Source: Candidatus Aminicenantota bacterium
Lineage (GTDB): Bacteria; Acidobacteriota; Aminicenantia; Aminicenantales; Aminicenantaceae
Direction of reading: 5' to 3'
DNA: 64,000 bases
Assembly (NCBI GenBank): GCA_014727835.1
Contig: WJMT01000070.1
Span: forward strand, 1 to 64,000
Every line of letters begins with the position of its first letter. Within the stretch, counting starts at the first letter, position 1. The notes under the pieces were generated by a model that ran no database searches, was not told the DNA's origin, and worked only from the letters and a program-made list of their open reading frames with translations. Below, piece by piece: positions 1-64,000 of the stretch. Both the position numbers and the translations under genes were made by a program.

Positions 1-1373
1 CCATAGATCGCTGGGATGGATATCATATATTTAAACAGCACCAGCAGGTTATCCACATACAGCGCGACCCATATACTTCCCAAAAGAATGAACGCAATGG
101 TGAGTTTGCTGATAATGAGGTAATGTTTTTCAGATTTACCGGAAAGAACCGGTTGATAAAGATTCCTGATGAAAAGAGCTGCATAAGAAACAGAGCCTGC
201 ATCCAGAGTGGACATGTTGGCAGCCAGGATCCCAATCAGCATCAACCCCACCGCTCCCGGAAAAAGAAGGTCTTTGGTCATGAATCCCCAGATCAGGTCT
301 GGGTCATGAAGCTTTCCGGCATAAAGTCCGATGGCCAGAAGGCCGGCTAAGGCCCAGAATATCATGATAAACCGTTTGAAAAACATGCCCCCGATCATGC
401 CGAATCGAGCGGTGTTTTCATCTTTGGCAGAACCGGCAGTGGCCATTCCCGGCGCCACAGCAATGATGGAGACCAGGTTGGCCAAGATCATGGCAAAAAT
501 AGTGTACCAGGCATATTCACTCAGTGTGACTGAACCGAAAAGCTCAAACATATAATCCGGTACAGAGGCATGAAGTCCTGAAAATCCTCCGATTTTTGCC
601 AGGCCGATAGGGATGAGAATAAAGGAAAAAGTGATGATAAGGATTCCCTGTATCGCATCTGTGATCGCAGCGGCTCTGAATCCTCCCAGCATAGTGTAGA
701 TCCCTACGATGAGGGCATAAGCAAAATAAAAAACCACAGGATCTATATAAGAGACAAAAGATCGGAGTTCTCCTCTTTTGTTTTTTTCATTCAGTACATT
801 GTATCTGGCTTGCTGTTCAGGAGCCAATCCTTCATCCCATTCGGATTTCAATTCCTGATATTCTTTGAATTCCTGAATGCTGGTCTGTTCAGCTTGGGAG
901 CACTGCTCTATGGGCTTGGGAGTCATGGCCATCATGGTCTTTCCTGCCACCATATATCCCACTCCACCTCCAAGGAAAGCCATCAAGATGATGAACACAG
1001 CATAGCTTCCCCCCAGAAATTTACTTTTAAACCGTTCAGTGAATAAATCACCGATGGTGGTGAGGCGAACCCGCCGGAAATAAAAGGTGGTGAACCAGTA
1101 GAAAGGAGTCAGAAACAACACCAGGTACTGGATCCACATCCCCCCGATTCCCTGGCGGTAGATTTCCCTGGATACAGCCACAGCCTGGTCTGCATTGGTG
1201 GAGCAGCCAAAGTTGAGGAAAAATTGGTAAAATTTGCCCAGCTTGCGTCCGGCTAAATAGAAATCTCCGGTGCTCCGAGTCACTTCTCCTGCTTTTTTCC
1301 CCAGCCAGAGAATGATCCCAATATATGCAAAAATAAGAATCGCATCTATAACATGAAGGCCCAGAATATGCAT
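1..1373 (-). CDS. Sodium:solute symporter (SSS family), 3' end cut by window edge
   Basis: Inner-membrane Na+-coupled uptake carrier; the substrate cannot be told. About 457 codons read without a stop from the ATG at 1373 to the left edge, so the C-terminus lies outside. The N-terminus has a first hydrophobic helix followed by GDFYLAGRKLGKF, the characteristic SSS start (family knowledge). Further hydrophobic segments follow, with conserved pieces such as YTMLGGFRAAAITDAIQG and ANMSTLDAGSVSYAALF, typical of SSS helices. A hydrophilic insertion of about 55 residues rich in E, Q and K (near residues 150-205) is longer than in common SSS carriers. No clear Shine-Dalgarno precedes the ATG. The gene is divergent from the glycosidase at 1493, with 119 bases between, so it may import a product of that enzyme; this is inference. 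Confidence 0.88.
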   Translation of the reverse strand, partial: MHILGLHVIDAILIFAYIGIILWLGKKAGEVTRSTGDFYLAGRKLGKFYQFFLNFGCSTNADQAVAVSREIYRQGIGGMWIQYLVLFLTPFYWFTTFYFRRVRLTTIGDLFTERFKSKFLGGSYAVFIILMAFLGGGVGYMVAGKTMMAMTPKPIEQCSQAEQTSIQEFKEYQELKSEWDEGLAPEQQARYNVLNEKNKRGELRSFVSYIDPVVFYFAYALIVGIYTMLGGFRAAAITDAIQGILIITFSFILIPIGLAKIGGFSGLHASVPDYMFELFGSVTLSEYAWYTIFAMILANLVSIIAVAPGMATAGSAKDENTARFGMIGGMFFKRFIMIFWALAGLLAIGLYAGKLHDPDLIWGFMTKDLLFPGAVGLMLIGILAANMSTLDAGSVSYAALFIRNLYQPVLSGKSEKHYLIISKLTIAFILLGSIWVALYVDNLLVLFKYMISIPAIY

Positions 1374-1448
1374 TTTTATGTCATTTTTACCAGAAACAAA
1401 GTCTGTTGTCGAACACTATTTTGAAATCTGAAATCAGGTCAAATTTCA

Positions 1449-1477
1449 TTGACCTTAGGCCAGAGCTTTGATATAAG
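1449..1477 (+). promoter_or_regulatory. Sigma70-type promoter upstream of the 1493 glycosidase
   Basis: TTGACC at 1449-1454 and TATAAG at 1472-1477 are separated by exactly 17 bases. Each box matches the sigma70 consensus at 5 of 6 positions. Transcription would begin near 1484, leaving only about 10 bases before the ATG at 1493, so the mRNA leader would be very short, or translation could start further in (a second Met lies at 1583). Confidence 0.55.
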
Positions 1478-1492
1478 CATGATGGAAGTGAA

Positions 1493-3082
1493 ATGGGAAA
1501 ACACAGAGTGCACATCAAAACTGGGAAGAAAGAATTTGATGAATTTGTTTCTCTGATTATTTCTTTTCTGAGAAAAGCACGGATGGATATGGTGATCGAT
1601 GGAGAAAAAATATCCGGATACAGGACTCCGGATACGCATTCCATTTGGATCAGAGATTTCAGCGATATGCTGAGAGCAGTGAAGTATTTTGAGACTGACC
1701 TAAAGAGTGCGGTTCAGCATTTTGCAGACACTCAGTCCAAAAACGGCAGGATCTTTGATTATTTCACGGTGTTTCCTGAGAAAAAGCCTTGTGAGAAGGA
1801 AAATTGGACCAAATATGTGAGAGTGCCGGTCGAAGCTGATGTGGAATACCGGTTTATCAAGGCAGCATTTCTGGCCTGGCAGGCGACAGGGGACGATTCG
1901 TGGCTGGAAAATCTCTATCCCTGTATGCAAAAGGCAATGGAATATGTGCTGAAACATCCCTGGAGGTGGGACCCCAAATCCAACCTGGTGAAAAGAGCAT
2001 ACACCATAGATACCTGGGATTTTGCTTATACAGAAGGCAAACATGATTGGCTTCAGTTCCAGGTCAATGACCGGACTTTCTGGGGAATCATGCATGGGGA
2101 TAACAGTGGCTATTATGAAACGTTTTCCATCATGGCTTTTGTCAGTCGTTTTTTGGGATTGAATAAACAGTCTGAAACTTGGGAAAAGAGAGCCAATGAG
2201 ATCAGGAAAAACATGAACCGGATTTGTTGGAACGGAACATTTTACACTCATTTTGTAAAGCTCACTCCGGTTAAGATCAAAGGCGTTAATGAATCAAAAC
2301 AGCTGAGTTTGAGCAATTCTATGGCCATTAACAGAGGGGCAGCGGATCATGAAAAAGCCGTATCCATCATTAAGGAATATCAGAAACGCCAAAAGGAAAC
2401 CGAAGCGTTCGCAGAATGGTTTTCCATTGATCCTCCGTTTCCTGACGGGATATTCGGGGATGACAAGCTCATAGCCGGTGCTTATGTCAACGGAGGGATT
2501 ATGCCTCTGGTTGGAGGAGAGCTGTCCAGAGCCGCATTTGAACATGGATTTGAGAGCTACGGAGTGGATATATTAGAGAGATATTATGAAATGATATCAG
2601 CCAAAGGAGAAAGCTACCTGTGGTATTTTCCGGATGGAACTCCCTCCTCTCCTGAGACCAGCACCAGCCCGGAAGCATCCTCTTCTGATGCTTGGGGGTC
2701 TAGTGCCATGCTGTATGCGTTTATAGAGGGTCTCTGCGGCATACAGGACCGATCCAAAATATTCCAGAAGGTGAAGATTTCCCCTAGGTGGAGCGCTGCA
2801 GGAGTGAAGAAAGCTGAAGTTCTTGTTTCTTATGCGGCTTCAGAGAAAACTGTCCGTTATACCTTCACACAGCAGAAAGGTCAGATCTTATTGGATGTGG
2901 AATGTCCTTTGAGCGATGCCTTTTTCCATGTTCTTCTGCCAGAGACGGCAAAGGTCAAAGCTGTTGAAGTTCAGAATAAACGCCTCATTTTCAAAGAGAC
3001 GTTGGTAAAACAAAGCCGTTACGTCGATTTTCAGATCAAAAAAGCAAAAAAAGATTTGATTCGAATTCGTTTGACAGATTGA
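1493..3082 (+). CDS. Six-hairpin (alpha/alpha)6-barrel glycoside hydrolase-like protein
   Basis: Predicted 529-residue cytoplasmic glycosidase; no signal peptide is visible. The order of motifs (IWIRDFSDMLRA near residue 55, long helical stretches rich in W and Y, EASSSDAWGSSAMLYAFIEGLCG near 400, then a beta-rich C-terminal domain) is what six-hairpin glycosidases such as GH15, GH63, GH78 or amylo-1,6-glucosidase relatives show. I cannot fix the GH family or substrate. Acidic residues at RDFSD and in the DTWDFAYTEGKHDW region are candidate catalytic or substrate-binding residues by analogy only. The gene lies 86 bases ahead of an exported amidohydrolase and diverges from a sodium symporter. 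The promoter at 1449-1477 leaves a very short leader, so a start at Met31 (base 1583) cannot be excluded. Confidence 0.75.
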   Translation: MGKHRVHIKTGKKEFDEFVSLIISFLRKARMDMVIDGEKISGYRTPDTHSIWIRDFSDMLRAVKYFETDLKSAVQHFADTQSKNGRIFDYFTVFPEKKPCEKENWTKYVRVPVEADVEYRFIKAAFLAWQATGDDSWLENLYPCMQKAMEYVLKHPWRWDPKSNLVKRAYTIDTWDFAYTEGKHDWLQFQVNDRTFWGIMHGDNSGYYETFSIMAFVSRFLGLNKQSETWEKRANEIRKNMNRICWNGTFYTHFVKLTPVKIKGVNESKQLSLSNSMAINRGAADHEKAVSIIKEYQKRQKETEAFAEWFSIDPPFPDGIFGDDKLIAGAYVNGGIMPLVGGELSRAAFEHGFESYGVDILERYYEMISAKGESYLWYFPDGTPSSPETSTSPEASSSDAWGSSAMLYAFIEGLCGIQDRSKIFQKVKISPRWSAAGVKKAEVLVSYAASEKTVRYTFTQQKGQILLDVECPLSDAFFHVLLPETAKVKAVEVQNKRLIFKETLVKQSRYVDFQIKKAKKDLIRIRLTD

Positions 3083-3168
3083 TATTTTTATCAGAGGGGA
3101 TTGACCATCAGGTTTGAAACACATATGTTATCTGTAAGGTCTTGGTCAAAAGAACAGGAGATATTCTA

Positions 3169-4509
3169 TTGAAAATGAAATCATTTTTAGCCATTTTATT
3201 GGTGTGTTTTTGGGTGAGTGGAACTGTCTGTTTGTTTCCTCAGGATGAAAGCGTTTTAGAAGACCTGAGAATCAACCAAAACAGGTTTCAAGAGCGGCTG
3301 GATCATTTGGCCGAGTTTGGGAAAAACGAACACGGGGGCATTGACCGAGTGGCCTTCAGTCATGAAGATAAGAAAAGCCGAAAGTACATCATTTCACTGA
3401 TGAAGCAGGCGGGCCTTGAAGTCCGCATTGATGCTGCTGCTAACATCTTGGGGAGAAAAGAGGGAAAAAATCCAGAGCTTCCTCCCATTCTGTTTGGCTC
3501 TCATTCAGATACAGTTCCGGATGGAGGGAAATTTGACGGGGCTCTGGGTGTCCTTGGAGCCATCGAATGTATCCAAGTTTTAAAAGAGAATCAAATCACA
3601 ACCTTGCATCCTCTGGAGGTTGTGGTGTTTACAGATGAAGAGGGAGGCCTGGTGGGAAGCCGGGCTATGACAGGGACTCTGACTCCGGAGGCGCTTGATG
3701 TGGTGAGCCACAGTGGAAAAACCGTAAGAGAAGGGATTCAATTTCTCGGCGGCGAGGTGAATAATTTGGATGAAGCCATCCGCAGGAGGGCAGATATCAA
3801 AGCATTTCTTGAACTTCATATAGAACAGGGAAGCGTTCTTCACACCCAACAGGTTGATATTGGGGTGGTGGAAGGCATTGTGGGGATCTACTGGTGGGAT
3901 GTCACAGTAAGAGGATTTTCCAATCATGCTGGAACCACACCTATGGACATGAGAAAAGATGCGCTTTTGGCCGCCGCCCATTTGATTATTGCGGTCAATG
4001 ATGTGGTCACCACTGTACCGGGTTCACAGGTAGGGACAGTGGGAAAAATCAAAGCAGAACCCGGAGCACCCAATGTCATACCTGGCTTAGTGGAACTGAG
4101 CCTGGAGCTTCGGGATCTATCTGAAGAAAAAGTTCGGTCCCTTTTCGGAAGGATTAAAAACAGAGCTTCTGAAATTGTTCAAAACACGGGAACGGAGATA
4201 AAATTTATCCCTCTGGATGCCAATGCAGAGCCGGCTCCCACTGACTTGAAAATCAGACATTCCATTGATGAGACAGCCAAAGATTTGGGCTTGACTTCGA
4301 TTTTTATGCCCAGCGGAGCCGGGCACGATGCTCAGGATATGGCAAAAATCACACCCACAGGGATGATCTTTGTACCCAGTGTGGGCGGAATCAGCCATTC
4401 ACCCAAAGAATTTACAAAGCTTCAAGACTGCGCTAACGGCATCAATGTCCTTCTCCATTCTGTTTTGAAGATCGACCGGATTCTGGATGAATCTGGTCCG
4501 TCTTTCTGA
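3169..4509 (+). CDS. Exported M20-family amidohydrolase (allantoate/N-carbamoyl-amino-acid hydrolase type)
   Basis: Zinc-dependent hydrolase of the hydantoinase/carbamoylase (AllC/HyuC) branch of peptidase family M20, which cleaves N-carbamoyl or ureido amides. Visible motifs are GSHSDTVPDGGKFDG (metal ligands His and Asp), FTDEEGGLVGSRAMTG (Glu pair), LELHIEQGSVL (His) and SGAGHDAQDM near the C-terminus (His), all as expected for two-metal members. The N-terminus is a Sec signal (basic KMK, a hydrophobic run, then a polar region after residue 25), so it probably acts outside the cytoplasm, which is unusual for this branch. AGGAG at 3156-3160 is 8 bases before TTG at 3169, so I prefer that start; ATG at 3175 or an upstream TTG at 3142 are alternatives. 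Its substrate is unknown. Confidence 0.85.
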   Translation: MKMKSFLAILLVCFWVSGTVCLFPQDESVLEDLRINQNRFQERLDHLAEFGKNEHGGIDRVAFSHEDKKSRKYIISLMKQAGLEVRIDAAANILGRKEGKNPELPPILFGSHSDTVPDGGKFDGALGVLGAIECIQVLKENQITTLHPLEVVVFTDEEGGLVGSRAMTGTLTPEALDVVSHSGKTVREGIQFLGGEVNNLDEAIRRRADIKAFLELHIEQGSVLHTQQVDIGVVEGIVGIYWWDVTVRGFSNHAGTTPMDMRKDALLAAAHLIIAVNDVVTTVPGSQVGTVGKIKAEPGAPNVIPGLVELSLELRDLSEEKVRSLFGRIKNRASEIVQNTGTEIKFIPLDANAEPAPTDLKIRHSIDETAKDLGLTSIFMPSGAGHDAQDMAKITPTGMIFVPSVGGISHSPKEFTKLQDCANGINVLLHSVLKIDRILDESGPSF

Positions 4510-4515
4510 TTTTTA

Positions 4516-4545
4516 TTGACCTGGAAAATTAATCTGTACTATCAT
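4516..4545 (+). promoter_or_regulatory. Sigma70-type promoter for the kinase gene
   Basis: TTGACC at 4516-4521 and TATCAT at 4540-4545 are spaced by 18 bases, each 5 of 6 to consensus. The predicted start near 4552 gives a leader of about 33 bases with AGGAG 9 bases before the ATG at 4585. It probably drives the kinase and the SH3 protein together. Confidence 0.5.
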
Positions 4546-4584
4546 AGATGCTAGACGCAATTCATTTTATCAGGAGTCTTTATT

Positions 4585-6885
4585 ATGGCAGGGGAGAACA
4601 AGAGAAATAATAAGAAAGCCAATCAAGAATCCAAAGATCTTCTTGATTCCCAGACCGCAACTTTGGAAACACCTGTATATGAATTAAAAAGGGGGATGAC
4701 ATTTGCAAACCGGTATGAAATCATTGAAGAGCTGGGAAGAGGGGGTATGGGGAAAGTCTACAGAGCTGAAGATGTGAAAATCGATGAGGAAGTGGCTTTA
4801 AAGCTTTTAAAACCAGAGATCTCCATAGATAAAAAATATATTGAGCGTTTCAGCAATGAGATCAAACTAGCCCGCAGGATCTCCCACAGAAATGTCTGTC
4901 GCATGTATCATTTTGGCGAGGAGAGAGGGCTTTATTATATAACCATGGAATATGTGCTGGGAGAGGACTTGAAAACCACTTTAAGGAGAGTGGGGCCGCT
5001 GAGTGCCGGAAAAGCGATTTTTATTGCCAAACAGATCTGCGAAGGACTCTCTGAAGCGCACAGGTTGGGTGTGGTTCATCGGGATTTGAAGCCCCAGAAT
5101 ATCATGATTGACAAACAGGGAAACGTGCGGATCATGGATTTCGGAGTGGCCCGTTTTGTCAGAGGAAAAAGCATTACTGATGTGGGAACGGTAGTGGGGA
5201 CTCCAGAGTACATGTCTCCGGAGCAGGCATCGGCAAAGGATGTGGACCGGCGAGCAGATATTTATTCTTTGGGTGTCATACTCTATGAGATGGTCTCAGG
5301 ACGCACTCCTTTTTCGGGAGATACGGCCCTGAGTGTGGCCATCAAACACAAAAGCGAAAAACCCAAGCAGCCCAAAGAACTCAATGAACAAATACCTGAA
5401 GAGCTGAATCAACTGATCCTCAAATGTCTGGAAAAAGACAAACAAAGACGGTACCAACATGCCAAGGAACTTTTGCAAGAATTGAGCAATATTGAGAAAG
5501 GCATACCAACCACTGAAAGAGTTGTGCCAAAGGAAAGGCCGTTCACCTCAAAGGAAATCACAGTCAAGTTCAGTGTGAAAAAATTTTTAACCGCAGCCGC
5601 TCTTGTCTTTTTTGCCGGATTGCTTGGTTTCGCAATATGGAAACTGATCCCTGGTAAAGAAACAGAAAGCAAAGCTTCTTTAAGTGTTCCTTCAGGGACA
5701 GAAGACACATCTCTGAAAAAGACAGATTCTTTTGTGAATGGATTGGAATTATGGGAAAAAAGCAAGTATGAGGAGGCCCTGGTTCAATTCAGGGCTGCGG
5801 TTGATAAAGACCCCAGTCATATTAAAGCCCGAATCAAAATAGCTGAGATATTGCAGAGCCAGAAAAAAACAGAAGAAGCCATCCAAGAGTATAAAAAGGT
5901 GATTGAAAGAAAACCCTCGGATCCGCTTTCTTACAAAAAGTTAGCTGAAATATATGAAAAGCAAAACGATTTGTTAGAAGCCCGTTCTTATTATCAACAA
6001 TATCTTGAGCTCGCTCCCCAGGATGAACAGTATACAATGACCAAAGATCATGTAGACGAATTGGAATCAAGGATCAAGGCTGAAAAACCGCAGGAGGAAA
6101 GTGAGAGAAAATATTCCGCTGGAAAGGAACAAAAGTCAAGAGAGACCGAAGAGCAAGCGGTTCGTTCTCAAACGACCTCTGATCCCATGAAGGAAACAAC
6201 GAAAATAAAGCAGAAACTAGGTTCCCAAGAAAAAAAAGTCAAGCAAAGCATTAAAAAAGCCGATCCTGAAAACAAAGACCAAGAAAAAAAAGCTATAACT
6301 GCGGATCCAGAGAACACCAAAGATACCCGTAAAGAACATTCCTCTGAAATTGCTGAAAAAATGAAGAAAAAGTCGCTTGTTTCAGATAAATTGGATACCG
6401 GAATTCAAGAATTTGAGAAAGGTAACTACAAAAAGACACTCTCTCTCATGCAAGAAGTTTTGGAAATGTCCCCTGAGCATACCGAGGCTAACAAATATGT
6501 GATTTTATCCGAAAAAAAAATAGCGGAACAGAGTGTCCAACAAATGGTCCACCACTATGCGGATGCGCTGCAGAACCAAAAACTGATCTCCTTTTATGAA
6601 AGCCATTGCACTGCAGAATTTTATCCGGAGATCAAGAAAGATGCGGAATGGCTCATGAGGACCTATAAAGACTTGAATTGTTTGGTTTCTGATGTCACTG
6701 TTCAATTCGGTGAGAAAAACACAGCAGAGGTTGAAATCTCTTTGATCATCACAGGCACTTCCCAAAGAGATGAAATCAAACAGGCTCTGTTCGAAGGGGT
6801 CTATAAATGGAATTTGATTGAACAGAACGGAACCTGGAAAATAGTTGAAGTGAGTTCTCAAGCATCTCGTCATCCAAAGGAATAA
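4585..6885 (+). CDS. Membrane Ser/Thr protein kinase (PknB-type) with TPRs and a C-terminal NTF2-like domain
   Basis: Eukaryotic-type Ser/Thr kinase of 766 residues. The catalytic domain spans about residues 43-305: glycine loop ELGRGGMGKVY, catalytic lysine in VALKLL, HRDLKPQN catalytic loop, DFGVAR metal loop and GTPEYMSPEQ activation/P+1 segment, so it should be active. A single hydrophobic segment near 332-352 anchors it, placing the kinase in the cytoplasm and the remainder outside. After the membrane come TPR units (about 385-495), a Lys/Glu-rich linker (495-600), another TPR-like unit (about 605-645) and a C-terminal alpha+beta domain (about 650-760) of SnoaL/NTF2-like appearance. That last domain is closely repeated in the next gene, 16 bases downstream. 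AGGAGT precedes the start. The external TPR/NTF2 part may sense an envelope signal (inference). Confidence 0.9.
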   Translation: MAGENKRNNKKANQESKDLLDSQTATLETPVYELKRGMTFANRYEIIEELGRGGMGKVYRAEDVKIDEEVALKLLKPEISIDKKYIERFSNEIKLARRISHRNVCRMYHFGEERGLYYITMEYVLGEDLKTTLRRVGPLSAGKAIFIAKQICEGLSEAHRLGVVHRDLKPQNIMIDKQGNVRIMDFGVARFVRGKSITDVGTVVGTPEYMSPEQASAKDVDRRADIYSLGVILYEMVSGRTPFSGDTALSVAIKHKSEKPKQPKELNEQIPEELNQLILKCLEKDKQRRYQHAKELLQELSNIEKGIPTTERVVPKERPFTSKEITVKFSVKKFLTAAALVFFAGLLGFAIWKLIPGKETESKASLSVPSGTEDTSLKKTDSFVNGLELWEKSKYEEALVQFRAAVDKDPSHIKARIKIAEILQSQKKTEEAIQEYKKVIERKPSDPLSYKKLAEIYEKQNDLLEARSYYQQYLELAPQDEQYTMTKDHVDELESRIKAEKPQEESERKYSAGKEQKSRETEEQAVRSQTTSDPMKETTKIKQKLGSQEKKVKQSIKKADPENKDQEKKAITADPENTKDTRKEHSSEIAEKMKKKSLVSDKLDTGIQEFEKGNYKKTLSLMQEVLEMSPEHTEANKYVILSEKKIAEQSVQQMVHHYADALQNQKLISFYESHCTAEFYPEIKKDAEWLMRTYKDLNCLVSDVTVQFGEKNTAEVEISLIITGTSQRDEIKQALFEGVYKWNLIEQNGTWKIVEVSSQASRHPKE

Positions 6886-6901
6886 AAAACGAGGAGGCTC
6901 C

Positions 6902-7657
6902 ATGAAAATCAAGTCCGGAATAAAGGTTCTAGGGAGTCTATTTCTCCTGATTGGGTTGATTTGCCCGAAGATTTCATTGGCACAGGTGAATAAAGTGAGG
7001 ATAGTGGTCAAAAATTCAAGTATAAGAACAAAGCCGGATATGCGGAGTGAAGTCATTGGTTCGCCGCCTTTGGGAGCTGTGTTTGAGGTTCTCGAGAAGG
7101 GAGAGATCTGGTATAAGGTCCAGCTGGATCCTGGCCGCTATCAAAGAGAACAAGGGTATTTGAATAAAATGTTTATTGAGGAATTCCAAGGGCCCGAGAC
7201 CTCTGAAGAAAAGGAATTGAAAGAAAAAAAGGCTGCAATCAAGGAGGAGGACGAAGCCCAAAACAAGGAAATGAAGCCCGAAAAACAAGATAAAGAAATC
7301 CAGGCAGATGACGAAGAGATTCAACAAGTGGTCCGTGATTATATTGATGCGCTGCAGAACAATCAGCTCTTGTCATTTTATAATCAAAACAGCACCTCTG
7401 GATATTTTGAGCAAGCCAGTGAAGATGCGGAATGGATCGCCAGGACTTATGATCAAATCAATGCTTGCGTTTCCGATACTTCCGTACGATCAAGAAATGA
7501 AATGAAAGCTGAGGTTCAGATTTCTTTGATCATTACAGGACGATCAAGAGTCGGAGGGAACAGAAAACTGTTGTTTGAGGGCGTGTACGTGTGGTCTATG
7601 GTCAGAAAGAACGACTCCTGGAGAATCTCACAGTCCGAATCTCAGCCTTACAGATAA
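6902..7657 (+). CDS. Exported SH3-domain protein with the kinase's C-terminal domain
   Basis: 251 residues: a signal peptide (about 1-27), a bacterial SH3 domain (about 30-100; motifs SIRTKPDMRSEVIG and GEIWYKVQ), a Glu/Lys-rich linker (about 103-138), and a C-terminal domain (about 140-245). The C-terminal domain aligns with the end of the preceding kinase: YIDALQN versus YADALQN, EDAEWIARTYDQIN versus KDAEWLMRTYKDLN, ISLIITG in both, LLFEGVYVW versus ALFEGVYKW. Bacterial SH3 domains commonly bind cell-wall or protein ligands (family knowledge). GAGGAGG lies 5 bases before the ATG and only 16 bases separate it from the kinase, so the two are one operon. It may be a soluble partner or competitor of the kinase's external domain (inference). 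Confidence 0.8.
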   Translation: MKIKSGIKVLGSLFLLIGLICPKISLAQVNKVRIVVKNSSIRTKPDMRSEVIGSPPLGAVFEVLEKGEIWYKVQLDPGRYQREQGYLNKMFIEEFQGPETSEEKELKEKKAAIKEEDEAQNKEMKPEKQDKEIQADDEEIQQVVRDYIDALQNNQLLSFYNQNSTSGYFEQASEDAEWIARTYDQINACVSDTSVRSRNEMKAEVQISLIITGRSRVGGNRKLLFEGVYVWSMVRKNDSWRISQSESQPYR

Positions 7658-7688
7658 ACCCTTAAATCAAGCAAAGACAGAATGTGAG

Positions 7689-7934
7689 CTACTGCATGTA
7701 AACGGGATGATCCGCATATTTGACTTTAATCATCCGTTCCAGAAATTCTTGGCCGTCTAATCCTTTGATGGCGGCTGCTGCTTCCGCTGTGTTTGACATT
7801 TCCACATACCCATATCCAGTTCCCTGTATCATATCAATACTCACGATTCTTCCATATTCGGAAAACAATTTCCTGAGGTTTTCTTTATCTGCCAGACAGT
7901 ACAAGTTCCCGATATAAATTTTTCTCCCCGGCAT
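7689..7934 (-). CDS. Small RRM RNA-binding protein
   Basis: An 81-residue protein that is a single RNA recognition motif. RNP-2 is KIYIGNL (residues 5-11) and RNP-1 is represented by GYGYVEM (near 40), with the usual beta-alpha-beta-beta-alpha-beta pattern and the conserved Ala-rich helix AEAAAAIKGLDG. Bacterial RRM proteins of this size bind single-stranded RNA and are known from cyanobacteria and several anaerobes. The ATG lies 4 bases after the stop of the NuoF-GltD fusion gene, and AAAGGAG lies inside the end of that gene, so it is the last gene of the redox operon. Whether it regulates that mRNA is unknown. Confidence 0.88.
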   Translation of the reverse strand: MPGRKIYIGNLYCLADKENLRKLFSEYGRIVSIDMIQGTGYGYVEMSNTAEAAAAIKGLDGQEFLERMIKVKYADHPVYMQ

Positions 7935-7938
7935 ATTT

Positions 7939-10900
7939 TTATTCTCCTTTCATCCGAAGGATTTCTAAGTCACACCTGAGGCATCTCTGGGCCTCTTTGA
8001 CCGCGATTTCCTTACTCAAACTGTGCTCCACCTCTTTAAAGTTTTGGATTCGTTCATTAGGCACTAATTTGGGTGTTTCAGGACGGGTTTGTTCAAAGTC
8101 TCTTTCATCAGGACTGATGTCAACAGAAGGGACTTCCAATTGGCTGGAAGTGGGATGATAGTCGCGAGTCAAGCTGTTTCCTCTGAGATACCTATGAATG
8201 GATTCTGCGGCTGTTTGCCCTGCTTTCATGGCTTCCAGTACAGTGGCAGGTCCTGAGACAACATCACCTCCGGCAAAGACTCCGGGCTTATTGGTTTCCA
8301 TGGTTTCTGAGTTGACCTCCAGAGTGTTCCATTTGGATAATTTCAATCCGGAATTGCCTTCCAGGAAATCAAGGTCTGGTTTTTGTCCGATAGCTGGGAT
8401 GAGAGTATCGACTTTGAGTTCAAATTCACTTCCCTTGAGCGGTTCCGGTTTTCTTCGTCCGGATTTATCAAATTTTCCGAGTCTCATCTTCTGGCAAGTG
8501 ATCTTATGAAGCCGGCCGTTTTTAGAATGAGCTTTCACAGGAATGGTTAAAAATTGAATCTGGATCCCTTCTTCCAGAGCTTCCTCAATTTCTTCGATGT
8601 TTGCGGGCATTTCATTTCTTTTTCTTCTATAGAGAAGAGTCACTTCAGAACCCAATCGGAGGGCTGTTCTTGCTGCATCCAATGCTGTATTGCCTCCACC
8701 TACAACAGCCACTTTTTTTCCTATTTTGGAATGGCCTTGGAGGTTGTATTCTTTAAGAAAAGCGATCGGATCAATGACCCCCTCTGTATCTTCTCCGGGA
8801 ATGCCCAGCTTCATGTTTACAGAAGCTCCGGTGGCTATGAAAACGGATTTGTATCCTTTTTTGAACAGGTCTTCAAGAGACATGTCTTGACCAATTTTTA
8901 TGTTTGTCCGGATGGTCACGCCCAACTCAGTGATGGCTTTGATTTCAGAATTGAGGACGTCTTTGGGAAGTCTGTACTCTGGTATTCCCCAGGAAAGCAT
9001 CCCTCCTGCAACGGATTCGGATTCAAAAATAGTCACATCATATCCTTTTTTCCCAAGCTCCCAGCCGGCCATCAGTCCTGCCGGGCCTGAACCCACAATA
9101 CCCACTTTTTCATACTGTTTTTTGACCGGCTTGAAAGTGTGTTTATGTCCGTTGTTGCCTGCATAGTCAGTGAGGAATCGCTTGAGAGACCTGATGGCAA
9201 TCGGCTCATCAAACAGGCCGGCCTTGCATTTGGATTCACAGGGATGGTGACACACTCTGGCACAAACACTGGGAAGAGGATTGACCCAATAATTGACATC
9301 CAAAGCATCATCAAATTGTTCTTTAGCGATCAGGGCGACATAGGAATTGGCTTCTGTCCCAATAGGACAGGTGTGGTGGCAGGGGGCAGAAACCAGCTGA
9401 TTGCACACTCCTGCTGGACATCTTTTGTATTTGATATGATCGATGTATTCATCCTTAAAGTAGCGGTATGTGGTGAGAAAGGGATTGGGAGCTGTTTTTC
9501 CCAAACCGCAGAGTGAGGTATCTTTGATGGCCCAAGCCAATGTTTCCAAATCATCTAGAACCTTCATATCAGCGGTTCCTTCTTTGATGCTTCTAAGGTA
9601 CTCCAGCATTTTTGGGATTCCTTCCCGGCATGGAGTGCATTTTCCGCAGGATTCATCCTTGACAAAAGTCAAGAAGAAATGAGCCAAATCAACCATGCAT
9701 GTGTTTTCGTCTGTCACCACCATTCCACCGGATCCCATCATGGCGCCTGCATCAGTGAGGCTCTCATAATCAATGGGCAAGTTGAGAAGCTCAGCAGGGA
9801 TGCATCCTCCGGATGGTCCTCCGATCTGAACCGCTTTGAATTTTTTGTCATCAGCGATCCCGCCGCAGATATCAAAAATGATTTCCCCCAGTGTGGTTCC
9901 CATAGGAACCTCGACCAATCCTGTGTTTTTCACTTTTCCCACCACGGAAAACACCTTCGTGCCTTTGCTGGATTCTGTGCCAATGGATGAATACCAATCA
10001 GAGCCCCGGTTGATGATAACCGGAACATTGGCCCAGGTCTCCACATTGTTGATATTGGTGGGTTTTTCCTGCAATCCTCTGTGAGCCGGGAACGGAGGCC
10101 TGGGTCTGGGTTCACTGAGGCGGCCTTCAATAGACGCGATCAGAGAAGTCTCCTCACCGCAAACAAAAGCACCGGCTCCACGGACAATCCGGATATCAAA
10201 ATCAAATCCTGTTCCCAAAATATCGGTGCCCAGCAGACCATAATCTTTGGCTTGTTTAATGGCTGTCTCCATTCTTTTTAATGCAATGGGATACTCATTG
10301 CGGATGTAGACGATGCCTTCATCTGCGCCCATGGCTTTGGCTCCAATAAGCATTCCCTCAAGAACCGAGTGAGGGTCGGATTCAATGATGCTTCGGTCCA
10401 TGTAAGCGCCGGGATCGCCTTCGTCTGCATTGCAGATCACATATTTTTTATCCCCGTCCGCGTTTTTGACCAATTCCCATTTCAAGCCGGTCGGAAAACC
10501 TGCACCTCCCCGGCCTCTGAGTCCTGATTTTTTGATTTCTTGAATGATCTCATTGGGTTTCATCTGAGTCAGGGCTTTGGTGAGGGCCATATAACCGTCT
10601 TTGGCGATGTAGTCGTTGATTTTTTCCGCATCGATCAGCCCTCTATTGCGAAGCACTATCAAAATTTGTTTTTTAAAGAAATCCAGTTCGCTCATCCGGG
10701 GCATTACACTTTCTTTGGCAGAGGGAATGAACATCATTTTTTTAACAGGGCGTCCTTTCAGGAAGTGTTCTTCGACCAAGTAGGGGATATCTTCTGTTTT
10801 CAAATGGTTGTAATAGATGTTCTCTGGCTTGACCTTTAAAAGAGGGCCTGTATCGCAAAAGCCATTGCATCCAGATGTGGTCACTTTGATCTCTCTGTCC

Positions 10901-11016
10901 AGCCCTTGTTTTTTGAGTTCTCTTTCAAGGGTGTTTTTGATTCCGAATGAATTGTTTGAGACGCAGGCAGAGCCCCCGCACACCACACATGTCATTCGAT
11001 AATGTGTCTTGTTCAT
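7939..11016 (-). CDS. NuoF/HydB-type flavoprotein fused to a GltD-type NAD(P)H oxidoreductase
   Basis: 1025-residue cytoplasmic electron-transfer subunit. Domains in order: thioredoxin-like [2Fe-2S] domain (Cys13, Cys18, Cys50, Cys54 as likely ligands); NuoF-type FMN/NADH domain (GLRGRGGAGF at 165-174); an SLBB-like part; a [4Fe-4S] segment (ESCGKCTPCREG near 455, CGLG near 500); a GltD/DPD-type double cluster domain (CNQLVSAPCHHTCP and CARVCHHPCESKC, about 545-620); then FAD (GIVGSGPAGL, near 645) and NAD(P) (VAVVGGGNTA, near 785) Rossmann motifs and a C-terminal AGGDVVSGPATV FAD motif. HydB/NuoF units oxidise NADH, and GltD/NfnB-type units handle NADPH and ferredoxin-linked bifurcation. The fusion therefore suggests an electron-bifurcating NADH/NADPH/ferredoxin enzyme, related to HydABC or to Sporomusa-type Nfn (inference). 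No hydrogenase catalytic subunit is adjacent. The stop lies 4 bases before the RRM gene. Confidence 0.9.
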   Translation of the reverse strand: MNKTHYRMTCVVCGGSACVSNNSFGIKNTLERELKKQGLDREIKVTTSGCNGFCDTGPLLKVKPENIYYNHLKTEDIPYLVEEHFLKGRPVKKMMFIPSAKESVMPRMSELDFFKKQILIVLRNRGLIDAEKINDYIAKDGYMALTKALTQMKPNEIIQEIKKSGLRGRGGAGFPTGLKWELVKNADGDKKYVICNADEGDPGAYMDRSIIESDPHSVLEGMLIGAKAMGADEGIVYIRNEYPIALKRMETAIKQAKDYGLLGTDILGTGFDFDIRIVRGAGAFVCGEETSLIASIEGRLSEPRPRPPFPAHRGLQEKPTNINNVETWANVPVIINRGSDWYSSIGTESSKGTKVFSVVGKVKNTGLVEVPMGTTLGEIIFDICGGIADDKKFKAVQIGGPSGGCIPAELLNLPIDYESLTDAGAMMGSGGMVVTDENTCMVDLAHFFLTFVKDESCGKCTPCREGIPKMLEYLRSIKEGTADMKVLDDLETLAWAIKDTSLCGLGKTAPNPFLTTYRYFKDEYIDHIKYKRCPAGVCNQLVSAPCHHTCPIGTEANSYVALIAKEQFDDALDVNYWVNPLPSVCARVCHHPCESKCKAGLFDEPIAIRSLKRFLTDYAGNNGHKHTFKPVKKQYEKVGIVGSGPAGLMAGWELGKKGYDVTIFESESVAGGMLSWGIPEYRLPKDVLNSEIKAITELGVTIRTNIKIGQDMSLEDLFKKGYKSVFIATGASVNMKLGIPGEDTEGVIDPIAFLKEYNLQGHSKIGKKVAVVGGGNTALDAARTALRLGSEVTLLYRRKRNEMPANIEEIEEALEEGIQIQFLTIPVKAHSKNGRLHKITCQKMRLGKFDKSGRRKPEPLKGSEFELKVDTLIPAIGQKPDLDFLEGNSGLKLSKWNTLEVNSETMETNKPGVFAGGDVVSGPATVLEAMKAGQTAAESIHRYLRGNSLTRDYHPTSSQLEVPSVDISPDERDFEQTRPETPKLVPNERIQNFKEVEHSLSKEIAVKEAQRCLRCDLEILRMKGE

Positions 11017-11029
11017 TCTGATCTCCTTT

Positions 11030-11416
11030 CTAAATAGACCTTTCGCTACCAGCTCCTAATGCATAATCCAGGACTGGTTTTTGGTCCATGATATGAGTCT
11101 TGAAGATTTTTTTGGCTTTTTCAGGTGTGAGGTCAATATATTTGACCGGGATTTGATCTGCGAATTCAACTGTAACCATGGGCTCATGGCTGCACAGGCC
11201 CGCACATCCGGATGTGGTGAGGTAGATCATCTTTGCATTCTTTTCTTCGATCTCCTCCATAAACGTGTTCATGATATCTCTGGCTCCGGCAGCGATACCG
11301 CAGGTCCCCATATGAACCGTCACTTTGACATTATAGGGACCTTCCTTGCTTACCAGGGATTTTTTTTTCTCCTTTTTGCGTATTTTGTTTAACTCCTCAA
11401 TGGTCAGTTTAGCCAT
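11030..11416 (-). CDS. Thioredoxin-like [2Fe-2S] ferredoxin subunit of the NuoF-GltD complex
   Basis: 128 residues with a thioredoxin-like [2Fe-2S] fold: likely ligands Cys in HMGTCGIAAGA (near 36) and the pair in TTSGCAGLCSHEP (near 69 and 73). The usual fourth Cys, about five residues after the first, is replaced in the AGA segment, so the ligand set is incomplete by the standard pattern and may use another residue. The N-terminus is Lys/Glu-rich. Such small subunits sit beside HydB/HymB-type flavoproteins and pass electrons between clusters. It is the first gene of the operon: AAAGGAGG lies 5 bases before the ATG, and the next gene begins 13 bases after its stop. Confidence 0.82.
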   Translation of the reverse strand: MAKLTIEELNKIRKKEKKKSLVSKEGPYNVKVTVHMGTCGIAAGARDIMNTFMEEIEEKNAKMIYLTTSGCAGLCSHEPMVTVEFADQIPVKYIDLTPEKAKKIFKTHIMDQKPVLDYALGAGSERSI

Positions 11417-11505
11417 ATTTCCTCCTTTCTAGGAATGTGCTTTTTAGATATAAGTCTGGCCTTGAGATGAGATGATGATTGAATATTTTATTCCCCATTT
11501 TAATA

Positions 11506-11523
11506 ATTAGTATCACAAATAAT
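11506..11523 (-). repeat. Operator-like 18-bp element, copy 1 (minus orientation)
   Basis: Read on the minus strand this is ATTATTTGTGATACTAAT. It matches copy 2 (11611-11628, plus orientation) at 16 of 18 positions. It overlaps the last three bases of the -10 box of the minus-strand promoter and covers the expected transcription start, where a bound repressor would block the redox operon. Confidence 0.5.
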
Positions 11524-11549
11524 ATAATAACATATAATTAAATTGTCAA
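11521..11549 (-). promoter_or_regulatory. Sigma70-type promoter of the [2Fe-2S]/NuoF-GltD/RRM operon
   Basis: On the minus strand TTGACA (11549-11544) is followed after 17 bases by TATATT (11526-11521). The -35 box is perfect and the -10 box matches 5 of 6. Predicted start is near 11514, leaving a leader of about 98 bases ending in AAAGGAGGAAAT before the ATG at 11416. The surrounding 250 bases are strongly AT-rich. Confidence 0.65.
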
Positions 11550-11585
11550 GTAATTATTAATTATAGATTGAATTATTTTCTGATA

Positions 11586-11600
11586 AACAAATCTTTTGTT
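11586..11600. promoter_or_regulatory. Perfect inverted repeat in the divergent control region
   Basis: AACAAA and TTTGTT form a 6-bp dyad around TCT. It lies 66 bases before the XRE start codon and just upstream of a weak plus-strand -35-like TTGAAT with TATTAA 17 bases further on. It is a candidate second operator; the short dyad could be chance in AT-rich DNA. Confidence 0.3.
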
Positions 11601-11610
11601 GAATAAAAAA

Positions 11611-11628
11611 ATTATTTGTGGTATTAAT
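11611..11628 (+). repeat. Operator-like 18-bp element, copy 2 (plus orientation)
   Basis: ATTATTTGTGGTATTAAT, differing from copy 1 at two positions. It lies 39 bases before the GTG start of the XRE regulator, so it could be the regulator's own autoregulatory site. Each copy has outer ATTA/TAAT arms that are complementary, as in a dyad-binding site. Confidence 0.5.
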
Positions 11629-11666
11629 TTAACTGAGAGACATCATTTCAATAAAGAAGGTGTGCC

Positions 11667-12005
11667 GTGGCCTTTACATTACAGGACCTGGGAGAAAACA
11701 TCCGGGATCTGAGAAAATCAAGAATAAGCAAGCTCAAACCAGACAAACCCATGATGCAGAAAGAATTGGCTGAAAGATCCGGGATTCCTGCTTCCAGTCT
11801 TTGCAATATAGAAAATGGGAAATACAAAAACCCGACCTGGGAAATTTTGAATAAAATCGCTTTAGGACTGGACTGTGATGTCTCCGACTTTTTCATCTCA
11901 ATTCAGGCAGAAGTCTCTCCCTCTCGAATTGCTCTGAATGAGATGATTGAGATGATTATCAAAGAACGTCTGGACAGTATTCTGAAAGATGAGCAGATAA
12001 AGTGA
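11667..12005 (+). CDS. XRE-family helix-turn-helix regulator
   Basis: 112-residue DNA-binding protein. An XRE/Cro-type HTH spans about residues 8-75: MQKELAERSGIPASSLCNIENGKYKNP holds the two central helices, followed by the helix WEILNKIALGLDCDVSDFF. The C-terminal 35 residues are helical and could dimerise. GTG at 11667 is chosen because GAAGG sits 6 bases upstream and the HTH is complete. It diverges from the redox operon, with two 18-bp operator-like elements between, so it probably controls that operon and itself (inference). It ends 2 bases before the convergent signalling gene at 12008. No effector domain is visible. Confidence 0.88.
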   Translation: MAFTLQDLGENIRDLRKSRISKLKPDKPMMQKELAERSGIPASSLCNIENGKYKNPTWEILNKIALGLDCDVSDFFISIQAEVSPSRIALNEMIEMIIKERLDSILKDEQIK

Positions 12006-12007
12006 GT

Positions 12008-13375
12008 TCAATCACTGGCAACAAAACTCACGGTCACCTCTGTTCCGTGTTCTCTATGGATCTGGATGGTTCCATTGAGCTGAGAGGTGATATCTTGAAT
12101 GATTTCCAATCCTCTTGAAGCGGGTTCCTTAAAATCGATATGTTCGGGAAGACCGATTCCATTATCTTTGACCTTGAGCCTATATTGGTTTTCATTTTCT
12201 TGAAGAAAGGAAACCGATATCATTCCTCTTTTTTGACTTGGAAACGCGTGTTTGATGGAATTTGAGACCAGTTCACTGACCATCAATCCGCAGAGAGTGG
12301 CTGTTTTGGCATCTGCAAATATATTGCGGATATGGACCTGAGGAGTGATTTGGTTTTCATCTGTTTTATATGACGCAAATAATCTTTTGATGATCGTTTT
12401 TATATATTTGGACATGTTGATTTTGGAGAATTGTTTATGGGCCGATGATGGTTCAAAATGCTGAAAATACTCTTGAGCTTTGGAAACAAATTGTTTGGGT
12501 TGGGTGGTATCAAGCTGCATACTGAGAAGTTTATAAACCAAGGATAAATTATTTTTGAGATGGTCTTGAAAATCTTGGATAAGATTTTCCTTTTCTTTGA
12601 TTTTGGTCTTCATTTGAGATTCAATTTTTTTCTCTTTGGTCACATCCCGAACAATGCAGATGAAATAGTCATTGTTGTCAACTTCTCGTGTTTTTAAGAG
12701 TATTTTCATGGGAAAACGGCTCCAGTCCTTCTTAACTCCTACTACCTCCATCCAGTCGCAAGATGTGTTCTTGAGGTCTGATGAAATGAGTTGGCTTTTT
12801 CTTTGTTCAAATATGCTTTTGGTCCCTTCTGATATAATCATGCTTAATGTTTTTTCTTTCACCTCATCCTGGTCATACCCAAAGATTTTTTCAGCACCTT
12901 TATTCCAGAAAAAAATGTTCTCCTTCTTATCGGTAAGAATGATTCCTTGATGTGTGCTTTCTGCTAGCGCGCGCCATTCTGTTTCTGATGCCTTGAGTTC
13001 ATTCACGATCTGTTTGTTGAATAGGGCGATTTCAATGGCTGCTTTCAATTCGTTTTCATTGTAAGGTTTGATGATGTATCCAAGAGGCTCCACAGATTTG
13101 GCCCTTTGGATGAATTGGTCATCTCCATAAGCGGTGAGAAACACCACCGGGATATTGCACTCTTTTTTTATTTGTTCTGCTGCTTTGATTCCATCCATTT
13201 TTCCGGGCATGACAATATCCATGAGTATGATATCAGGCTTGGTTTCTTTGGCTTTCTGGACAGCTTCCAATCCTGATGAAGCACTAGCGACCACTTTATA
13301 TCCCAGTGAAGCCAGACGTTCTTCCAGTTGAGTGGTTATGGTTGCTTCATCGTCAACCACCATGATGTTTGTCAT
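12008..13375 (-). CDS. Receiver-PAS-HisKA_2-like signalling protein with degenerate H-box
   Basis: 455 residues. Receiver domain at about 1-120 (MVVDDEA acidic pocket, IILMDIVMP phosphorylation Asp, FLTAYG, YIIKPY Lys) is complete. A PAS domain follows (about 135-255), then a HisKA_2/HATPase part (about 265-455). Where the family has HHRVKNN, this protein has QDHLKNN: the two His positions carry Gln and Asp, and a His occupies the Arg position. The ATP-binding N-box (SELVSNSIKHAF) and G1 (KDNGIGLP) remain. Autophosphorylation is thus doubtful. The ATG at 13375 is preferred over 13408 because AGGAGGG sits 5 bases upstream; it overlaps the end of the next kinase gene by 23 bases. The receiver may be phosphorylated by that kinase (inference). 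Confidence 0.88.
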   Translation of the reverse strand: MTNIMVVDDEATITTQLEERLASLGYKVVASASSGLEAVQKAKETKPDIILMDIVMPGKMDGIKAAEQIKKECNIPVVFLTAYGDDQFIQRAKSVEPLGYIIKPYNENELKAAIEIALFNKQIVNELKASETEWRALAESTHQGIILTDKKENIFFWNKGAEKIFGYDQDEVKEKTLSMIISEGTKSIFEQRKSQLISSDLKNTSCDWMEVVGVKKDWSRFPMKILLKTREVDNNDYFICIVRDVTKEKKIESQMKTKIKEKENLIQDFQDHLKNNLSLVYKLLSMQLDTTQPKQFVSKAQEYFQHFEPSSAHKQFSKINMSKYIKTIIKRLFASYKTDENQITPQVHIRNIFADAKTATLCGLMVSELVSNSIKHAFPSQKRGMISVSFLQENENQYRLKVKDNGIGLPEHIDFKEPASRGLEIIQDITSQLNGTIQIHREHGTEVTVSFVASD

Positions 13376-14384
13376 CGTTGCCCTCCTGTGATAGTGCGGG
13401 GAATTCAATATTGAATTCCGTGTATTTCTTTCGAATCATTTTAAATTTGCCTTTGAGCTGTTTTTGAACCAGGTTGCGGACCAATTTCATGCCCAGACTT
13501 TGGGTCTGGTATATGTTGACTCCATCGCTTACGCCGATGCCGTCATCTCTCACTGTGAGAAACACCTGCTCTGCAAAAATGTTCATGGTCACCTCCACAG
13601 TGCCGTGTTTTCTGTGTTTGAATGCATGCTTGAATGCATTGGAAATCAGTTCGTTCAAAACCAAGGCACAGGGGATGGCCTGGGTCAAAGGGAGATTAAC
13701 GTCAGAGATATCCAGATGACAGGTGATATTTTTTTGGTCAGTGTATACAGATCGGAGATATTGGACCAGTTCATTGATGTGATCTTGCATTCTGATCTGA
13801 TCAAATCGTTCGCTTCTGTAGAGTTGAGAATGAATAAACGCCATGGTCTGTATTTTTGACTGCGCATCCTTGATCAGGCTGTTTGCTTGTGAATCGTTTG
13901 TTCTCATGCGGCTCATATCAAGAATGCTTGAGATGACCTGAAGATTGTTTTTGACTCTGTGGTGGATCTCTTGAAGCAAAGACTCTTTTTCTTTGATTGA
14001 TTTTTTGAGCTGGTCTTGGGCTGATTTGTGGTCTGTGACATCTCTGAGGATTGCCACGAAAACAGTCTCGTTTTCATTTGTTCCATTGACAGCCACAATG
14101 CTGATTTCTCCTATAAAAGACTCTCCGTTTTTTTTTAGAAGAGTGTATTCCAGTTTATTTGTGATGCCCTCTTTCAGAGTTTTGTTTAGATAGATGATGG
14201 CTTTGGCTTTGGATTCAGGAGCAATGATATCAAAAAAACTTTTTCCTGTGAGTTCATTTTTTTCCTTGTATCCACAGAGATGCAGTGTTTGCCGGGAAGC
14301 ATCCATGATCGTGCCGCTGAGGTCAGCGATGATAACCGCATCAGGTGAAATGTGAACCAAATCTTCAAACATTTGCTTGATCAA
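13353..14384 (-). CDS. PAS-domain HisKA_2 sensor histidine kinase
   Basis: 343-residue soluble kinase without membrane segments. PAS domain about 1-120 (ISPDAVIIADLSGTIMDAS start), a short coiled helix, then the canonical HisKA_2 box EIHHRVKNNLQ near residue 148, and an ATPase domain with N-box LNELISNAFKHAF and G1 VRDDGIGV. All residues needed for ATP binding and His phosphorylation are visible. It lies upstream of, and overlaps by 23 bases, the receiver-PAS-kinase gene, so the pair is translationally coupled and likely forms one signalling unit. The signal sensed by the PAS domain is unknown. Confidence 0.92.
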   Translation of the reverse strand: MIKQMFEDLVHISPDAVIIADLSGTIMDASRQTLHLCGYKEKNELTGKSFFDIIAPESKAKAIIYLNKTLKEGITNKLEYTLLKKNGESFIGEISIVAVNGTNENETVFVAILRDVTDHKSAQDQLKKSIKEKESLLQEIHHRVKNNLQVISSILDMSRMRTNDSQANSLIKDAQSKIQTMAFIHSQLYRSERFDQIRMQDHINELVQYLRSVYTDQKNITCHLDISDVNLPLTQAIPCALVLNELISNAFKHAFKHRKHGTVEVTMNIFAEQVFLTVRDDGIGVSDGVNIYQTQSLGMKLVRNLVQKQLKGKFKMIRKKYTEFNIEFPALSQEGNDDKHHGG

Positions 14385-14407
14385 AAAAGAGTTTTTTTAA
14401 ATTTTTT

Positions 14408-14436
14408 TTGAATGCTTTGCTTTTCCCCGGTATATT
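14408..14436 (+). promoter_or_regulatory. Possible promoter for the sugar isomerase gene
   Basis: TTGAAT (14408-14413) and TATATT (14431-14436) are 17 bases apart; the -10 matches 5 of 6, the -35 only 4 of 6. A TATAAT also occurs about 8 bases further on. The region separates two divergent genes. Confidence 0.35.
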
Positions 14437-14544
14437 TTTATAATAATGATTCATTATAGATAAAAACAAGGTAGAATTCAATGAGAGATATCTGAACAAA
14501 ACAACAGAATGGGATGACAGATTATGACCAATGGGGGAGAAACA

Positions 14545-15537
14545 ATGGATTTGAGAATGGGGATAGACCATTACGGGCTTTCTTGTTTGGGATTGACTCC
14601 CTTGGAGACTTTAGAGTGGGCTGAGGAGAATCATGCGGAAGGAGTCCAATTTTCCGGATTGTCTGTTAAGGAGAGGATCATGATTGACGATGCGTATTTA
14701 AAGGACCTCTCTTTGTATGCTGCTGAAAAAGATCTTTATATTGAATGGGGAGGAGCCCAGCACATTCCTTTTGACATGGAGTCATGGGATCCAAAGGACG
14801 TGCATTCCATCAATAAAAAAGCTGTCCAAGAAGCCTCTGTTTTGGGAACTCATGTGGTGAGGTCTTGTTCAGGGGGACTTATGAGATGGGAGCCCAAAAA
14901 TCCTGATACAGAGTTTCTTCTCCGGGCTACAGCAGAAACACTGACTGAGCAAAGAAGCCTGTTTGAAGATTTTGGTGTGACTTTAGCTATTGAGACCCAT
15001 TTTGAATTCACTACCTTTGAACTGATTCGGTTATTTGAAATGTGTGATGCGGAGCCGGGTGAATATCTGGGGATTTGTTTGGATACCATGAATTTGCTCA
15101 CCATGTTAGAAGAACCCACCCGAGCTGTTCGAAGAATGCTTCCATGGGTGGTCTCAACTCATGTCAAAGATGGGGGACTCATCTTGACTTCTGAAGGCTT
15201 GATTTCCTTCCCTTGTGAGATCGGTCGAGGAATCATTGACTTTAAAACCATTATAGAAAGATTATCATCGCTCACTCAAGAAGTGAATCTTTCTATTGAG
15301 GACCACGGGGGAAGTTTTTTAATCCCTGTGTTTGATAAGGAATTTTTAAAAGGCTTCCCTGACCTTAATTTAAATGAATTCATCGAGCTCATGGGTCTAG
15401 CGGAAAAGACCCGCGGCCTCATGGTTCAGCATGGATTGACAATCACTGAGAGAGACAAATGGTCAGAGTTGTGTGAGAGTCGAATGAGAAATAATATCAA
15501 AGCCCTTAAGAACATTTTGGGATATCGCAGAAAATAA
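14545..15537 (+). CDS. Sugar phosphate isomerase/epimerase-like TIM-barrel protein
   Basis: 330-residue protein of the xylose isomerase-like/AP-endonuclease-2 superfamily, whose members isomerise or epimerise sugars using a divalent metal. Visible signatures: MGIDHYGLSCLG at the first strand, LAIETHFEFTTFEL (Glu/His metal site), YLGICLDTMNLL (Asp metal site), STHVKDGG (His), and NLSIEDHGG (Glu) near residue 250. GGGGGAGA lies 5 bases before ATG 14545; an ATG at 14524 precedes it without a better ribosome site. There is no signal peptide. The exact substrate cannot be read. It stands alone between divergent and convergent neighbours. Confidence 0.85.
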   Translation: MDLRMGIDHYGLSCLGLTPLETLEWAEENHAEGVQFSGLSVKERIMIDDAYLKDLSLYAAEKDLYIEWGGAQHIPFDMESWDPKDVHSINKKAVQEASVLGTHVVRSCSGGLMRWEPKNPDTEFLLRATAETLTEQRSLFEDFGVTLAIETHFEFTTFELIRLFEMCDAEPGEYLGICLDTMNLLTMLEEPTRAVRRMLPWVVSTHVKDGGLILTSEGLISFPCEIGRGIIDFKTIIERLSSLTQEVNLSIEDHGGSFLIPVFDKEFLKGFPDLNLNEFIELMGLAEKTRGLMVQHGLTITERDKWSELCESRMRNNIKALKNILGYRRK

Positions 15538-15579
15538 AATGATAATGAAGAGGCCACCAATTTTTATGAAAATTCCAGG

Positions 15580-16734
15580 TCAATGAAGGGATTGATTAAA
15601 ATCAGCAATGATGTCATCAGGATTTTCTATTCCTACAGAAACTCTGATCAACGAATCAGAGATCCCTGACCTGGCTTTTTCTTCCGGGGAAAGCCCTCTG
15701 TGAGAAGTCATCACAGGCCTGGTTAAGAGAGTTTCCACTCCTCCAAGGCTGGGAGCGATGAATGCGAGCTGGACACGATCCATGAACTTTTGAGCGGCTT
15801 TCAGGCCTCCTTTCAGTTCAAAACTGATCATACCGCCGAATCCGTCCAAAATGTGTCGAGCTGTATCGTGTTGGGGATGGCTCTGGAGCCCCGGATAGTT
15901 GACCTTTTTGACTTGATGGTGAGATTCGAGAAATTGGGCGATTTTCAGTGCATTTTTATTTTGAGCCCGGACTCTCAATGCAAGGGTTTTGATCCCTCTG
16001 TAAAGAAGAAAACACACATGGGGATCCATGGAGCCTCCCAATTGTTTTAAATTTTGTCTGATTTTGTCAATCCATTCAGATTTTCCTATTACAGCTCCAC
16101 CCACAATGTCAGAATGACCGTTTAAATACTTTGTGCAGCTGTGAAGAGAGAGGTCAAAGCCGAATTCAGGAGGGCGGAAATTTACAGGTGAGGCAAAAGT
16201 GTTGTCAATAATGGAAATGAGGTTGTTATCCCTTGCAAAATCCGCTAATGATTCGAGGTCAGGAACTTGAAGAAGAGGATTGGTGATGGTCTCCACATAA
16301 ATAACCCGAGTATTGGATTTACATTGAGATTTCCAAGTTTCGGGCTGATTTCCGCTTATAAGACTATGACTGACCTTTAATTCACTCAAGAGATTGGTGA
16401 TGAATCCTTTGGTCCCTCCGTACAAACAGTCTAAGGCCAAGAAGTGATCTCCGGGAGAGAGGGCGGTTATTAGTGTTGTGGCGATGGCTGCCATTCCGCT
16501 TGCAGTCACTAAAGATGATTCAGCGTTTTCAAGGGCAGCCAGTTTTTTGTGCAGCGCTGTGTGGTTGGGTGTATTGCTGAGGCGGATGTATTTGACCTCT
16601 CTATCTTTATCCTTGTCCCTGTATTCAAAAGTTGAGCTCTGGAAAATTGGGATGGACACAGCTCCCTTAAAGGTTGGCTTAGGGTCTCCGGCATGGATGA
16701 TTTTGGTTTCTATGTTTTGAAATTTTTCAGTCAT
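15580..16734 (-). CDS. Cys/Met metabolism PLP-dependent enzyme (cystathionine gamma-synthase/lyase or methionine gamma-lyase type)
   Basis: 384-residue fold-type I PLP enzyme. N-terminal TKIIHAGDPKP, then SGMAAIATTL (phosphate-binding region), YVETITNPLLQVPDL, SIIDNTFASP (Asp binding the pyridine nitrogen), HSCTKYLNGHSD (Schiff-base Lys) and C-terminal LIRVSVGIENPDDI are all family hallmarks. Members either make cystathionine or break C-S bonds of cystathionine, methionine or homocysteine, and the motifs do not separate these. TAGGAG lies 9 bases before ATG 16734, so longer in-frame starts up to 16827 are rejected. The gene is convergent with the isomerase; no methionine pathway gene is adjacent. 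Confidence 0.9.
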   Translation of the reverse strand: MTEKFQNIETKIIHAGDPKPTFKGAVSIPIFQSSTFEYRDKDKDREVKYIRLSNTPNHTALHKKLAALENAESSLVTASGMAAIATTLITALSPGDHFLALDCLYGGTKGFITNLLSELKVSHSLISGNQPETWKSQCKSNTRVIYVETITNPLLQVPDLESLADFARDNNLISIIDNTFASPVNFRPPEFGFDLSLHSCTKYLNGHSDIVGGAVIGKSEWIDKIRQNLKQLGGSMDPHVCFLLYRGIKTLALRVRAQNKNALKIAQFLESHHQVKKVNYPGLQSHPQHDTARHILDGFGGMISFELKGGLKAAQKFMDRVQLAFIAPSLGGVETLLTRPVMTSHRGLSPEEKARSGISDSLIRVSVGIENPDDIIADFNQSLH

Positions 16735-16918
16735 GATGATTTCTCCTAGTGTCCTCATATTATTATCACACCTGATGAATAAGCTCAAATGATGATGTGA
16801 ATCGCTTCGGCCATACCTGGATACCATAATGTGTTGTGGAGCGTTAGGGCTCGCTTTTGATTGGGTCTTTTCAACAAAACCAATATTTGCTAAATTGTAG
16901 AGAGAGGAAGACCGGCTT

Positions 16919-18850
16919 ATGATTCAGATCAAAGACATCCATTATTCCATTGGTGATTTGGACCTGTTAAAAGGAGTGGAGTGGTCAGTCCCCAATAAAA
17001 AGACAAGTGCTTTGATAGGATCCAATGGGTCTGGAAAAACAACTTTATTGAAAATCATTACAGGTGAGATCATGCCTGACAAGGGCCGTATTCTAAAGCC
17101 CAAAAAGTACAACATCGGGTATCTTCCTCAGGAAGAAATCGAGGTCAAGGGGGGACCTTTGCTGGATTCTGTTCTTCAGGCCTGTAAAGAAATCTATTCT
17201 CTGCAAAACAAAATCACAGAATACCATCATATTCTGGATTCAAATCCTCACCCAAGCGATAAGATGCTGAAGCAATTGGGAGAATATGAACATCGTTACC
17301 AAGCTCTGGGCGGATATAATCTGGAAAATCAAGCCAAGGCCATTCTTTCGGGTCTGGGTTTCTCAGATGGAGACTGGAACAGACCGCTGTCTGAATTCAG
17401 TGGAGGATGGAGGATGAGGGTGCATTTGGCTCGAATTCTTCTCAAGCAGCCCGACCTTCTTTTACTGGACGAACCCACCAATCATCTGGATTTATCATCC
17501 TTAGAATGGCTCGAACAATATTTAATAAATTTTTCAGGCACTGTGGTCATGGTCTCACATGACCGGTTTTTTATGGACAGGTTGGCCCGTCATATTTTTG
17601 AACTGAACAAAGGTCTACTGGACCATTATATAGGGAATTACAGTGATTATGAGGTTGAAAAGAAAGAAAAAAATCAGTTGAAGAGAAAGAAATGGGAAGA
17701 CCAGGAAGCAGAAATCAAGAGGCAGAAAGAATTTATACAGAAGTATCGATACCAGAAAAAAAGAGCAGCTCAGGTCCAGAGCCGGATCAAAGCTTTGAAA
17801 AAAGTGCAGCGGGTTGAGAAACCCAGTTTTGAAACAAAGATGAGTTTTGATTTAAAGGTAAAGGAAAAAAGTTATAAAGATGTTTTGAAAATCAAAGACC
17901 TTTATTTCAAGTATGACCAGGAATGGGTACTGGAGGATGTCCACCTTCATGTCTGCCGGGGCGACAAAATTGCTTTGGTGGGTGATAATGGAGCAGGAAA
18001 AACCACTTTGACCCGTTTGATTAACGGAGAATTGAGACCTCAACAAGGGAGCATTGAACTTGGGAAAAGAACCAAAATCGGCTATTATGTCCAGCATCAA
18101 GCCTTTGATTTGGATCTCAAAGCATCAGTATTTGAAGAAGTGTCCCGCTCTGTATGGACTGATAACATTCCTCGAATAAGAGGGGCCCTTGGTCTTTTTC
18201 ACTTTCGAGGTGATGATGTGGACAAAAAGATAAGTGTGCTCAGCGGGGGAGAAAAAGCAAGGGTATCTCTGGTGAAATTACTCTTATCAGAAGCCAATTT
18301 TTTAATTATGGATGAGCCCACCAATCATCTGGATCTGAAATCTTTGAAAGCTCTTGAAGAAGCTTTACTGAGTTATCAGGGGACTTTGATTGCCATTTCA
18401 CACGACCGATTTTTTCTGGATAGACTGGTAAACAGAGTCGTTGAGATCAAAGATAAAAAAATCCATGAGTACAAAGGGAACTACTCCTATTATTTGAAAA
18501 AACGTGATTCAAAAACAGAGACAGACAGCTCAGAAAGTCAGGAACCAAAGGAAATCACAAAAAAAAGAAAATCAAAACTACGAAAAAAGAGAGAAGCGGA
18601 GGAACGGCAAAAAATCAGCAAACAGAGAAATCTGCTGGAAACCGAAATCTCTCACATAGAAGAACGTATCGAGAACTTGGAACAGCGAAAGAAAGAAATT
18701 GAGGATGTTTTTTGTCTGAACGAGACTCACAAAGATGGAATGTATGTGGGATCCCTCCAAAAAGAGCTGGGACAGATAGAAAAGGAGTTGAGAGAATGGT
18801 ACACTCTCTGGGAGGACAAAAAGAGGCTCCTGGAGGAATTACTGACATAA
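16919..18850 (+). CDS. ABC-F family ribosome-associated ATPase
   Basis: 643-residue soluble protein with two ABC ATPase domains and no membrane segment. Domain 1: GSNGSGKTT Walker A (near 37), FSGGWRMR signature, LLLLDEPTNHLDL Walker B. Charged linker about 240-300 (the ABC-F P-site tRNA-interaction motif region). Domain 2: GDNGAGKTT, LSGGEKARVS, LIMDEPTNHLDL. A Lys/Glu-rich coiled coil fills about 545-643, as in Uup. ABC-F proteins act on the ribosome to relieve stalling or resist antibiotics; the C-terminal coiled coil favours a Uup/YheS-like housekeeping role, but resistance cannot be excluded. It stops 2 bases from the convergent membrane protein gene. Confidence 0.93.
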   Translation: MIQIKDIHYSIGDLDLLKGVEWSVPNKKTSALIGSNGSGKTTLLKIITGEIMPDKGRILKPKKYNIGYLPQEEIEVKGGPLLDSVLQACKEIYSLQNKITEYHHILDSNPHPSDKMLKQLGEYEHRYQALGGYNLENQAKAILSGLGFSDGDWNRPLSEFSGGWRMRVHLARILLKQPDLLLLDEPTNHLDLSSLEWLEQYLINFSGTVVMVSHDRFFMDRLARHIFELNKGLLDHYIGNYSDYEVEKKEKNQLKRKKWEDQEAEIKRQKEFIQKYRYQKKRAAQVQSRIKALKKVQRVEKPSFETKMSFDLKVKEKSYKDVLKIKDLYFKYDQEWVLEDVHLHVCRGDKIALVGDNGAGKTTLTRLINGELRPQQGSIELGKRTKIGYYVQHQAFDLDLKASVFEEVSRSVWTDNIPRIRGALGLFHFRGDDVDKKISVLSGGEKARVSLVKLLLSEANFLIMDEPTNHLDLKSLKALEEALLSYQGTLIAISHDRFFLDRLVNRVVEIKDKKIHEYKGNYSYYLKKRDSKTETDSSESQEPKEITKKRKSKLRKKREAEERQKISKQRNLLETEISHIEERIENLEQRKKEIEDVFCLNETHKDGMYVGSLQKELGQIEKELREWYTLWEDKKRLLEELLT

Positions 18851-18852
18851 AG

Positions 18853-19767
18853 TCACAGTTGAGAAGTGTGAACATCTATCAGATGAAACACAATCAGATC
18901 AAAAAGAACCGCAGCGGAAAAAAAGAAAGATTTGAGTGCGGACTTGTGGGATATTTTATTTTTTAGATAAAGATATAACTGGAGAACAGCAAAGATTTCA
19001 AGAGCAAAGGGTATGAAACCAAGATAACCCAACAGGGGCATTTCAAAGATATGGATGAAATCAAAATAAGGAATGGAATAGATCCACTTCGCACCTGCAT
19101 AGAAATTGAGAAATTCCCAAATAACGCCGGCACAGAATCCGGCAAGACACCAGCTCCAAAACAGCCTCAAGTGACCTTGTTCTATCTCGCGGAGAAGGGA
19201 TTTTTGATTATTCTTGATATTCAAGGGTTCCAAAATCAGAATGAAACAGATCCATACTAGGGGAAATCCGTACCTAGGCCAAGTCATGGCCACTATCAAA
19301 AACAGGATCCCCAGAAAGAACATAGCTCTGCGCAAAAAAGGACTTGTTTTAAATTCAAACAAGGGCCTTCTCTTTTTTGGCAGCAGTCCCTGGAAAAGTT
19401 CGGAAAGTTCTATCAGAGCAGGAATAACAGTGGCAAAAGCAATGAAATATCCAGCCCACCTCTCCAGGGTGCTGTTGGGAAGGTCTAGATACATCCAGTT
19501 TTTCAATGAAATGTTGATCAATTCAAACACCAGCCATACAGGGACAGAAAGAAACGCCACCTCCACAAAAATACGCGGAGACCGAAAAAGAAAAGATGAT
19601 CCTTGGAGCCTGAAGTTGATCCCATCCATCATAAGAATCACTGACCACCATCCAAAGCTGTAAAACCAGGTCTCCATAAACGGAATCCTGAGGTAAAGAA
19701 GAAAACTGGCCACAACCAGGAGGAACAGTCCGATAAAAGGAAGATAAAAAAACACCTTCTTTTTCAT
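18853..19767 (-). CDS. Unrecognised integral membrane protein
   Basis: I do not recognise this 304-residue protein. It shows about eight hydrophobic segments (first at residues 5-25, last near 280-298) joined by short loops, with a positively charged central loop (LPKKRRPLFEFKTSP, near 128-142). Trp and Phe are very frequent, including two similar pieces, VFELINISLKNWMYLDLP and IWEFLNFYAGAKWIYSIPYF, each an E-x-x-N helix ending followed by W-x-Y; they suggest an internal duplication with conserved Glu and Asn in the membrane. No enzyme motif is evident. It is convergent with the ABC-F gene and divergent from the TolB-like gene. Confidence 0.7.
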   Translation of the reverse strand: MKKKVFFYLPFIGLFLLVVASFLLYLRIPFMETWFYSFGWWSVILMMDGINFRLQGSSFLFRSPRIFVEVAFLSVPVWLVFELINISLKNWMYLDLPNSTLERWAGYFIAFATVIPALIELSELFQGLLPKKRRPLFEFKTSPFLRRAMFFLGILFLIVAMTWPRYGFPLVWICFILILEPLNIKNNQKSLLREIEQGHLRLFWSWCLAGFCAGVIWEFLNFYAGAKWIYSIPYFDFIHIFEMPLLGYLGFIPFALEIFAVLQLYLYLKNKISHKSALKSFFFSAAVLFDLIVFHLIDVHTSQL

Positions 19768-19829
19768 TTCTTCTCTATTTTATCACAATCGTGACTCAAG
19801 CAAGAGAAAAAAGAACAGAGCTGCGAAAG

Positions 19830-19858
19830 TTGACTTGAATCAGAGCCAATGATAGGAT
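19830..19858 (+). promoter_or_regulatory. Possible promoter of the envelope gene cluster 19896-24580
   Basis: TTGACT (19830-19835) and TAGGAT (19853-19858) are separated by 17 bases, with 5 and 4 matches to consensus. It would start transcription about 30 bases before the ATG at 19896. Confidence 0.4.
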
Positions 19859-19895
19859 TTGAATCTCATTTACACAAAACAGTCAAAACCGGAGA

Positions 19896-20852
19896 ATGCG
19901 GATGATCACAAGAAATTGGAGAGTTGTGTTGGCTTGCATGTTTTGTCTTGTGTTTGCGTGCATGTGCTCCAGTGAAAAGCAGGCGGAAGAGACTTCTTCT
20001 AAGCAACAAAACGCTCTTCGATCTCTCCTTCCTGAAATGAGTTTCAAAGGGAAGATCATATTTCAATCTGATTTTGATGGAGATAATGATATCTATGCGA
20101 TCTCAATGAAAGGGATCAAAAGATTAACCAATAACTCTATTCAGGATGAATATCCTGTCTTTTCTCCAGACGGAAAAAAAATTGCATTTTCATCGAATTT
20201 GAAGGGTCAATATGATATCTATGTTATGGATGAAGACGGAACGGATGTTCAGCGGGTCACAAGCTCTTCTCATAAAGAGGAGACTCCAGCTTGGTTCCCT
20301 GATAACAAATCCATTGCTTATACCAAAAACCTGGGAGGCACCTTCAGAAGCAAGGATTTTCTTTTTATGACTCATCTTGATTCCCAAAGAACAAAAAAAA
20401 TAATTACTGATTTTCAGAAAACTCACATCATTCCCTGGATCTCTCCGGACGGATCTATGTTGACGTTTACAGCTAAGAGAACTCTTGGTTGGGATGTGGC
20501 TCTCTATGACTTTGAGCAAGAACAGTTCCGTTTCCTTGAGAAAGGCGGGAAGAGCTGCAGAGGGCGCTTTTCTCCCAAAGGAAACAAGATCGCTTATGTG
20601 AGTTCAAAAGCGGATGGGAAAGGGGATATTTGGTTGATGAATCCGGATGGCAGCCAAAAGAAACGCTTGACCCAGAGAGATGATACCTATGATTATTTTC
20701 CTTCTTGGTCACCTGACGGAAAATTCATTGTATTCAACTCATCCTTAAAGCATGATCATATTGGGAAACTTTGTATAGTCAAAGTCAAAACAGGGGAAGT
20801 GTTCTTTCTTTTTGATTCGCCGGGGAATGATGTGTATCCTGATTGGAAATGA
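19896..20852 (+). CDS. TolB-like beta-propeller protein with lipoprotein-type signal
   Basis: 318 residues. The signal region ends in LVFAC (Cys22), an acceptable lipobox, so it is probably an outer- or inner-membrane lipoprotein facing the periplasm. The remainder is built of WD40-like/PD40 repeats of the TolB type, visible as repeated YPVFSPDGKKIAFSSN, PAWFPDNKSIAYTKN, IPWISPDGSMLTFTA, GRFSPKGNKIAYVSS and FPSWSPDGKFIVFNSS, each followed by an IYVMDEDGT-like strand: five to six blades. No catalytic residues are seen; such propellers bind proteins or glycans. It is the first of four same-strand envelope genes with short gaps. Confidence 0.82.
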   Translation: MRMITRNWRVVLACMFCLVFACMCSSEKQAEETSSKQQNALRSLLPEMSFKGKIIFQSDFDGDNDIYAISMKGIKRLTNNSIQDEYPVFSPDGKKIAFSSNLKGQYDIYVMDEDGTDVQRVTSSSHKEETPAWFPDNKSIAYTKNLGGTFRSKDFLFMTHLDSQRTKKIITDFQKTHIIPWISPDGSMLTFTAKRTLGWDVALYDFEQEQFRFLEKGGKSCRGRFSPKGNKIAYVSSKADGKGDIWLMNPDGSQKKRLTQRDDTYDYFPSWSPDGKFIVFNSSLKHDHIGKLCIVKVKTGEVFFLFDSPGNDVYPDWK

Positions 20853-20896
20853 TAACCTTGATGGAATAAAATAAAGGAGACGGTGACAAAAAAGTT

Positions 20897-22969
20897 ATGA
20901 AAGCAAGATCAGGTGCTTTTGCTCTCTTTTGTTTAGCGGCTCTGTTTGTTTGTGTTCTGTTTGGAGGAGAAAACACTCCTTTAAAAAAGGGAACGATCGT
21001 ATCACCTGTCATCAATTCCATGGGTTCTCTTCAGTTTTTCTATGAAGGGCCAGACCACAGCATCCAATTGAAGAGTCATGGGGATGCCGGAGAACCAGAA
21101 AAAAACCGAAAGATCTTACAGGGAGAGGGCTTGTTGACTGCAACTGTGACTAAAGATCTCAATGGACGCATCTGTTTGGTTGGAGCTGATTATCAAAACG
21201 GTTATTCTCATGTATTCAAAGGCATAGTAGATGATTCTGTCTTATCCGAAAACCAGACCTTATACCAGTGCAAAGGGTACATCCATTCCCCTGATATTTG
21301 TGTTGATGGGGCCGGCTGTTTATGGGCGGCTTGGGCCATTCATTCCCATTTGGCTCATTCCCTAATGGTCATGAACACAGAGCTCAAGATGTTGTGGACA
21401 CTCCCGTCCTCTCGTTTTTCTGAGGTCATAAGACCAAAGATCCTGGTGGATTTCAGGAACAGAGTCTGGTTATTCTGGACAGGAGTGGACAGGGGGAGAG
21501 AAGATCTGTTTTTCAGTTTTTTTGAGCATACAGATTGGACAGAGCCAGCAAGAATCAATACACCCAGTGAGTTTCCTCACACACTACTGAAGGCCTCATT
21601 AGGCCCGGAGGGAAATCCCTGGCTGGTCTGGTCAGCTTATGATGGAAGGGATTATGAGGTCTATTCATGCCATTGGACTTCATCAGGATGGAGCCTGGAA
21701 GAACAGATCACCGATAACCTACTCATGGATACTTTTCCTGATATCAGCTTCATATGCAATACCATTCCCCTCATCATATGGTCCAGGAAACAATCAAATA
21801 CAAGTCAAATCTTGTGTCAGTATAGGGATCAAAATCAATGGTCTGATGAGATCTGCCTGGTTCAAGAGAGCCAAGGAGAGATCCGTTCACCCCGGCTGGT
21901 CTCAGAACAGGGAAAGCTGGGATTAGTATGGGAAGAGGACCAAACCTTGAAATCGAAAATTTTCTTTTTCAATGATTTGAAAGGAAGCGGTGAAAGGAAT
22001 CCTGAAAACGCTCAAGAACAAATCATCATCAATCCATCCTTTGATGATGACCGGTACATCGGATTCGGCGACAGCATCACCTATGGTTATATTGATTCTC
22101 TTCCGGCTCCTGATAAAGGCTACATAAACCGTTTGGAAGATATCCTTGACCTGAATTTTGGAGATTCAGAAGTGATCAATGAGGGGAATCCTGCTGAAAT
22201 CTCAAGCGACGGACTGGGGCGGATCAATGATGTGCTCACAAAAAATGAGGGAAGATACCTGCTTCTTATGGAAGGGACCAATGATGTGGTCTTCAATGAT
22301 ATTTCCATGGATACAACCGCTTTTCATATTAACGAAATGGCTGAGATCTGTCTTGAGTCGGGGGTCCTTCCCTTGATATCAACCATCATTCCCAGAGATG
22401 ATCTGTTTTGGCATCTCTCCTATTTCAAACAGAGACTTTATGCTTTAAACGATAAGATAAGAGAGATTCCCGGACCTTTGGACATTCCGTTTATCGATAT
22501 GTTCAATGAGTTCTATTATTATCAGGAAGATGGATTGGACTGGAGAGATCTGCTGAGCGATGATAAACTTCATCCTAATGAAAAAGGGTATCAAGTGATG
22601 GCAGAAGATTGGTTTGATGCCATCAAAGATTTTCCCTTTCCTCCCACCGTCACACAAGGGACCAGAGTTTACAACCAAACCCTTTTTGTCTCTGAGCTGG
22701 GAAATCTCATCAAATGGCAGGAAAATACCCATTTGTCACCAGAAAATCTATTCAAGGGCTACAGAGTGTATCGAAAAAAACACTCGGAAGCGATTTCAGC
22801 TTTCCAGGAAATCGCCTTTCTTCCCATTTGGCTGATGGTTGATTATAAGCAATATTTTGACCCTAACATCGATGCTGGCCAGGATTACAGTTATACGGTG
22901 TGTCTGGTCAGAAAGGATGATGTTGAAGGACCTTGTTCCAATATAGTGGGAGTGTCTTCCATCAAATGA
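20897..22969 (+). CDS. Exported SGNH/GDSL hydrolase with N-terminal propeller-like domain
   Basis: 690 residues. Signal peptide about 1-24. Residues about 35-375 are beta-rich repeats with W-rich strands (GCLWAAW, RVWLFWTG, NPWLVWSAYDGRDYEVYS), resembling a propeller. Residues about 390-580 form an SGNH hydrolase: block I GFGDSITYG (Ser nucleophile), block II region INEGNP, block III EGTNDVV, block V DDKLHPNEKGY (Asp and His). The last 110 residues look like a fibronectin-III-like domain. SGNH enzymes deacetylate or de-esterify glycans and lipids, so this may be an exported carbohydrate esterase (inference). AAGGAG is about 15 bases before the ATG, which is far. Its stop overlaps the next start as ATGA. 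Confidence 0.85.
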   Translation: MKARSGAFALFCLAALFVCVLFGGENTPLKKGTIVSPVINSMGSLQFFYEGPDHSIQLKSHGDAGEPEKNRKILQGEGLLTATVTKDLNGRICLVGADYQNGYSHVFKGIVDDSVLSENQTLYQCKGYIHSPDICVDGAGCLWAAWAIHSHLAHSLMVMNTELKMLWTLPSSRFSEVIRPKILVDFRNRVWLFWTGVDRGREDLFFSFFEHTDWTEPARINTPSEFPHTLLKASLGPEGNPWLVWSAYDGRDYEVYSCHWTSSGWSLEEQITDNLLMDTFPDISFICNTIPLIIWSRKQSNTSQILCQYRDQNQWSDEICLVQESQGEIRSPRLVSEQGKLGLVWEEDQTLKSKIFFFNDLKGSGERNPENAQEQIIINPSFDDDRYIGFGDSITYGYIDSLPAPDKGYINRLEDILDLNFGDSEVINEGNPAEISSDGLGRINDVLTKNEGRYLLLMEGTNDVVFNDISMDTTAFHINEMAEICLESGVLPLISTIIPRDDLFWHLSYFKQRLYALNDKIREIPGPLDIPFIDMFNEFYYYQEDGLDWRDLLSDDKLHPNEKGYQVMAEDWFDAIKDFPFPPTVTQGTRVYNQTLFVSELGNLIKWQENTHLSPENLFKGYRVYRKKHSEAISAFQEIAFLPIWLMVDYKQYFDPNIDAGQDYSYTVCLVRKDDVEGPCSNIVGVSSIK

Positions 22970-23616
22970 AGAGCAATCATTGCATTCGCTTCCTGATGAT
23001 ATGGATGGTTTTATTTGTTTGCATTTCGGATCAAAAAGGACTCTCACAGTCCGAACAAGACGTTTATCAGAAACCGGTGAGCCAAAAAAGAGAGCACAGC
23101 ACTCTGTTCGGATTCACACTCGGGAATACCCGACCAGCTTCAGAACGATTTAAGGAGGTGTATGGAAACATAGGAGTGATGACCGGGATAGAGATCTCTC
23201 ATTTTTTTCCTTTGATCCAAAACTCATCCCTGGGGATTTCTCTTGAAATTCGAGGAATGGCCAAAGCCGGACAGTCCACGATTTCAAGACAGAACACTTT
23301 GTTATCAATGAATCCCATAACGGTTACAGGCAGATATATTTTGAAAAAGGGTGTTTTGCGTCCTTTTCTCGGGACCGGCCTCGATATTTTTTTGTATAAA
23401 GAGCAAAGCAGTCTGGGTGATCATTCAGGAGCAGCCGGTGGTTTCCATTTGGAAGGGGGAGTTTATTGCCACCCTCCATTGTTTGATATGATATCCATCA
23501 AAGCAGGAGTCCGCTGGACAAGAGCTGTGGCTCAGGAAGACAGTATCAAAGTGAATCTTGGCGGATTGGAATTCGGATTGGGTATTCTTCTCTGTTTTGA
23601 AATTAAAAAAAATTAG
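22966..23616 (+). CDS. Probable outer-membrane beta-barrel protein
   Basis: 216 residues, not assigned to a named family. A signal peptide (about 1-28, ending near GLSQ) is followed by alternating hydrophobic/polar strands: SSLGISLEIRGMAK, NPITVTGRYILKKGVLRPFLGTGLDIFLY, HLEGGVYCHPP, ISIKAGVRWTRA and GLEFGLGILLCFEI, a pattern typical of 8-stranded outer-membrane barrels (OmpA-like/OMP_b-brl). ATG 22966 overlaps the preceding stop (ATGA), indicating translational coupling with the SGNH hydrolase; an in-frame ATG at 22933 lies inside that gene and would bury the signal peptide. The role is unknown. Confidence 0.65.
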   Translation: MKSNHCIRFLMIWMVLFVCISDQKGLSQSEQDVYQKPVSQKREHSTLFGFTLGNTRPASERFKEVYGNIGVMTGIEISHFFPLIQNSSLGISLEIRGMAKAGQSTISRQNTLLSMNPITVTGRYILKKGVLRPFLGTGLDIFLYKEQSSLGDHSGAAGGFHLEGGVYCHPPLFDMISIKAGVRWTRAVAQEDSIKVNLGGLEFGLGILLCFEIKKN

Positions 23617-23629
23617 AGGAGAAGAACAC

Positions 23630-24580
23630 ATGAAAGACGATAACCGAGAGAAGGATAGTCAACTCAGACTTTACAAAAAGCTTTGTTCAAAAATAAAACA
23701 AAATCCAGATTCATCGTCTCTGCATGCTCATCTGGGTTCTGTGTGTTTGGATTTGGACTATAAGGAAGAAGCTTTTGAACATTTGAAAACAGCGTTAGAG
23801 CTGAATCCGGACTTAGATGATGTGGCTCAGAAGTTGAAGAAAAATTTCAGTGAACATCAACGGATGTTAGTCCGATTCCCAGAGAAAAAAAGAATTCCAT
23901 TCTGGAAGAATCTGGGAGCTGTTTTTTCATACCCCTTAGCAAAGAGAGGGACTGCGGTCATATTCGTGGGAGCCATGGTGTTTGCCCTGCTGAGTTCTTT
24001 ACCTGTCTTTGGTCCTTTGCTGTGTCTTGTCTTTGTCTATCCTTTTATCATTGCCTATATGCTGAACATCATAAGGTATGTTGCAGATGGAGAAGAGCAG
24101 ATGCCGGGTTGGCCCGAAGTCTCAGACTTATGGGATTCTATTTTTCTCCCCGCATTTCGAGTGTTTTTCGCTACACTCATATGTTACACGCCGGTTATGG
24201 TCTTGTTTATCCTTGCCGTCCGATCTTCCACAGCTTTGTCTTCGCTCTCTTTTCTCTTTGGAGCGTTTTTCATTTTGGGTACATTTTATTATCCCATGGC
24301 TTTGATTTCCGTGGCTATTTATGAAAATGGATTGGCTCCCTTGAATTTTCCTGTTTTGATCAATGCCATGGCCAAAATGAAGGGTGATTATATTTTGGCT
24401 ATTTTATCAATGTTTGTCATTGATATCATTGCTGTGTTTGTGAGCCAAGTGGCTCTGATTCCGATCCCTATTGTGGGTTCTTTTGTTTTTTGGCTGGTGA
24501 CTCTTTATTTTGTGACCGTCCAGATGTATATATTGGGGAATGTCTATTATGTCCATGAACATGATTTGGGGTGGTTTTAA
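23630..24580 (+). CDS. TPR-containing DUF4013-like integral membrane protein
   Basis: 316 residues. The first 75 residues carry one TPR-like unit (SSLHAHLGSVCLDLDYKEEAFEHLKTALELNPD). From about residue 100 to the end there are six or so hydrophobic helices. The segment RYVADGEEQMPGWPEVSDLWDSIFLPAFR matches the feature that defines DUF4013 membrane proteins (a glycine/acidic loop with P-x-W followed by a helix). Function unknown. ATG 23630 is chosen because GGAG lies 9 bases upstream; an in-frame ATG at 23558 falls inside the barrel gene. It ends 4 bases into the end of the convergent AMIN-barrel gene. Confidence 0.72.
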   Translation: MKDDNREKDSQLRLYKKLCSKIKQNPDSSSLHAHLGSVCLDLDYKEEAFEHLKTALELNPDLDDVAQKLKKNFSEHQRMLVRFPEKKRIPFWKNLGAVFSYPLAKRGTAVIFVGAMVFALLSSLPVFGPLLCLVFVYPFIIAYMLNIIRYVADGEEQMPGWPEVSDLWDSIFLPAFRVFFATLICYTPVMVLFILAVRSSTALSSLSFLFGAFFILGTFYYPMALISVAIYENGLAPLNFPVLINAMAKMKGDYILAILSMFVIDIIAVFVSQVALIPIPIVGSFVFWLVTLYFVTVQMYILGNVYYVHEHDLGWF

Positions 24581-25719
24581 AATTCGAATCCGAAGCCAGC
24601 TCCGAAGTGAATCCCACCGATGTCGAACTCTCCAGATTTGGATTCGATCTGGCAGTAACGATAATTAACATAAAGGTCAAACACCAAATTTTCAGCTGCT
24701 TTGAGAAAAAACCCTGCCTGACCGATAATGCCGATTTGACGGTTCTTTATCTCTTCAGCCAAATGGATATCCTGATATTGATGATATCCCAATCCTCCGC
24801 CCAGATAGGGATTGATCATTCCTTTGTTGAATCTTATCTTTAAGCCCGCTTCCAGCGGAATGATTCTGATTTTTCGGTCCGTCCCCTGTTCCGGATCCAA
24901 TGCAACTCTGGTGTAATTTTTGAAAGCCATCCAGAATTCAACATAATTTCCAATACCGATGTTGATTTCAGCGCCCTCCATAAAGCTGGTTTGAAATTGG
25001 TTTCTGAGGTTTTCATCTGAGAATCGATATAAACTTCCCAAAGCTTCTATCCTGATGAATTTTTTTTCTTCCTTTTTCTGTGCCTCCTGCATCTCTTTGA
25101 GGATGGCATTGGACTCCTCTAGTAGTGACCGGGTTTCCTGGAGTGCTGTAGTGAGTGTCCGGGTTTGTTCGAGGAATTTTTTCTCCAGGTCTTCAATGTC
25201 TTTTTTTTGCACTGTGGTTTGAATTTTCGAAGTGACCTCTTTTGTTGCTTTTTGAGGTTCTTGATTTTTAGAAGGGTCGGGTCTCAGCTCTTTTTGCTTC
25301 CGATTCCTTTTTTCAAATGGGAATAGCACTGTGATGCCTTCTGGTGATTCCGAGATTTTGTAGTCGGGAATGTCCTTTGTAAAATCAAACACGATTCTGG
25401 CGATGTTCGATTTGTACATACCGGTCCGAATGGATTTGATCTCCGGGTACTCCACCTGATAATAACGGTTTGATTTGATATTCTCGATTCCGTACAAGTC
25501 GACCACAAGACGGTTGGGTTCAGAGAGTTCAAACTGGTGAAGAGATGAATACGGGTCACTCAAGATTTTGACCATGAAGCAATCGGCTTGGAAAGAAAAC
25601 AGGATATCCTTTAAAAAGGGGAACTCTCTGGTTAAAGGCCTATCTAAAGAAGGGGATAGAGAGGGAAGGAGGATGACTATCATCACGATTCTTGAAAGAA
25701 TATTCCCAATTTTTTTCAT
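24577..25719 (-). CDS. AMIN-domain outer-membrane beta-barrel protein
   Basis: 380 residues. Signal peptide about 1-25; an AMIN-like domain (about 40-130; FELSEPNRLVVDLYGIE and IARIVFDFTKDIPDYKI), which in other proteins binds peptidoglycan or pilus secretin; a Lys/Glu linker; a coiled coil (about 175-220); and a C-terminal barrel of about 160 residues with alternating strands, Gly-rich turns (INPYLGGGLGYHQY) and a terminal Phe, the usual C-terminal residue of outer-membrane barrels. The architecture could tie the outer membrane to the cell wall (inference). It is convergent with the DUF4013-like gene, overlapping by 4 bases. Confidence 0.78.
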   Translation of the reverse strand: MKKIGNILSRIVMIVILLPSLSPSLDRPLTREFPFLKDILFSFQADCFMVKILSDPYSSLHQFELSEPNRLVVDLYGIENIKSNRYYQVEYPEIKSIRTGMYKSNIARIVFDFTKDIPDYKISESPEGITVLFPFEKRNRKQKELRPDPSKNQEPQKATKEVTSKIQTTVQKKDIEDLEKKFLEQTRTLTTALQETRSLLEESNAILKEMQEAQKKEEKKFIRIEALGSLYRFSDENLRNQFQTSFMEGAEINIGIGNYVEFWMAFKNYTRVALDPEQGTDRKIRIIPLEAGLKIRFNKGMINPYLGGGLGYHQYQDIHLAEEIKNRQIGIIGQAGFFLKAAENLVFDLYVNYRYCQIESKSGEFDIGGIHFGAGFGFEF

Positions 25720-25888
25720 GTTCAGATATCCTATTCTAATAAATATCTTTCATTTATACTAGCCTGAAGTTCAAAAAAAGACAATGATGATTGAAGCACC
25801 TAAAAAAGTGAAGTGTTCCGATTGTCATTTACAATAACCTTTTATGTCACTGAGGAAAAATGAAAGATTCCCATATCAACATTTTCGG

Positions 25889-25957
25889 ATGAATCGGTCA
25901 GGCTGGGCCTGTTCAGACGAATGGCTTTTGAAAAACCTTGAATATCGCAAAAAATGA
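25889..25957 (+). pseudogene. Possible 3' remnant of a sugar isomerase gene
   Basis: The region 25720-26031 (312 bases) has no complete gene. Read in frame up to the TGA at 25955-25957 it gives a C-terminus LLKNLEYRKK, close to ALKNILGYRRK at the end of the isomerase at 14545-15537. The DNA around both stops is also alike: TATCGCAAAAAATGAAATGA here against TATCGCAGAAAATAAAATGA there. The fragment is only about 23 codons, so this is a weak call. Confidence 0.25.
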
Positions 25958-25966
25958 AATGATAAT
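25938..25966 (+). promoter_or_regulatory. Possible promoter of the creatininase-family gene
   Basis: TTGAAT (25938-25943) and GATAAT (25961-25966) are spaced by 17 bases, with 4 and 5 matches to consensus. The predicted start near 25973 gives a leader of about 60 bases to the ATG at 26032. Confidence 0.4.
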
Positions 25967-26031
25967 AAAAGTATCATAGCCATTTCTTTTTTATGAAGGA
26001 GCCAGAAAGAATGGCTTTAGGGAGGAAAACA

Positions 26032-26874
26032 ATGAATTCAAAAACAACGCGATTTTTGATCAGCATCTTATTTTTGTGGTTATGGATCATTCTTCATGCT
26101 CTATTCATTTCCGCGGAAAAACAACCATCACCAAGAGAAATGAACATGATGACATGGAAGCAGTTTCAAGAGTGTGTTCCCGGACAGATCGAAACGGTTT
26201 TGCTTCCTGTGGGGTCTCTTGAGCCGCACGGAGTGATTCCTAATGGAACAGATAACTTAGCCCCACAAGTCATGAGTCAACAGATCGCTCAAGCAGTGAA
26301 CGCACTCATTGCTCCCACTCTGAATTATGGAGTGACACCCAGGATGAAGGCCTATGCTGGTGCGGTGTCTGTAAATCCCGAATCTTATCAGCCTTTTGTA
26401 GAGGATATCCTCATAGGTCTGGCCGAACAAGGATTCAAAAACATCATTGTACTGAACGGGCACGGAGGAAATACGAAATTTCTGCACCAAGCGGTTTTAA
26501 AGGTATCAAGCCGATGCAAAGTCAGGATCTTGGTGGTGAATTGGTGGAGCCTTGCGTCAGATGAAACCCAGGAGGTTTTTGGGGAAAGCGGAGGACATGC
26601 TGGAAATAACGAGACTGCTTATATTCAAGCTGTTTTCCCTGAACACATTCATCCGGAACAGTATCATGATGATATGGCCACCGTGAATGCAAGGGGTGAT
26701 TCCTGGTATGCGGTTCCGGTCCCGTCTTCAATAGGGCTTTATGAAAAAGGACAAGGATGTCCCACCTTTGATAAGAAACAGGCTCAAGAATATTTTCAAA
26801 AAGTGAACCACAAGGTGGCAAGCTTTATCAAGGAAATGATCAATAAGTGGGATATGGCGGATTTATATCGCTGA
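26032..26874 (+). CDS. Exported creatininase-family amidohydrolase
   Basis: 280 residues with a Sec signal (about 1-30) followed by a creatininase-fold domain. Metal-site motifs are visible: GSLEPHG (Glu, His), NGTDN (Asp), NGHGGN (His) and GGHAGNNETA (Glu). The family includes creatininase, mycofactocin MftE-type peptidases and FAPy deformylase-type amidases, so the substrate is open. Export is uncommon for this family. ATG 26032 has GGGAGG 6 bases upstream and puts the signal peptide at the N-terminus; in-frame ATGs at 26011 (AAGGAG 9 bases before) and 25993 are possible. The 3' end overlaps the convergent DUF5107 gene by 12 bases. Confidence 0.85.
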   Translation: MNSKTTRFLISILFLWLWIILHALFISAEKQPSPREMNMMTWKQFQECVPGQIETVLLPVGSLEPHGVIPNGTDNLAPQVMSQQIAQAVNALIAPTLNYGVTPRMKAYAGAVSVNPESYQPFVEDILIGLAEQGFKNIIVLNGHGGNTKFLHQAVLKVSSRCKVRILVVNWWSLASDETQEVFGESGGHAGNNETAYIQAVFPEHIHPEQYHDDMATVNARGDSWYAVPVPSSIGLYEKGQGCPTFDKKQAQEYFQKVNHKVASFIKEMINKWDMADLYR

Positions 26875-29800
26875 ATGAGAAGAATACCAAGAAGCCCAGG
26901 TGTGATTGAGGTTGAGTTCAATTGTTTTTTGAAATTCTTGTTGGGCCTTTTGAGTCCGTCCTTTTCCTAAATAGCCCAGTCCCAAAAGAAAGTGGAGGCG
27001 GGCTTTTTGATCGGAAGCAGACTGCAGAGAGCCGAATTTGATGAAAAACTCTGAAAAATTTTCCTTTTCTAGGCGGTCTTGGGCCGTTTGGATGAGATGA
27101 TCGAGTTTGTTTTCAGATTGTTTGGATAAGCCCAGATGGTCCATACAAAGGGCCTGGTAAAAGCTGAGGTCAGAAAAGTCTGGCACTTTTTGAGTCAAGG
27201 ATTTTTTGAAATGGGACATGGCTTGGGCTTTTTTCCCAATTTTGGCATAAGCTTGACCAATAAAATAGTGGATTTTCGCTTCCTGGCCGCCTTGATAGGG
27301 TTTTCCTACTTCCTGATTTTGAGGATATTTGAGAGCTGCGCGGTAGTCGGAAAGGGCTTTATTATATTCTCCTGATACAAAGTGATCGTATCCTCTAAGA
27401 AGATGGGCATCAACATGGTGATGGTGGATTTGACCTCCTCCTTCCCAGACATGGAAATGATGGGTGTTCATAAGGCGGATAGCGCGGTCATAATGGCCCA
27501 GTTGAACCAAGAGCGATATCTCACGGATCAATGCATCACTGCTGTCCTTGACTGTTTTGTGGTATTTATTGAGAAGAGAAAGCCTGAACTCAGGGCTTTT
27601 TTTAGCCAGTTCATAGATTTGATCTAACTCCAGAAAAAGCCGGGCATGCTGTTGAGTCAACTCTATTGCAGTTTCCATGCTCCGGAGGGCCTGGGGGATG
27701 TTTTTTTCAATCCGGACATAAGCCAGTCCCAGATTACGGTGGACCATGAAATCTGCAGGGTCGATCTGGCTTGATTTTTCCCAGAAAAAGATAGCTTTTC
27801 TCGGTTGGTGCTCAAAGAAGCAGTTACCGAGATAATAGGCAGCTTTGGCATCCTCTGGATGCTTTTCCAAAGCATGAAGAAGGACAGGGATGGTTTCTGT
27901 TCTGAAAGGAAAACCGTATTTTGAAGACAACTGAGATGCTTTTTGATAGTGAAGGGCAGAGTCTGAGGATTGTTTGTTTTTTTGATAAAAGAAGCCCAGA
28001 TAGTAATGAGTTAGGGGATGGGGATTTTCGATTTTATGATATCTCCTCAATACGTCTATGGCCTCATCATTAAAACCGCTGTTTCCATAATCCAGCGCCA
28101 GTTCAAGATAAGACTGGACTGAGCCGCGCATCAAATGTGTCAATTCAATTGAAATCCGTTCTGCTTGGCGCATCCGATCCTGATCACAAAGAGTCAGATA
28201 GAGTTCATTTTTTGCCCAAAAGTCAAGGGGATTGGACTGCAAAGACCTCAGGGCCAGTTGTTTTGCTTTCTTGAGATGATCTGTCTTTCTCATCAATACG
28301 GTGAGTAAATTTAATTTTTTGGCTGATTTTTCAGTAGAAGACAAGGGGCCTGTTAGGTATTTCAATGCTTTATCATAATCTCCATTGATGCAGCTGATTT
28401 CGGCCAGTTGATAAGTCCCTGCAGAACTCCAAGCATGGTCCCAAGTGGCTTTGGCAAATGATTCTTTGGCTTGAGAGAGATTTCCCAGCTTTCTCAGTGC
28501 AAATCCCAGATAGTAATATGCCTTGGCGTTTCGAGGATGAGTGTGGTTGTGAGTCACTCTTTCCAAAGCGCGGTTCAAACATTCCTGGGCTTTTTGGTAT
28601 CTTGCTGCTTTGATATGAAGGATTCCCAGGGCTGTGTTTGTTCGGGAGTCATATAAATCCCGGTCCAGAGCTTCTTGGTAATAGGAAAAGGCATTAATCC
28701 GGGGATTATGGAACTGTTCCAGTCTGGAACCAGTTAAATAGAGCTGCTCAATAGTCTTGATTTTTTCAGGGGGAAGCGGAGGCTTGACAGGCTCAGGTTG
28801 ATGCTCTGATGTTGTTCTGATAGGGGAATGAGAGATCAATTCCTGGCCTTGTTTGGTTGTGACTCTGACGGCCAAGTTGTTTTTTGAAATCCCATTGGAC
28901 AACCTGATTTCATGCTGGTAAGGATTCCCTGGTCCAATGTCAGCTTTGAGTGTGGATATCTTTTCTTCTCCAGACCAAAAGACAATGCTCACCTCTTCTC
29001 TGTATCGGGTGAGATTTAGGCTGATTTTGGCTTCATTTTTCTCAGCAAATTCAAGGTTTAATGCTGCTTCTGTATTCGCTGCTTTCACCCCTCCCATTTT
29101 TTGGAGAGGATACCAGAATTGTTGAATGATTTTTCTCTCATAGGGTTGGATCCAGCTGTAATCTGGTTGATTGTCTGAAAATGCTCCCACCATCAATTCA
29201 ATATAAGGTCCGTCTTTGTCTGTCAGCATTTTCTCCCACATTCGGCCTTTTTCGCCTGTCCCCCAGTTCCATAGTTTTTTACCAGGGACCGAATGATGGT
29301 CTGCCCAATGGATAAGACCGGCTTGTTTCCCGTGGTCGTATCCTGCTAAAAAGTCTCCTTTGCTTTTCCAGGCGAAAAAAGAGGTGGGAGCTGGATGATT
29401 TTTCCACCAGCTGATATCCACTCCGCGTGAATAGTCTACCCGGTGGTAAAACTCTCTGGAAATAGGCCAGTGAGTGAATTGGTTTTTTCCGTGATACGTG
29501 GCAAATTGAGTATCAGAAGGAAAGATGACTTGATAATCCTTATTTGCATGCACAGCGACATTAGCCCAATAGAGAAAAGAATGCGCCAAAGGAGTCCGGT
29601 TGATCAAATGGACTGATGCCTCAATATAAGATCTGTTGGGATAGAGAGACAGGCCGATCACCCATTTCATTCTGTGCATCAATTCCAGTTCTCCGATCCA
29701 TATGGTTTTGCTTCCGTCTGGATTTTCAGTGATAGTATGATCAACGGCCATAAAGGAAGTGGGTCTGTGGTGATGAGGAAAGTCCCACTCGATGCCCCCA

Positions 29801-30252
29801 GAAGTCCATGCTCCCAGCATACCGATCAGGGCTGGTTTTATCACAGATTGACGGTAAATGAGGTCGTAGTTATTGGTCTTATCCAGGATGGAGAAAAGTT
29901 TGCCACCTAATTCCGGAAGAACACACAGTCTCAGATATTTGTTTTCCAAATAGAGAGCTCGGTATGTTTTTGTTTTCTTTGTCTCTGTCAGTTTGTCATG
30001 AAGAGGATAAGGATAGACCCTTCCTTGGGCTCCTTGATAGGCTCTTCCATTGTAGAAAATGGGGAATGGATCTGGTTTCCCGGTGAGATAAGTGGGGATT
30101 TTGATGTCCTCTTCCCATGCTTTGACGGACTGTTTTCTGAGCAAACAGCGGCTGCTGGAAAGACCAGGAAATAAAAAAAGAATGACAAATAAAGTCCCAA
30201 GAAATGATATAAGGAAATTTTCAGGATTTGTTCTGATTGTCTTTGATGACAT
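26863..30252 (-). CDS. DUF5107 domain protein with long TPR array
   Basis: About 1129 residues with an N-terminal hydrophobic signal/anchor (about 12-32). Residues about 45-400 form a DUF5107 domain, recognised from LCVLPELGGKLFSILDKTNNYDLIYRQ and GMLGAWTSGGIEWDFPHHHRPTSF. This domain resembles aldose-epimerase/galactose-mutarotase-like sandwiches and is known mostly from Bacteroidota, Acidobacteriota and Aminicenantes-type genomes near glycan genes. From about 500 to the end there are 12 or more TPR units. It is the last gene of the nag operon and overlaps nagB by about 32 bases. I use ATG 30252 because GAGG is 6 bases upstream; ATGs at 30255 and 30264 are in frame. It may bind or process glycan fragments outside the cytoplasm (inference). 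Confidence 0.85.
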   Translation of the reverse strand: MSSKTIRTNPENFLISFLGTLFVILFLFPGLSSSRCLLRKQSVKAWEEDIKIPTYLTGKPDPFPIFYNGRAYQGAQGRVYPYPLHDKLTETKKTKTYRALYLENKYLRLCVLPELGGKLFSILDKTNNYDLIYRQSVIKPALIGMLGAWTSGGIEWDFPHHHRPTSFMAVDHTITENPDGSKTIWIGELELMHRMKWVIGLSLYPNRSYIEASVHLINRTPLAHSFLYWANVAVHANKDYQVIFPSDTQFATYHGKNQFTHWPISREFYHRVDYSRGVDISWWKNHPAPTSFFAWKSKGDFLAGYDHGKQAGLIHWADHHSVPGKKLWNWGTGEKGRMWEKMLTDKDGPYIELMVGAFSDNQPDYSWIQPYERKIIQQFWYPLQKMGGVKAANTEAALNLEFAEKNEAKISLNLTRYREEVSIVFWSGEEKISTLKADIGPGNPYQHEIRLSNGISKNNLAVRVTTKQGQELISHSPIRTTSEHQPEPVKPPLPPEKIKTIEQLYLTGSRLEQFHNPRINAFSYYQEALDRDLYDSRTNTALGILHIKAARYQKAQECLNRALERVTHNHTHPRNAKAYYYLGFALRKLGNLSQAKESFAKATWDHAWSSAGTYQLAEISCINGDYDKALKYLTGPLSSTEKSAKKLNLLTVLMRKTDHLKKAKQLALRSLQSNPLDFWAKNELYLTLCDQDRMRQAERISIELTHLMRGSVQSYLELALDYGNSGFNDEAIDVLRRYHKIENPHPLTHYYLGFFYQKNKQSSDSALHYQKASQLSSKYGFPFRTETIPVLLHALEKHPEDAKAAYYLGNCFFEHQPRKAIFFWEKSSQIDPADFMVHRNLGLAYVRIEKNIPQALRSMETAIELTQQHARLFLELDQIYELAKKSPEFRLSLLNKYHKTVKDSSDALIREISLLVQLGHYDRAIRLMNTHHFHVWEGGGQIHHHHVDAHLLRGYDHFVSGEYNKALSDYRAALKYPQNQEVGKPYQGGQEAKIHYFIGQAYAKIGKKAQAMSHFKKSLTQKVPDFSDLSFYQALCMDHLGLSKQSENKLDHLIQTAQDRLEKENFSEFFIKFGSLQSASDQKARLHFLLGLGYLGKGRTQKAQQEFQKTIELNLNHTWASWYSSHSAI

Positions 30253-31015
30253 CATTGACCTCATTTTTATGATTCCACACCCATTTGTAATAGTCTTTTT
30301 TGCTTAAAAACACAGCGGCTTTTTCATCTATGATGATTTTGGCTTGCTTGTGAAATTGAAGTATAGAGGCAGGACAGGAAGATGAAATGGGGCCCTCAAC
30401 AGCTCTGGATATGGCAACCGCCTTTTCTTCACCGGAAGCGACCAGAATGACCTCTCTGGAGTCCATTATAGTGCCGATTCCCATGGTAATGGCGAACCGG
30501 GCTCCTTTTTTTGGGCCAAAGTTGTCTTTGAGCGTGGTCTCAGTCAAGGTCTTGACTCGGGTCCTGGCCTGCAGGGAGGAAGAGGGTTCATTGAATCCGA
30601 TGTGTCCTTCTCTTCCTATGCCAAGAAGCTGAAGGTCGATCCCGCCTGATTTTTTGATCTTATGTTCGTATTCCCTGCATGCAAGGTCAATATTTGTGGG
30701 ACGGGAAGGAGGGATGTGGGTGTTTTGGGCAGGGATGTTTATGTGAGAAAAAAGATGATGATTCATATAAGAATGAAATGTGATAGACTCTTCGGGGTCG
30801 AATCCGATGTATTCATCCAAATTGAAACTTTTGACCTTTTTGAAATTGACTTTGCCCAGTTGATATGCCTGGACAACTTTTTCATAGATTCCGAGCATGG
30901 TGTTTCCTGTAGCGAGTCCTAAAACAATATCCGGTTTTTTTTGAACAGCTGAAACAATCCTGGCGGAGACTTCGTGACTGACCTGTTCATAAGAGGGAAG
31001 AATGATGATTTCCAT
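30221..31015 (-). CDS. nagB: Glucosamine-6-phosphate deaminase
   Basis: 264 residues, near the 266 of E. coli NagB. It converts glucosamine-6-phosphate to fructose-6-phosphate and ammonia in the cytoplasm. Visible hallmarks: LGLATGNTMLGIYEKV (phosphate loop), KSFNLDEYIGFDPEESITFHSYMNHHLF, LLGIGREGHIGFNEPSSSL (catalytic Asp-to-Gly region with the GxxGHIGFNEP motif), and AITMGIGTIMDSREVILVASG. Its ATG immediately follows the stop of the phosphohexomutase gene. Its 3' end overlaps the DUF5107 gene. With nagA in the same operon it completes N-acetylglucosamine catabolism. Confidence 0.96.
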   Translation of the reverse strand: MEIIILPSYEQVSHEVSARIVSAVQKKPDIVLGLATGNTMLGIYEKVVQAYQLGKVNFKKVKSFNLDEYIGFDPEESITFHSYMNHHLFSHINIPAQNTHIPPSRPTNIDLACREYEHKIKKSGGIDLQLLGIGREGHIGFNEPSSSLQARTRVKTLTETTLKDNFGPKKGARFAITMGIGTIMDSREVILVASGEEKAVAISRAVEGPISSSCPASILQFHKQAKIIIDEKAAVFLSKKDYYKWVWNHKNEVNDVIKDNQNKS

Positions 31016-32353
31016 TTACAAACACTCCTTGATCTCAGAATATATAGACTCGACCAAACGATCATTTTTCCCTTCAATGATGATCCTCATCACAGGCTCT
31101 GTGTTTGAAGGCCGGACATGTAGCCAAAAATCAGGATACTCCACTTTTAATCCATCCTCAGTGTTGGTCTGGCCTTGATCGAACTTTGCTTGAATGAGGT
31201 GGAGTATTCTTTTTCTGTCGTTGAAATTGGCTTTGATTTTGTCCTTGATCATTTTGTAGTAAGGGAGAGCGCTTTTAAGCTGGGATGTCTTTTTTCCTGA
31301 AACAGCCAGGTATTCCAAAATCAAAGCCATCCCAACGAAACTGTCTCTGCAGGCGTGTATGTCAGCGGCAATGATCCCTCCGTTTCCTTCTCCTCCGATT
31401 TTTGAACCGGTATCCAACATTTTTTTGGAAACATTGATTTCTCCCACTTTTGTTCGGATCAGCTCCACCCCTGCTTTTTCAGAGATGTCTTGAATGACCC
31501 GGGATGTGGAGAGGTTGATCACAACAGGAGTTTTTTGTTTGTGGTTCAAATAGTATTGAATGGCTAGAGCCAGAGTGTATTCTTCTCCGATGGGACTTCC
31601 TTTTTCATCCACGACAGCCAGTCTATCTGCATCCGCATCCTGAGCAAATCCAATGTCTGCTCCATGTTTTTTCACAGATTCAGACAGAGCCGTGATGTTT
31701 TGCGGCAGAGGTTCCGGATTTCTGGGAAATCCATTGGACAAACCACAATTGATGCACTTGACTTCGACTCCCAATTGTTCCAAAAAGCTTTTCACATAAG
31801 GAGAGGCGGCCCCTCCGCAGGGGTCCACGATGACTTTCAGCTGTTTGTTTGCAATCAGATCTCCCTGAATGAAATCAAGGATCTTGGTTTCATGGATTTG
31901 GAAGGGGTGGCCCTCTTTTTTAATGATTCCTGATTGAGCGACTCTTTTAAACCGTCCTTGGTAGTAATAATCCAGCAGTTCTTCCGCTTCATAAGGGGAG
32001 AGAAAAAAACCACCGTTTTTGATGAGTTTCAATGCATTCCATTCCACGGGATTGTGGGAGGCGGTTATAGAAATCCCTCCTCTCAAATGTTTTGATTTCA
32101 CATAGACCTGCAGAGATGGAATGGGAAGAATCCCCATATCCACGGGGATTGCCCCGCAGGAAAGCAAGCCAGAAAAAACAGCGTATTTGAGCATACTCCC
32201 GGAAGGTCTGGTGTCAGTAGCGACTCCGATCTCACCCTCACCTATAAAACTGGAAAAGGCCTCTGAAAATTTCAGAATCAATTGAGGGGTGAGGCTTTGA
32301 CCCACAATGCCCCTGATTCCGGAGATGCTGATTTTCAGGTCCGATGTTCTCAA
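31016..32353 (-). CDS. Phosphohexomutase (phosphoglucosamine/phosphomannomutase type), intact active site
   Basis: 445-residue alpha-D-phosphohexomutase. The four conserved sites are complete: SGIRGIVGQ at the N-terminus, catalytic phosphoserine in TASHNP (Ser99), metal loop DADADR (239-244), sugar loop GGEGNGG (near 310) and the phosphate-binding RPSNTEP near residue 420. It interconverts hexose- or hexosamine-1- and 6-phosphates. In this operon with nagA and nagB a phosphoglucosamine mutase role (linking catabolism to UDP-GlcNAc synthesis) is likely, but phosphomannomutase or glucomutase activity is not excluded. Its start overlaps the stop of the degenerate paralogue upstream by 4 bases (ATGA), so the two are translationally coupled. 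Confidence 0.92.
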   Translation of the reverse strand: MRTSDLKISISGIRGIVGQSLTPQLILKFSEAFSSFIGEGEIGVATDTRPSGSMLKYAVFSGLLSCGAIPVDMGILPIPSLQVYVKSKHLRGGISITASHNPVEWNALKLIKNGGFFLSPYEAEELLDYYYQGRFKRVAQSGIIKKEGHPFQIHETKILDFIQGDLIANKQLKVIVDPCGGAASPYVKSFLEQLGVEVKCINCGLSNGFPRNPEPLPQNITALSESVKKHGADIGFAQDADADRLAVVDEKGSPIGEEYTLALAIQYYLNHKQKTPVVINLSTSRVIQDISEKAGVELIRTKVGEINVSKKMLDTGSKIGGEGNGGIIAADIHACRDSFVGMALILEYLAVSGKKTSQLKSALPYYKMIKDKIKANFNDRKRILHLIQAKFDQGQTNTEDGLKVEYPDFWLHVRPSNTEPVMRIIIEGKNDRLVESIYSEIKECL

Positions 32354-33690
32354 GTTTCGATCCTTTCCTTGATTTCCTCTTCGATTGAATTCACGGATTC
32401 AAGGTCTTGGCCTTCGATCATGATACGCAAAATGAATTCAGTCAGAGAAGGCCTTATGATAAACCAGGCTTTTTTTCTGTCCACACGGATCCCGTCTGTA
32501 AAGTCGGGATGTTCTTTGGAATATTTGTCTTCGAGCTGGTCCATGACCCGGTATGTTTTCACTGGAGACACTTTGATTTTTATTTTCTTCCGGACCAAGT
32601 CCGGAAATGGAGAAATGATTTCAGAAAGTTTCTTCCTTTGTTTGGCCATGAGATCCAGTATCAAGGTCAATGAAAAGAGGGAATCGTATCCAGGAGAAAA
32701 AGGCAGGAAAGCAAAGCTCCCGCTTCCTTCGCCTCCTGCTTCAGCCCTCTCAGCAATCATGGTGTGGCAGACAGAAGATTGACCCACTCTGGTTTTCAAT
32801 ATTTTTATCCCGCAGATATCAGCGGCCCAATCCACTATGGAAGAGGTGGCCACTGTGGAAACCGCTGTGGTGATATTTTTCTTTAATGAAATCAGGCACA
32901 GAGGAAGGGTTGATTCTTCACTCAATGCCGCTCCTTTATCAGAGACCAGCGAAAGACGACTTCCGTCTGAATTCAATAGAAAACCAAGATCAGAATTTGT
33001 GGCTTTAACCACAGCTTGGGCTTGAGATGAATTCTCGATGGAGGGTTCAGGTGGATGGGAAAAAGGCTGGTCAATTTCATTGTTGATATAAACCATTTTC
33101 AGATTAAAAAATTCACTGTATGGTTTCAGGAAAGGAGAAACCGCCCCGTTGCACGGATCAGCTGTGATTTTGAATTTGGCTTTTCGAATCTCTGAACTGT
33201 CCACGACGCTGGAGAGGATTTTCAAATACGCATCCAAGGGAAATTCCTTTTTGCTGATGTGCCCCAGTTGATTCCAAGCAGCTTTATCAAAGGAGCCCGC
33301 TTCATAAACATTGAACACATTGTTTCCTTCTGCCGCTTCTAAATAGTGTCCTTCTTGATTGAGCAGCAATATGGCATTCCAAGGAGAAGGGTTGTGTCCG
33401 GCTGAAACAGATATTCCCCCCGAGAATTTGCTGTTTCTTAGTGAAAATTGAAGAAAAGGAGTGGGAAGTCTCCCATAGTCGATGCAATCAAGTCCGGAAG
33501 CCAAGACAGAAGAGATGGCTGACAGTGAGAGCATTCGGCTTGATTCTCGACAATCTCGACACAGAGCAACTGTTCCTTTTTCCAGATAGGAGGAAAAAGC
33601 CGAGGCAAATTGGGATGCGACTTCAACATTGAGGGCTCCCGGCACTTTCCCTCTAACGCCGGAAACAGAAATCCTCAGGCGGTCTTCCAA
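32350..33690 (-). CDS. Phosphohexomutase paralogue with degenerate active site (probable pseudoenzyme)
   Basis: 446 residues, colinear with the intact mutase that follows it, with SGVRGKVPG at the start and the same four-domain pattern. The catalytic sites have changed: TASHNP is SAGHNP (Gly98 in place of phosphoserine), metal loop DADADR is NSDGSR (240-245), sugar loop GEGNGG is GEGSGS, and RPSNTEP is RPSLTEF. Without the serine and most metal ligands, mutase chemistry is not expected. The reading frame is intact over its full length and tightly packed between nagA (16-base overlap) and the active mutase (4-base overlap), so the gene is kept. A regulatory or structural partner of the active paralogue is the simplest idea (inference). 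Confidence 0.88.
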   Translation of the reverse strand: MEDRLRISVSGVRGKVPGALNVEVASQFASAFSSYLEKGTVALCRDCRESSRMLSLSAISSVLASGLDCIDYGRLPTPFLQFSLRNSKFSGGISVSAGHNPSPWNAILLLNQEGHYLEAAEGNNVFNVYEAGSFDKAAWNQLGHISKKEFPLDAYLKILSSVVDSSEIRKAKFKITADPCNGAVSPFLKPYSEFFNLKMVYINNEIDQPFSHPPEPSIENSSQAQAVVKATNSDLGFLLNSDGSRLSLVSDKGAALSEESTLPLCLISLKKNITTAVSTVATSSIVDWAADICGIKILKTRVGQSSVCHTMIAERAEAGGEGSGSFAFLPFSPGYDSLFSLTLILDLMAKQRKKLSEIISPFPDLVRKKIKIKVSPVKTYRVMDQLEDKYSKEHPDFTDGIRVDRKKAWFIIRPSLTEFILRIMIEGQDLESVNSIEEEIKERIET

Positions 33691-34805
33691 TTTTGATCTC
33701 CTGTGAACAGCTCTCCATTTTCATACACAGCCTGAATCTCAAAGGACTTGTTCAAAACAATGAAGTTGGCATCACGTCCGGGCTTGATGTTAAATGAGGA
33801 GAGCCCAAAAAAATCAAGCGCATTTGTGCAGACAAGGGGAATGATTTCTTCAGGTTTGATACCAGAATCAAACAGAGCTTTAGCCTGTTCAGAAACTAAA
33901 GTGCCTCCACCTGCCAAAACATTGTCTTTGACAGTGATTTTGCGTCCGAATGAGGATATTTTAAACTTTAAAATGGACTGAGATTTGGAATAAGCAGGAG
34001 GGATCAGGTCTGATGTCAAGCAGATAGCCGGACCTTTGATTTGAAGGAGAAGAGAAAAAAAATCCATGGAATTGTGAATGGAATCTGCTATGACTTCAAG
34101 CTGAAGGTCTTTGAGGACAAGACCTGCGCCGGTCAGGCCGATTTCTCTGTGATGCAGACCGCTCATGGCATTGGGATAATGAGTCATGTGTCTGAGTCCG
34201 AGGTCGTAATGTTTCAAGAAATCACGGAATTGAGCTTGACTGTGTCCGGCCGAAGGAATTTTACTGACTTGAAGTGCTTTCTTAACCATAAGCTGCAATG
34301 GGTCCATTTCAGGAGCAAATGTATGGACTTTGAAATTCTTGATGCTGAGCAGCTCTTCAATGTTTTCAGGGGTGGGAGTAAGAATGTTTTTCTCCTCCTG
34401 ACTTCCCTTTTTGATAGGATTGATAAAAGGACCTTCTGCCCTTAAAAAAGGAAAGATGCTGTGAGGATTGTCTTTCCGGTATTTTTGATAATAACCCGAG
34501 ATCCTTTTGAGTTTGTTTAAAGAAGAACAGCTGATTGTGGGCACTGCGCAAAACACCCCGTTTTGTTTGAGTTTGTTTTCGAGAGAGGCAAAATCGCCTT
34601 GTTCAAAATCATATCCCCATCCCCCGTGGATATGAGGATCCGCAAATGGAGGTATGATGTAGGCCGCCTCATAAAGGTTTTTTGTGATGCCAGGATGAAT
34701 TTTTCCGTCTTTGATATAAAACTTGCTCTTCACAAAACTTCCGTCTTTCCAGATCTTTCCTTTAAAACTTTGGTTGTGGTGATAAGGGCTGCGGCCTGTT
34801 TCCAT
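33675..34805 (-). CDS. nagA: N-acetylglucosamine-6-phosphate deacetylase
   Basis: 376 residues, the usual family length (about 380). An amidohydrolase-superfamily TIM barrel: FADPHIHGG metal motif (near 55), FLRAEGPFINP (metal Glu in EGPF), SAGHSQAQ (His), HMTHYPNAMSGLHHRE (His and the NAM substrate loop), ADSIHNS, and TSDLIPPAY holding the catalytic Asp in place of the usual TDA. It removes acetate from GlcNAc-6-P to give glucosamine-6-P for nagB. It is the first gene of the five-gene operon. GAAGAG lies 9 bases before the ATG. The divergent gap to the OYE-like gene is 96 bases. Confidence 0.93.
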   Translation of the reverse strand: METGRSPYHHNQSFKGKIWKDGSFVKSKFYIKDGKIHPGITKNLYEAAYIIPPFADPHIHGGWGYDFEQGDFASLENKLKQNGVFCAVPTISCSSLNKLKRISGYYQKYRKDNPHSIFPFLRAEGPFINPIKKGSQEEKNILTPTPENIEELLSIKNFKVHTFAPEMDPLQLMVKKALQVSKIPSAGHSQAQFRDFLKHYDLGLRHMTHYPNAMSGLHHREIGLTGAGLVLKDLQLEVIADSIHNSMDFFSLLLQIKGPAICLTSDLIPPAYSKSQSILKFKISSFGRKITVKDNVLAGGGTLVSEQAKALFDSGIKPEEIIPLVCTNALDFFGLSSFNIKPGRDANFIVLNKSFEIQAVYENGELFTGDQNWKTA

Positions 34806-34901
34806 AAAGAGTCTCTTCGCTTGTTATTTTCTTATAAACAAGGCATTAATTCAAATTTTTTGTTCCCATTTGTGCTGATAATTTAATAAAATAACAAAAA
34901 G

Positions 34902-36236
34902 ATGTCTCATTTCGAACCATTTGATTTTAAGCAAAGCGAGGAACTTTTAAAAACTTCAGAACATTTGGGATACAAGCTTCCCTTTAGCAAAGATATCTCC
35001 AGCCTGTTTGAAAGAACAGACATTAACGGAACAGAGGTCCCCAACCGGTTTGCAGTGCATCCTATGGAGGGATGTGATGCTTATCAAAACGGGGCGCCGA
35101 GCAAATGGACCCACAGGCGATACCAGCGGTATGCTGAAGGAGGAAGTGGTTTGATCTGGTTTGAAGCCACTGCTGTGACCAATGAATCCCGCTCAAATCC
35201 CCGACAGCTTAGCATCAACAATGAAAACATGAGATTTTTTAAGGCCCTGGTGAATGAAGTGCGTGCCGCAGCCTCTAATCGGTTTGGGAGATCACACCGG
35301 GTCTATTGTGTTCTCCAGCTCACTCATTCAGGGAGGTACAGTCAGTCAGTCCTAGGCTCGAAACCTAAAGTGGCTCAGTTCAATCCGTTTTTGGATGGAA
35401 ATCCGGAAGAAATCCAGATTATCAGAGATGAAGAACTGGATCATCTCCAGGACGATTTTTTGGAAGCGGCACGGCTGGCTTTTCATTCAGGTTTTGATGC
35501 CGTGGACATCAAGTGCTGTCATGGTTATCTAATCAATGAGTTGCTGGGTGCTTTTAACAGGAAAAACAGCCAATATGGAGGGAGTTTTGAGAACAGAAGC
35601 CGCTTTATGACCGAAGTTTTTCAAAAAGTGGATGCCAATACACAGGCTCTTGATCTCTGTTCCAGAATCAGTGTTTTTGATGGCATCCCATATCCCTATG
35701 GATTCGGATTTGCCAAAAAAACAAGCCTGGATATTGACATGACTGAGATCACAGTCTTCCTCAGAAGGTTGATGATCCTTGGCGGTTCTCTGTTCAATAT
35801 ATCTGCAGGCAATCCTCATGCCAAACCTCACATCAGCAGACCTTATGACCGGGCTTTTCCCGGCACCGGTATCCCGGAGGAACATCCGCTAGAGGGAGTG
35901 ATTCGGCTGATCAAGACAGCTTCCCATCTCCAGAGTCAATTTCCGGAAGTTCCGTTTGTGGGAACAGGATACTCATGGCTTCGTCAATTTTTTCCTTATG
36001 TGGGAGCAGCTGTGATCCAGCAAAAGAAAGCGGCTTTTATCGGGCTGGGGAGAAGCTCCCTGGCTTATCCAGATGCCCCTTTAGACCTTATGGAGAAGGG
36101 CCATTTGGATAAAAATAAAGTCTGTATCACATGTTCCCGGTGTTCTGAACTGATGAAGAAGCGAGTCAAAACAGGATGTGTGATGCAGGATCCATTTGTT
36201 TATGGAGCGGAATATAAGAAATCAAAAAATGAATGA
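34902..36236 (+). CDS. Old-yellow-enzyme-like NADH:flavin oxidoreductase with Fe-S motif
   Basis: 444-residue FMN TIM-barrel protein. VPNRFAVHPMEGCDA, CVLQLTHSGRYSQ, EAARLAFHSGFDAVDIK, CHGYLINELLGAFNRKNSQYG and GGSFENRSRF are OYE landmarks. C-terminal CITCSRC plus a Cys 12 residues later (KTGC) resembles the [4Fe-4S] motif of the 2,4-dienoyl-CoA reductase/trimethylamine dehydrogenase branch, but the large C-terminal FAD/NAD domains of those enzymes are missing. The following gene is a separate FAD flavoprotein that overlaps it by 8 bases, so the pair may work as one enzyme, with the flavoprotein donating or accepting electrons (inference). The substrate could be an unsaturated uronate, given the KDPG/KDG enzymes downstream. 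Confidence 0.85.
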   Translation: MSHFEPFDFKQSEELLKTSEHLGYKLPFSKDISSLFERTDINGTEVPNRFAVHPMEGCDAYQNGAPSKWTHRRYQRYAEGGSGLIWFEATAVTNESRSNPRQLSINNENMRFFKALVNEVRAAASNRFGRSHRVYCVLQLTHSGRYSQSVLGSKPKVAQFNPFLDGNPEEIQIIRDEELDHLQDDFLEAARLAFHSGFDAVDIKCCHGYLINELLGAFNRKNSQYGGSFENRSRFMTEVFQKVDANTQALDLCSRISVFDGIPYPYGFGFAKKTSLDIDMTEITVFLRRLMILGGSLFNISAGNPHAKPHISRPYDRAFPGTGIPEEHPLEGVIRLIKTASHLQSQFPEVPFVGTGYSWLRQFFPYVGAAVIQQKKAAFIGLGRSSLAYPDAPLDLMEKGHLDKNKVCITCSRCSELMKKRVKTGCVMQDPFVYGAEYKKSKNE

Positions 36237-38256
36237 ACAAACAGTGAAAATAAAGAACTGTAAAGTCCCGTGCTATTCTCTCAACACTCTAGTCATAGGA
36301 AGCGGAATCGCAGGATTGAATGCAGCTCTGTGCCTCTACGAATGCGGATTGAAAAACATTGCTGTGGTCACAGAGGAATGGGGAGGGGGAACCTCGAATA
36401 ATACCGGTTCTGACAAGCAGACCTACTATAAGATGTCCATCTCTGGAGATCTTTTGGATTCTCCAGTGAAAATGGCCCAGGACCTTTTTAATGGGGGATG
36501 CATGCACGGAGATATCGCTCTCTGTGAGGCCGTGAATTCTGTGAGGTGTTTCATGAGACTGGTGAACCTGGGAGTTCCCTTTCCTCATGACAGATATGGT
36601 TCTTATGTGGGCTATAAAACCGACAATGATCCTCTGGGGAGAGCTGCTTCTGCAGGACCTCAGACCTCTCAATTGATGTTCAAATGCCTGAGCGAAAAGA
36701 TCCAACAGATAGGAATCCCGATTTTCAACCAGCATCAGGTCATTTCTCTTCTGGATGAGAAAGAAAAAGAGGAGAAAAAAATTGTCGGTGCTGTTGCCTT
36801 AGACAAGACTCAGCTCAACTCTGAGTCTGGGGGGTTTGTGCTGTTCAATGCAGTGAACGTGGTGCTTTCGACAGGAGGGCCGGCTGGAATGTACCACACA
36901 TCCGTGTATCCCAAAAGCCAGAAGGGATCTACAGGTCTGGCTTTAAAGGTAGGAGCTGTGGGCCAGAACCTTACGGAATCCCAATTTGGCCTGGCTTCTG
37001 TTCCCTTTAGATGGAATCTTTCCGGTGCTTATCAACAGGTCATACCCAGATATATATCCACGGATCAAAAGCAGAGAGAGGAAACGGAATTTCTGAATGA
37101 TTTTTTTCCTGATTCCGGAAGGCTGTCCACCGCCATATTTTCAAAAGGTTATGAATGGCCTTTTGATGTCCACAAGGTCCAAGATTATGGATCTTCATTG
37201 ATTGATATTCTTGTTTACAGAGAAACCGTACAAAAACAAAGAAGGGTTTTTTTGGACTTTACACAGAATCTGAGCGTAAAAAGAGAAGAGGGGAAATTTG
37301 ACTTCTCTTTTTTAAGCAGTGAAGCTTATAACTATCTTGAAAAATCAGGGATTTTGTTCGGGACACCTGTACAGAGATTGAGAAGACTGAATGAGCCGGC
37401 TTATCAGGTTTTTAAAAACAATGGGATTGATCTGGAAAAGGAGCCCCTTGAGATCGCGGTCTGTGCCCAGCACAATAATGGGGGATTGAAGGGGAATATA
37501 TGGTGGGAGTCCAATATCAAACACCTGTTTCCAGTGGGCGAGGTCAATGGCTCTCACGGAGTGCGAAGGCCGGGGGGATCATCCTTAAATTCGTGTCAAG
37601 TGGGAGGATTGAGAGCCGCATTGTTTATATCAAAAAAATATTCCTATTCCCCTCCTTCGATCCATGAGTTTATTCCTAAAATAAAACAAAAAACAGAGGA
37701 AGCCGTGGCATTCACTGAAAAAATCCGATCCCAACCCTCTTTTTCAACGCTCTCTTTGAAACAGATTTTCGAGGAAATCAAGAACAGAATGTCTTGTTTT
37801 GGAGCCATCATTAGAAACAAAGAAGCCCTGTCCAAAGAAAAGGCCCGAGCATGGAAGCTTTATCATCGGATAGAAAAACAGTTATCCATCAACTCTACCG
37901 AAGAACTCCCCGGTGTTTTTTCATGTTTGGATGCGTGTCTCACTTCTGCTGTATATCTGGAGGCTATGTGTGAATATTTGGAAAAAGGAGGAAAGAGCAG
38001 GGGTTCCTTTTTGGTCATGGATTCGGATGGGATACAACCATGTCCGGAGTTGAGTGATGATTGGAAATACAGTTTAGGCAAACCAGGGGCTTTTGTTGAT
38101 AAGAGGATACTTGAACTGCATTTGGGATCCCAGTTTAGGGTCAAAAAAAAGTGGGTTCCTGTCAGGCAGATACCCAAACCCGATCTGTGGTTTGAAAAGA
38201 TATGGGAAGATTTCAGAAAAGATAAAATCATTGGGCAGGAGAGATCAAATGAGTGA
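36229..38256 (+). CDS. FAD-binding protein of the fumarate reductase/succinate dehydrogenase flavoprotein family
   Basis: 675 residues. N-terminal dinucleotide motif VIGSGIAGLNAALCL with the acidic strand end AVVTEEWGGGTS, and C-terminal FAD motif FPVGEVNGSHGVRRPGGSSLNSCQVGGLRAA, are as in FrdA/SdhA, AspB (L-aspartate oxidase) and AprA. A C-terminal helical domain (about 510-600) is also present. The succinate-binding HxxR details cannot be confirmed. No signal peptide or membrane anchor, so cytoplasmic. ATG 36229 overlaps the OYE-like gene by 8 bases and is chosen over an in-frame ATG at 36196 within that gene. Its stop overlaps the SDR gene, giving a coupled operon. Likely reduces or oxidises a carboxylate such as a uronate derivative (inference). 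Confidence 0.85.
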   Translation: MNEQTVKIKNCKVPCYSLNTLVIGSGIAGLNAALCLYECGLKNIAVVTEEWGGGTSNNTGSDKQTYYKMSISGDLLDSPVKMAQDLFNGGCMHGDIALCEAVNSVRCFMRLVNLGVPFPHDRYGSYVGYKTDNDPLGRAASAGPQTSQLMFKCLSEKIQQIGIPIFNQHQVISLLDEKEKEEKKIVGAVALDKTQLNSESGGFVLFNAVNVVLSTGGPAGMYHTSVYPKSQKGSTGLALKVGAVGQNLTESQFGLASVPFRWNLSGAYQQVIPRYISTDQKQREETEFLNDFFPDSGRLSTAIFSKGYEWPFDVHKVQDYGSSLIDILVYRETVQKQRRVFLDFTQNLSVKREEGKFDFSFLSSEAYNYLEKSGILFGTPVQRLRRLNEPAYQVFKNNGIDLEKEPLEIAVCAQHNNGGLKGNIWWESNIKHLFPVGEVNGSHGVRRPGGSSLNSCQVGGLRAALFISKKYSYSPPSIHEFIPKIKQKTEEAVAFTEKIRSQPSFSTLSLKQIFEEIKNRMSCFGAIIRNKEALSKEKARAWKLYHRIEKQLSINSTEELPGVFSCLDACLTSAVYLEAMCEYLEKGGKSRGSFLVMDSDGIQPCPELSDDWKYSLGKPGAFVDKRILELHLGSQFRVKKKWVPVRQIPKPDLWFEKIWEDFRKDKIIGQERSNE

Positions 38257-39040
38257 GCAAAGAGTGGCATTGGTTACAGGGGCATCCAGGGGAATAGGAC
38301 GTGGGATTGCGATAGAATTGGCAAAAAAAGGTTTTTCTATTGCCGGTAACGCCTCGAGCCTGAAATCGTCTGGCCGGAAACCAGGGCTTTCAGAAGTCAA
38401 ACAAAAAGTTGAACAGTCCAGAGCAGAGTTTTTGCCGGTTCCGGGAGATATTTCAGATCTGGAATGTCATGAGAAATTGATCCAGAAGGTATTGAATCGA
38501 TTCGGAAAAATCCATGTCTTGGTCAACAATGCAGGAGTCGCCCCACAAAAAAGAAAAGATATTTTAGATACCACCCCGGAAAGCTTTGACAGATTATTAT
38601 CAGTCAATCTTCGCAGTGCTTTTTTTCTGACCCAAAGGGTGGCTCGGTTTATGATCCGGCAGAAACAACAGTCTTCTGAATATACAGCCTGTATTATCTT
38701 CATTTCTTCTGTATCAGCGGAATTCTCTTCTCCTTCAAGAGCTGAATACTGCATATCCAAGGCAGGGCTGAGTCAAGCCGCTCGTATTTTTGCAGACCGT
38801 TTGGCAGAGTATGGGATCAATGTTTATGAGCTGAGGCCAGGTATCATTGATACAGACATGACAAGACCGGTTCAAAAAAAATATGATCGGTTGATTAAGG
38901 AAGGCTTAGTCCCTCAGAAGAGATGGGGGACCCCTCAGGATGTGGGAAAAGCAGTAGCGGCCCTGGCTCAAGGTTATTTGGATTATTCCACGGGAGCTGT
39001 CATTGAGGTCAGTGGGGGGATGAGCATAAGAAGGTTATAA
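38249..39040 (+). CDS. Short-chain dehydrogenase/reductase (FabG-like)
   Basis: 263-residue NAD(P)-dependent SDR. TGASRGIGRGIA (cofactor loop), NNAGVAP, FISSVSAEF (Ser), YCISKAGL (Tyr-x-x-x-Lys) and RPGIIDTDM are the classical motifs, so it should be active. Such enzymes in uronate clusters (for example KduD-like) reduce keto sugar acids, which fits the KDPG aldolase/KDG kinase fusion 21 bases downstream. FabG-type fatty acid synthesis is less likely because no fab gene is near. AGGAGA precedes ATG 38249, which overlaps the flavoprotein stop by 8 bases; longer in-frame starts from 38093 lie inside the flavoprotein gene. Confidence 0.9.
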   Translation: MSEQRVALVTGASRGIGRGIAIELAKKGFSIAGNASSLKSSGRKPGLSEVKQKVEQSRAEFLPVPGDISDLECHEKLIQKVLNRFGKIHVLVNNAGVAPQKRKDILDTTPESFDRLLSVNLRSAFFLTQRVARFMIRQKQQSSEYTACIIFISSVSAEFSSPSRAEYCISKAGLSQAARIFADRLAEYGINVYELRPGIIDTDMTRPVQKKYDRLIKEGLVPQKRWGTPQDVGKAVAALAQGYLDYSTGAVIEVSGGMSIRRL

Positions 39041-39061
39041 TTTATATTACGGAGTGGGTTC

Positions 39062-40807
39062 ATGAATAAGTCTGAAAAAATATATCGTCTGCTCAAAAAA
39101 AATCGTCTGGTGGCGCTGCTGAATCCTCAAAGCAAACAGGAATGCATCACTGCCTATGAGCTGTTCAAAGAGACGGGTGTTGTACTTGAGGTAGCGCTTC
39201 GGTCTGAGTCTGCCGAAAAGGGGATCAAACACATCTTTGATCGATACCCGGAAGCTCTTATTCTTGCAGGAACAGTCATGACCAAGCCGAAAGCAGAGAG
39301 AGTCATTGAAATGGGAGTGGCTGGGGTGGTTTCAGCTGATTATATCCCGGATGTGGTGAAAGTCTGTGTGGACAGAGATGTGATGTGTATTCCGGGGGGG
39401 CTTTCAGATATAGGAAAACAGCTGGTACAGAAAGCAGAGAACCAAGGATGCACTTTAGAGCAACTCAGAGAAAATTATCCTTACCAGTGGGTGTATAAAT
39501 TGTTTCCCGCGTTTTCAGGTGGTCTGAACAATATGCCTCTGAAAAAAGCATGGACAGGACCATACAGTGATGTCACTGTTTTTTATACGGGGGGAGTGAA
39601 GCTGGACAATCTGATTCAGGCTAATTCCATGGATCCCAATGGGATCTTTTGTGCCTCTGCATTAACCAAACACATTCATGATCCGGATGTCATGAAACAG
39701 GATATCAAGCAGTGGAAAAGTGTGTTGAGTGCAAAAAGAAAAAAATCCGCTTCCCCCAAAAAGTCTGTTTCGCGACCAAAGCAAACGCCTTCAGTGGTCA
39801 CTTTTGGCGAACTGATGTTAAGACTCTCACCGGTCAAAGGTGTTCGCCTGAAAAATTCTGAGGAATTGAAGGTTCATTTTGGAGGTGCAGAAGCCAATGT
39901 CGCCGTGTGTTTGGCTCAATTTGGGTTCCATTCCTCTTTTGTATCTGTCATCCCTTCAAATGATATCGGTGACAATGCGTTGGCCTGTTTAAAAAAATTC
40001 GGAGTGAACACCTGTTTTATCCAAAGAAAGGGAGACCGGCTGGGAATTTATTATTTGGAGCATGGTTCTGGGCCCAGGCCTTCGAAAGTCATCTATGACA
40101 GAAAAGGGTCTTCAATCACCCGAATCACACCAGAAGAGATCAATTGGGAAGATGTGTTCAAAGATGTTCAGTGGTTCCACTGGACAGGGATCACCCCAGC
40201 CCTGGGTCCTGATGTGGAACAATGCCTGCAGTCAGCTCTGAAAGCGGCAAAAAAAGCAGGAATCCAAGTGAGTGTGGACCTCAATTACAGAAAAAAACTT
40301 TGGAGTGAGGACAAAGCCCGAGAGGTTATGACAGAATTGATGGAGTATACAGACGTGATGATGGGAAATGAAGAAGATCCCACTCGGGTATTTGGGATCC
40401 AATCCGCTGGAAGTGATGTGAACCGAGGGAAACTCAATATGGATGGATATCAGCGCATGGTAGAAACACTTTGCCAGCGTTTTGATTTCAAAAAAGTGGC
40501 TGTGACATTGAGAGAAAGTCTTTCCGCAACTGAAAACATGTGGTCTGCGTGCCTCTATAATGGACAGGATTTCATTCTTGGTCCGAAACACAAGGTATGG
40601 ATCACTGATAGAGTCGGGACCGGAGATGCGTTTGCTGCTGGTTTGATCTACAGCCTGCTCAGTGGACAAGGGGATAAACAAGCGCTTGAATTCGGGATCG
40701 CATCTGCTGTTCTGAAGCATACAGTCTGGGGGGATTTCAATGTGGTCACTGTGGAAGAGGTCAAACGGCTCGCCCAGGGAGAAGACCACGGCCGGGTCCT
40801 TCGTTGA
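39062..40807 (+). CDS. KDPG/KHG aldolase fused to PfkB-type 2-keto-3-deoxygluconate kinase
   Basis: 581 residues. Residues 1-215 are an Eda-type aldolase with EVALRSES (catalytic Glu), LAGTVMTKPKAE and YKLFPAFSGG (Schiff-base Lys). A basic linker (about 220-243, KRKKSASPKKS) joins it to a PfkB kinase (about 245-575) with VTFGELMLRLSP start, FGGAEANVAVCLAQFG sugar-binding helix and the catalytic RVGTGDAFAAGLIY loop. The kinase would phosphorylate 2-keto-3-deoxygluconate to KDPG, and the aldolase would cleave KDPG to pyruvate and glyceraldehyde-3-phosphate: the last two steps of uronate or Entner-Doudoroff-type catabolism in one chain. It is the last gene of the OYE/flavoprotein/SDR operon and converges with the glycosidase at 40816. 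Confidence 0.93.
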   Translation: MNKSEKIYRLLKKNRLVALLNPQSKQECITAYELFKETGVVLEVALRSESAEKGIKHIFDRYPEALILAGTVMTKPKAERVIEMGVAGVVSADYIPDVVKVCVDRDVMCIPGGLSDIGKQLVQKAENQGCTLEQLRENYPYQWVYKLFPAFSGGLNNMPLKKAWTGPYSDVTVFYTGGVKLDNLIQANSMDPNGIFCASALTKHIHDPDVMKQDIKQWKSVLSAKRKKSASPKKSVSRPKQTPSVVTFGELMLRLSPVKGVRLKNSEELKVHFGGAEANVAVCLAQFGFHSSFVSVIPSNDIGDNALACLKKFGVNTCFIQRKGDRLGIYYLEHGSGPRPSKVIYDRKGSSITRITPEEINWEDVFKDVQWFHWTGITPALGPDVEQCLQSALKAAKKAGIQVSVDLNYRKKLWSEDKAREVMTELMEYTDVMMGNEEDPTRVFGIQSAGSDVNRGKLNMDGYQRMVETLCQRFDFKKVAVTLRESLSATENMWSACLYNGQDFILGPKHKVWITDRVGTGDAFAAGLIYSLLSGQGDKQALEFGIASAVLKHTVWGDFNVVTVEEVKRLAQGEDHGRVLR

Positions 40808-40815
40808 ATCTTCGC

Positions 40816-43125
40816 TCAATAGGGGTCGTTTTTGATTTTATACATGAAGTTACGGTCGATAAATGGTTCAAAATGTCTGTATTTTTCCATAAGCTGTATT
40901 CTTTTTTTCATGAGATCAGGAAAATTGTTTCCATAAATGAATGGAGTCTGCTTGTTTTTGGATACGATCATCCAATCAATGGGAGCTTGTTCCCAGATTT
41001 CAATGAGATTCTGGCTGTTTTGGATCTCTCTGTCCATCATATGGGAAAGAAGTCTTTTGGCTTTGGATTGTTTTGACTTTTGCCCACTGTCCAGGTATTC
41101 ATGAACAGCATAGATCCAAACAGCCGTATTGCGCAACGTCTCATACAGGCATCTCAATGCGCGGGCCCTCCAGTACTGGTCCTCAAGCACTTTTTCACAT
41201 GCTCGGTGTTTGGAAAAAATTTCAATGGCCTTATTCAAAGACGGGAACACATTTTGGTCGATCCGATGAGTACAATTCTGAGCATATTTCTTTGATATCA
41301 GGTCAAACAAAACATCTTTGGAAAGGTCCACTTTATTGGGATTGTGTAGAGAAGAACACATATGATTTTCGTAATAAGCTCTTTCTTCCTCTGGAATGCG
41401 TGAAATATCAGGAACGAGAGGGCGCACAAACAGCCGCTGCCACACCACTCCATAGTGAGAATAGATGGACAGAGGAGGAAAATTTCTCACTGCTAGATCA
41501 AGAAAGCGCCAGCCCTTAATCAAGGAGGGACTGTGTTCGGGGGAGCTGTATTTTTGAGCGATCTGAGAAACCGTTTTTTCAATATCCATATTCGGTTCCA
41601 TTTGGAATCTCCGGAAGATCTCTTGGTTCACACACCAAGGAACGTTTTGTGGGGGATTGATTCCTCCCAAATGGGAAAGGGTCTTGATTTTCAAATCATA
41701 AGCTGCACAAAGCTTTTCATATGTCAGCCATGGAAAAGCAATCCCCAGCAATGGCTCGTGATTGGTGTGAGGTCCAAAAGAGTGGAAAAAAAACGGACGG
41801 CTTTTTTGAGAATACAGTTTTTCCATGGGATCTTTTTCTTGGGAGTCCAATCGGTTTTGAAGGGCAGAGCCAGTGACTTTAATATCAGGATACACCGGGT
41901 GCTCATAATGTCCTTCCCAACCTTTGGTCAGCAGGGAATGGATTTCCACATCAATTCCGTTTTTGAGTTTTGGCCAAAGAAATTTGCGTTCTCCGTAAAA
42001 CGATTCCATTCGAGTGATGACTCTGAATCGCGGATTGATCTTTTTTCCTGTGTTTAGCAGTGTTTTATAGAAGTCTGCCACATTATCTGCAGCGGCTTTG
42101 GCGATGTCCTGATCATCTTTCCATTCTCTGATGAGATAAGCCCCGCCATTGCGCCCCACATAAAGGGATTTGGTGTATTCGAATCCAGCTCCGCTGTCAT
42201 TGGTCCAGATCGTCAAAAACTCCAGTTCCGGAACCTGTTTCATGATGTTGGTCAGGAGTTCCGCATAGTGTTTTTTCACTGCCGGATGAGCTGTGGATAG
42301 AGTATATCTGGGCTTGAAACTCCGAAAAGGATGATCGATCCGAGCTCCCCTTAAAGTGGGGTATTTTCGAAAGATTTCTTCCGGGACAGACCTGGGTTCA
42401 AAACACAACAATCCTGGGGTAAGTCCGAACCGGGCAGCTGTGCGGGTATTGTCTTTGAGACGCTCCATGTTTTTATGAACATATTCTTGAGGATAGATCC
42501 CTTTATTGAGTCGGCTGAAGGCAAATTGATCCAAAGCCGGGCAGTAGGTGTAGAAATCCGGATAAAATTCCCCGGGAACTCCTTTTTCCGCAGGTTGGTC
42601 AAAAGCAAGGGCATTGACTTCTATGTGTGAGAATCCAGCCCGGGCAACCGCTTTCATGTATTGCTCCTTGTCAAAATGACGCATCATTCTGGCATATTGA
42701 GTGAGGAACAAATCAAAAGTGGATTTCTCAACAGGAAAAGAGAGAGTTTTGATCCAGGGTGTGAACTGAGTGCATTCTGCGTGGAAAAAGGTCTCCCAAA
42801 CATATTGATAAGCCCAATACAGAAAACAGGGCTTGGATGACATCAGCCAAGCACATCCGCTTGGATCTGTATGGAACAGCACCCAATCAGTGGGAGCCGA
42901 AACCTCTTGGGACTGAAGAGAGGAGGAGTTTTGATGGCTGTTTTTCAATGCAGAAATATAAAACACACTTTTTTGTTTGGGCATGCCCTGTGTTTCTCTG
43001 ATTCGTATGGGTGTACCGGAAGATGTGTGCTGACACAATTCTTGAGCGATGGTCTTTTGAACAGGGTCGGGATCTTTATCCAGTATGATTTGATTGGTTT
43101 GGCTGACAAGATTTTTGAATTTGAT
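40816..43125 (-). CDS. Putative TIM-barrel glycoside hydrolase with non-standard ATC start
   Basis: About 769 residues if begun at ATC 43125, 740 from TTG 43038. The first 100 residues (NQIILDKDPDPVQKTIAQEL onward) resemble the alpha/beta domain in front of GH20/GH67-type barrels. The next part, with GFSHIEVNALAF, TPGLLCFEPRS, ELEFLTIWTNDSGAG and RFRVITRMESF, reads like barrel strands, with NDSGAG a possible acidic active site. The last 250 residues are helical. The GH family is not identified. AGGAGG at 43137-43132 is 6 bases before ATC AAA TTC, and in-frame similarity to N-terminal domains continues up to that codon, while no ATG, GTG or TTG lies closer. The preceding stop TGA at 43143-43141 is in the same frame. 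Cytoplasmic; no signal. Confidence 0.7.
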   Translation of the reverse strand: MKFKNLVSQTNQIILDKDPDPVQKTIAQELCQHTSSGTPIRIRETQGMPKQKSVFYISALKNSHQNSSSLQSQEVSAPTDWVLFHTDPSGCAWLMSSKPCFLYWAYQYVWETFFHAECTQFTPWIKTLSFPVEKSTFDLFLTQYARMMRHFDKEQYMKAVARAGFSHIEVNALAFDQPAEKGVPGEFYPDFYTYCPALDQFAFSRLNKGIYPQEYVHKNMERLKDNTRTAARFGLTPGLLCFEPRSVPEEIFRKYPTLRGARIDHPFRSFKPRYTLSTAHPAVKKHYAELLTNIMKQVPELEFLTIWTNDSGAGFEYTKSLYVGRNGGAYLIREWKDDQDIAKAAADNVADFYKTLLNTGKKINPRFRVITRMESFYGERKFLWPKLKNGIDVEIHSLLTKGWEGHYEHPVYPDIKVTGSALQNRLDSQEKDPMEKLYSQKSRPFFFHSFGPHTNHEPLLGIAFPWLTYEKLCAAYDLKIKTLSHLGGINPPQNVPWCVNQEIFRRFQMEPNMDIEKTVSQIAQKYSSPEHSPSLIKGWRFLDLAVRNFPPLSIYSHYGVVWQRLFVRPLVPDISRIPEEERAYYENHMCSSLHNPNKVDLSKDVLFDLISKKYAQNCTHRIDQNVFPSLNKAIEIFSKHRACEKVLEDQYWRARALRCLYETLRNTAVWIYAVHEYLDSGQKSKQSKAKRLLSHMMDREIQNSQNLIEIWEQAPIDWMIVSKNKQTPFIYGNNFPDLMKKRIQLMEKYRHFEPFIDRNFMYKIKNDPY

Positions 43126-43140
43126 GGGGCACCTCCTGTT

Positions 43141-44172
43141 TCAAAATGATGTGATGTGTGTTTTCGATAATTCATCCCAGGCCTTGAAAGTATGGAAAAT
43201 GTTTTCCGGCTTGGCTTCCAAACCAAACTCGCATTGAGCGATCACTCCCCCTTCTTGGAAAAGATGATTCCATACAAAATACACGGCTTTTTCGATATCC
43301 GGCTTGGAACCATTGACCAAAAGCTCCTGACGGTCCATTTCGCCCCAAAACGTTATTTTGCCTCTGAATTTCTTTCCCAATTCGGGGATATCCATACAAA
43401 ACAACTGGGAGTTAAGGGCATGGATTCCTGCATCGATGAGAGCCTGGATAATATCTGTGATGTATCCATCAGAATGCATAAACACATATTTTCCATGTGC
43501 ACTGGCAATATCTGCGTAATCCTTATAAAGGGGCAGAAAAATTTGATTGAATATTTCAGGATTCACAATCAGACCCTGTTGGGTTCCCCAGTCATCCATC
43601 AAAGAGATTCCATCAATATCTGTTTGAGCCCAAACTTCGACTTCTTTGCAGTAAAGGGAATGGATTTGATTGATGAGTTCAAACAGTTCAGGGGGTTTTT
43701 CTAATAAATCTGTGAGGGTTTTTTCCATGGTTCGTATAAATTGGAGTCTCTCAAAAGGCCTGGTCACTGTTCCTGCAAGGATAAACTGATCTGTGTTTTT
43801 ACAAAAAGCATTGATCTGTTCTTGATCCAAGTCCAGGATTTCTTCAGGAGGCTGAAAGGTTTCCAGATCTTCCCATTTGGAGATCAGGGGCTGTTTGACA
43901 ATCCCGATGATGCCATCCCTTGGATTGGAGAATTGACATCCCCATTCGTCAACATAGGGACCTGGGGAATATCTGTCGCCTTTGGTTTTGAGCGGTTTCT
44001 TGTACAGAGCTGGTGAAGGCACAATATCATCGGGATATTGTTTGTGGAGCTGTGTAATGGTCTCAGGATACTTTTTTTCAGCCCATGGAAGGACCCATAC
44101 CTGCCTTGGTATTCTTAAGGGGCTGTCAAATTCAAGGGTTTTTTGGACGATTTGACGGCTGTTTGTATTCAT
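43141..44172 (-). CDS. Uroporphyrinogen decarboxylase (URO-D)-family protein
   Basis: 343 residues. The C-terminal two thirds show the URO-D barrel pattern: DIDGISLMDDWGTQQGLIVNP, FNQIFLPLYKDYADIASAHGKYVFMHSDG and GKITFWGEMDRQELLVNGS, as in the MtaA/CmuA-like branch. True HemE enzymes differ, and no heme genes are nearby. Members of this branch are common in sugar-degradation clusters with unknown function, often beside Gfo/Idh/MocA proteins, as here (family knowledge). It sits 13 bases after the oxidoreductase gene and 15 bases before the proposed start of the glycosidase, so the four minus-strand genes form an operon. Confidence 0.85.
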   Translation of the reverse strand: MNTNSRQIVQKTLEFDSPLRIPRQVWVLPWAEKKYPETITQLHKQYPDDIVPSPALYKKPLKTKGDRYSPGPYVDEWGCQFSNPRDGIIGIVKQPLISKWEDLETFQPPEEILDLDQEQINAFCKNTDQFILAGTVTRPFERLQFIRTMEKTLTDLLEKPPELFELINQIHSLYCKEVEVWAQTDIDGISLMDDWGTQQGLIVNPEIFNQIFLPLYKDYADIASAHGKYVFMHSDGYITDIIQALIDAGIHALNSQLFCMDIPELGKKFRGKITFWGEMDRQELLVNGSKPDIEKAVYFVWNHLFQEGGVIAQCEFGLEAKPENIFHTFKAWDELSKTHITSF

Positions 44173-44185
44173 GGCGGTTATGTGT

Positions 44186-45418
44186 TTATTTCAAATCTCC
44201 TCCAGGGAAGAACCGGTAGTTTCGCAAATCGATCTGCTTTCCTTTTTTGGCCCATTTGATTTTTCTTTCTGAGGGCAGAGATGAATTCAAATAACAGTTG
44301 TACAAAGTTTCTCCCCAGTTTTTGATCCATAGGCGTTCCTCGGATTGGCTTTTGACTTTGGAACGAGATGGAAAGACACCGGGTTCAGGCACAGATTCCT
44401 GTATTCCATTGACAGCCAGTGTGTGGGGGTATGCGGCTTCAGGTCCGCAGACAGCAGGCGTTAGATTTTTGATAACTTTGATCGATTCGTAAAATTTTTT
44501 AAACTGGTTCTCTGAATCAGGATTTCCATAGTCCTTGATCGTTCCGTTTTGATCCTGGCAGAGGATTTTTTTTGCAGTTTCTCCATAAGTGATGGTGGCG
44601 TTCTCAAATTCCAGTTTAAACAGAGGGCCTAAACTGTTTTGTACGGTATGGGAAGCATAAAAAAGAAGCGTGACTCCATCATCGATCAACAGGCGGCAGG
44701 CGATGGAATCAAAATTGTCTATGGAATAAGCTTTGTATGCTTCCGCTTCCACTGAACAGGGGAGAGCGCTGGTGTGTTTCTGGTCTCCTAAAAGGTAAAG
44801 AAGATTGTGAAGGAAATGAGCCATGGCATTGTTTGCAGGGCTGTCTAAAATCCAATGTCCTTGTTCGTCCTTGACCTTTCCTGCCCAATCATTTCTCCGA
44901 TAGTATTCCCATCCTCTGGGCCATAAGCATAAGGTCTTCATTTGAAGAGGTTTCCCGAACAATCCTTTGTGGATATCTTTTTTTAAGGCCTGGATGGAAG
45001 ATGTGTAAGACCATTGATACCCCACCATTAAATGAAATTTGGTTTTGTTTTTTATTTTGACCATCTGAAGGGCATCCTGGACTGTGGAGGCCAAAGGTTT
45101 GTCACAGAGGACATGGCTTCCCTGTTTCAAAGACAGAAGACTCTGGGGAACGTGACAGTGAATAGGGGAAGATATGATGACCAGGTCTGGATTGAGGTGA
45201 TCTTCATAGACCTGTTCGAGGTTGGAATAAACAGGGATGCTCTGTTTGAGAAACCAAGAGGAATGAGAGGATTGGTCAGGGAACGGCTCAACAGCGGCTC
45301 GGATATCAATGAGCCCCCGGTGGTATTCTTTGATCAAAAGCTGAGTGTAATAATGCCCGTATCCTCCGGTTCCGACCATCACCACTGAAACCGGTCTGTT
45401 TTGATTTTTATGGATCAT
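44186..45418 (-). CDS. Gfo/Idh/MocA-family oxidoreductase
   Basis: 410 residues. N-terminal Rossmann domain with VVMVGTGGYGHYY, strand end AAVEPFPD, DLVIISSPIHCHVPQSLLSLKQGSHVLCDKPLAST (the E/D-K-P motif with Lys). C-terminal alpha/beta domain includes WILDSPANNAMAHFLHNLLYLLGD, where the conserved His of the family is likely in AHFLHN. Such enzymes oxidise or reduce sugar hydroxyls with NAD(P), and some open glycosides by an oxidation-elimination route. It overlaps the GH38 gene by 11 bases and precedes the URO-D gene by 13 bases. The substrate is probably released by the neighbouring glycosidases (inference). Confidence 0.9.
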   Translation of the reverse strand: MIHKNQNRPVSVVMVGTGGYGHYYTQLLIKEYHRGLIDIRAAVEPFPDQSSHSSWFLKQSIPVYSNLEQVYEDHLNPDLVIISSPIHCHVPQSLLSLKQGSHVLCDKPLASTVQDALQMVKIKNKTKFHLMVGYQWSYTSSIQALKKDIHKGLFGKPLQMKTLCLWPRGWEYYRRNDWAGKVKDEQGHWILDSPANNAMAHFLHNLLYLLGDQKHTSALPCSVEAEAYKAYSIDNFDSIACRLLIDDGVTLLFYASHTVQNSLGPLFKLEFENATITYGETAKKILCQDQNGTIKDYGNPDSENQFKKFYESIKVIKNLTPAVCGPEAAYPHTLAVNGIQESVPEPGVFPSRSKVKSQSEERLWIKNWGETLYNCYLNSSLPSERKIKWAKKGKQIDLRNYRFFPGGDLK

Positions 45419-47903
45419 TTTTTTGTTCCAAAAGGTTGGTGAAAAAAAGCTGTTTTGAGCAAAGGTCTATGGCAATGGTTTTGATCTCAAAAGGGCTCAA
45501 GGACAGTTGGAAATGTTTTTTTATGACAGGGACTGTGAGTTTTACGGATTTTTGTTCGCCTGTGGGTTCAAAAAGCCTCAAGATCATCCAGTTTTCTTCT
45601 TCAGCCATTTTCATTGATTTCAATTCAACAGGATCTCCTTCCAAAACAACACCTTGATTGGGAAGAGTGCCTTTTCCGGGGGGAAAGCAACAGAGAATAA
45701 AGGGAGCTTGGTTTTTGATTGTGGATTCCCGGCTAATAGAGGAGAGGCGCTGTTCTGCAGTTCCGATATTGATCCAGAATCGAAACGTGTGTTTTCCTTG
45801 GTCCATTCGATCCTCAAATCGGTCTTGAGGAACCAAAGGCATGCCGTTCACTGGATGGGCTGCATAAGCCGGAGACCGGAGAAGAGATAGACGCAGTTCA
45901 CCAGATTTGAAATCAAACCCATGCAAGCCATTGTTGATAACAGTGAGCAGATGTTGTTTGTCTTCTGAAAGGATTCCCGCCCATTTCTGAACCGCATGTT
46001 CTCGTTCAGAATGGGAGAAGGTTTCCAATCCGTAAGGCACTTGCCCCAGACAAGTGCTGTTTTTAAAAGCAGAGGGGATAGAGAGTTTCACCATTTTGTC
46101 CTTTTCGTTCCAGAATAATTTGATTTCAAGCTCAAGTGCGGACTCTTTCTGGGAAAATTTATAGCGGACACACGCAGAAGAATGGTGGTATTGAAACAAA
46201 GCTTCCACCACAGTCCGTATAGGGCCTTGTTCTATGATCCGCAGGGGAGGGAATCGGCTGGACCCTGTGGCAGAAAACACAGCGCTTTGTTCCTGGCTCA
46301 TAAGCGCGAACTCGCCTATGCATTGACGGAAGGATTCCACTTTCATTCCCCAGGGATCCGGGTCATCAGCCATTATTTTTAATGAGAAAGAGCCCGGCTT
46401 AAGAAAATCGATTCCTGAGAATCGGAAGCGGTCTATGAGTCCGGTTTGAGAATTGAGGATCCCTTCTGCTTTTTCAGATTTGAATTTGAACTCTGATTTG
46501 ATAGGCCTGACTCTATTCTGGGTAGGTTTTTCTGTTTTGAGTGTGCAGTGAAACCGGTTTGTTTCTTGTGGGGAGAGTCTGGCTCTGAAGCAGATCTTTT
46601 TCCGGTGATCATTGGAAATATTGCTGCTTTCTTTTTCAAGCTGGCAGGGAACCAAACGTCCCTGATTGTCTCTGAGTTCGGGAATCCAATATTCACTCGG
46701 ATCTTGATTGGGCTCTTCGGGTTGAAATTCACACCAAAAGATATCTTCAAAGGGAAAGGGATGAGGATTGTAGACTATAATGGGGAACTCGTTTGGAGCG
46801 GCTTTTCTCTGGCCTGATAAAAGAGCAAAAAAGGCTCTGTTTTTAAGCCGGGATAAAATCTCCAGTCCATGGCCCATTCGTTGAAGTGAAGATTCCTCCA
46901 CTTCAGCAGTGCAAGATCCAGGAAGAATATCATGAAATTCACAAAACAGGAGGTCTTCCAATGCTTCGGCCAGTTGTTCTCTCGGATAGCTCATCAATCC
47001 GTTGATGTGCGCATGAGAGACCATTGTTTCTGTCAAATAATATTGGTTTTCGAGTTTTCTGTGTTTCTGTTTAATCCGGCTCATACTGGTATAGCAGCCC
47101 ACAGCCCAAGGATTGAGGTCCTTTTCATATCTAAGAAGATTTTCTTCTTTGATTTGTTCAAAATAGTCTTCTGGGGTTGAATGTTTGATGGTTCTTTGAA
47201 AAGAGTCTTTGCTTAATTTTTTGATCTGGGCCAGGTCTTCTCTGGATGGTCCTCCGCCATGATTTCCCACTCCCCAAAGTAAAAGACCCCATTTTTTGGA
47301 TTGGTTTTGTTTGAGCCATTCTTTGATCCTCTGAGCAGCCTTTCCTTTTTTTGAGTTGTAGTGATAGGGAGTGCGGTGCGCTTTGATTTGAGAACCGTCA
47401 TATCCGATCCATAAAAAATCATCATTGGGAAGATCCATTGTTTCAGGATCAGGCCTGCAGAAAAGATAAGAATCATATCCTGATTTCTTCAGTATCTGCA
47501 CCAGCCCTCTGGTGTGCCCAAAAGGATCCAAATTGACAGCAGTATGAGGCTGTACATTGAATGTGTTTCTGAAATATTGATTTCCCACCAGGATTTGTCT
47601 GACCAAAGATTCTCCGGACGGCAGATTGCAGTCAGGCTGGAGGTACCATCCTCCCATAATATGCCATTTTTTTTTCTTAACCAGAAATTTGATTTTTTGG
47701 AACAGATCTTTGTCATAGATCTCTATCCATTTGTAGAGAAGGGCTTCGTTATGATTGAAAACAAAGCCATCGAATTCTTGACACAATTCCGCTGCAGTGC
47801 GGAATGTAGCCAGGGCTTGGGCGCAGCCCTCTTCCCATTCCCAAAGCCAAACAGGGTCCAGATGAGCATTGCAAACCAGCAGAAGAGAGTTGGTTTCTTC
47901 CAT
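45408..47903 (-). CDS. GH38-family alpha-mannosidase-like glycosidase
   Basis: 831 residues. N-terminal zinc/active-site motif CNAHLDPVWLWEWEEG (His14, Asp16), WHIMGGWYLQPDCNLP and AVNLDPFGHTRG (Asp nucleophile near residue 135) are diagnostic of GH38. A helical domain (about 270-350, with LLFCEFHDILPGS) and a large beta-sandwich C-terminus complete the normal layout. Most members remove alpha-mannose from glycans, but related GH38 proteins act on other sugars. No signal peptide, so it acts on imported oligosaccharides. ATG 47903 is chosen over GTG 47939; neither has a strong ribosome site. It is the first gene of the four-gene minus-strand operon. Confidence 0.92.
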   Translation of the reverse strand: MEETNSLLLVCNAHLDPVWLWEWEEGCAQALATFRTAAELCQEFDGFVFNHNEALLYKWIEIYDKDLFQKIKFLVKKKKWHIMGGWYLQPDCNLPSGESLVRQILVGNQYFRNTFNVQPHTAVNLDPFGHTRGLVQILKKSGYDSYLFCRPDPETMDLPNDDFLWIGYDGSQIKAHRTPYHYNSKKGKAAQRIKEWLKQNQSKKWGLLLWGVGNHGGGPSREDLAQIKKLSKDSFQRTIKHSTPEDYFEQIKEENLLRYEKDLNPWAVGCYTSMSRIKQKHRKLENQYYLTETMVSHAHINGLMSYPREQLAEALEDLLFCEFHDILPGSCTAEVEESSLQRMGHGLEILSRLKNRAFFALLSGQRKAAPNEFPIIVYNPHPFPFEDIFWCEFQPEEPNQDPSEYWIPELRDNQGRLVPCQLEKESSNISNDHRKKICFRARLSPQETNRFHCTLKTEKPTQNRVRPIKSEFKFKSEKAEGILNSQTGLIDRFRFSGIDFLKPGSFSLKIMADDPDPWGMKVESFRQCIGEFALMSQEQSAVFSATGSSRFPPLRIIEQGPIRTVVEALFQYHHSSACVRYKFSQKESALELEIKLFWNEKDKMVKLSIPSAFKNSTCLGQVPYGLETFSHSEREHAVQKWAGILSEDKQHLLTVINNGLHGFDFKSGELRLSLLRSPAYAAHPVNGMPLVPQDRFEDRMDQGKHTFRFWINIGTAEQRLSSISRESTIKNQAPFILCCFPPGKGTLPNQGVVLEGDPVELKSMKMAEEENWMILRLFEPTGEQKSVKLTVPVIKKHFQLSLSPFEIKTIAIDLCSKQLFFTNLLEQKNDP

Positions 47904-47998
47904 TTTTAATGATTTCTTTATTATAACAAAACCAGACACAGGGAAAACAAAAAATTAAAAAAAGGGGATTTCCGGGGGTTTTTTATGGAAAATAGATT

Positions 47999-48027
47999 TT
48001 GACAATTGATTTCTGCTATGCTATAAG
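47999..48027 (+). promoter_or_regulatory. Strong extended -10 sigma70 promoter of the cold-shock gene
   Basis: TTGACA (47999-48004), 17-base spacer, TATAAG (48022-48027), with TG at 48019-48020 giving an extended -10. This is the best promoter in the window. Transcription should start near 48034, about 238 bases upstream of the csp start codon. Confidence 0.75.
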
Positions 48028-48271
48028 ACTTATCAAAGAAAAGATATTTTTGAGTTTTAAATGAAAAAAGCCCCACCAATGAAGTAAATCTCACCATGGA
48101 AGTCAAAACACAGGATTGATTCATTCCCATGTTTGTTTATCCCTTCACCACAGATTTTAGAAATGAAATGTATGAAGATCTTCTTCCTGACTTGTTTCCG
48201 GCAAACAAAAAAAGATTTGGATTCCTTCAGGAAGAGGGCTTTATGTTTAAATTATAAAGGAGGTTTTTATT
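48028..48271 (+). promoter_or_regulatory. Long 5' leader of the cold-shock mRNA
   Basis: The 368 bases from 47904 to 48271 hold no recognised gene apart from a possible 42-codon reading frame. The predicted leader is about 240 bases. TCTTCCTGA (48182-48190) and TCAGGAAGA (48227-48235) are exact complements able to form a 9-bp stem about 20 bases before the ribosome site AAAGGAGG (48256-48263). Long structured leaders are known as thermosensors in E. coli cspA mRNA; equivalence here is inference. Confidence 0.45.
48129..48257 (+). CDS. Possible 42-residue leader ORF upstream of the cold-shock gene
   Basis: ATG at 48129 to TAA at 48255-48257 gives a 42-residue peptide whose stop overlaps the start of the csp ribosome site (AAAGGAGG at 48256-48263). 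Its end, [11 protein letters not shown], resembles the RNP-1 region of the following protein ([11 protein letters not shown]), which might mean a decayed cold-shock domain or chance. Only a weak AGGAT lies about 13 bases before the ATG. It could act as an upstream ORF coupling translation to csp, or be untranslated leader. Confidence 0.3.
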
Positions 48272-48487
48272 TTGGCTAAAGGAATTGTTAAATGGTTTAG
48301 TGACGAGAGAGGATACGGGTTCATCGAACAAGAAGGTCAAGACAAGGATATTTTTGTGCATTATTCTTCGATTGAAATGCCTGGTTTCAAGACGCTTACT
48401 GAGGGAGATGAAGTCAGTTTTGAAATTGAAGAGAACGATCGCGGGCTTGTGGCAAAAAATGTGACCAAAGCCTTACCAAAAGAATAA
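48272..48487 (+). CDS. Cold-shock domain RNA chaperone
   Basis: 71-residue CspA-like protein: a single cold-shock domain with [20 protein letters not shown] (RNP-1 GYGFI) and DIFVHYSSI (RNP-2), then [23 protein letters not shown]. It binds single-stranded RNA or DNA and melts structure. Translation starts at TTG 48272: AAAGGAGG at 48256-48263 is 8 bases upstream, and the start MAKGIVKWF matches the family exactly. A TTG start may hold down translation of a highly transcribed mRNA. It is preceded by a strong promoter and long leader and appears monocistronic. Confidence 0.95.
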
Positions 48488-48703
48488 ATCAATTTTTCAC
48501 CTGTCCGTATAAAGCTGTGGACCTTTCAGCATCCCTGTTTGTTCGAGGAGAAATCCAATAAGAAGAAGAACAGAGGACCACAGGTGAAGGAGTGAAACTT
48601 GATATCAGGTCATTGATGAATCCAGCCACAAATTGAACAGAAAAGACCTTTTGTTTAAAAGAGCAGCCGGGGTCAACAGGAGCTGTCTTCAAAAAAGGGA
48701 TCC

Positions 48704-50209
48704 ATGAGAAACAACAAACCAAGAGCTTTCTGTGTAGGAATGGTATTTTTGCTGGGAATAGGACTGATTTTCTCCAGTACCTGTTCAGTTGGAACTGAGA
48801 ACCATGGTACTGAACATGCGTTCCCACAGTTTAGCCTGATCAATGAGATCAAGTCTGATCCGGAGAGCCCGTTTTACATCAACTTTGAGGATTATCCTTC
48901 TCAGCTGGAATCCTATCCTATCGGAGTGTTTGATTCCGGGACTGGTGGATTGAGTGTATTGAATGCCATTTTGGCAATGGATCTTTTTAACAACCGTACC
49001 CACGAGAAGGGGAGTGACGGAATCCCTGATTTCAATTCAGAGAGCTTTGTCTATCTTGGAGATAAAGCCAATATGCCTTACGGAAGATATCCTTCTGAAC
49101 AGAACACGGATTTTTTGCGCGAACTCATCATCAAAGATGTCTGGTTTCTTTTAGGGAGTCGTTTTTTTCAATCCTCCGAAGAACCGATAGCCGAGGGAGA
49201 AAAAAAACCGGTCAAAGCCGTAGTCATCGCCTGCAACACAGCAACAGCATATGGAATTGATCTGATCGAATATGTTATCACTGAGTGGGGATTGAATCTG
49301 AAAACAATTGGGATTATCGATGCGGGGATGAAAATGGCTTTGGAATCAGTTGGCTCTGAAGAAAAGGCTCTATTGGGTGTTTTTGCTACCCAGGGAACAT
49401 GTGATTCTCAAGGCTATATCAATGCTTTTGAGAAGGCCTTGCCAGAAACAAAAAAGCAAAAGGTGGACATCATCCAACAAGCCTGTCTGGGATTAGCGGG
49501 TGCTGTTGACGGCGATCCGGCTTATATTTCCAAGGATGCGGTTGAAATCAGGGGAATTGGATCCTATCAGGGGCCGGGAATCCGCCATCAAACACATCCC
49601 GTAGATCTTTCTCTTTGGAAGGAATATAACTTTGATCAGGGAAATGCACTTTTGGTCAAAAAAGACAAACAGGGTGAGCCGAATCAAGTGGAGCTCAATT
49701 CTGTCCGCAATTATATCAATTATTATGTGACCAGCTTTGTGATCAGAGCCATAAAAAGTCCAGAAATCAGGTCTCTTCAGACCATCATTCTTGGATGCAC
49801 TCATTATGCTCTGTTTAAAAAGGAATTCAGAGAACATTTTCTCTATCTCAGAACTCTTGATGATCGATACAAACGGTTCATTCCCAAGGATCTGATTATC
49901 ATTGATCCGGCAGAGGCCCAAGCGATGGCTCTTTATCATCATCTCAGCCAAAATGACCTTTTCAGCCCAAACCAGCCTCAAAAATACCAATTTTTTTTCT
50001 CGGTTCCCAATCCTCTGTTGGAAGCCAATGTCATCACTCCCAGAAGGGAATTCCCAAATGATTACAAATACAGCCGGTGCATCAATCGGTCTCTCGTTTA
50101 TGTGAAAAGAATTCCCTTGAAAAAAGAGTTACTGTCCCAGGATATCATCGTTAAATTAAAAAGCAGTTATCCCGCTTTATATGAGATGATGTTCAGCCCA
50201 AACGAATGA
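48704..50209 (+). CDS. Exported glutamate racemase-like protein
   Basis: 501 residues; the normal MurI is about 265. N-terminal signal sequence (about 7-27, ending near SSTC, a poor lipobox). Residues about 70-430 carry the Asp/Glu racemase fold with intact catalytic elements: IGVFDSGTGGLSVL (73-86), YLGDKANMPYG, IACNTATAYG (first catalytic Cys) and LGCTHYALF (second Cys). A roughly 70-residue insertion between the two Cys halves (GDPAYISKDAV to QGEPNQ) and a 60-residue C-terminal addition enlarge it. A racemase outside the cytoplasm cannot serve normal D-Glu supply for peptidoglycan, so a role on released D/L-amino acids is possible (inference). It follows csp by 216 bases that hold no gene. 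Confidence 0.83.
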   Translation: MRNNKPRAFCVGMVFLLGIGLIFSSTCSVGTENHGTEHAFPQFSLINEIKSDPESPFYINFEDYPSQLESYPIGVFDSGTGGLSVLNAILAMDLFNNRTHEKGSDGIPDFNSESFVYLGDKANMPYGRYPSEQNTDFLRELIIKDVWFLLGSRFFQSSEEPIAEGEKKPVKAVVIACNTATAYGIDLIEYVITEWGLNLKTIGIIDAGMKMALESVGSEEKALLGVFATQGTCDSQGYINAFEKALPETKKQKVDIIQQACLGLAGAVDGDPAYISKDAVEIRGIGSYQGPGIRHQTHPVDLSLWKEYNFDQGNALLVKKDKQGEPNQVELNSVRNYINYYVTSFVIRAIKSPEIRSLQTIILGCTHYALFKKEFREHFLYLRTLDDRYKRFIPKDLIIIDPAEAQAMALYHHLSQNDLFSPNQPQKYQFFFSVPNPLLEANVITPRREFPNDYKYSRCINRSLVYVKRIPLKKELLSQDIIVKLKSSYPALYEMMFSPNE

Positions 50210-50273
50210 TTTTACCTGGATCTTTATCCTTTATTGACTCGGATTCAATAATTTGATATCAGAAAGAGTGGTT

Positions 50274-51230
50274 ATGAATAAAATCGCTATCTTGACATCG
50301 GGAGGAGATTCGCCCGGAATGAACAGTGCGATCCGAAGTGTGGTCAGGTGTGCTTTATCGAAAGAAGTCTCTGTAGTGGGAGTATCTCATGGATACCAGG
50401 GTCTCATCGAGAAAAGATTTTGTGATCTAGGAAGAAGAGATGTCAGCAATATCATCACCCGTGGAGGCACCTTCCTGAAAACAGCCCGGTCCAAAGAATT
50501 TTATTCCAAAAAAGGGCGAAAGAAAGCCCACCAAAATATGTCAGAAAAAGGTATAGACGGTTTGGTTGTGATCGGCGGAGACGGAACTTTCAAAGGAGCT
50601 TTGGTGTTTCACCAGGAGTTTGACTTTTCCGTAACTGGAATCCCAGCCACAATAGACAATGACATCGCAGGGACCCAGGAGACTCTGGGTTTTGATACAG
50701 CATTGAATACAGCCATGGATGCCATAGATAAGATCAGAGACACGGCCTACAGTATGGATCGGATTTTCCTGGTCGAAGTGATGGGAAGAAAGTCCGGAGC
50801 CATTGCTGTTCACTCAGCTCTGGCTGGAGGCGCTGAAGACCTCTTGATTCCAGAAATGGAACAAAGTGTCAGCAGTGTATTGAAAAAGGTTCAGCAGGGC
50901 AGAGAGGCTGGAAAGAAAAGCTGGATCATTATTGTTGCTGAGGGCTCTGGTAAAACCCTGACATTGGCTCAAGAGTTGAGGGAACACATTGATGATGTGC
51001 GGGTCACAGTAATCGGGCACGTTCAGAGGGGAGGAAGCCCCAGTGCCTTTGACCGGATTTTGGGGGCCCGGATGGGGAGTGCGGCTGTGCAGTCTCTGCT
51101 CCAAGGGAAAAAACATCATGCGGTCGGATGGTTCAACGATAGACCCGTCACCTATCCCCTCCAGAAGGCCATACAGCACAAACAGGAAGATTTCTCTGAA
51201 TTTATAGAATTGGTACAGATTCTCACCTGA
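50274..51230 (+). CDS. pfkA: 6-phosphofructokinase
   Basis: 318 residues, matching the bacterial ATP-PFK length (320). Motifs: ILTSGGDSPGMN (ATP loop), VIGGDGTFKGA (Gly where PPi enzymes have Asp), PATIDNDIAGTQETLGFDTAL (catalytic TIDND), EVMGRKSGAIA, and HVQRGGSPSAFDRILG (fructose-6-phosphate site). It phosphorylates fructose-6-phosphate in glycolysis, the entry point for sugar made by NagB. ATG 50274 is chosen; a TTG at 50253 extends the frame by 7 codons without a ribosome site. A small helical protein follows 43 bases later. Confidence 0.95.
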   Translation: MNKIAILTSGGDSPGMNSAIRSVVRCALSKEVSVVGVSHGYQGLIEKRFCDLGRRDVSNIITRGGTFLKTARSKEFYSKKGRKKAHQNMSEKGIDGLVVIGGDGTFKGALVFHQEFDFSVTGIPATIDNDIAGTQETLGFDTALNTAMDAIDKIRDTAYSMDRIFLVEVMGRKSGAIAVHSALAGGAEDLLIPEMEQSVSSVLKKVQQGREAGKKSWIIIVAEGSGKTLTLAQELREHIDDVRVTVIGHVQRGGSPSAFDRILGARMGSAAVQSLLQGKKHHAVGWFNDRPVTYPLQKAIQHKQEDFSEFIELVQILT

Positions 51231-51273
51231 TTGTTTTATACTGTATCCCAAAATGAAAAAGGGAGTGTGAGGA

Positions 51274-51792
51274 ATGGAAGCCAAAGATACCGAAAAGCTA
51301 GTGTATCCAAAAGCTTTGAAATGTTTCAAATCCACAACACGTGCCATTGATGTCTTCCGACAGATATTGGAGCCGGGATCTTCGCAGGATCAGACTGAAT
51401 TCTATCGGGCCAGAAAGCTTTTGCGTGATGGCGAAGATTTTTTTAAACAGGCCATCAAAAACGCCAAAAGATTATTGGGACCTCTTCCTGAATATGTAAC
51501 TTCTGATTATCAGAAATGGAGAAAAGACCTGCTGAGCCAATACCACATGCTGGCCCAAAATGAAGAACAGCAGGCCCTGACAAAAGAAGTGTTACAAGAT
51601 GAATTTTTAAAAAAAATGATGGACAATGACGAGATAAAAAAATATCTGAGTCTGAATTATGATTCTCAGAAACAAGGACAGAGAAAGCTGGCTAATATTA
51701 AGGTCCGGATCATTTTTGATAAACTGAATGACCTTTTGTCGGAAGCTAAAGAAGCACAGAAGAAAATCTTACAGGCAAAACAGCAGTCATAG
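51274..51792 (+). CDS. Small helical protein of unknown function
   Basis: I do not recognise this 172-residue protein. It is almost all helix-forming, rich in Lys, Glu and Gln, with no signal peptide, no membrane segment and one internal Cys (residue 17). Likely coiled-coil stretches are about 85-125 and 140-170. It follows pfkA by 43 bases on the same strand and has GGGAG about 9 bases before its ATG, so it may be cotranscribed. Its last 6 bases overlap the end of the convergent flavoprotein gene. Confidence 0.65.
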   Translation: MEAKDTEKLVYPKALKCFKSTTRAIDVFRQILEPGSSQDQTEFYRARKLLRDGEDFFKQAIKNAKRLLGPLPEYVTSDYQKWRKDLLSQYHMLAQNEEQQALTKEVLQDEFLKKMMDNDEIKKYLSLNYDSQKQGQRKLANIKVRIIFDKLNDLLSEAKEAQKKILQAKQQS

Positions 51793-53220
51793 ACCTTTGG
51801 GGGACTCTGATTTATACGGATGATTCAAAGCGTGGATGGAGACAGGTTTGAACGGGGGTCTCACTGAAAACAAGCCGATTTCTTTTGGATCCTTTTGACA
51901 AAGGACCTGCAAAAGGTCATAAATAACAGGAGCGCAGGTCCGTCCCTGACACGGTCCCATGGCGCATCGAGTGGACATCTTGAGTCCGTTAGGGCTGTTG
52001 CAACCCAATTGGATGGCCTCTTTTATGCTTTTCATATCAATGCTTTCACACCGGCAAATGATGGTGTCATCCGGTATCCCGAGGATTGTTCTGGATTTGA
52101 TCTTATAAAGTGAGTTGAAGCATTTGACAAAACTCAAATGGTGTTGGCGCTCTTTTTGTAGCTTTTTCAAAACAGGAGCCAATCGGTCTGTGTCTTCAAG
52201 TCTGAACTTTTCCAATATCCTGTAAGCGGCGATCTTCCCTTCATTCAGTGACTTGTGAGCTCCGCCGATCCCAGTGATTTCTCCGGCTGCCAGAATGTTT
52301 TCCACAGTGGTTTCCATCCAATCATTGACCACCACAGTCCATCCTCCTTTTTCTTGAGAATACTCCAACCGACACCCTGCCATTTGAGGAGCTTCTATAT
52401 TAGGCACAAAGCCAAATCCCACCACCAGAGACTCGGTCTGGTATGTTTTTTCTGAACCACTTATCAGTTCTCCGTTCTGGTCTACTTTTCCCACCACCAC
52501 TTCCTGAAGGCTGTTTTCCCCTCTGGCTTCGATGACTTGCCTCCTGTATTTCACCGGGACCCGGGATCGAATTATTTTGGACAGATATTTAGCTCCTTCT
52601 ATGAATTTGGGATATTGATGAATGACCTGAGGGAGAAATTTGATTTTGTTAAAGAACGGAGACAGTTCCATGATGCCCAACAGCTTTCCTTTGTTTTTTA
52701 TGTATTCATAGGCAGCAGCATACAAAAACAATCCAGAGCCAGCCATGAGTGTTTTTTGTGCAGGAAGCAGGCCTGAACTCTTGATAAGGACTTGGAGCAT
52801 TCCTGTGGAATAAACTCCGGGGAGGGTCCATCCTTTAAAAGGGAGAAATCTTTCTCTGGCCCCTGTAGCGAAAAGAAGAACATCATATTTTATGGATAAT
52901 GTTTTTTTTCTGTCATATTCACAAAGAAGGGTGTTGTCTTCATAGACCCCTAGAAGTACGGTCTTATTCATGAGAGTGATTTGTTTTTCTTTGACCTTTT
53001 CTATAAAACTGAACCCAGTTTTTTTAATGGGATCATTTTTTTGGTCAGGCGGCTCTCCCAGATTGTCTGGAATCTTTCTCAAAAGTTGTCCGCCCAAGTG
53101 GATGTTTTCATCCATTAAAAGGATGCTTAAGTTGTGTCCCGCACACATATCCGCGGCAGTAAGGCCAGAAAAGCCGCTTCCAATGATGACCACATTGAAT
53201 TTGCTGTTATTTTTTATCAT
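51787..53220 (-). CDS. FAD-dependent oxidoreductase with BFD-like [2Fe-2S] domain (HcnB/opine-oxidase A type)
   Basis: 477 residues. N-terminal NVVIIGSGFSGLTAADMC FAD motif, LLFATGARERFLPFKGW, a second nucleotide motif region (TLMAGSGLFLYAAA), LVVGFGFVPNIEAPQMAG and ILAAGEITGIGGA place it with the alpha subunits of sarcosine oxidase-like, hydrogen cyanide synthase and opine/D-hydroxyproline dehydrogenases. The C-terminal CRCESI followed by STRCAMGPCQGRTC is a BFD-type [2Fe-2S] site. It should oxidise an amino or imino acid together with the small [2Fe-2S] subunit, whose gene it overlaps by 14 bases, and the DAO subunit encoded divergently. Confidence 0.9.
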   Translation of the reverse strand: MIKNNSKFNVVIIGSGFSGLTAADMCAGHNLSILLMDENIHLGGQLLRKIPDNLGEPPDQKNDPIKKTGFSFIEKVKEKQITLMNKTVLLGVYEDNTLLCEYDRKKTLSIKYDVLLFATGARERFLPFKGWTLPGVYSTGMLQVLIKSSGLLPAQKTLMAGSGLFLYAAAYEYIKNKGKLLGIMELSPFFNKIKFLPQVIHQYPKFIEGAKYLSKIIRSRVPVKYRRQVIEARGENSLQEVVVGKVDQNGELISGSEKTYQTESLVVGFGFVPNIEAPQMAGCRLEYSQEKGGWTVVVNDWMETTVENILAAGEITGIGGAHKSLNEGKIAAYRILEKFRLEDTDRLAPVLKKLQKERQHHLSFVKCFNSLYKIKSRTILGIPDDTIICRCESIDMKSIKEAIQLGCNSPNGLKMSTRCAMGPCQGRTCAPVIYDLLQVLCQKDPKEIGLFSVRPPFKPVSIHALNHPYKSESPKGL

Positions 53221-53494
53221 TTGTCTCTATGATCATTCCCGGCTTCACTTCAGTCATGCACGCCCTGACATTGGGGATTCCGTCTATGGTCACTCTGCAT
53301 TCAAAACAAACGCCCATACCGCACAGCGCGCCTCTGGGTTTTCTGCTGACAGGATTGATTTTTATTTTTTTTTGTCCTGCAGCCAATAAGGCAGCCAGGA
53401 CTGTTTCCCCTTCATAGGCTTCTGTATCTTTGCCGTTGAGCTTGAATTTGATTTTTTGTTTTCTTAGTATTGAGTCAATTCTTAAATGTTCCAT
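53207..53494 (-). CDS. Small [2Fe-2S] subunit of an HcnA/OoxC-like dehydrogenase
   Basis: 95 residues forming a single ferredoxin-like [2Fe-2S] domain (Fer2_4): beta-grasp start IKFKLNGKDTEAYEGETVLAALLAAG, ligands in ALCGMGVCFECRVTI (three Cys) and RACMTEV (fourth Cys). In sarcosine oxidase-like and HcnABC systems this subunit or domain carries electrons from the FAD sites. ATG 53494 has AGGAA just upstream; in-frame starts up to 53620 would run into the divergent control region. It overlaps the large subunit gene by 14 bases, so the pair is coupled. Confidence 0.9.
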   Translation of the reverse strand: MEHLRIDSILRKQKIKFKLNGKDTEAYEGETVLAALLAAGQKKIKINPVSRKPRGALCGMGVCFECRVTIDGIPNVRACMTEVKPGMIIETNDKK

Positions 53495-53589
53495 TTTTCC
53501 TGATTTTTGGATAGATTTTTGAATCATAAGACTAACTTTTGATTGAATAATTGTCAAGTGAGTGATTTGTTTGACTTCATCCCATTGCT

Positions 53590-53607
53590 GTGATAAAAAA
53601 ATATCAC
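53590..53607. promoter_or_regulatory. Inverted repeat between the divergent dehydrogenase genes
   Basis: GTGATA, six A residues, TATCAC: a perfect 6-bp dyad, 18 bases before the ATG of the DAO subunit. A TTGACA on the minus strand (near 53555) with a poor -10 could serve the other two subunits. The dyad is a candidate operator for joint control; the regulator is unknown. Confidence 0.35.
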
Positions 53608-53625
53608 TTTGGCTCAACAAGAAAA

Positions 53626-54750
53626 ATGAAGAAAAATTATGATATTGCTGTAATCGGCGCAGGGATCATCGGTATGGCAACTGCTTATTACCTCAGTCAA
53701 TCAGGGCTTAAAACAGCTGTGATTGAAAAGAAATATATTGGTTCCGGTTCAACCGGGCGTTGTATTTCAGGCATTCGTCAGCAGTTTTCAACACCTACTT
53801 CCATTGGTATCATGAAAGAGAGCATCTCTCTTTTCTCCCAGATGGAGGAGGAATTTGGATTCTCTGTTGACTTTAAAAAAAACGGATATCTTTTGATGGC
53901 GCACAATCAAGACCTTTTAAACACCTTTCAGGCAAATATTGATGTGCAGAGGAAAGAGGGAGTGAATGTCTCCCTCCTGGGTCCTCAGGAAGCACAGTCC
54001 CTTGTGCCTGCATTGAATATCCAGGCCCTTTTGGGAGCTGCTTATTGTCCGGATGATGGCCAGGCCTATCCTTTTTCTGTGCTGAAGGGATACAAAAACG
54101 GGATCGATGAAAACAAGGGAGATTTTTATCTCTATGATCCCGTCCAAGAGATTCAGCAGGAGACGCATTTCTTGCTGACTTTGCAAAGCGGAACTCTGAT
54201 CGAAGCGGATAAGATCCTTCTTTGTGCGGGTCCCTGGACTAGAGAACTCGGTCAAAAGCTGGGATTAGACCTCCCCTTTTATCCTGAAAGACACGAAGCC
54301 ATCATCACAGAGCGAACACCCAAAGTCATCGAGCCGATGTTGGTTGATTACAGAAAAGACGGGTGCTATTTTCAGCAGCTTTTAACCGGACAGATCATTG
54401 GGTGCTACACTCCGGATCCCAATGTTCCTGGAATCAGACAAGACAGTTCTCTTGAATTTCTTCTGGAGATGGCCCAGCGAATGATCCGGTTGATCCCTGA
54501 ATTGAAAAAAGCAGCCATCCTCCGTCACTGGGCCGGCTGTTACACCATGACCCCTGATGGAAATCCCATAGTGGATCAGACTCCGGTGGATAATTGCTAT
54601 GTGGCCTCAGGGATGTCAGGACATGGTTTTATGTTCGGCCCTGGTATCTGTAAGCACCTGGCGCATTATATGGTTCATGATAAGTGGGATTCAGACTTCA
54701 GTGAGTTTTCCATCAACCGAACATTCCAGAGCAAAGAAAGTCTGAAATAA
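53626..54750 (+). CDS. DAO-family FAD-dependent amine/imino acid oxidase subunit (HcnC/OoxB type)
   Basis: 374 residues. N-terminal IAVIGAGIIGMATAYYLSQSGLK with VIEKKYIGSGSTGRCISGIRQQFS, central ILLCAGPWTRELG, and C-terminal HWAGCYTMTPDGNPIVDQT with SGMSGHGFMFGPGICK are the hallmarks of sarcosine oxidase beta/D-amino acid oxidase-like enzymes. Residues 33-50 place Arg- and Ser-rich FAD contacts. It likely forms one enzyme with the [2Fe-2S] and BFD-flavoprotein subunits encoded on the other strand, 132 bases away, oxidising a secondary amine such as proline, hydroxyproline, sarcosine or an opine. ATG 53626 gives the normal start; ATA/ATG further upstream lies within the operator. Confidence 0.9.
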   Translation: MKKNYDIAVIGAGIIGMATAYYLSQSGLKTAVIEKKYIGSGSTGRCISGIRQQFSTPTSIGIMKESISLFSQMEEEFGFSVDFKKNGYLLMAHNQDLLNTFQANIDVQRKEGVNVSLLGPQEAQSLVPALNIQALLGAAYCPDDGQAYPFSVLKGYKNGIDENKGDFYLYDPVQEIQQETHFLLTLQSGTLIEADKILLCAGPWTRELGQKLGLDLPFYPERHEAIITERTPKVIEPMLVDYRKDGCYFQQLLTGQIIGCYTPDPNVPGIRQDSSLEFLLEMAQRMIRLIPELKKAAILRHWAGCYTMTPDGNPIVDQTPVDNCYVASGMSGHGFMFGPGICKHLAHYMVHDKWDSDFSEFSINRTFQSKESLK

Positions 54751-54895
54751 ATCGCTGTGAAGGGCTATTTGATTTTTTTATAAGGTGGTCTTTCCGGGAT
54801 AAGCATGACTTTGGGTCCTTATTACGTGAATTTTTTCCGTCCGGATCAGTACTGACCGAGATCTGGATGAGCCAACCTGAGGAGTTTTGGAAAAA

Positions 54896-55090
54896 ACGAA
54901 GTTCAGGATTCCAATTCAATCCACCGTACACCTTTTTGAATCGATAGCGGTTGTTATCAACAGAATAATCCGCTCCCAAAAGACCGACCGGGACTCTGTC
55001 TATATCTGTCAGAGTATCTCCGCCTCCGACTCTATGATGCCCTACACCCAATTCACTGCACATCCATCGGTTCACTCTGTTCAAGTCTTG
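54896..55090 (-). pseudogene. Remnant of a tricorn-like S41 peptidase gene
   Basis: The 371 bases between 54751 and 55121 hold no intact gene. On the minus strand an open stretch reads DLNRVNRWMCSELGVGHHRV, then GGGDTLTDIDRVPVGLLGAD and YRFKKVYGGLNWNPELR. I recall this wording from the region around the PDZ domain of tricorn-type S41 proteases (SELxVGH, VGLLGAD, YRxxKIYxGxNWNPxLRAPL). Family members exceed 1000 residues, so only about 65 codons survive, and similarity fades after the Arg at 54896. There is no proper start and nothing else of the gene upstream, so it is a decayed fragment. Confidence 0.55.
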
Positions 55091-55121
55091 ACGACAGGAA
55101 AGGAAAAAAATCTGATTCAGG

Positions 55122-55307
55122 TCACTTGCTTTTTTTTATCAGAACCAAGATCAAAGCCAGATTAATAAGTCCAAGGGGAGTCCATATCATCCCTATGTAT
55201 TTTAATATTCTGTCCTGTAAGGACCATCCCTGGATAAGAAACACAACCCCGATGACCAGCAATATGATGGGTTGTGACAAGAAACCGATTTTTTGGTATT
55301 TATTCAT
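55122..55307 (-). CDS. Small two-helix membrane protein
   Basis: 61 residues with two hydrophobic helices (about 12-28 and 38-56) joined by the short polar loop GWSLQDRILKY and ending in basic KKSK. AAGGAG lies 7 bases before ATG 55307, a good translation signal, which favours a real gene. It lies between the heparinase-like gene and the tricorn remnant on the same strand, 67 bases after the heparinase stop. Family and role unknown. Confidence 0.65.
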   Translation of the reverse strand: MNKYQKIGFLSQPIILLVIGVVFLIQGWSLQDRILKYIGMIWTPLGLINLALILVLIKKSK

Positions 55308-55374
55308 TCAGACTCCTTGTTTGTTTATATCCATAAATTTGTATGGTCGATTTGTAACAGATGGATCCATGTTT

Positions 55375-57711
55375 TTAAGGGCTCTTTTTTTCAATCACAG
55401 CAGAGTCCCTCCAGTATCTCAGCTTGAGTTTCCCGGCTTTGTCCTCACTTCCGTCAAAGGGAAGACCTGACCGGTCGGATTTGACCTCAATCAACAGCTG
55501 GTCTGAATACAGAGCTTTGGTGAGGTTGATGATGGTGTAATTGAGAGAGTTTTTTTGTCTGACAGCAAACACAAAATCTCCATTACTTTCAAGAGGCCCC
55601 CATCGGATTTTTCCTGCCTCATAGGTATATCGGGGTCGTCTCCAATCTCTAGAGATGTCCATTCTTAGATTGTTTTTAACGCCGGTGTATATCACTCTGT
55701 TATGGTCGCTTATCTTAATGCCCATCCCTGCTTTTTGTGGTGCTACCGCGAGTGGAGTCACTCTGTCTAAGAAAACCTCAGGATTGATTTGAGAGGAATG
55801 AGGGATGAGAAGAGTGACAAAACCCACAGTCTCTGCCAATTCAAAATGCTGGGCTGTGGTTTGATGGATGAAGAGTTCCTCTTGGTAGTGTCTTTTTTGA
55901 GGGACCACACCCTCCATTCTGTAATGAGTAAGAGGAAAGAGTATAAGGAGATGTTGGTCTTCTGGAAATGTGTGGTTGTTTATTCGGTCATAAACCGTAT
56001 CATACCAGTGATTTCCGCAGGACGTTATTTTGCGTGTATGCCAGAGGTTTGACAGAGTGAAATATCCTCTTTCCGTTGATTTGAAGACATCGAAAACAAC
56101 AAACATCTCAGGATCTTTGATGCAAACCAGAATCCTATCCCATTCATACCCCATTTTGTCATCGATCAATCGGGTTCTGCTGTAATCAAAGTCATCGAAA
56201 GTCAAAAAATCTATTTTTTTTGTCCGAACTTTTCTATAAGTTCCGGCATTTCTTAAAAAATCCAGAACAGGCTGGCTGACGACAGCATCTCGGGTGCTGT
56301 AGCGGTTTTGTCCTTTTTTCTGACCCATAAAAATCTTTTCCGGTCTCACGCACAATCGGTTGTGAAAGTAGTCTTGGCGGTAAGCTCCGAAAGGGCCACT
56401 GGGCATATAATCTCTGTATCCTCCATCATGAAGCAGGACAGAACCTTTGTACATCAGAAGAACGATGCTGTTTTCATCTGAGTGGCCATGAGTCATTTTT
56501 TCTTCTTCCACTGGGATGGTGTCTCTGAGATAATCTCTGAAGTTCGCCCCTCCGGATCCTTCGTCTCTATAGTTCAAAAGCATGTAGGTGGAATGAGGCT
56601 GCCATCCGTTTCTAAAAACAATTTTTTTTCCCACAACATCTTCCATGACTTCTTTGGAAAGGGATTTTGGCGGGACTGGGTTGACGTCATTGCTGCCCCA
56701 GAGATAGCAGTCCAGGAGCATGTATCCCAATCCGATATTGGTGGGATTATCAAAATCAATGAATTGATGGGCGATTACAGAAGCAGCCCATTTCAACTGG
56801 TTGTTTTGATACTGGTTGGCAGCTGTCTCAAAAAACACAAGAAACCGGTTCCAGTTTCGCATCCAGTGAGCATCTCCAAAATCAGGTATCATTCCCGCAG
56901 GACACATCAGATGGAGGTAATAATTGGCGTAATAGTACATTTCAGGGGTTTTGAAAAGCTCTTCCATTTTATCCAGAGCATAGCTGTATCCGCATAGAGC
57001 ATACAGCCAGACTGCATTGTAAATGGTGGCATCTTCAATTTCCCAATTTCCCCAGTTGTCATCTCCGAGAGCTTTGCGCTGCATATGCCACTTTTCGGCA
57101 TCAGGGTGAAGGGGAAGAGTTTTTTCTGCCCAAGCGAGAGATTCAGCTCTCAGAGCAGCTCGGTTCATGGTCCCCCATTCCTGAGACCTGAGAAGATACT
57201 GCATGCTTTCTGCAATGTGAGTCTCAATTTCCTGTTTTTCTTTTTGGGAAAAAAGGCCCAGATCTTTAAGAAGGGCGTAGGCTCTGATGTATCTCATGGC
57301 TGTAAAAAAGTCAGGAAGCACTGGGGGTTTGATGTCGTAATCCGGCCTTTTTTTCACAGCCCATTGAGGATACACTTCAGTGAATTCATCGTAAGTGTTG
57401 ATTACTTTTTTGGCTCTCTCTCCATATTTGTGTATGTTTTCTGTTTTAAATAGATAGGCATAAATCACTGCCATTTCCAAAAGTCCTCCAGGGGGCCGGT
57501 AACCAAAAACATTTTCCGGGTCGAAATTTTCTCTCCATTTCTGTACTCTTTGGTCATAATGGTCCCAAGTCCAGTCTGCAGCCTCTTGAGCATAATTCAG
57601 ATATTGGGATAAGGGGACCGGCTGAATATTTGCATGCGCTGTGTCTAGTAGATGTGAGAATAAGAGGAAAATAAGTGTTATTAAAATGATAATTTTGGAT
57701 TTCTTTTTCAT
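55375..57711 (-). CDS. Exported heparinase II/III-like polysaccharide lyase family protein
   Basis: 778 residues with a signal peptide (about 1-27). The N-terminal half (about 35-370) is a helical toroid-type domain rich in W and Y; the C-terminal half begins with GKKIVFRNGWQPHSTYMLLNYRDEG and includes THGHSDENSIVLLMYKGSVLLHDGGY, the heparinase II/III-like region with a His/Asp metal or catalytic site, followed by a beta-sandwich. Such lyases cleave uronic-acid polymers (heparin, alginate, ulvan and related) to unsaturated sugars. This matches the uronate enzymes at 34.9-40.8 kb and the amino sugar enzymes at 30.2-34.8 kb. A promoter with an internal palindrome lies 30 bases upstream. Confidence 0.85.
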   Translation of the reverse strand: MKKKSKIIILITLIFLLFSHLLDTAHANIQPVPLSQYLNYAQEAADWTWDHYDQRVQKWRENFDPENVFGYRPPGGLLEMAVIYAYLFKTENIHKYGERAKKVINTYDEFTEVYPQWAVKKRPDYDIKPPVLPDFFTAMRYIRAYALLKDLGLFSQKEKQEIETHIAESMQYLLRSQEWGTMNRAALRAESLAWAEKTLPLHPDAEKWHMQRKALGDDNWGNWEIEDATIYNAVWLYALCGYSYALDKMEELFKTPEMYYYANYYLHLMCPAGMIPDFGDAHWMRNWNRFLVFFETAANQYQNNQLKWAASVIAHQFIDFDNPTNIGLGYMLLDCYLWGSNDVNPVPPKSLSKEVMEDVVGKKIVFRNGWQPHSTYMLLNYRDEGSGGANFRDYLRDTIPVEEEKMTHGHSDENSIVLLMYKGSVLLHDGGYRDYMPSGPFGAYRQDYFHNRLCVRPEKIFMGQKKGQNRYSTRDAVVSQPVLDFLRNAGTYRKVRTKKIDFLTFDDFDYSRTRLIDDKMGYEWDRILVCIKDPEMFVVFDVFKSTERGYFTLSNLWHTRKITSCGNHWYDTVYDRINNHTFPEDQHLLILFPLTHYRMEGVVPQKRHYQEELFIHQTTAQHFELAETVGFVTLLIPHSSQINPEVFLDRVTPLAVAPQKAGMGIKISDHNRVIYTGVKNNLRMDISRDWRRPRYTYEAGKIRWGPLESNGDFVFAVRQKNSLNYTIINLTKALYSDQLLIEVKSDRSGLPFDGSEDKAGKLKLRYWRDSAVIEKKSP

Positions 57712-57740
57712 GTGAATGTTTCCTTAAAAGATTTATGATT

Positions 57741-57769
57741 ATCATAGTTGAATCAACTGAACAACTCAA
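57741..57769 (-). promoter_or_regulatory. Promoter of the heparinase-like gene
   Basis: On the minus strand TTGAGT (57769-57764), 17 bases, TATGAT (57746-57741): 4 and 5 matches to consensus. The 13-bp palindrome AGTTGAATCAACT fills most of the spacer. Predicted start is near 57734, about 22 bases before the ATG at 57711. Confidence 0.5.
57746..57758. promoter_or_regulatory. 13-bp palindromic operator candidate
   Basis: AGTTGAATCAACT is a perfect 13-bp palindrome (odd centre A/T) lying between the -35 and -10 boxes, where a repressor would block RNA polymerase directly. No regulator gene is adjacent. Confidence 0.45.
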
Positions 57770-57814
57770 GGTAGGTAATTTCACCCCCCGAATCATCTTA
57801 AAAGGCGATTGCAT

Positions 57815-57843
57815 TTGACAGAATCAAAATGAGATATTATAAA
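57815..57843 (+). promoter_or_regulatory. Sigma70-type promoter of the HD-GYP gene
   Basis: TTGACA (57815-57820), 17-base spacer, TATAAA (57838-57843): a perfect -35 and 5 of 6 at -10. It gives a leader of about 100 bases before ATG 57950. A second -10-like TATAAT sits at 57897-57902 with a poor -35 (TTCAAT, spacing 16). Confidence 0.6.
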
Positions 57844-57949
57844 AAGTATGGAAATTAGAACAAGGGAACTGAAATTCAATATTTTGTGATTGACCTTATA
57901 ATAGGATGAATGAGCGGATCAGTAAGAATTTTGATAAAAGGATGAGACA

Positions 57950-59941
57950 ATGAATGAAGAGGAGAAAAAAACAAGGTTTCTAAGAGATTTGGATAGAGTG
58001 CGTAAGCAGATCTCAGAAATAGAGACCGCAGAATTGGAGAGGGATAAGAAAGAACAAACTTTAAAAGAAGAGAAACTGCATTACAAGAAGCTGCTCGAGG
58101 ACCTTTCCCTGGGGATCCTATCTGTAAATGTTCAGGGAATCATTGATTTTATCAATACAGCGGCATTGAAAATACTTGGAATCGATTCTTCTCAGGAAAT
58201 CGAAAAAATTGATGTGTGGAAATCTCCGGTTTTTGTGGATTCAGGAATATCCAAAGGCATTCGAGCCTGTTTGGATACCCAAAAAAAGAAATCGATTGAT
58301 TCTCTATACCAGGACGAAAAGAACAAGAGACACTATTTTAATAACACATTTTCTCCCATCTTTCACAAAGACGGATCAATCAATGGTGTCATGGTCATTT
58401 TAGAGGACATCACTGAGGAAAGAAAAAACGGTGAAGGATTGAAACAGAAACTTGAATTTGAACAATTCATCTCTAAATTGCTGTCTCGGTTGTTGGAAAT
58501 CAAGGATTCAAATAGCACCTTAAACCAAATACTGGAGGATATCGGCGAGGAATTCAATGCTGACCGAATAGGCCTGTTCCTGTTTGATGAGGATAAGGAC
58601 TTGATCAACTGTTCCTATGAATGGAACAGGGAGAAAGATGAGCCACAAATCGATCAAAAAAAGAATATCCCGTTTTCTGAGCTGTCATGGTTGGTCGATG
58701 CTTTTCACAGCCATCAACCCATTGAGATCCCAAATGTCTCAGAAATAACTAAAACCCAAGAGAGCTTAAAGAAGTTTTGTTTGAATCATCAGGCACTTTC
58801 TTTTCTGGGTGTTCCTGTTTTTTGTGAAGACAAATGGATGGGTTTTTTAGGTCTGGAATGGATATCGCAGCCTGGAACATGGACCCAGATAGATCTATCC
58901 AAACTGGATAAAACCGGCAGCCATCTCGGATGCACCATGCTGCGTCAAAGAGTGGAGAAAAGCAAAAGAAAGGCTAATGACCGACTTTGTATGCTGGCCC
59001 AGGCAGGATTTGAAGCTATTGTTATTCTCAAAAGCAATATCATCATTGATGCCAATCATGCAGCGAGCTCTCTTTTTGAATACAAACCTTCCGAGTACCT
59101 CGGGAAAGACTTGTCCCTGTTTTTTGATTCCAATGAGAAGAAGAAGATTGAAAAAACCTTGGAAAAAGCGAAATCTCAGAGTATTGAATCAACAGGCATC
59201 AAGAAGAGTGGAGAGGTCTTGGAGGTCGAAATTCTGACCAAAACCATTTTTGACGAGAATGACAAGCTAGATGTACTTGGGATCAGAGATATCACGGGAA
59301 GAGAACAGGATGAAAAGAATGTTAAAGAAAAATATGAATCATTGAGGGAGACCCTGGATGAAACGGTTAAAGCTCTAGCCTTCAGTGTAGAGCTCAAAGA
59401 TCCCTATACTGCAGGGCATATGCAGCGAGTCACCAGACTGGCATGCGCAATGGCTGAAGAAATGGGTCTTTCGGAAGAAAAGATTCAGGGACTCAAAATC
59501 GCGGCCAGCATTCATGATATTGGTAAGATCAGCATTCCATCGGAAATCTTGGGTAAACCGGATAAGCTCACCGAAGCAGAACGAATGATTGTGGAAAGTC
59601 ATCCTAAGGCCGGCTACGAGATTTTAAAAAACATAAGCTTTCCTTGGCCCGTTGCTGACATCGTTCTTCAGCATCACGAGAGAATGAACGGTTCCGGATA
59701 TCCAAAAGGATTATCCGTGGATCAAATTTTGTTAGAAGCCCGGATTATCGGAGTTGCTGATGTAGTGGAAGCATTGACTTCCCGCCGACACCACAGATCT
59801 GCTCAGGAAAAAGATGCGCTTACCAGTGAATTGAAAAAAAACAAAACAAGTCTTTATGATCCAGAAGCAGTGGATGCCTGCCTGAAAATCATCAACAAAA
59901 AATCTTTCTCATTCCAGACTTTTAGCCTGGGCAAACGCTAA
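57950..59941 (+). CDS. PAS-GAF-PAS-HD-GYP cyclic-di-GMP phosphodiesterase
   Basis: 663-residue soluble signalling protein. N-terminal coiled coil (about 5-45), PAS (about 45-155), GAF-like domain (about 170-335, with EEFNADRIGLFLFDE and ALSFLGVPVF), second PAS (about 345-460), then HD-GYP (about 470-650). The HD-GYP part holds DPYTAGHMQRVTRLA, SIHDIGKISIP, HPKAGYEIL, QHHERMNGSGYPKG and RIIGVADVVEAL, so the metal site and the GYP motif are intact. It would hydrolyse cyclic di-GMP in response to a signal sensed by PAS or GAF. A good promoter precedes it. It converges with the DUF6305 gene, 12 bases away. Confidence 0.93.
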   Translation: MNEEEKKTRFLRDLDRVRKQISEIETAELERDKKEQTLKEEKLHYKKLLEDLSLGILSVNVQGIIDFINTAALKILGIDSSQEIEKIDVWKSPVFVDSGISKGIRACLDTQKKKSIDSLYQDEKNKRHYFNNTFSPIFHKDGSINGVMVILEDITEERKNGEGLKQKLEFEQFISKLLSRLLEIKDSNSTLNQILEDIGEEFNADRIGLFLFDEDKDLINCSYEWNREKDEPQIDQKKNIPFSELSWLVDAFHSHQPIEIPNVSEITKTQESLKKFCLNHQALSFLGVPVFCEDKWMGFLGLEWISQPGTWTQIDLSKLDKTGSHLGCTMLRQRVEKSKRKANDRLCMLAQAGFEAIVILKSNIIIDANHAASSLFEYKPSEYLGKDLSLFFDSNEKKKIEKTLEKAKSQSIESTGIKKSGEVLEVEILTKTIFDENDKLDVLGIRDITGREQDEKNVKEKYESLRETLDETVKALAFSVELKDPYTAGHMQRVTRLACAMAEEMGLSEEKIQGLKIAASIHDIGKISIPSEILGKPDKLTEAERMIVESHPKAGYEILKNISFPWPVADIVLQHHERMNGSGYPKGLSVDQILLEARIIGVADVVEALTSRRHHRSAQEKDALTSELKKNKTSLYDPEAVDACLKIINKKSFSFQTFSLGKR

Positions 59942-59953
59942 AGTCCGGAAGTT

Positions 59954-60619
59954 TCAGTTGAAAATCTCTTTGAGCAGGGGAACCAGGCTTAAAGCATAAT
60001 CAATTTCTCTTAAGGGGATCTGATTATCAGCGGAGATATCTGTGAACCGTCCGTCTTTATTGCTGTCTTTGGTCACAATGAGCAGATCCGCATAGGGGGC
60101 GACAGCACTGATCATTCTTTCATTGTCGCTTCCCGGAGCTCCTCTTTTAGAAATCCCTCCCACGTGGATACCGATGATAGAGATATTGTTCTCTTTACAG
60201 TATTTTATGATTTCTTTGAGTCTGTTGACTTCATCATCCACAGTCAGTCCGGATGCTCCCATGCCTTTTAAGCTGGCCCCTATAGCAAACATAATGGTTT
60301 GATAGCCTGTACCCTGGGGATATTGTTCGAGATCTGTATGCATTTCTACATGAAATCCCTGTTCAGATTCGGCTCCTCCCAGGCCGACGCCAGCACTGAT
60401 CATCTGGACGTCCGGAACATCACAGTAGTCATACATGATACCTGCTTCTTCGCAGACGATATTTAACGTGGTCACATCCGGACTTTGGCCGGCGGAAGTG
60501 GTGAGTACCGGAAGATCTGCTTTGGGAAGATCTTGTGAGACTAGAAGATTTCCGTTGAGAAGAAAAGCGAGAGAACCCATTAATAAAACAATGACTGTTC
60601 TCAATATTATTTTTTTCAT
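59954..60619 (-). CDS. Exported DUF6305-family protein
   Basis: 221 residues with a signal peptide or anchor (about 1-27, KKIILRTVIVLLMGSLAFLL). The body, with VLTTSAGQSPDVTTLNIVCEEA, YQTIMFAIGASLKGMGASG, NISIIGIHVGGISKRGAPGSDNE, DLLIVTKDSNKDGRF and a final LSLVPLLKEIF, looks like an alpha/beta Rossmann-like fold, and I recognise it as DUF6305 with moderate confidence. The function of that family is not known to me. AAAGGAGT lies 5 bases before ATG 60619. It is the last gene of the transporter-51aa-M99 module, 38 bases after the M99-like gene. Confidence 0.75.
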   Translation of the reverse strand: MKKIILRTVIVLLMGSLAFLLNGNLLVSQDLPKADLPVLTTSAGQSPDVTTLNIVCEEAGIMYDYCDVPDVQMISAGVGLGGAESEQGFHVEMHTDLEQYPQGTGYQTIMFAIGASLKGMGASGLTVDDEVNRLKEIIKYCKENNISIIGIHVGGISKRGAPGSDNERMISAVAPYADLLIVTKDSNKDGRFTDISADNQIPLREIDYALSLVPLLKEIFN

Positions 60620-60657
60620 GGTCACTCCTTTAACCGAGGCCAATGGTCCGTTTGCCC

Positions 60658-61833
60658 TCAGTTATGAAATATATTTTCTTTTTTGGCTTTGGAAGGATCT
60701 TTGAAATAAGATCCGATTCCATTCTTAACGACTTGTTTATATCGCGGTGTATTGGAAATAAGCAGGGCTTTTTCTGGATTTTTTCGTGTAAACTGCTTGG
60801 CTATTTCAAGGACGGCAGAACAGTGCTGACCCACTCTTTTAGACATAGGCCAGCCGTTTTCATCATAAGGAACAAACAGCTTCCCCTTTTTGGATAGTTT
60901 CAGAAGAAAGGGGTCTTTTCCGTTCAGAAGGAGGTCTTCTGTTTTGGGTCCTGTGGGTTGGTCGAGAAAAGGAAGGGGGGCCTCCAATAAAAAGGGAAGA
61001 GCATCAGAGAAGTCTCCGATTTCTCTATGAGAGAGTCCTCTAAAACCTGAGGGTGAAGGTTCCACATGGTTATCAAATCCCTCCATGGCTTTTAAAGTCA
61101 GTGAGGTCATGGTTGCGATGCGCATGGATTTTTCAGGAGCCACAATGCAGTTGGTCACAGGAAACATGGTTTCAGCTCCATGGATGTCGATAACCAGGTC
61201 TACATTTTCTTTTCTTATCAGCTCCATGGCTGCATAGGTCAATTTTTCCATCAAAGCTCCGTCCGGTCTTCCTGGCCATGTCCGGTTTGTGTTTCGGATA
61301 TCCAAATAGGATAGAAGTTGTCTGTCAGGGTAATGAACATACACATCCGGGTCAGGCCATTGGTCTAAGGGAGAAGCCACTCGGTTGCCCATACGAAATC
61401 TTTTCTTCCCCCAATGAGTCTTGATTTCAAAATAAAGAGGATATCCATCCCCTGATCGTGTATTTCTGCCCCCGCTGTTGTTGAATTGGGGAATGATGAT
61501 CAATGTGCCTTTTTCCACCACTGCGTTTTCTAGAAAGATCAGCGAACTCAGCAAAGCTGCAGGCTCGTTAGAATGAGTGTTGGCAATGATCAGCATCTTT
61601 CCACCTTCTTGTTCGGCCTTTAGAAAAAAAACATTGGTATCTGTTATGGTCCCGTCCAGTCCCGGGCCGTAATCACTGAGTTTTTTGACTTCGGTGACTC
61701 CTGGTCCAGCTACAATAGGAGTCTGAAAATGACGGTGGTGATACAGCTGAAGTCCGCCAATAAGGGTGATAGTGCCAATAAAGAGCACTAACAAAATTTT
61801 ATATGCAATGATACGTGACATTTGATTCTCCAT
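60658..61833 (-). CDS. Membrane-anchored M99/succinylglutamate-desuccinylase-like metallohydrolase
   Basis: 391 residues. One N-terminal transmembrane helix (about 8-28) puts the catalytic domain outside. The zinc signature of the M14/M99/AstE group is visible: NTHSNEPAA (His-x-x-Glu), and DLVIDIHGAETMFP further on (third ligand His). SGFRGLSHREIGDF and FLLEAPLPFLDQPTGPKTEDL follow. Relatives remove acyl groups or C-terminal residues from small amides or peptides. Its start lies 3 bases after the stop of the 51-residue membrane protein. Within this module it may process a substrate that the transporter imports or a product it exports (inference). Confidence 0.8.
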   Translation of the reverse strand: MENQMSRIIAYKILLVLFIGTITLIGGLQLYHHRHFQTPIVAGPGVTEVKKLSDYGPGLDGTITDTNVFFLKAEQEGGKMLIIANTHSNEPAALLSSLIFLENAVVEKGTLIIIPQFNNSGGRNTRSGDGYPLYFEIKTHWGKKRFRMGNRVASPLDQWPDPDVYVHYPDRQLLSYLDIRNTNRTWPGRPDGALMEKLTYAAMELIRKENVDLVIDIHGAETMFPVTNCIVAPEKSMRIATMTSLTLKAMEGFDNHVEPSPSGFRGLSHREIGDFSDALPFLLEAPLPFLDQPTGPKTEDLLLNGKDPFLLKLSKKGKLFVPYDENGWPMSKRVGQHCSAVLEIAKQFTRKNPEKALLISNTPRYKQVVKNGIGSYFKDPSKAKKENIFHN

Positions 61834-61836
61834 GGG

Positions 61837-61992
61837 CTATTTTGCACGAAAAAGTCTTAAAATCAATGGGATCATGATAAGTATGTATTGAAGCATTTGA
61901 TCCACACTTTTCTCTTCCCGGATAAAATTCCATATTAACAGAGCCAGCAAATAAGCACTGATGAGATAATATATGATCATGATAAACGGCAT
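61837..61992 (-). CDS. 51-residue membrane protein in the transporter module
   Basis: ATG 61992 with AAGGAGG 7 bases upstream to TAG at 61839-61837. The 51 residues form two hydrophobic helices (about 3-21 and 33-48) separated by a charged loop (WNFIREEKSVDQM), ending RLFRAK. Its size, position just after a two-repeat transporter (12-base gap) and before the metallohydrolase (3-base gap) suggest a small accessory subunit, comparable in idea to the small membrane subunits of other carriers. No homologue is recognised by eye. Confidence 0.7.
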   Translation of the reverse strand: MPFIMIIYYLISAYLLALLIWNFIREEKSVDQMLQYILIMIPLILRLFRAK

Positions 61993-62004
61993 AACAGTTC
62001 CTCC

Positions 62005-63318
62005 TTATAGACTCCATTTCACCAAAAAGTCCAGTTGGGTGCTGAAGATCACCATCAGCAATCCCACGACAGTGATAACCACCCAGGGAATCCAGGTGCT
62101 TTTGAGAAACGACCAGTAAGACCTTTTGTATTCAGAAACCATAACACTCAATCGTCCGATGAGGGCTGTGGGAGGCAGGCCGTCACCCAGGGGCCAAAGA
62201 AGGCTCAATCCGGCAATGGCCACAGTGGCGTGAAGTCCGATGGAATCCAAAAACCAGACCAATGGGATACCGATGATTGCAGCCCCACCGTAAGTGAAAA
62301 CTCCTTCAGAAACAGGGATGATCACAGCAAGAGACACGAAAAGCAGGATTAAAGGAGTGCTGATCACCGCATAGGAGATCAGCCCTCTCACTCCAGTCGC
62401 TGTCATGATCTGCTGAAGCATTCCCACAGCTACCATAGTAGAGAGAAGCGGGGTTAATTTTTTGACCGTATCCCTCGATAATTTGACTATGTTTATCTTT
62501 TTGGGGCTAAGGATGAGAGCAAAGACAGCAGAGATCACAAACTGAAAAGGAAGGCCAATGACGGGAAGTGTAAAAGGCCAGACTCTTAAAGCAATCACTA
62601 AGCCAAAAAAGACCAAAAACGGGATGAGCACTCTCCACCATTTCATACCTTTGGGAACTTGCGGCATTTGTTTTAAGGCGGATTCAAGGGTGGATTTTTC
62701 TTGTTTTTTCCAACCTAGGGTTAAAACAGTGAAAGTCCCCAACAAAAGCACTGGGATACCAAGAGGCAGTTCGAATCCCACATAAGGGATGGCGGTTCCT
62801 GCAGATAAGATCATGGCCCAGATATTCACTGGAGGAGCTGCCGCACTCAGTCCAGCTATAATGAACAGAATAGCAGCCACTTTTCTGCGTTTGATTCCCA
62901 AATAGCCGAGAGCCAGGGCCACAGGGGCTCCGACCACAAGTAAAGAAACGCTGCCTGCACCTGTCAGAGCTCCTGGAATGAGAGTGATGAACATCAAAAG
63001 AAGTAGAGCAATGAGACGTTTGTTATAGAAGTATTTAATGGTGTTTTTGACCACATAATTGACACCGCCGGATTCAGAGATAATGGCCATGAATATTGTT
63101 GCTGTAACAAATATCAATATCACATCCAAATAGGCAAATGATCCTTCAACCAGATGTCGAGCCAACTGGTTAATAGGGGGAGTCTTGGTGAATGCTCCAA
63201 AAATCCCTCCAGCAAGAGCGGCCAGAAACATGCTGATTTCCACAGAGACTTTTCTCCATTTTGCAAAACTGTAAGCAGAGATCATAACCAAGAAAGTAAA
63301 GACGATCTGTGTTTGCAT
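62005..63318 (-). CDS. Two-repeat ion-transporter-superfamily permease (TRAP-DctM/UIT-like)
   Basis: 437 residues with about 11-12 hydrophobic segments. Two inverted-topology-like repeats are suggested by the matching loops LIPGALTGAGSVSLLVVGAPVALALG (near 110-140) and LLWPLGDGLPPTALIGRLSVM (near 365-390), each placing small residues and Pro in a re-entrant-hairpin-like setting, as in ion transporter (IT) superfamily carriers such as TRAP-DctM, CitMHS and GntP. It probably imports an organic anion with Na+ or H+ (family knowledge, substrate unknown). No DctP-type binding protein is nearby, though the DUF6305 protein might replace it (inference). It is the first gene of the module; GGAG lies just before ATG 63318. 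Confidence 0.8.
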   Translation of the reverse strand: MQTQIVFTFLVMISAYSFAKWRKVSVEISMFLAALAGGIFGAFTKTPPINQLARHLVEGSFAYLDVILIFVTATIFMAIISESGGVNYVVKNTIKYFYNKRLIALLLLMFITLIPGALTGAGSVSLLVVGAPVALALGYLGIKRRKVAAILFIIAGLSAAAPPVNIWAMILSAGTAIPYVGFELPLGIPVLLLGTFTVLTLGWKKQEKSTLESALKQMPQVPKGMKWWRVLIPFLVFFGLVIALRVWPFTLPVIGLPFQFVISAVFALILSPKKINIVKLSRDTVKKLTPLLSTMVAVGMLQQIMTATGVRGLISYAVISTPLILLFVSLAVIIPVSEGVFTYGGAAIIGIPLVWFLDSIGLHATVAIAGLSLLWPLGDGLPPTALIGRLSVMVSEYKRSYWSFLKSTWIPWVVITVVGLLMVIFSTQLDFLVKWSL

Positions 63319-63525
63319 TCCAAACTCCTTTGGTCAATTCTACATTTGTGCTTTCCCCGGAGTCAAGAAATCTCAGAAAAAAAACAGCGCGATTTGTTTG
63401 TTTGAGATTATTATTTATTTGGAGATGAAAATGATGATATAAGGAACATTTTTGAGTGTCATACGTATTTATTAATAAAGCCTGGGAAGTCTCTCACAAA
63501 GGGATCTTTCATAAGGATTTGAAAA

Positions 63526-63711
63526 ATGAAAATATTATTATGGTTTGTTTTGCTGGCACTTTCATGGCCGCTCGCACTGTTGGCTCTAGTGCTTTATCCC
63601 ATTATTTGGCTTCTTTTGATTCCCTTTCGTTTGCTGGGGATCACAGTCAATGCTGTTTTGGATCTGGTCAAATCGGTCATAACACTACCTGCCCGATTGA
63701 TATCCCGATGA
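63526..63711 (+). CDS. Small hydrophobic membrane protein
   Basis: 61 residues, two nearly continuous hydrophobic helices (about 2-31 and 36-55) with the short break IPFRLLGIT and a basic C-terminus (PARLISR). AAGGAT lies about 8 bases before ATG 63526. It has 208 upstream bases in which I see no other gene. The function is unknown; it could be a small membrane-stress or regulatory peptide. It is convergent with rpoD, 59 bases away. Confidence 0.6.
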   Translation: MKILLWFVLLALSWPLALLALVLYPIIWLLLIPFRLLGITVNAVLDLVKSVITLPARLISR

Positions 63712-63770
63712 GAACAGTGAAGAATTCAGGTTTGTTATGTGTTGCCTTTGGGTCTTTTTAAGAAATCAGG

Positions 63771-64000
63771 CTAATTGGCAAAAGCTCTGAGTTTCTGGCT
63801 CATAGGATTGGTCTTGATTTTTTTCAAAGCTTTGGCTTCGATTTGTCTGATTCTTTCCCTGGTGACATTGAATTTTTGTCCCACTTCTTCAAGAGTATGA
63901 GGCCTTTCATCACTGAGTCCGAATCTCATTTTCAATACTTTTGTTTCCCTTTCAGATAAAACCTCAAAGGCATCTTGGAGAAGCTCTTTCAGGTTGATGT
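63771..64000 (-). CDS. rpoD: RNA polymerase sigma factor RpoD, C-terminal end only
   Basis: Only the last 76 codons lie in the window; the gene continues beyond 64000. They form sigma region 4: [28 protein letters not shown], then the -35-binding helix-turn-helix [18 protein letters not shown], and the C-terminal LRAFAN, ending in TAG at 63773-63771. The [10 protein letters not shown] motif and the C-terminal tail are those of the housekeeping sigma70 (RpoD) rather than ECF or sigma28 factors. This agrees with the sigma70-type promoters proposed across the window. Confidence 0.93.

Follow-up and report, generated by a model that had tools for sequence, protein, structure and literature searches.

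A phosphohexomutase paralogue lacking catalytic residues, conserved in tandem with an archaeal-type phosphoglucosamine mutase in several bacterial phyla

Phosphohexomutases are textbook single-gene enzymes that act as monomers or homodimers. Why, then, would a bacterium keep two full-length phosphohexomutase genes side by side, one of them devoid of the residues on which catalysis depends? The question is raised by a stretch of 64,000 nucleotides, hereafter the window, located on contig C36 of an Aminicenantes MAG 3.1 Mb in size. Five genes on its minus strand, encoding a NagA-like protein, a mutase homologue without the catalytic serine (the pseudo-mutase), a mutase with the complete catalytic set (the active mutase), NagB and a DUF5107/TPR protein, follow each other head to tail as in one operon, with overlaps of 16, 4, 0 and 44 bases between successive members (Table 1). 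The original prediction of two full-length mutase genes overlapping by 4 bases, with the inactive one lying between nagA and the active copy, agrees with this map, and all four Pfam domains were found in each. Shine-Dalgarno-like stretches, read from the sequence, precede both mutase starts (AAGGAAAGG and CAGGAG). NagB scored 268.7 bits against TIGR00502 (cut-off 236.9); the NagA-like protein scored 27.4 bits against PF01979 (cut-off 25) and 134.9 bits against TIGR00221, which is below the cut-off of 225.65. The DUF5107/TPR protein that closes the operon has an N-terminus resembling a signal sequence.

Table 1. Genes of the nag-mutase locus in the window and diagnostic loops of the two mutases
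Feature	Position	Strand	Remarks
nagA-like N-acetylglucosamine-6-phosphate deacetylase	33675..34805	-	operon's first gene; TIGR00221, PF01979; same place in many relatives
Pseudo-mutase, alpha-D-phosphohexomutase homologue, four domains, full length	32350..33690	-	446 aa, TTG start
Active partner, archaeal-type phosphoglucosamine mutase (GlmM, TIGR03990)	31016..32353	-	445 aa, TTG start
nagB glucosamine-6-phosphate deaminase, directly 3' of active mutase	30221..31015	-	TIGR00502
DUF5107 + TPR protein, probable last operon gene	26863..30264	-	PF17128 213.8 bits + TPR families
Pseudo-mutase phosphoryl-transfer loop SAGHNP, Gly98 replacing phosphoserine	33388..33405	-	sequence
Pseudo-mutase metal loop NSDGSR replacing DADADR	32956..32973	-	sequence; Asp 1 and 3 lost, middle Asp and Arg kept
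Active-mutase phosphoryl-transfer loop TASHNP (Ser99)	32048..32065	-	sequence
Active-mutase metal loop DADADR	31622..31639	-	sequence
4-bp start/stop overlap TTGA, pseudo-mutase/active mutase	32350..32353	-	TTG start, TGA stop

Both proteins exceed the cut-offs of the Pfam PGM_PMM families PF02878, PF02879, PF02880 and PF00408 and share 32% identity over their full length. The active mutase reaches 474.9 bits against TIGR03990 (Arch_GlmM), above the curated cut-off of 439, whereas the pseudo-mutase, with 348.4 bits, falls below it. Common to both and to Arch_GlmM are the four-domain fold, the sugar-binding Glu and the Arg/Ser/Thr phosphate loop. The roles of the four active-site loops were assigned after PMC6443537. 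As had been read beforehand, Gly98 of the pseudo-mutase stands where active alpha-D-phosphohexomutases, including the active copy, have their phosphoserine, and its metal loop departs from the three-Asp DxDxDR pattern that the active copy retains. In addition, Leu replaces the Lys found ten residues past the catalytic Ser (Lys104 in alignment numbering), bringing the losses to the catalytic Ser, the Lys and two metal Asp. The original prediction also took the sugar and phosphate loops to be altered, and here it was mostly wrong: GEGSG and RPSLTEF retain the ligand-contact residues (Glu/Ser and Arg/Ser/Thr, respectively). The corresponding sugar contacts of Xanthomonas PGM are Glu320 and Ser322 (PMC6443537). 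AlphaFold2 models of the single chains, built with diverse alignments, gave a complete and confident fold for the pseudo-mutase (pLDDT 95.9; nearest PDB entry 9du5, TM 0.92) and a pLDDT of 94.0 for the active mutase (9du5, TM 0.93). Among solved structures, both models come closest to three archaeal mutases, 9du5, 1wqa and 2f7l (TM 0.90-0.93).

Could the pair be an oddity of one genome? Relatives in several phyla rule this out. When 60 relatives were searched for the tandem, as the original prediction had proposed, it was found in more than 30 genomes of the window's order. Every upstream copy with readable loops had Gly at the Ser position and NSDxSR or a close variant as the metal loop, and every downstream copy had ASHN and D-x-D-A-D-R. 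Judged by this recurrence across the order, the Gly and NSDxSR of the window's pseudo-mutase are not a chance combination. From 84,980 species genomes, a scan whose patterns favour GHN, and which is therefore not a fair sample, yielded 327 relatives, among them Blastocatellia, Vicinamibacterales, Armatimonadetes, Kiritimatiellae, Lentisphaerae, Verrucomicrobia, Omnitrophota and a Chlamydiae MAG. Whole-phylum searches relied on alignment, independently of the GHN motif, and covered about 1,100 genomes in four phylum-level samples: Acidobacteriota with Aminicenantes, Armatimonadota, Verrucomicrobiota with Kiritimatiellia, and Omnitrophota. Combining the search tables with sequence classification, the upstream copy was counted in 36 of the 396 genomes of the window's phylum, 21 of 121 Armatimonadota genomes, 26 of 145 in the Verrucomicrobiota sample and three Omnitrophota genomes. 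Databases probably annotate both genes simply as mutases. No convincing natural fusion of the two copies was encountered; at L108 (3980-5692), on a contig of 3x coverage, the upstream ORF runs on into the first part of the active copy, possibly through a sequencing error or a fusion.

The next issue is whether the upstream gene is maintained or merely decaying. It had been claimed to appear selected, and a dN/dS comparison of both copies was carried out as suggested with that claim. In seven groups of close relatives, pairwise dN/dS was low for both the upstream (0.058-0.135, that is, 0.06-0.14) and the active copy (0.034-0.106) in almost all pairs, the ratios being rough for more distant pairs, where dS nears saturation. 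The exception was one very close pair (0.365 upstream, 0.106 active). With the substitutions fixed across phyla, these values indicate that the dead paralogue is kept by purifying selection in all but that pair, and they uphold the claim. On average the upstream copies diverge 1.3 times more than the active ones. Random decay was looked for in close relatives and was not found, except for two MAG copies with in-frame stops (L011 1382-2746 of G031, with two TAA, and L038 1561-2661 of G044, with one), which are possibly assembly errors or else real decay in single MAGs.

Conservation of individual residues follows the same line. Among the 65 upstream copies of the tree set, Arg44, His95, Arg239, Arg409 and Arg418 (alignment numbering) are invariant, and Arg9 (64/65), Ser411 (62/65), Thr413 (64/65) and Glu317 (59/65, the other six having Asp) are nearly so. 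Arg331 is present in every active copy and is replaced upstream by Phe, Tyr, His or other residues. Since the ligand residues are kept and the catalytic ones lost, the earlier suggestion that the pseudo-mutase acts as an allosteric partner or a sensor is plausible.

The two copies also travel together. Within the four samples, an upstream copy was present in 86 genomes, 85 of which carry the active one as well. The only exception is a MAG (G679), in which the missing gene is possibly due to incompleteness; roughly 20 other genomes contain nothing but the active type. The order was upstream to active in 136 of 136 adjacent observations, not all of them independent because some loci overlap, with a median gap of 20 nt. 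Both results sustain the idea of a partner put forward in the original prediction. In five genomes (G338, G686, G693, G695 and G752) the pair lies on different contigs or far apart, and in G966, beyond the samples, the genes are 4 kb apart and in reversed order. The existence of unlinked pairs means that linkage alone does not account for the co-occurrence. The upstream and active trees co-vary (r = 0.81; Mantel 0/2000), a correlation of little weight because the species tree confounds it. Some pairs fall, in both tree halves, within the clade of a foreign phylum, those of the Acidobacteriota genomes G289 and G329 among Armatimonadota being examples, as if the pair had been inherited or transferred as a unit.

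The origin of the pair was addressed with a maximum-likelihood tree of 138 proteins, built with a 'quick' method and with SH-aLRT as its only support measure. All 65 upstream copies form one clade (SH-aLRT 99) and single-copy relatives fall outside it. Because the tree unites all upstream copies, a single old duplication gave rise to the two paralogues. Catalysis was then lost by different routes in different lineages. Overall, Ser is absent from 53 of the 65 upstream copies and either Ser or a metal Asp is missing in 63 of them; 67 of the 69 active copies are intact. In clade I (Blastocatellia, Vicinamibacteria and some Armatimonadota), Ser was lost in 16/16 copies, Lys104 was kept in 15 and the first Asp (Asp234) in 16, Asp236 is mostly kept and Asp238 is Asp or often Glu. 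A second group (Armatimonadota and some Acidobacteriota) kept Ser in 10 of 11 copies and always has Asn as the first Asp. Clade III (Aminicenantes, Verrucomicrobiota and kin) has lost Ser, Lys and the first and third Asp. Only the Omnitrophota upstream copies retain the full catalytic set. On the tree, the Ser position underwent three or more changes. For competence as a whole, unordered parsimony needs one change among the upstream copies, permitting a regain in Omnitrophota; if loss is irreversible, an assumption supported by the different residues lost in different lineages, competence disappeared at least twice. Loss of Ser alone need not abolish activity, and the copies of clade I may retain some of it, because the Ser108Ala variant of PaPMM/PGM retains some activity, as cited in PMC6096347.

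The three catalytically intact upstream copies of Omnitrophota (L092, L096 and L112, in genomes G435-437) occur in genomes without canonical GlmM, and these pairs likely give a picture of the pair before inactivation. A second kind of pair occurs at two Armatimonadota loci (L191 and L199; G592:C13 and G616:C555), where the downstream copy is degraded too (TGGSQ and AAGGDR; TSGHQ), and the upstream copy keeps Ser (GSHN) with Asn for Asp in the metal loop; both genomes also carry a further upstream/active set (L244-L246).

What would such a pair be needed for? The window genome encodes GlmS, and 32 of the 34 genomes checked for this enzyme have one scoring above the cut-off, so a reversed NagB reaction replacing a missing GlmS can be discarded. 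It also has a canonical GlmM (TIGR01455, 478.6 bits) elsewhere, at C26, so the pair is not the organism's sole GlmM. With GlmS and a separate canonical GlmM present, the pair is thus an extra mutase in the window genome. The situation changes in the Omnitrophota genomes G435-437 and in G329: no canonical GlmM was above the cut-off there, and for this reason the pair likely supplies the GlmM step. These Omnitrophota give indirect support to the GlcN-6-P/GlcN-1-P mutase activity predicted for the archaeal-type active copy, and amino-sugar phosphates are our best guess for the substrate of the pair. The nag operon context announced by the original prediction holds in the window and at some other loci; nagA lies beside the pair in 25 loci and nagB in 20, including one Omnitrophota and two Armatimonadetes loci. 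It does not extend to the rest of the family, where neighbours change by lineage. Elsewhere the pair is accompanied by alpha-mannosidase and glucosaminidase genes, by a GHMP kinase-nucleotidyltransferase fusion and an MFS transporter (Blastocatellia), or by housekeeping genes. In Kiritimatiellia, TatC and SecA are neighbours. The fusion, of a GHMP kinase with a MobA-like nucleotidyltransferase, is found at L093, L104, L123, L124, L125, L127 and L144 (mostly Blastocatellia), one or two genes upstream of the pair and often with the MFS transporter in between, and it is a possible source of sugar-1-phosphate for the pair.

Taken as a whole, the evidence favours, with a probability of about 0.6, a hetero-oligomeric GlmM-type mutase in which the upstream protein is a subunit that binds sugar phosphate but does not catalyse. 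One old duplication provided the two paralogues; the downstream one kept the whole catalytic set, and the upstream one lost it by different routes and retained the residues for holding the sugar and the phosphate that is not transferred. The products of the translationally coupled genes would assemble through the domain-1 face, the dimerisation surface of GlmM. The dead subunit would then bind a hexosamine phosphate or a 1,6-bisphosphate without turnover, and its occupancy might determine how active or how stable its live partner is. Beside NagA and NagB in the window, such a device could control the traffic between GlcN-6-P and GlcN-1-P, or between their N-acetyl forms. Published precedents make heteromer formation, ligand binding and an effect on the partner reasonable steps. 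AGM1 with Ser changed to Ala is inactive, yet binds Glc-1,6-bisP (PMC6096347), GlmM dimerises through domain 1 (PMC8573169), PGM5 is inactive but binds its substrate (PMC7761743) and, in trypanosomes, dead paralogues are obligate partners of live ones (PMC6221367).

None of these systems is equivalent to the pair. Vertebrate PGM5 (aciculin) resembles the upstream copy, whose binding capacity is predicted from its residues, in being an inactive phosphohexomutase that retains substrate binding (PMC7761743). However, PGM5 keeps Ser and the metal site, has no operon with an active paralogue, plays a role in muscle structure and, with 16% identity to the window pseudo-mutase by fold alignment, is not a close relative. 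The AdoMetDC/prozyme system of Trypanosoma, in which a dead paralogue is needed with a live one (PMC6221367), is a model for the mechanism proposed here, but it belongs to an unrelated protein family and its partnership was demonstrated biochemically, whereas ours is deduced from genomes. Toxoplasma PRP1 and PGM2 are paralogous phosphoglucomutases that share a phenotype and were tested for heterodimers (PMC5705807); in contrast to the pair, they are eukaryotic, belong to another subfamily and their genes are not in tandem. Canonical bacterial GlmM comes from the same superfamily, forms a domain-1 dimer and engages other proteins such as CdaA (PMC8573169), whereas the window pair belongs to the archaeal-type family.

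Other explanations have to be set against the subunit reading. The upstream protein might still be catalytic. It could carry out the same mutase reaction using free hexose-1,6-bisphosphate or a different carrier of the phosphate, or it could have a related activity, as a phosphatase or in phosphoryl transfer. The intact Omnitrophota copies, the Lys and metal-site residues kept in clade I and the residual activity of PaPMM/PGM Ser108Ala (as cited in PMC6096347) speak for it. Nevertheless, this is unlikely: the window's clade lacks Ser, Lys104 and two metal Asp, the lineage-specific losses fit a release from catalysis better than the acquisition of one new chemistry, and fungal and human AGM1 are inactive when their Ser is mutated (PMC6096347). 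To a comparable degree we doubt that the protein is a free-standing sensor or carrier of sugar phosphates acting on a non-mutase target, for example a regulator or one of the nag enzymes. Its retained binding residues and missing catalytic ones, the nag genes at the 25 and 20 loci mentioned above and the existence of unlinked pairs would suit such a role, and B. subtilis GlmM does bind the unrelated protein CdaA (PMC8573169); yet what accompanies it constantly across genomes is the active paralogue, not the nag genes or any regulator.

Two further readings deserve less credit. The case for a pseudoenzyme may have been over-called, the pair being two mutases that differ in substrate specificity, as the intact appearance of the Omnitrophota upstream copies could suggest; the absence of Ser or a metal Asp from nearly all upstream copies makes this improbable. 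A non-functional relic, kept in the operon by chance, could display the lost catalytic residues and the two interrupted copies, but the dN/dS of around 0.1, the single upstream clade spanning several phyla, the near-invariant ligand residues and the intact fold model render it barely credible, and we consider random decay ruled out.

If the upstream protein is indeed a non-catalytic subunit, it would be the first bacterial pseudoenzyme subunit in the phosphohexomutase superfamily, as far as the open-access literature shows. No report of an inactive or heteromeric bacterial phosphohexomutase was found in that literature, which offered eukaryotic cases only, and the pair is probably a pseudoenzyme partnership in a superfamily where no such bacterial case was found. 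It would also add a level of regulation where amino-sugar breakdown and the synthesis of cell-wall precursors part ways in poorly studied environmental bacteria. More tentatively, at somewhat less than even odds, the family could represent an ancient, multi-phylum and previously undescribed hexosamine-phosphate mutase that is an obligate hetero-oligomer, one subunit of which was inactivated at least twice independently to become a regulator sensing sugar phosphates, with the Omnitrophota as an intermediate in which both subunits look active. The pair offers a natural series in which one subunit was repeatedly inactivated through differing residue losses, with an intact relative as baseline, and this makes the transition from catalytic to regulatory subunit directly testable.

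The surroundings of the locus contain other genes of sugar metabolism. A KDPG/KHG aldolase is fused, as the N-terminal part, to a PfkB-type sugar kinase at 39062-40807, and the nearby stretch 34902-39040 encodes an FMN oxidoreductase, an FAD enzyme and an SDR. A GH38 alpha-mannosidase is encoded close to the nag operon, at 45408-47939, and GH38-like genes lie directly 3' of the mutase pair in 11 related loci, mainly of Saccharicenans, a proximity hinting at a role in glycan breakdown.
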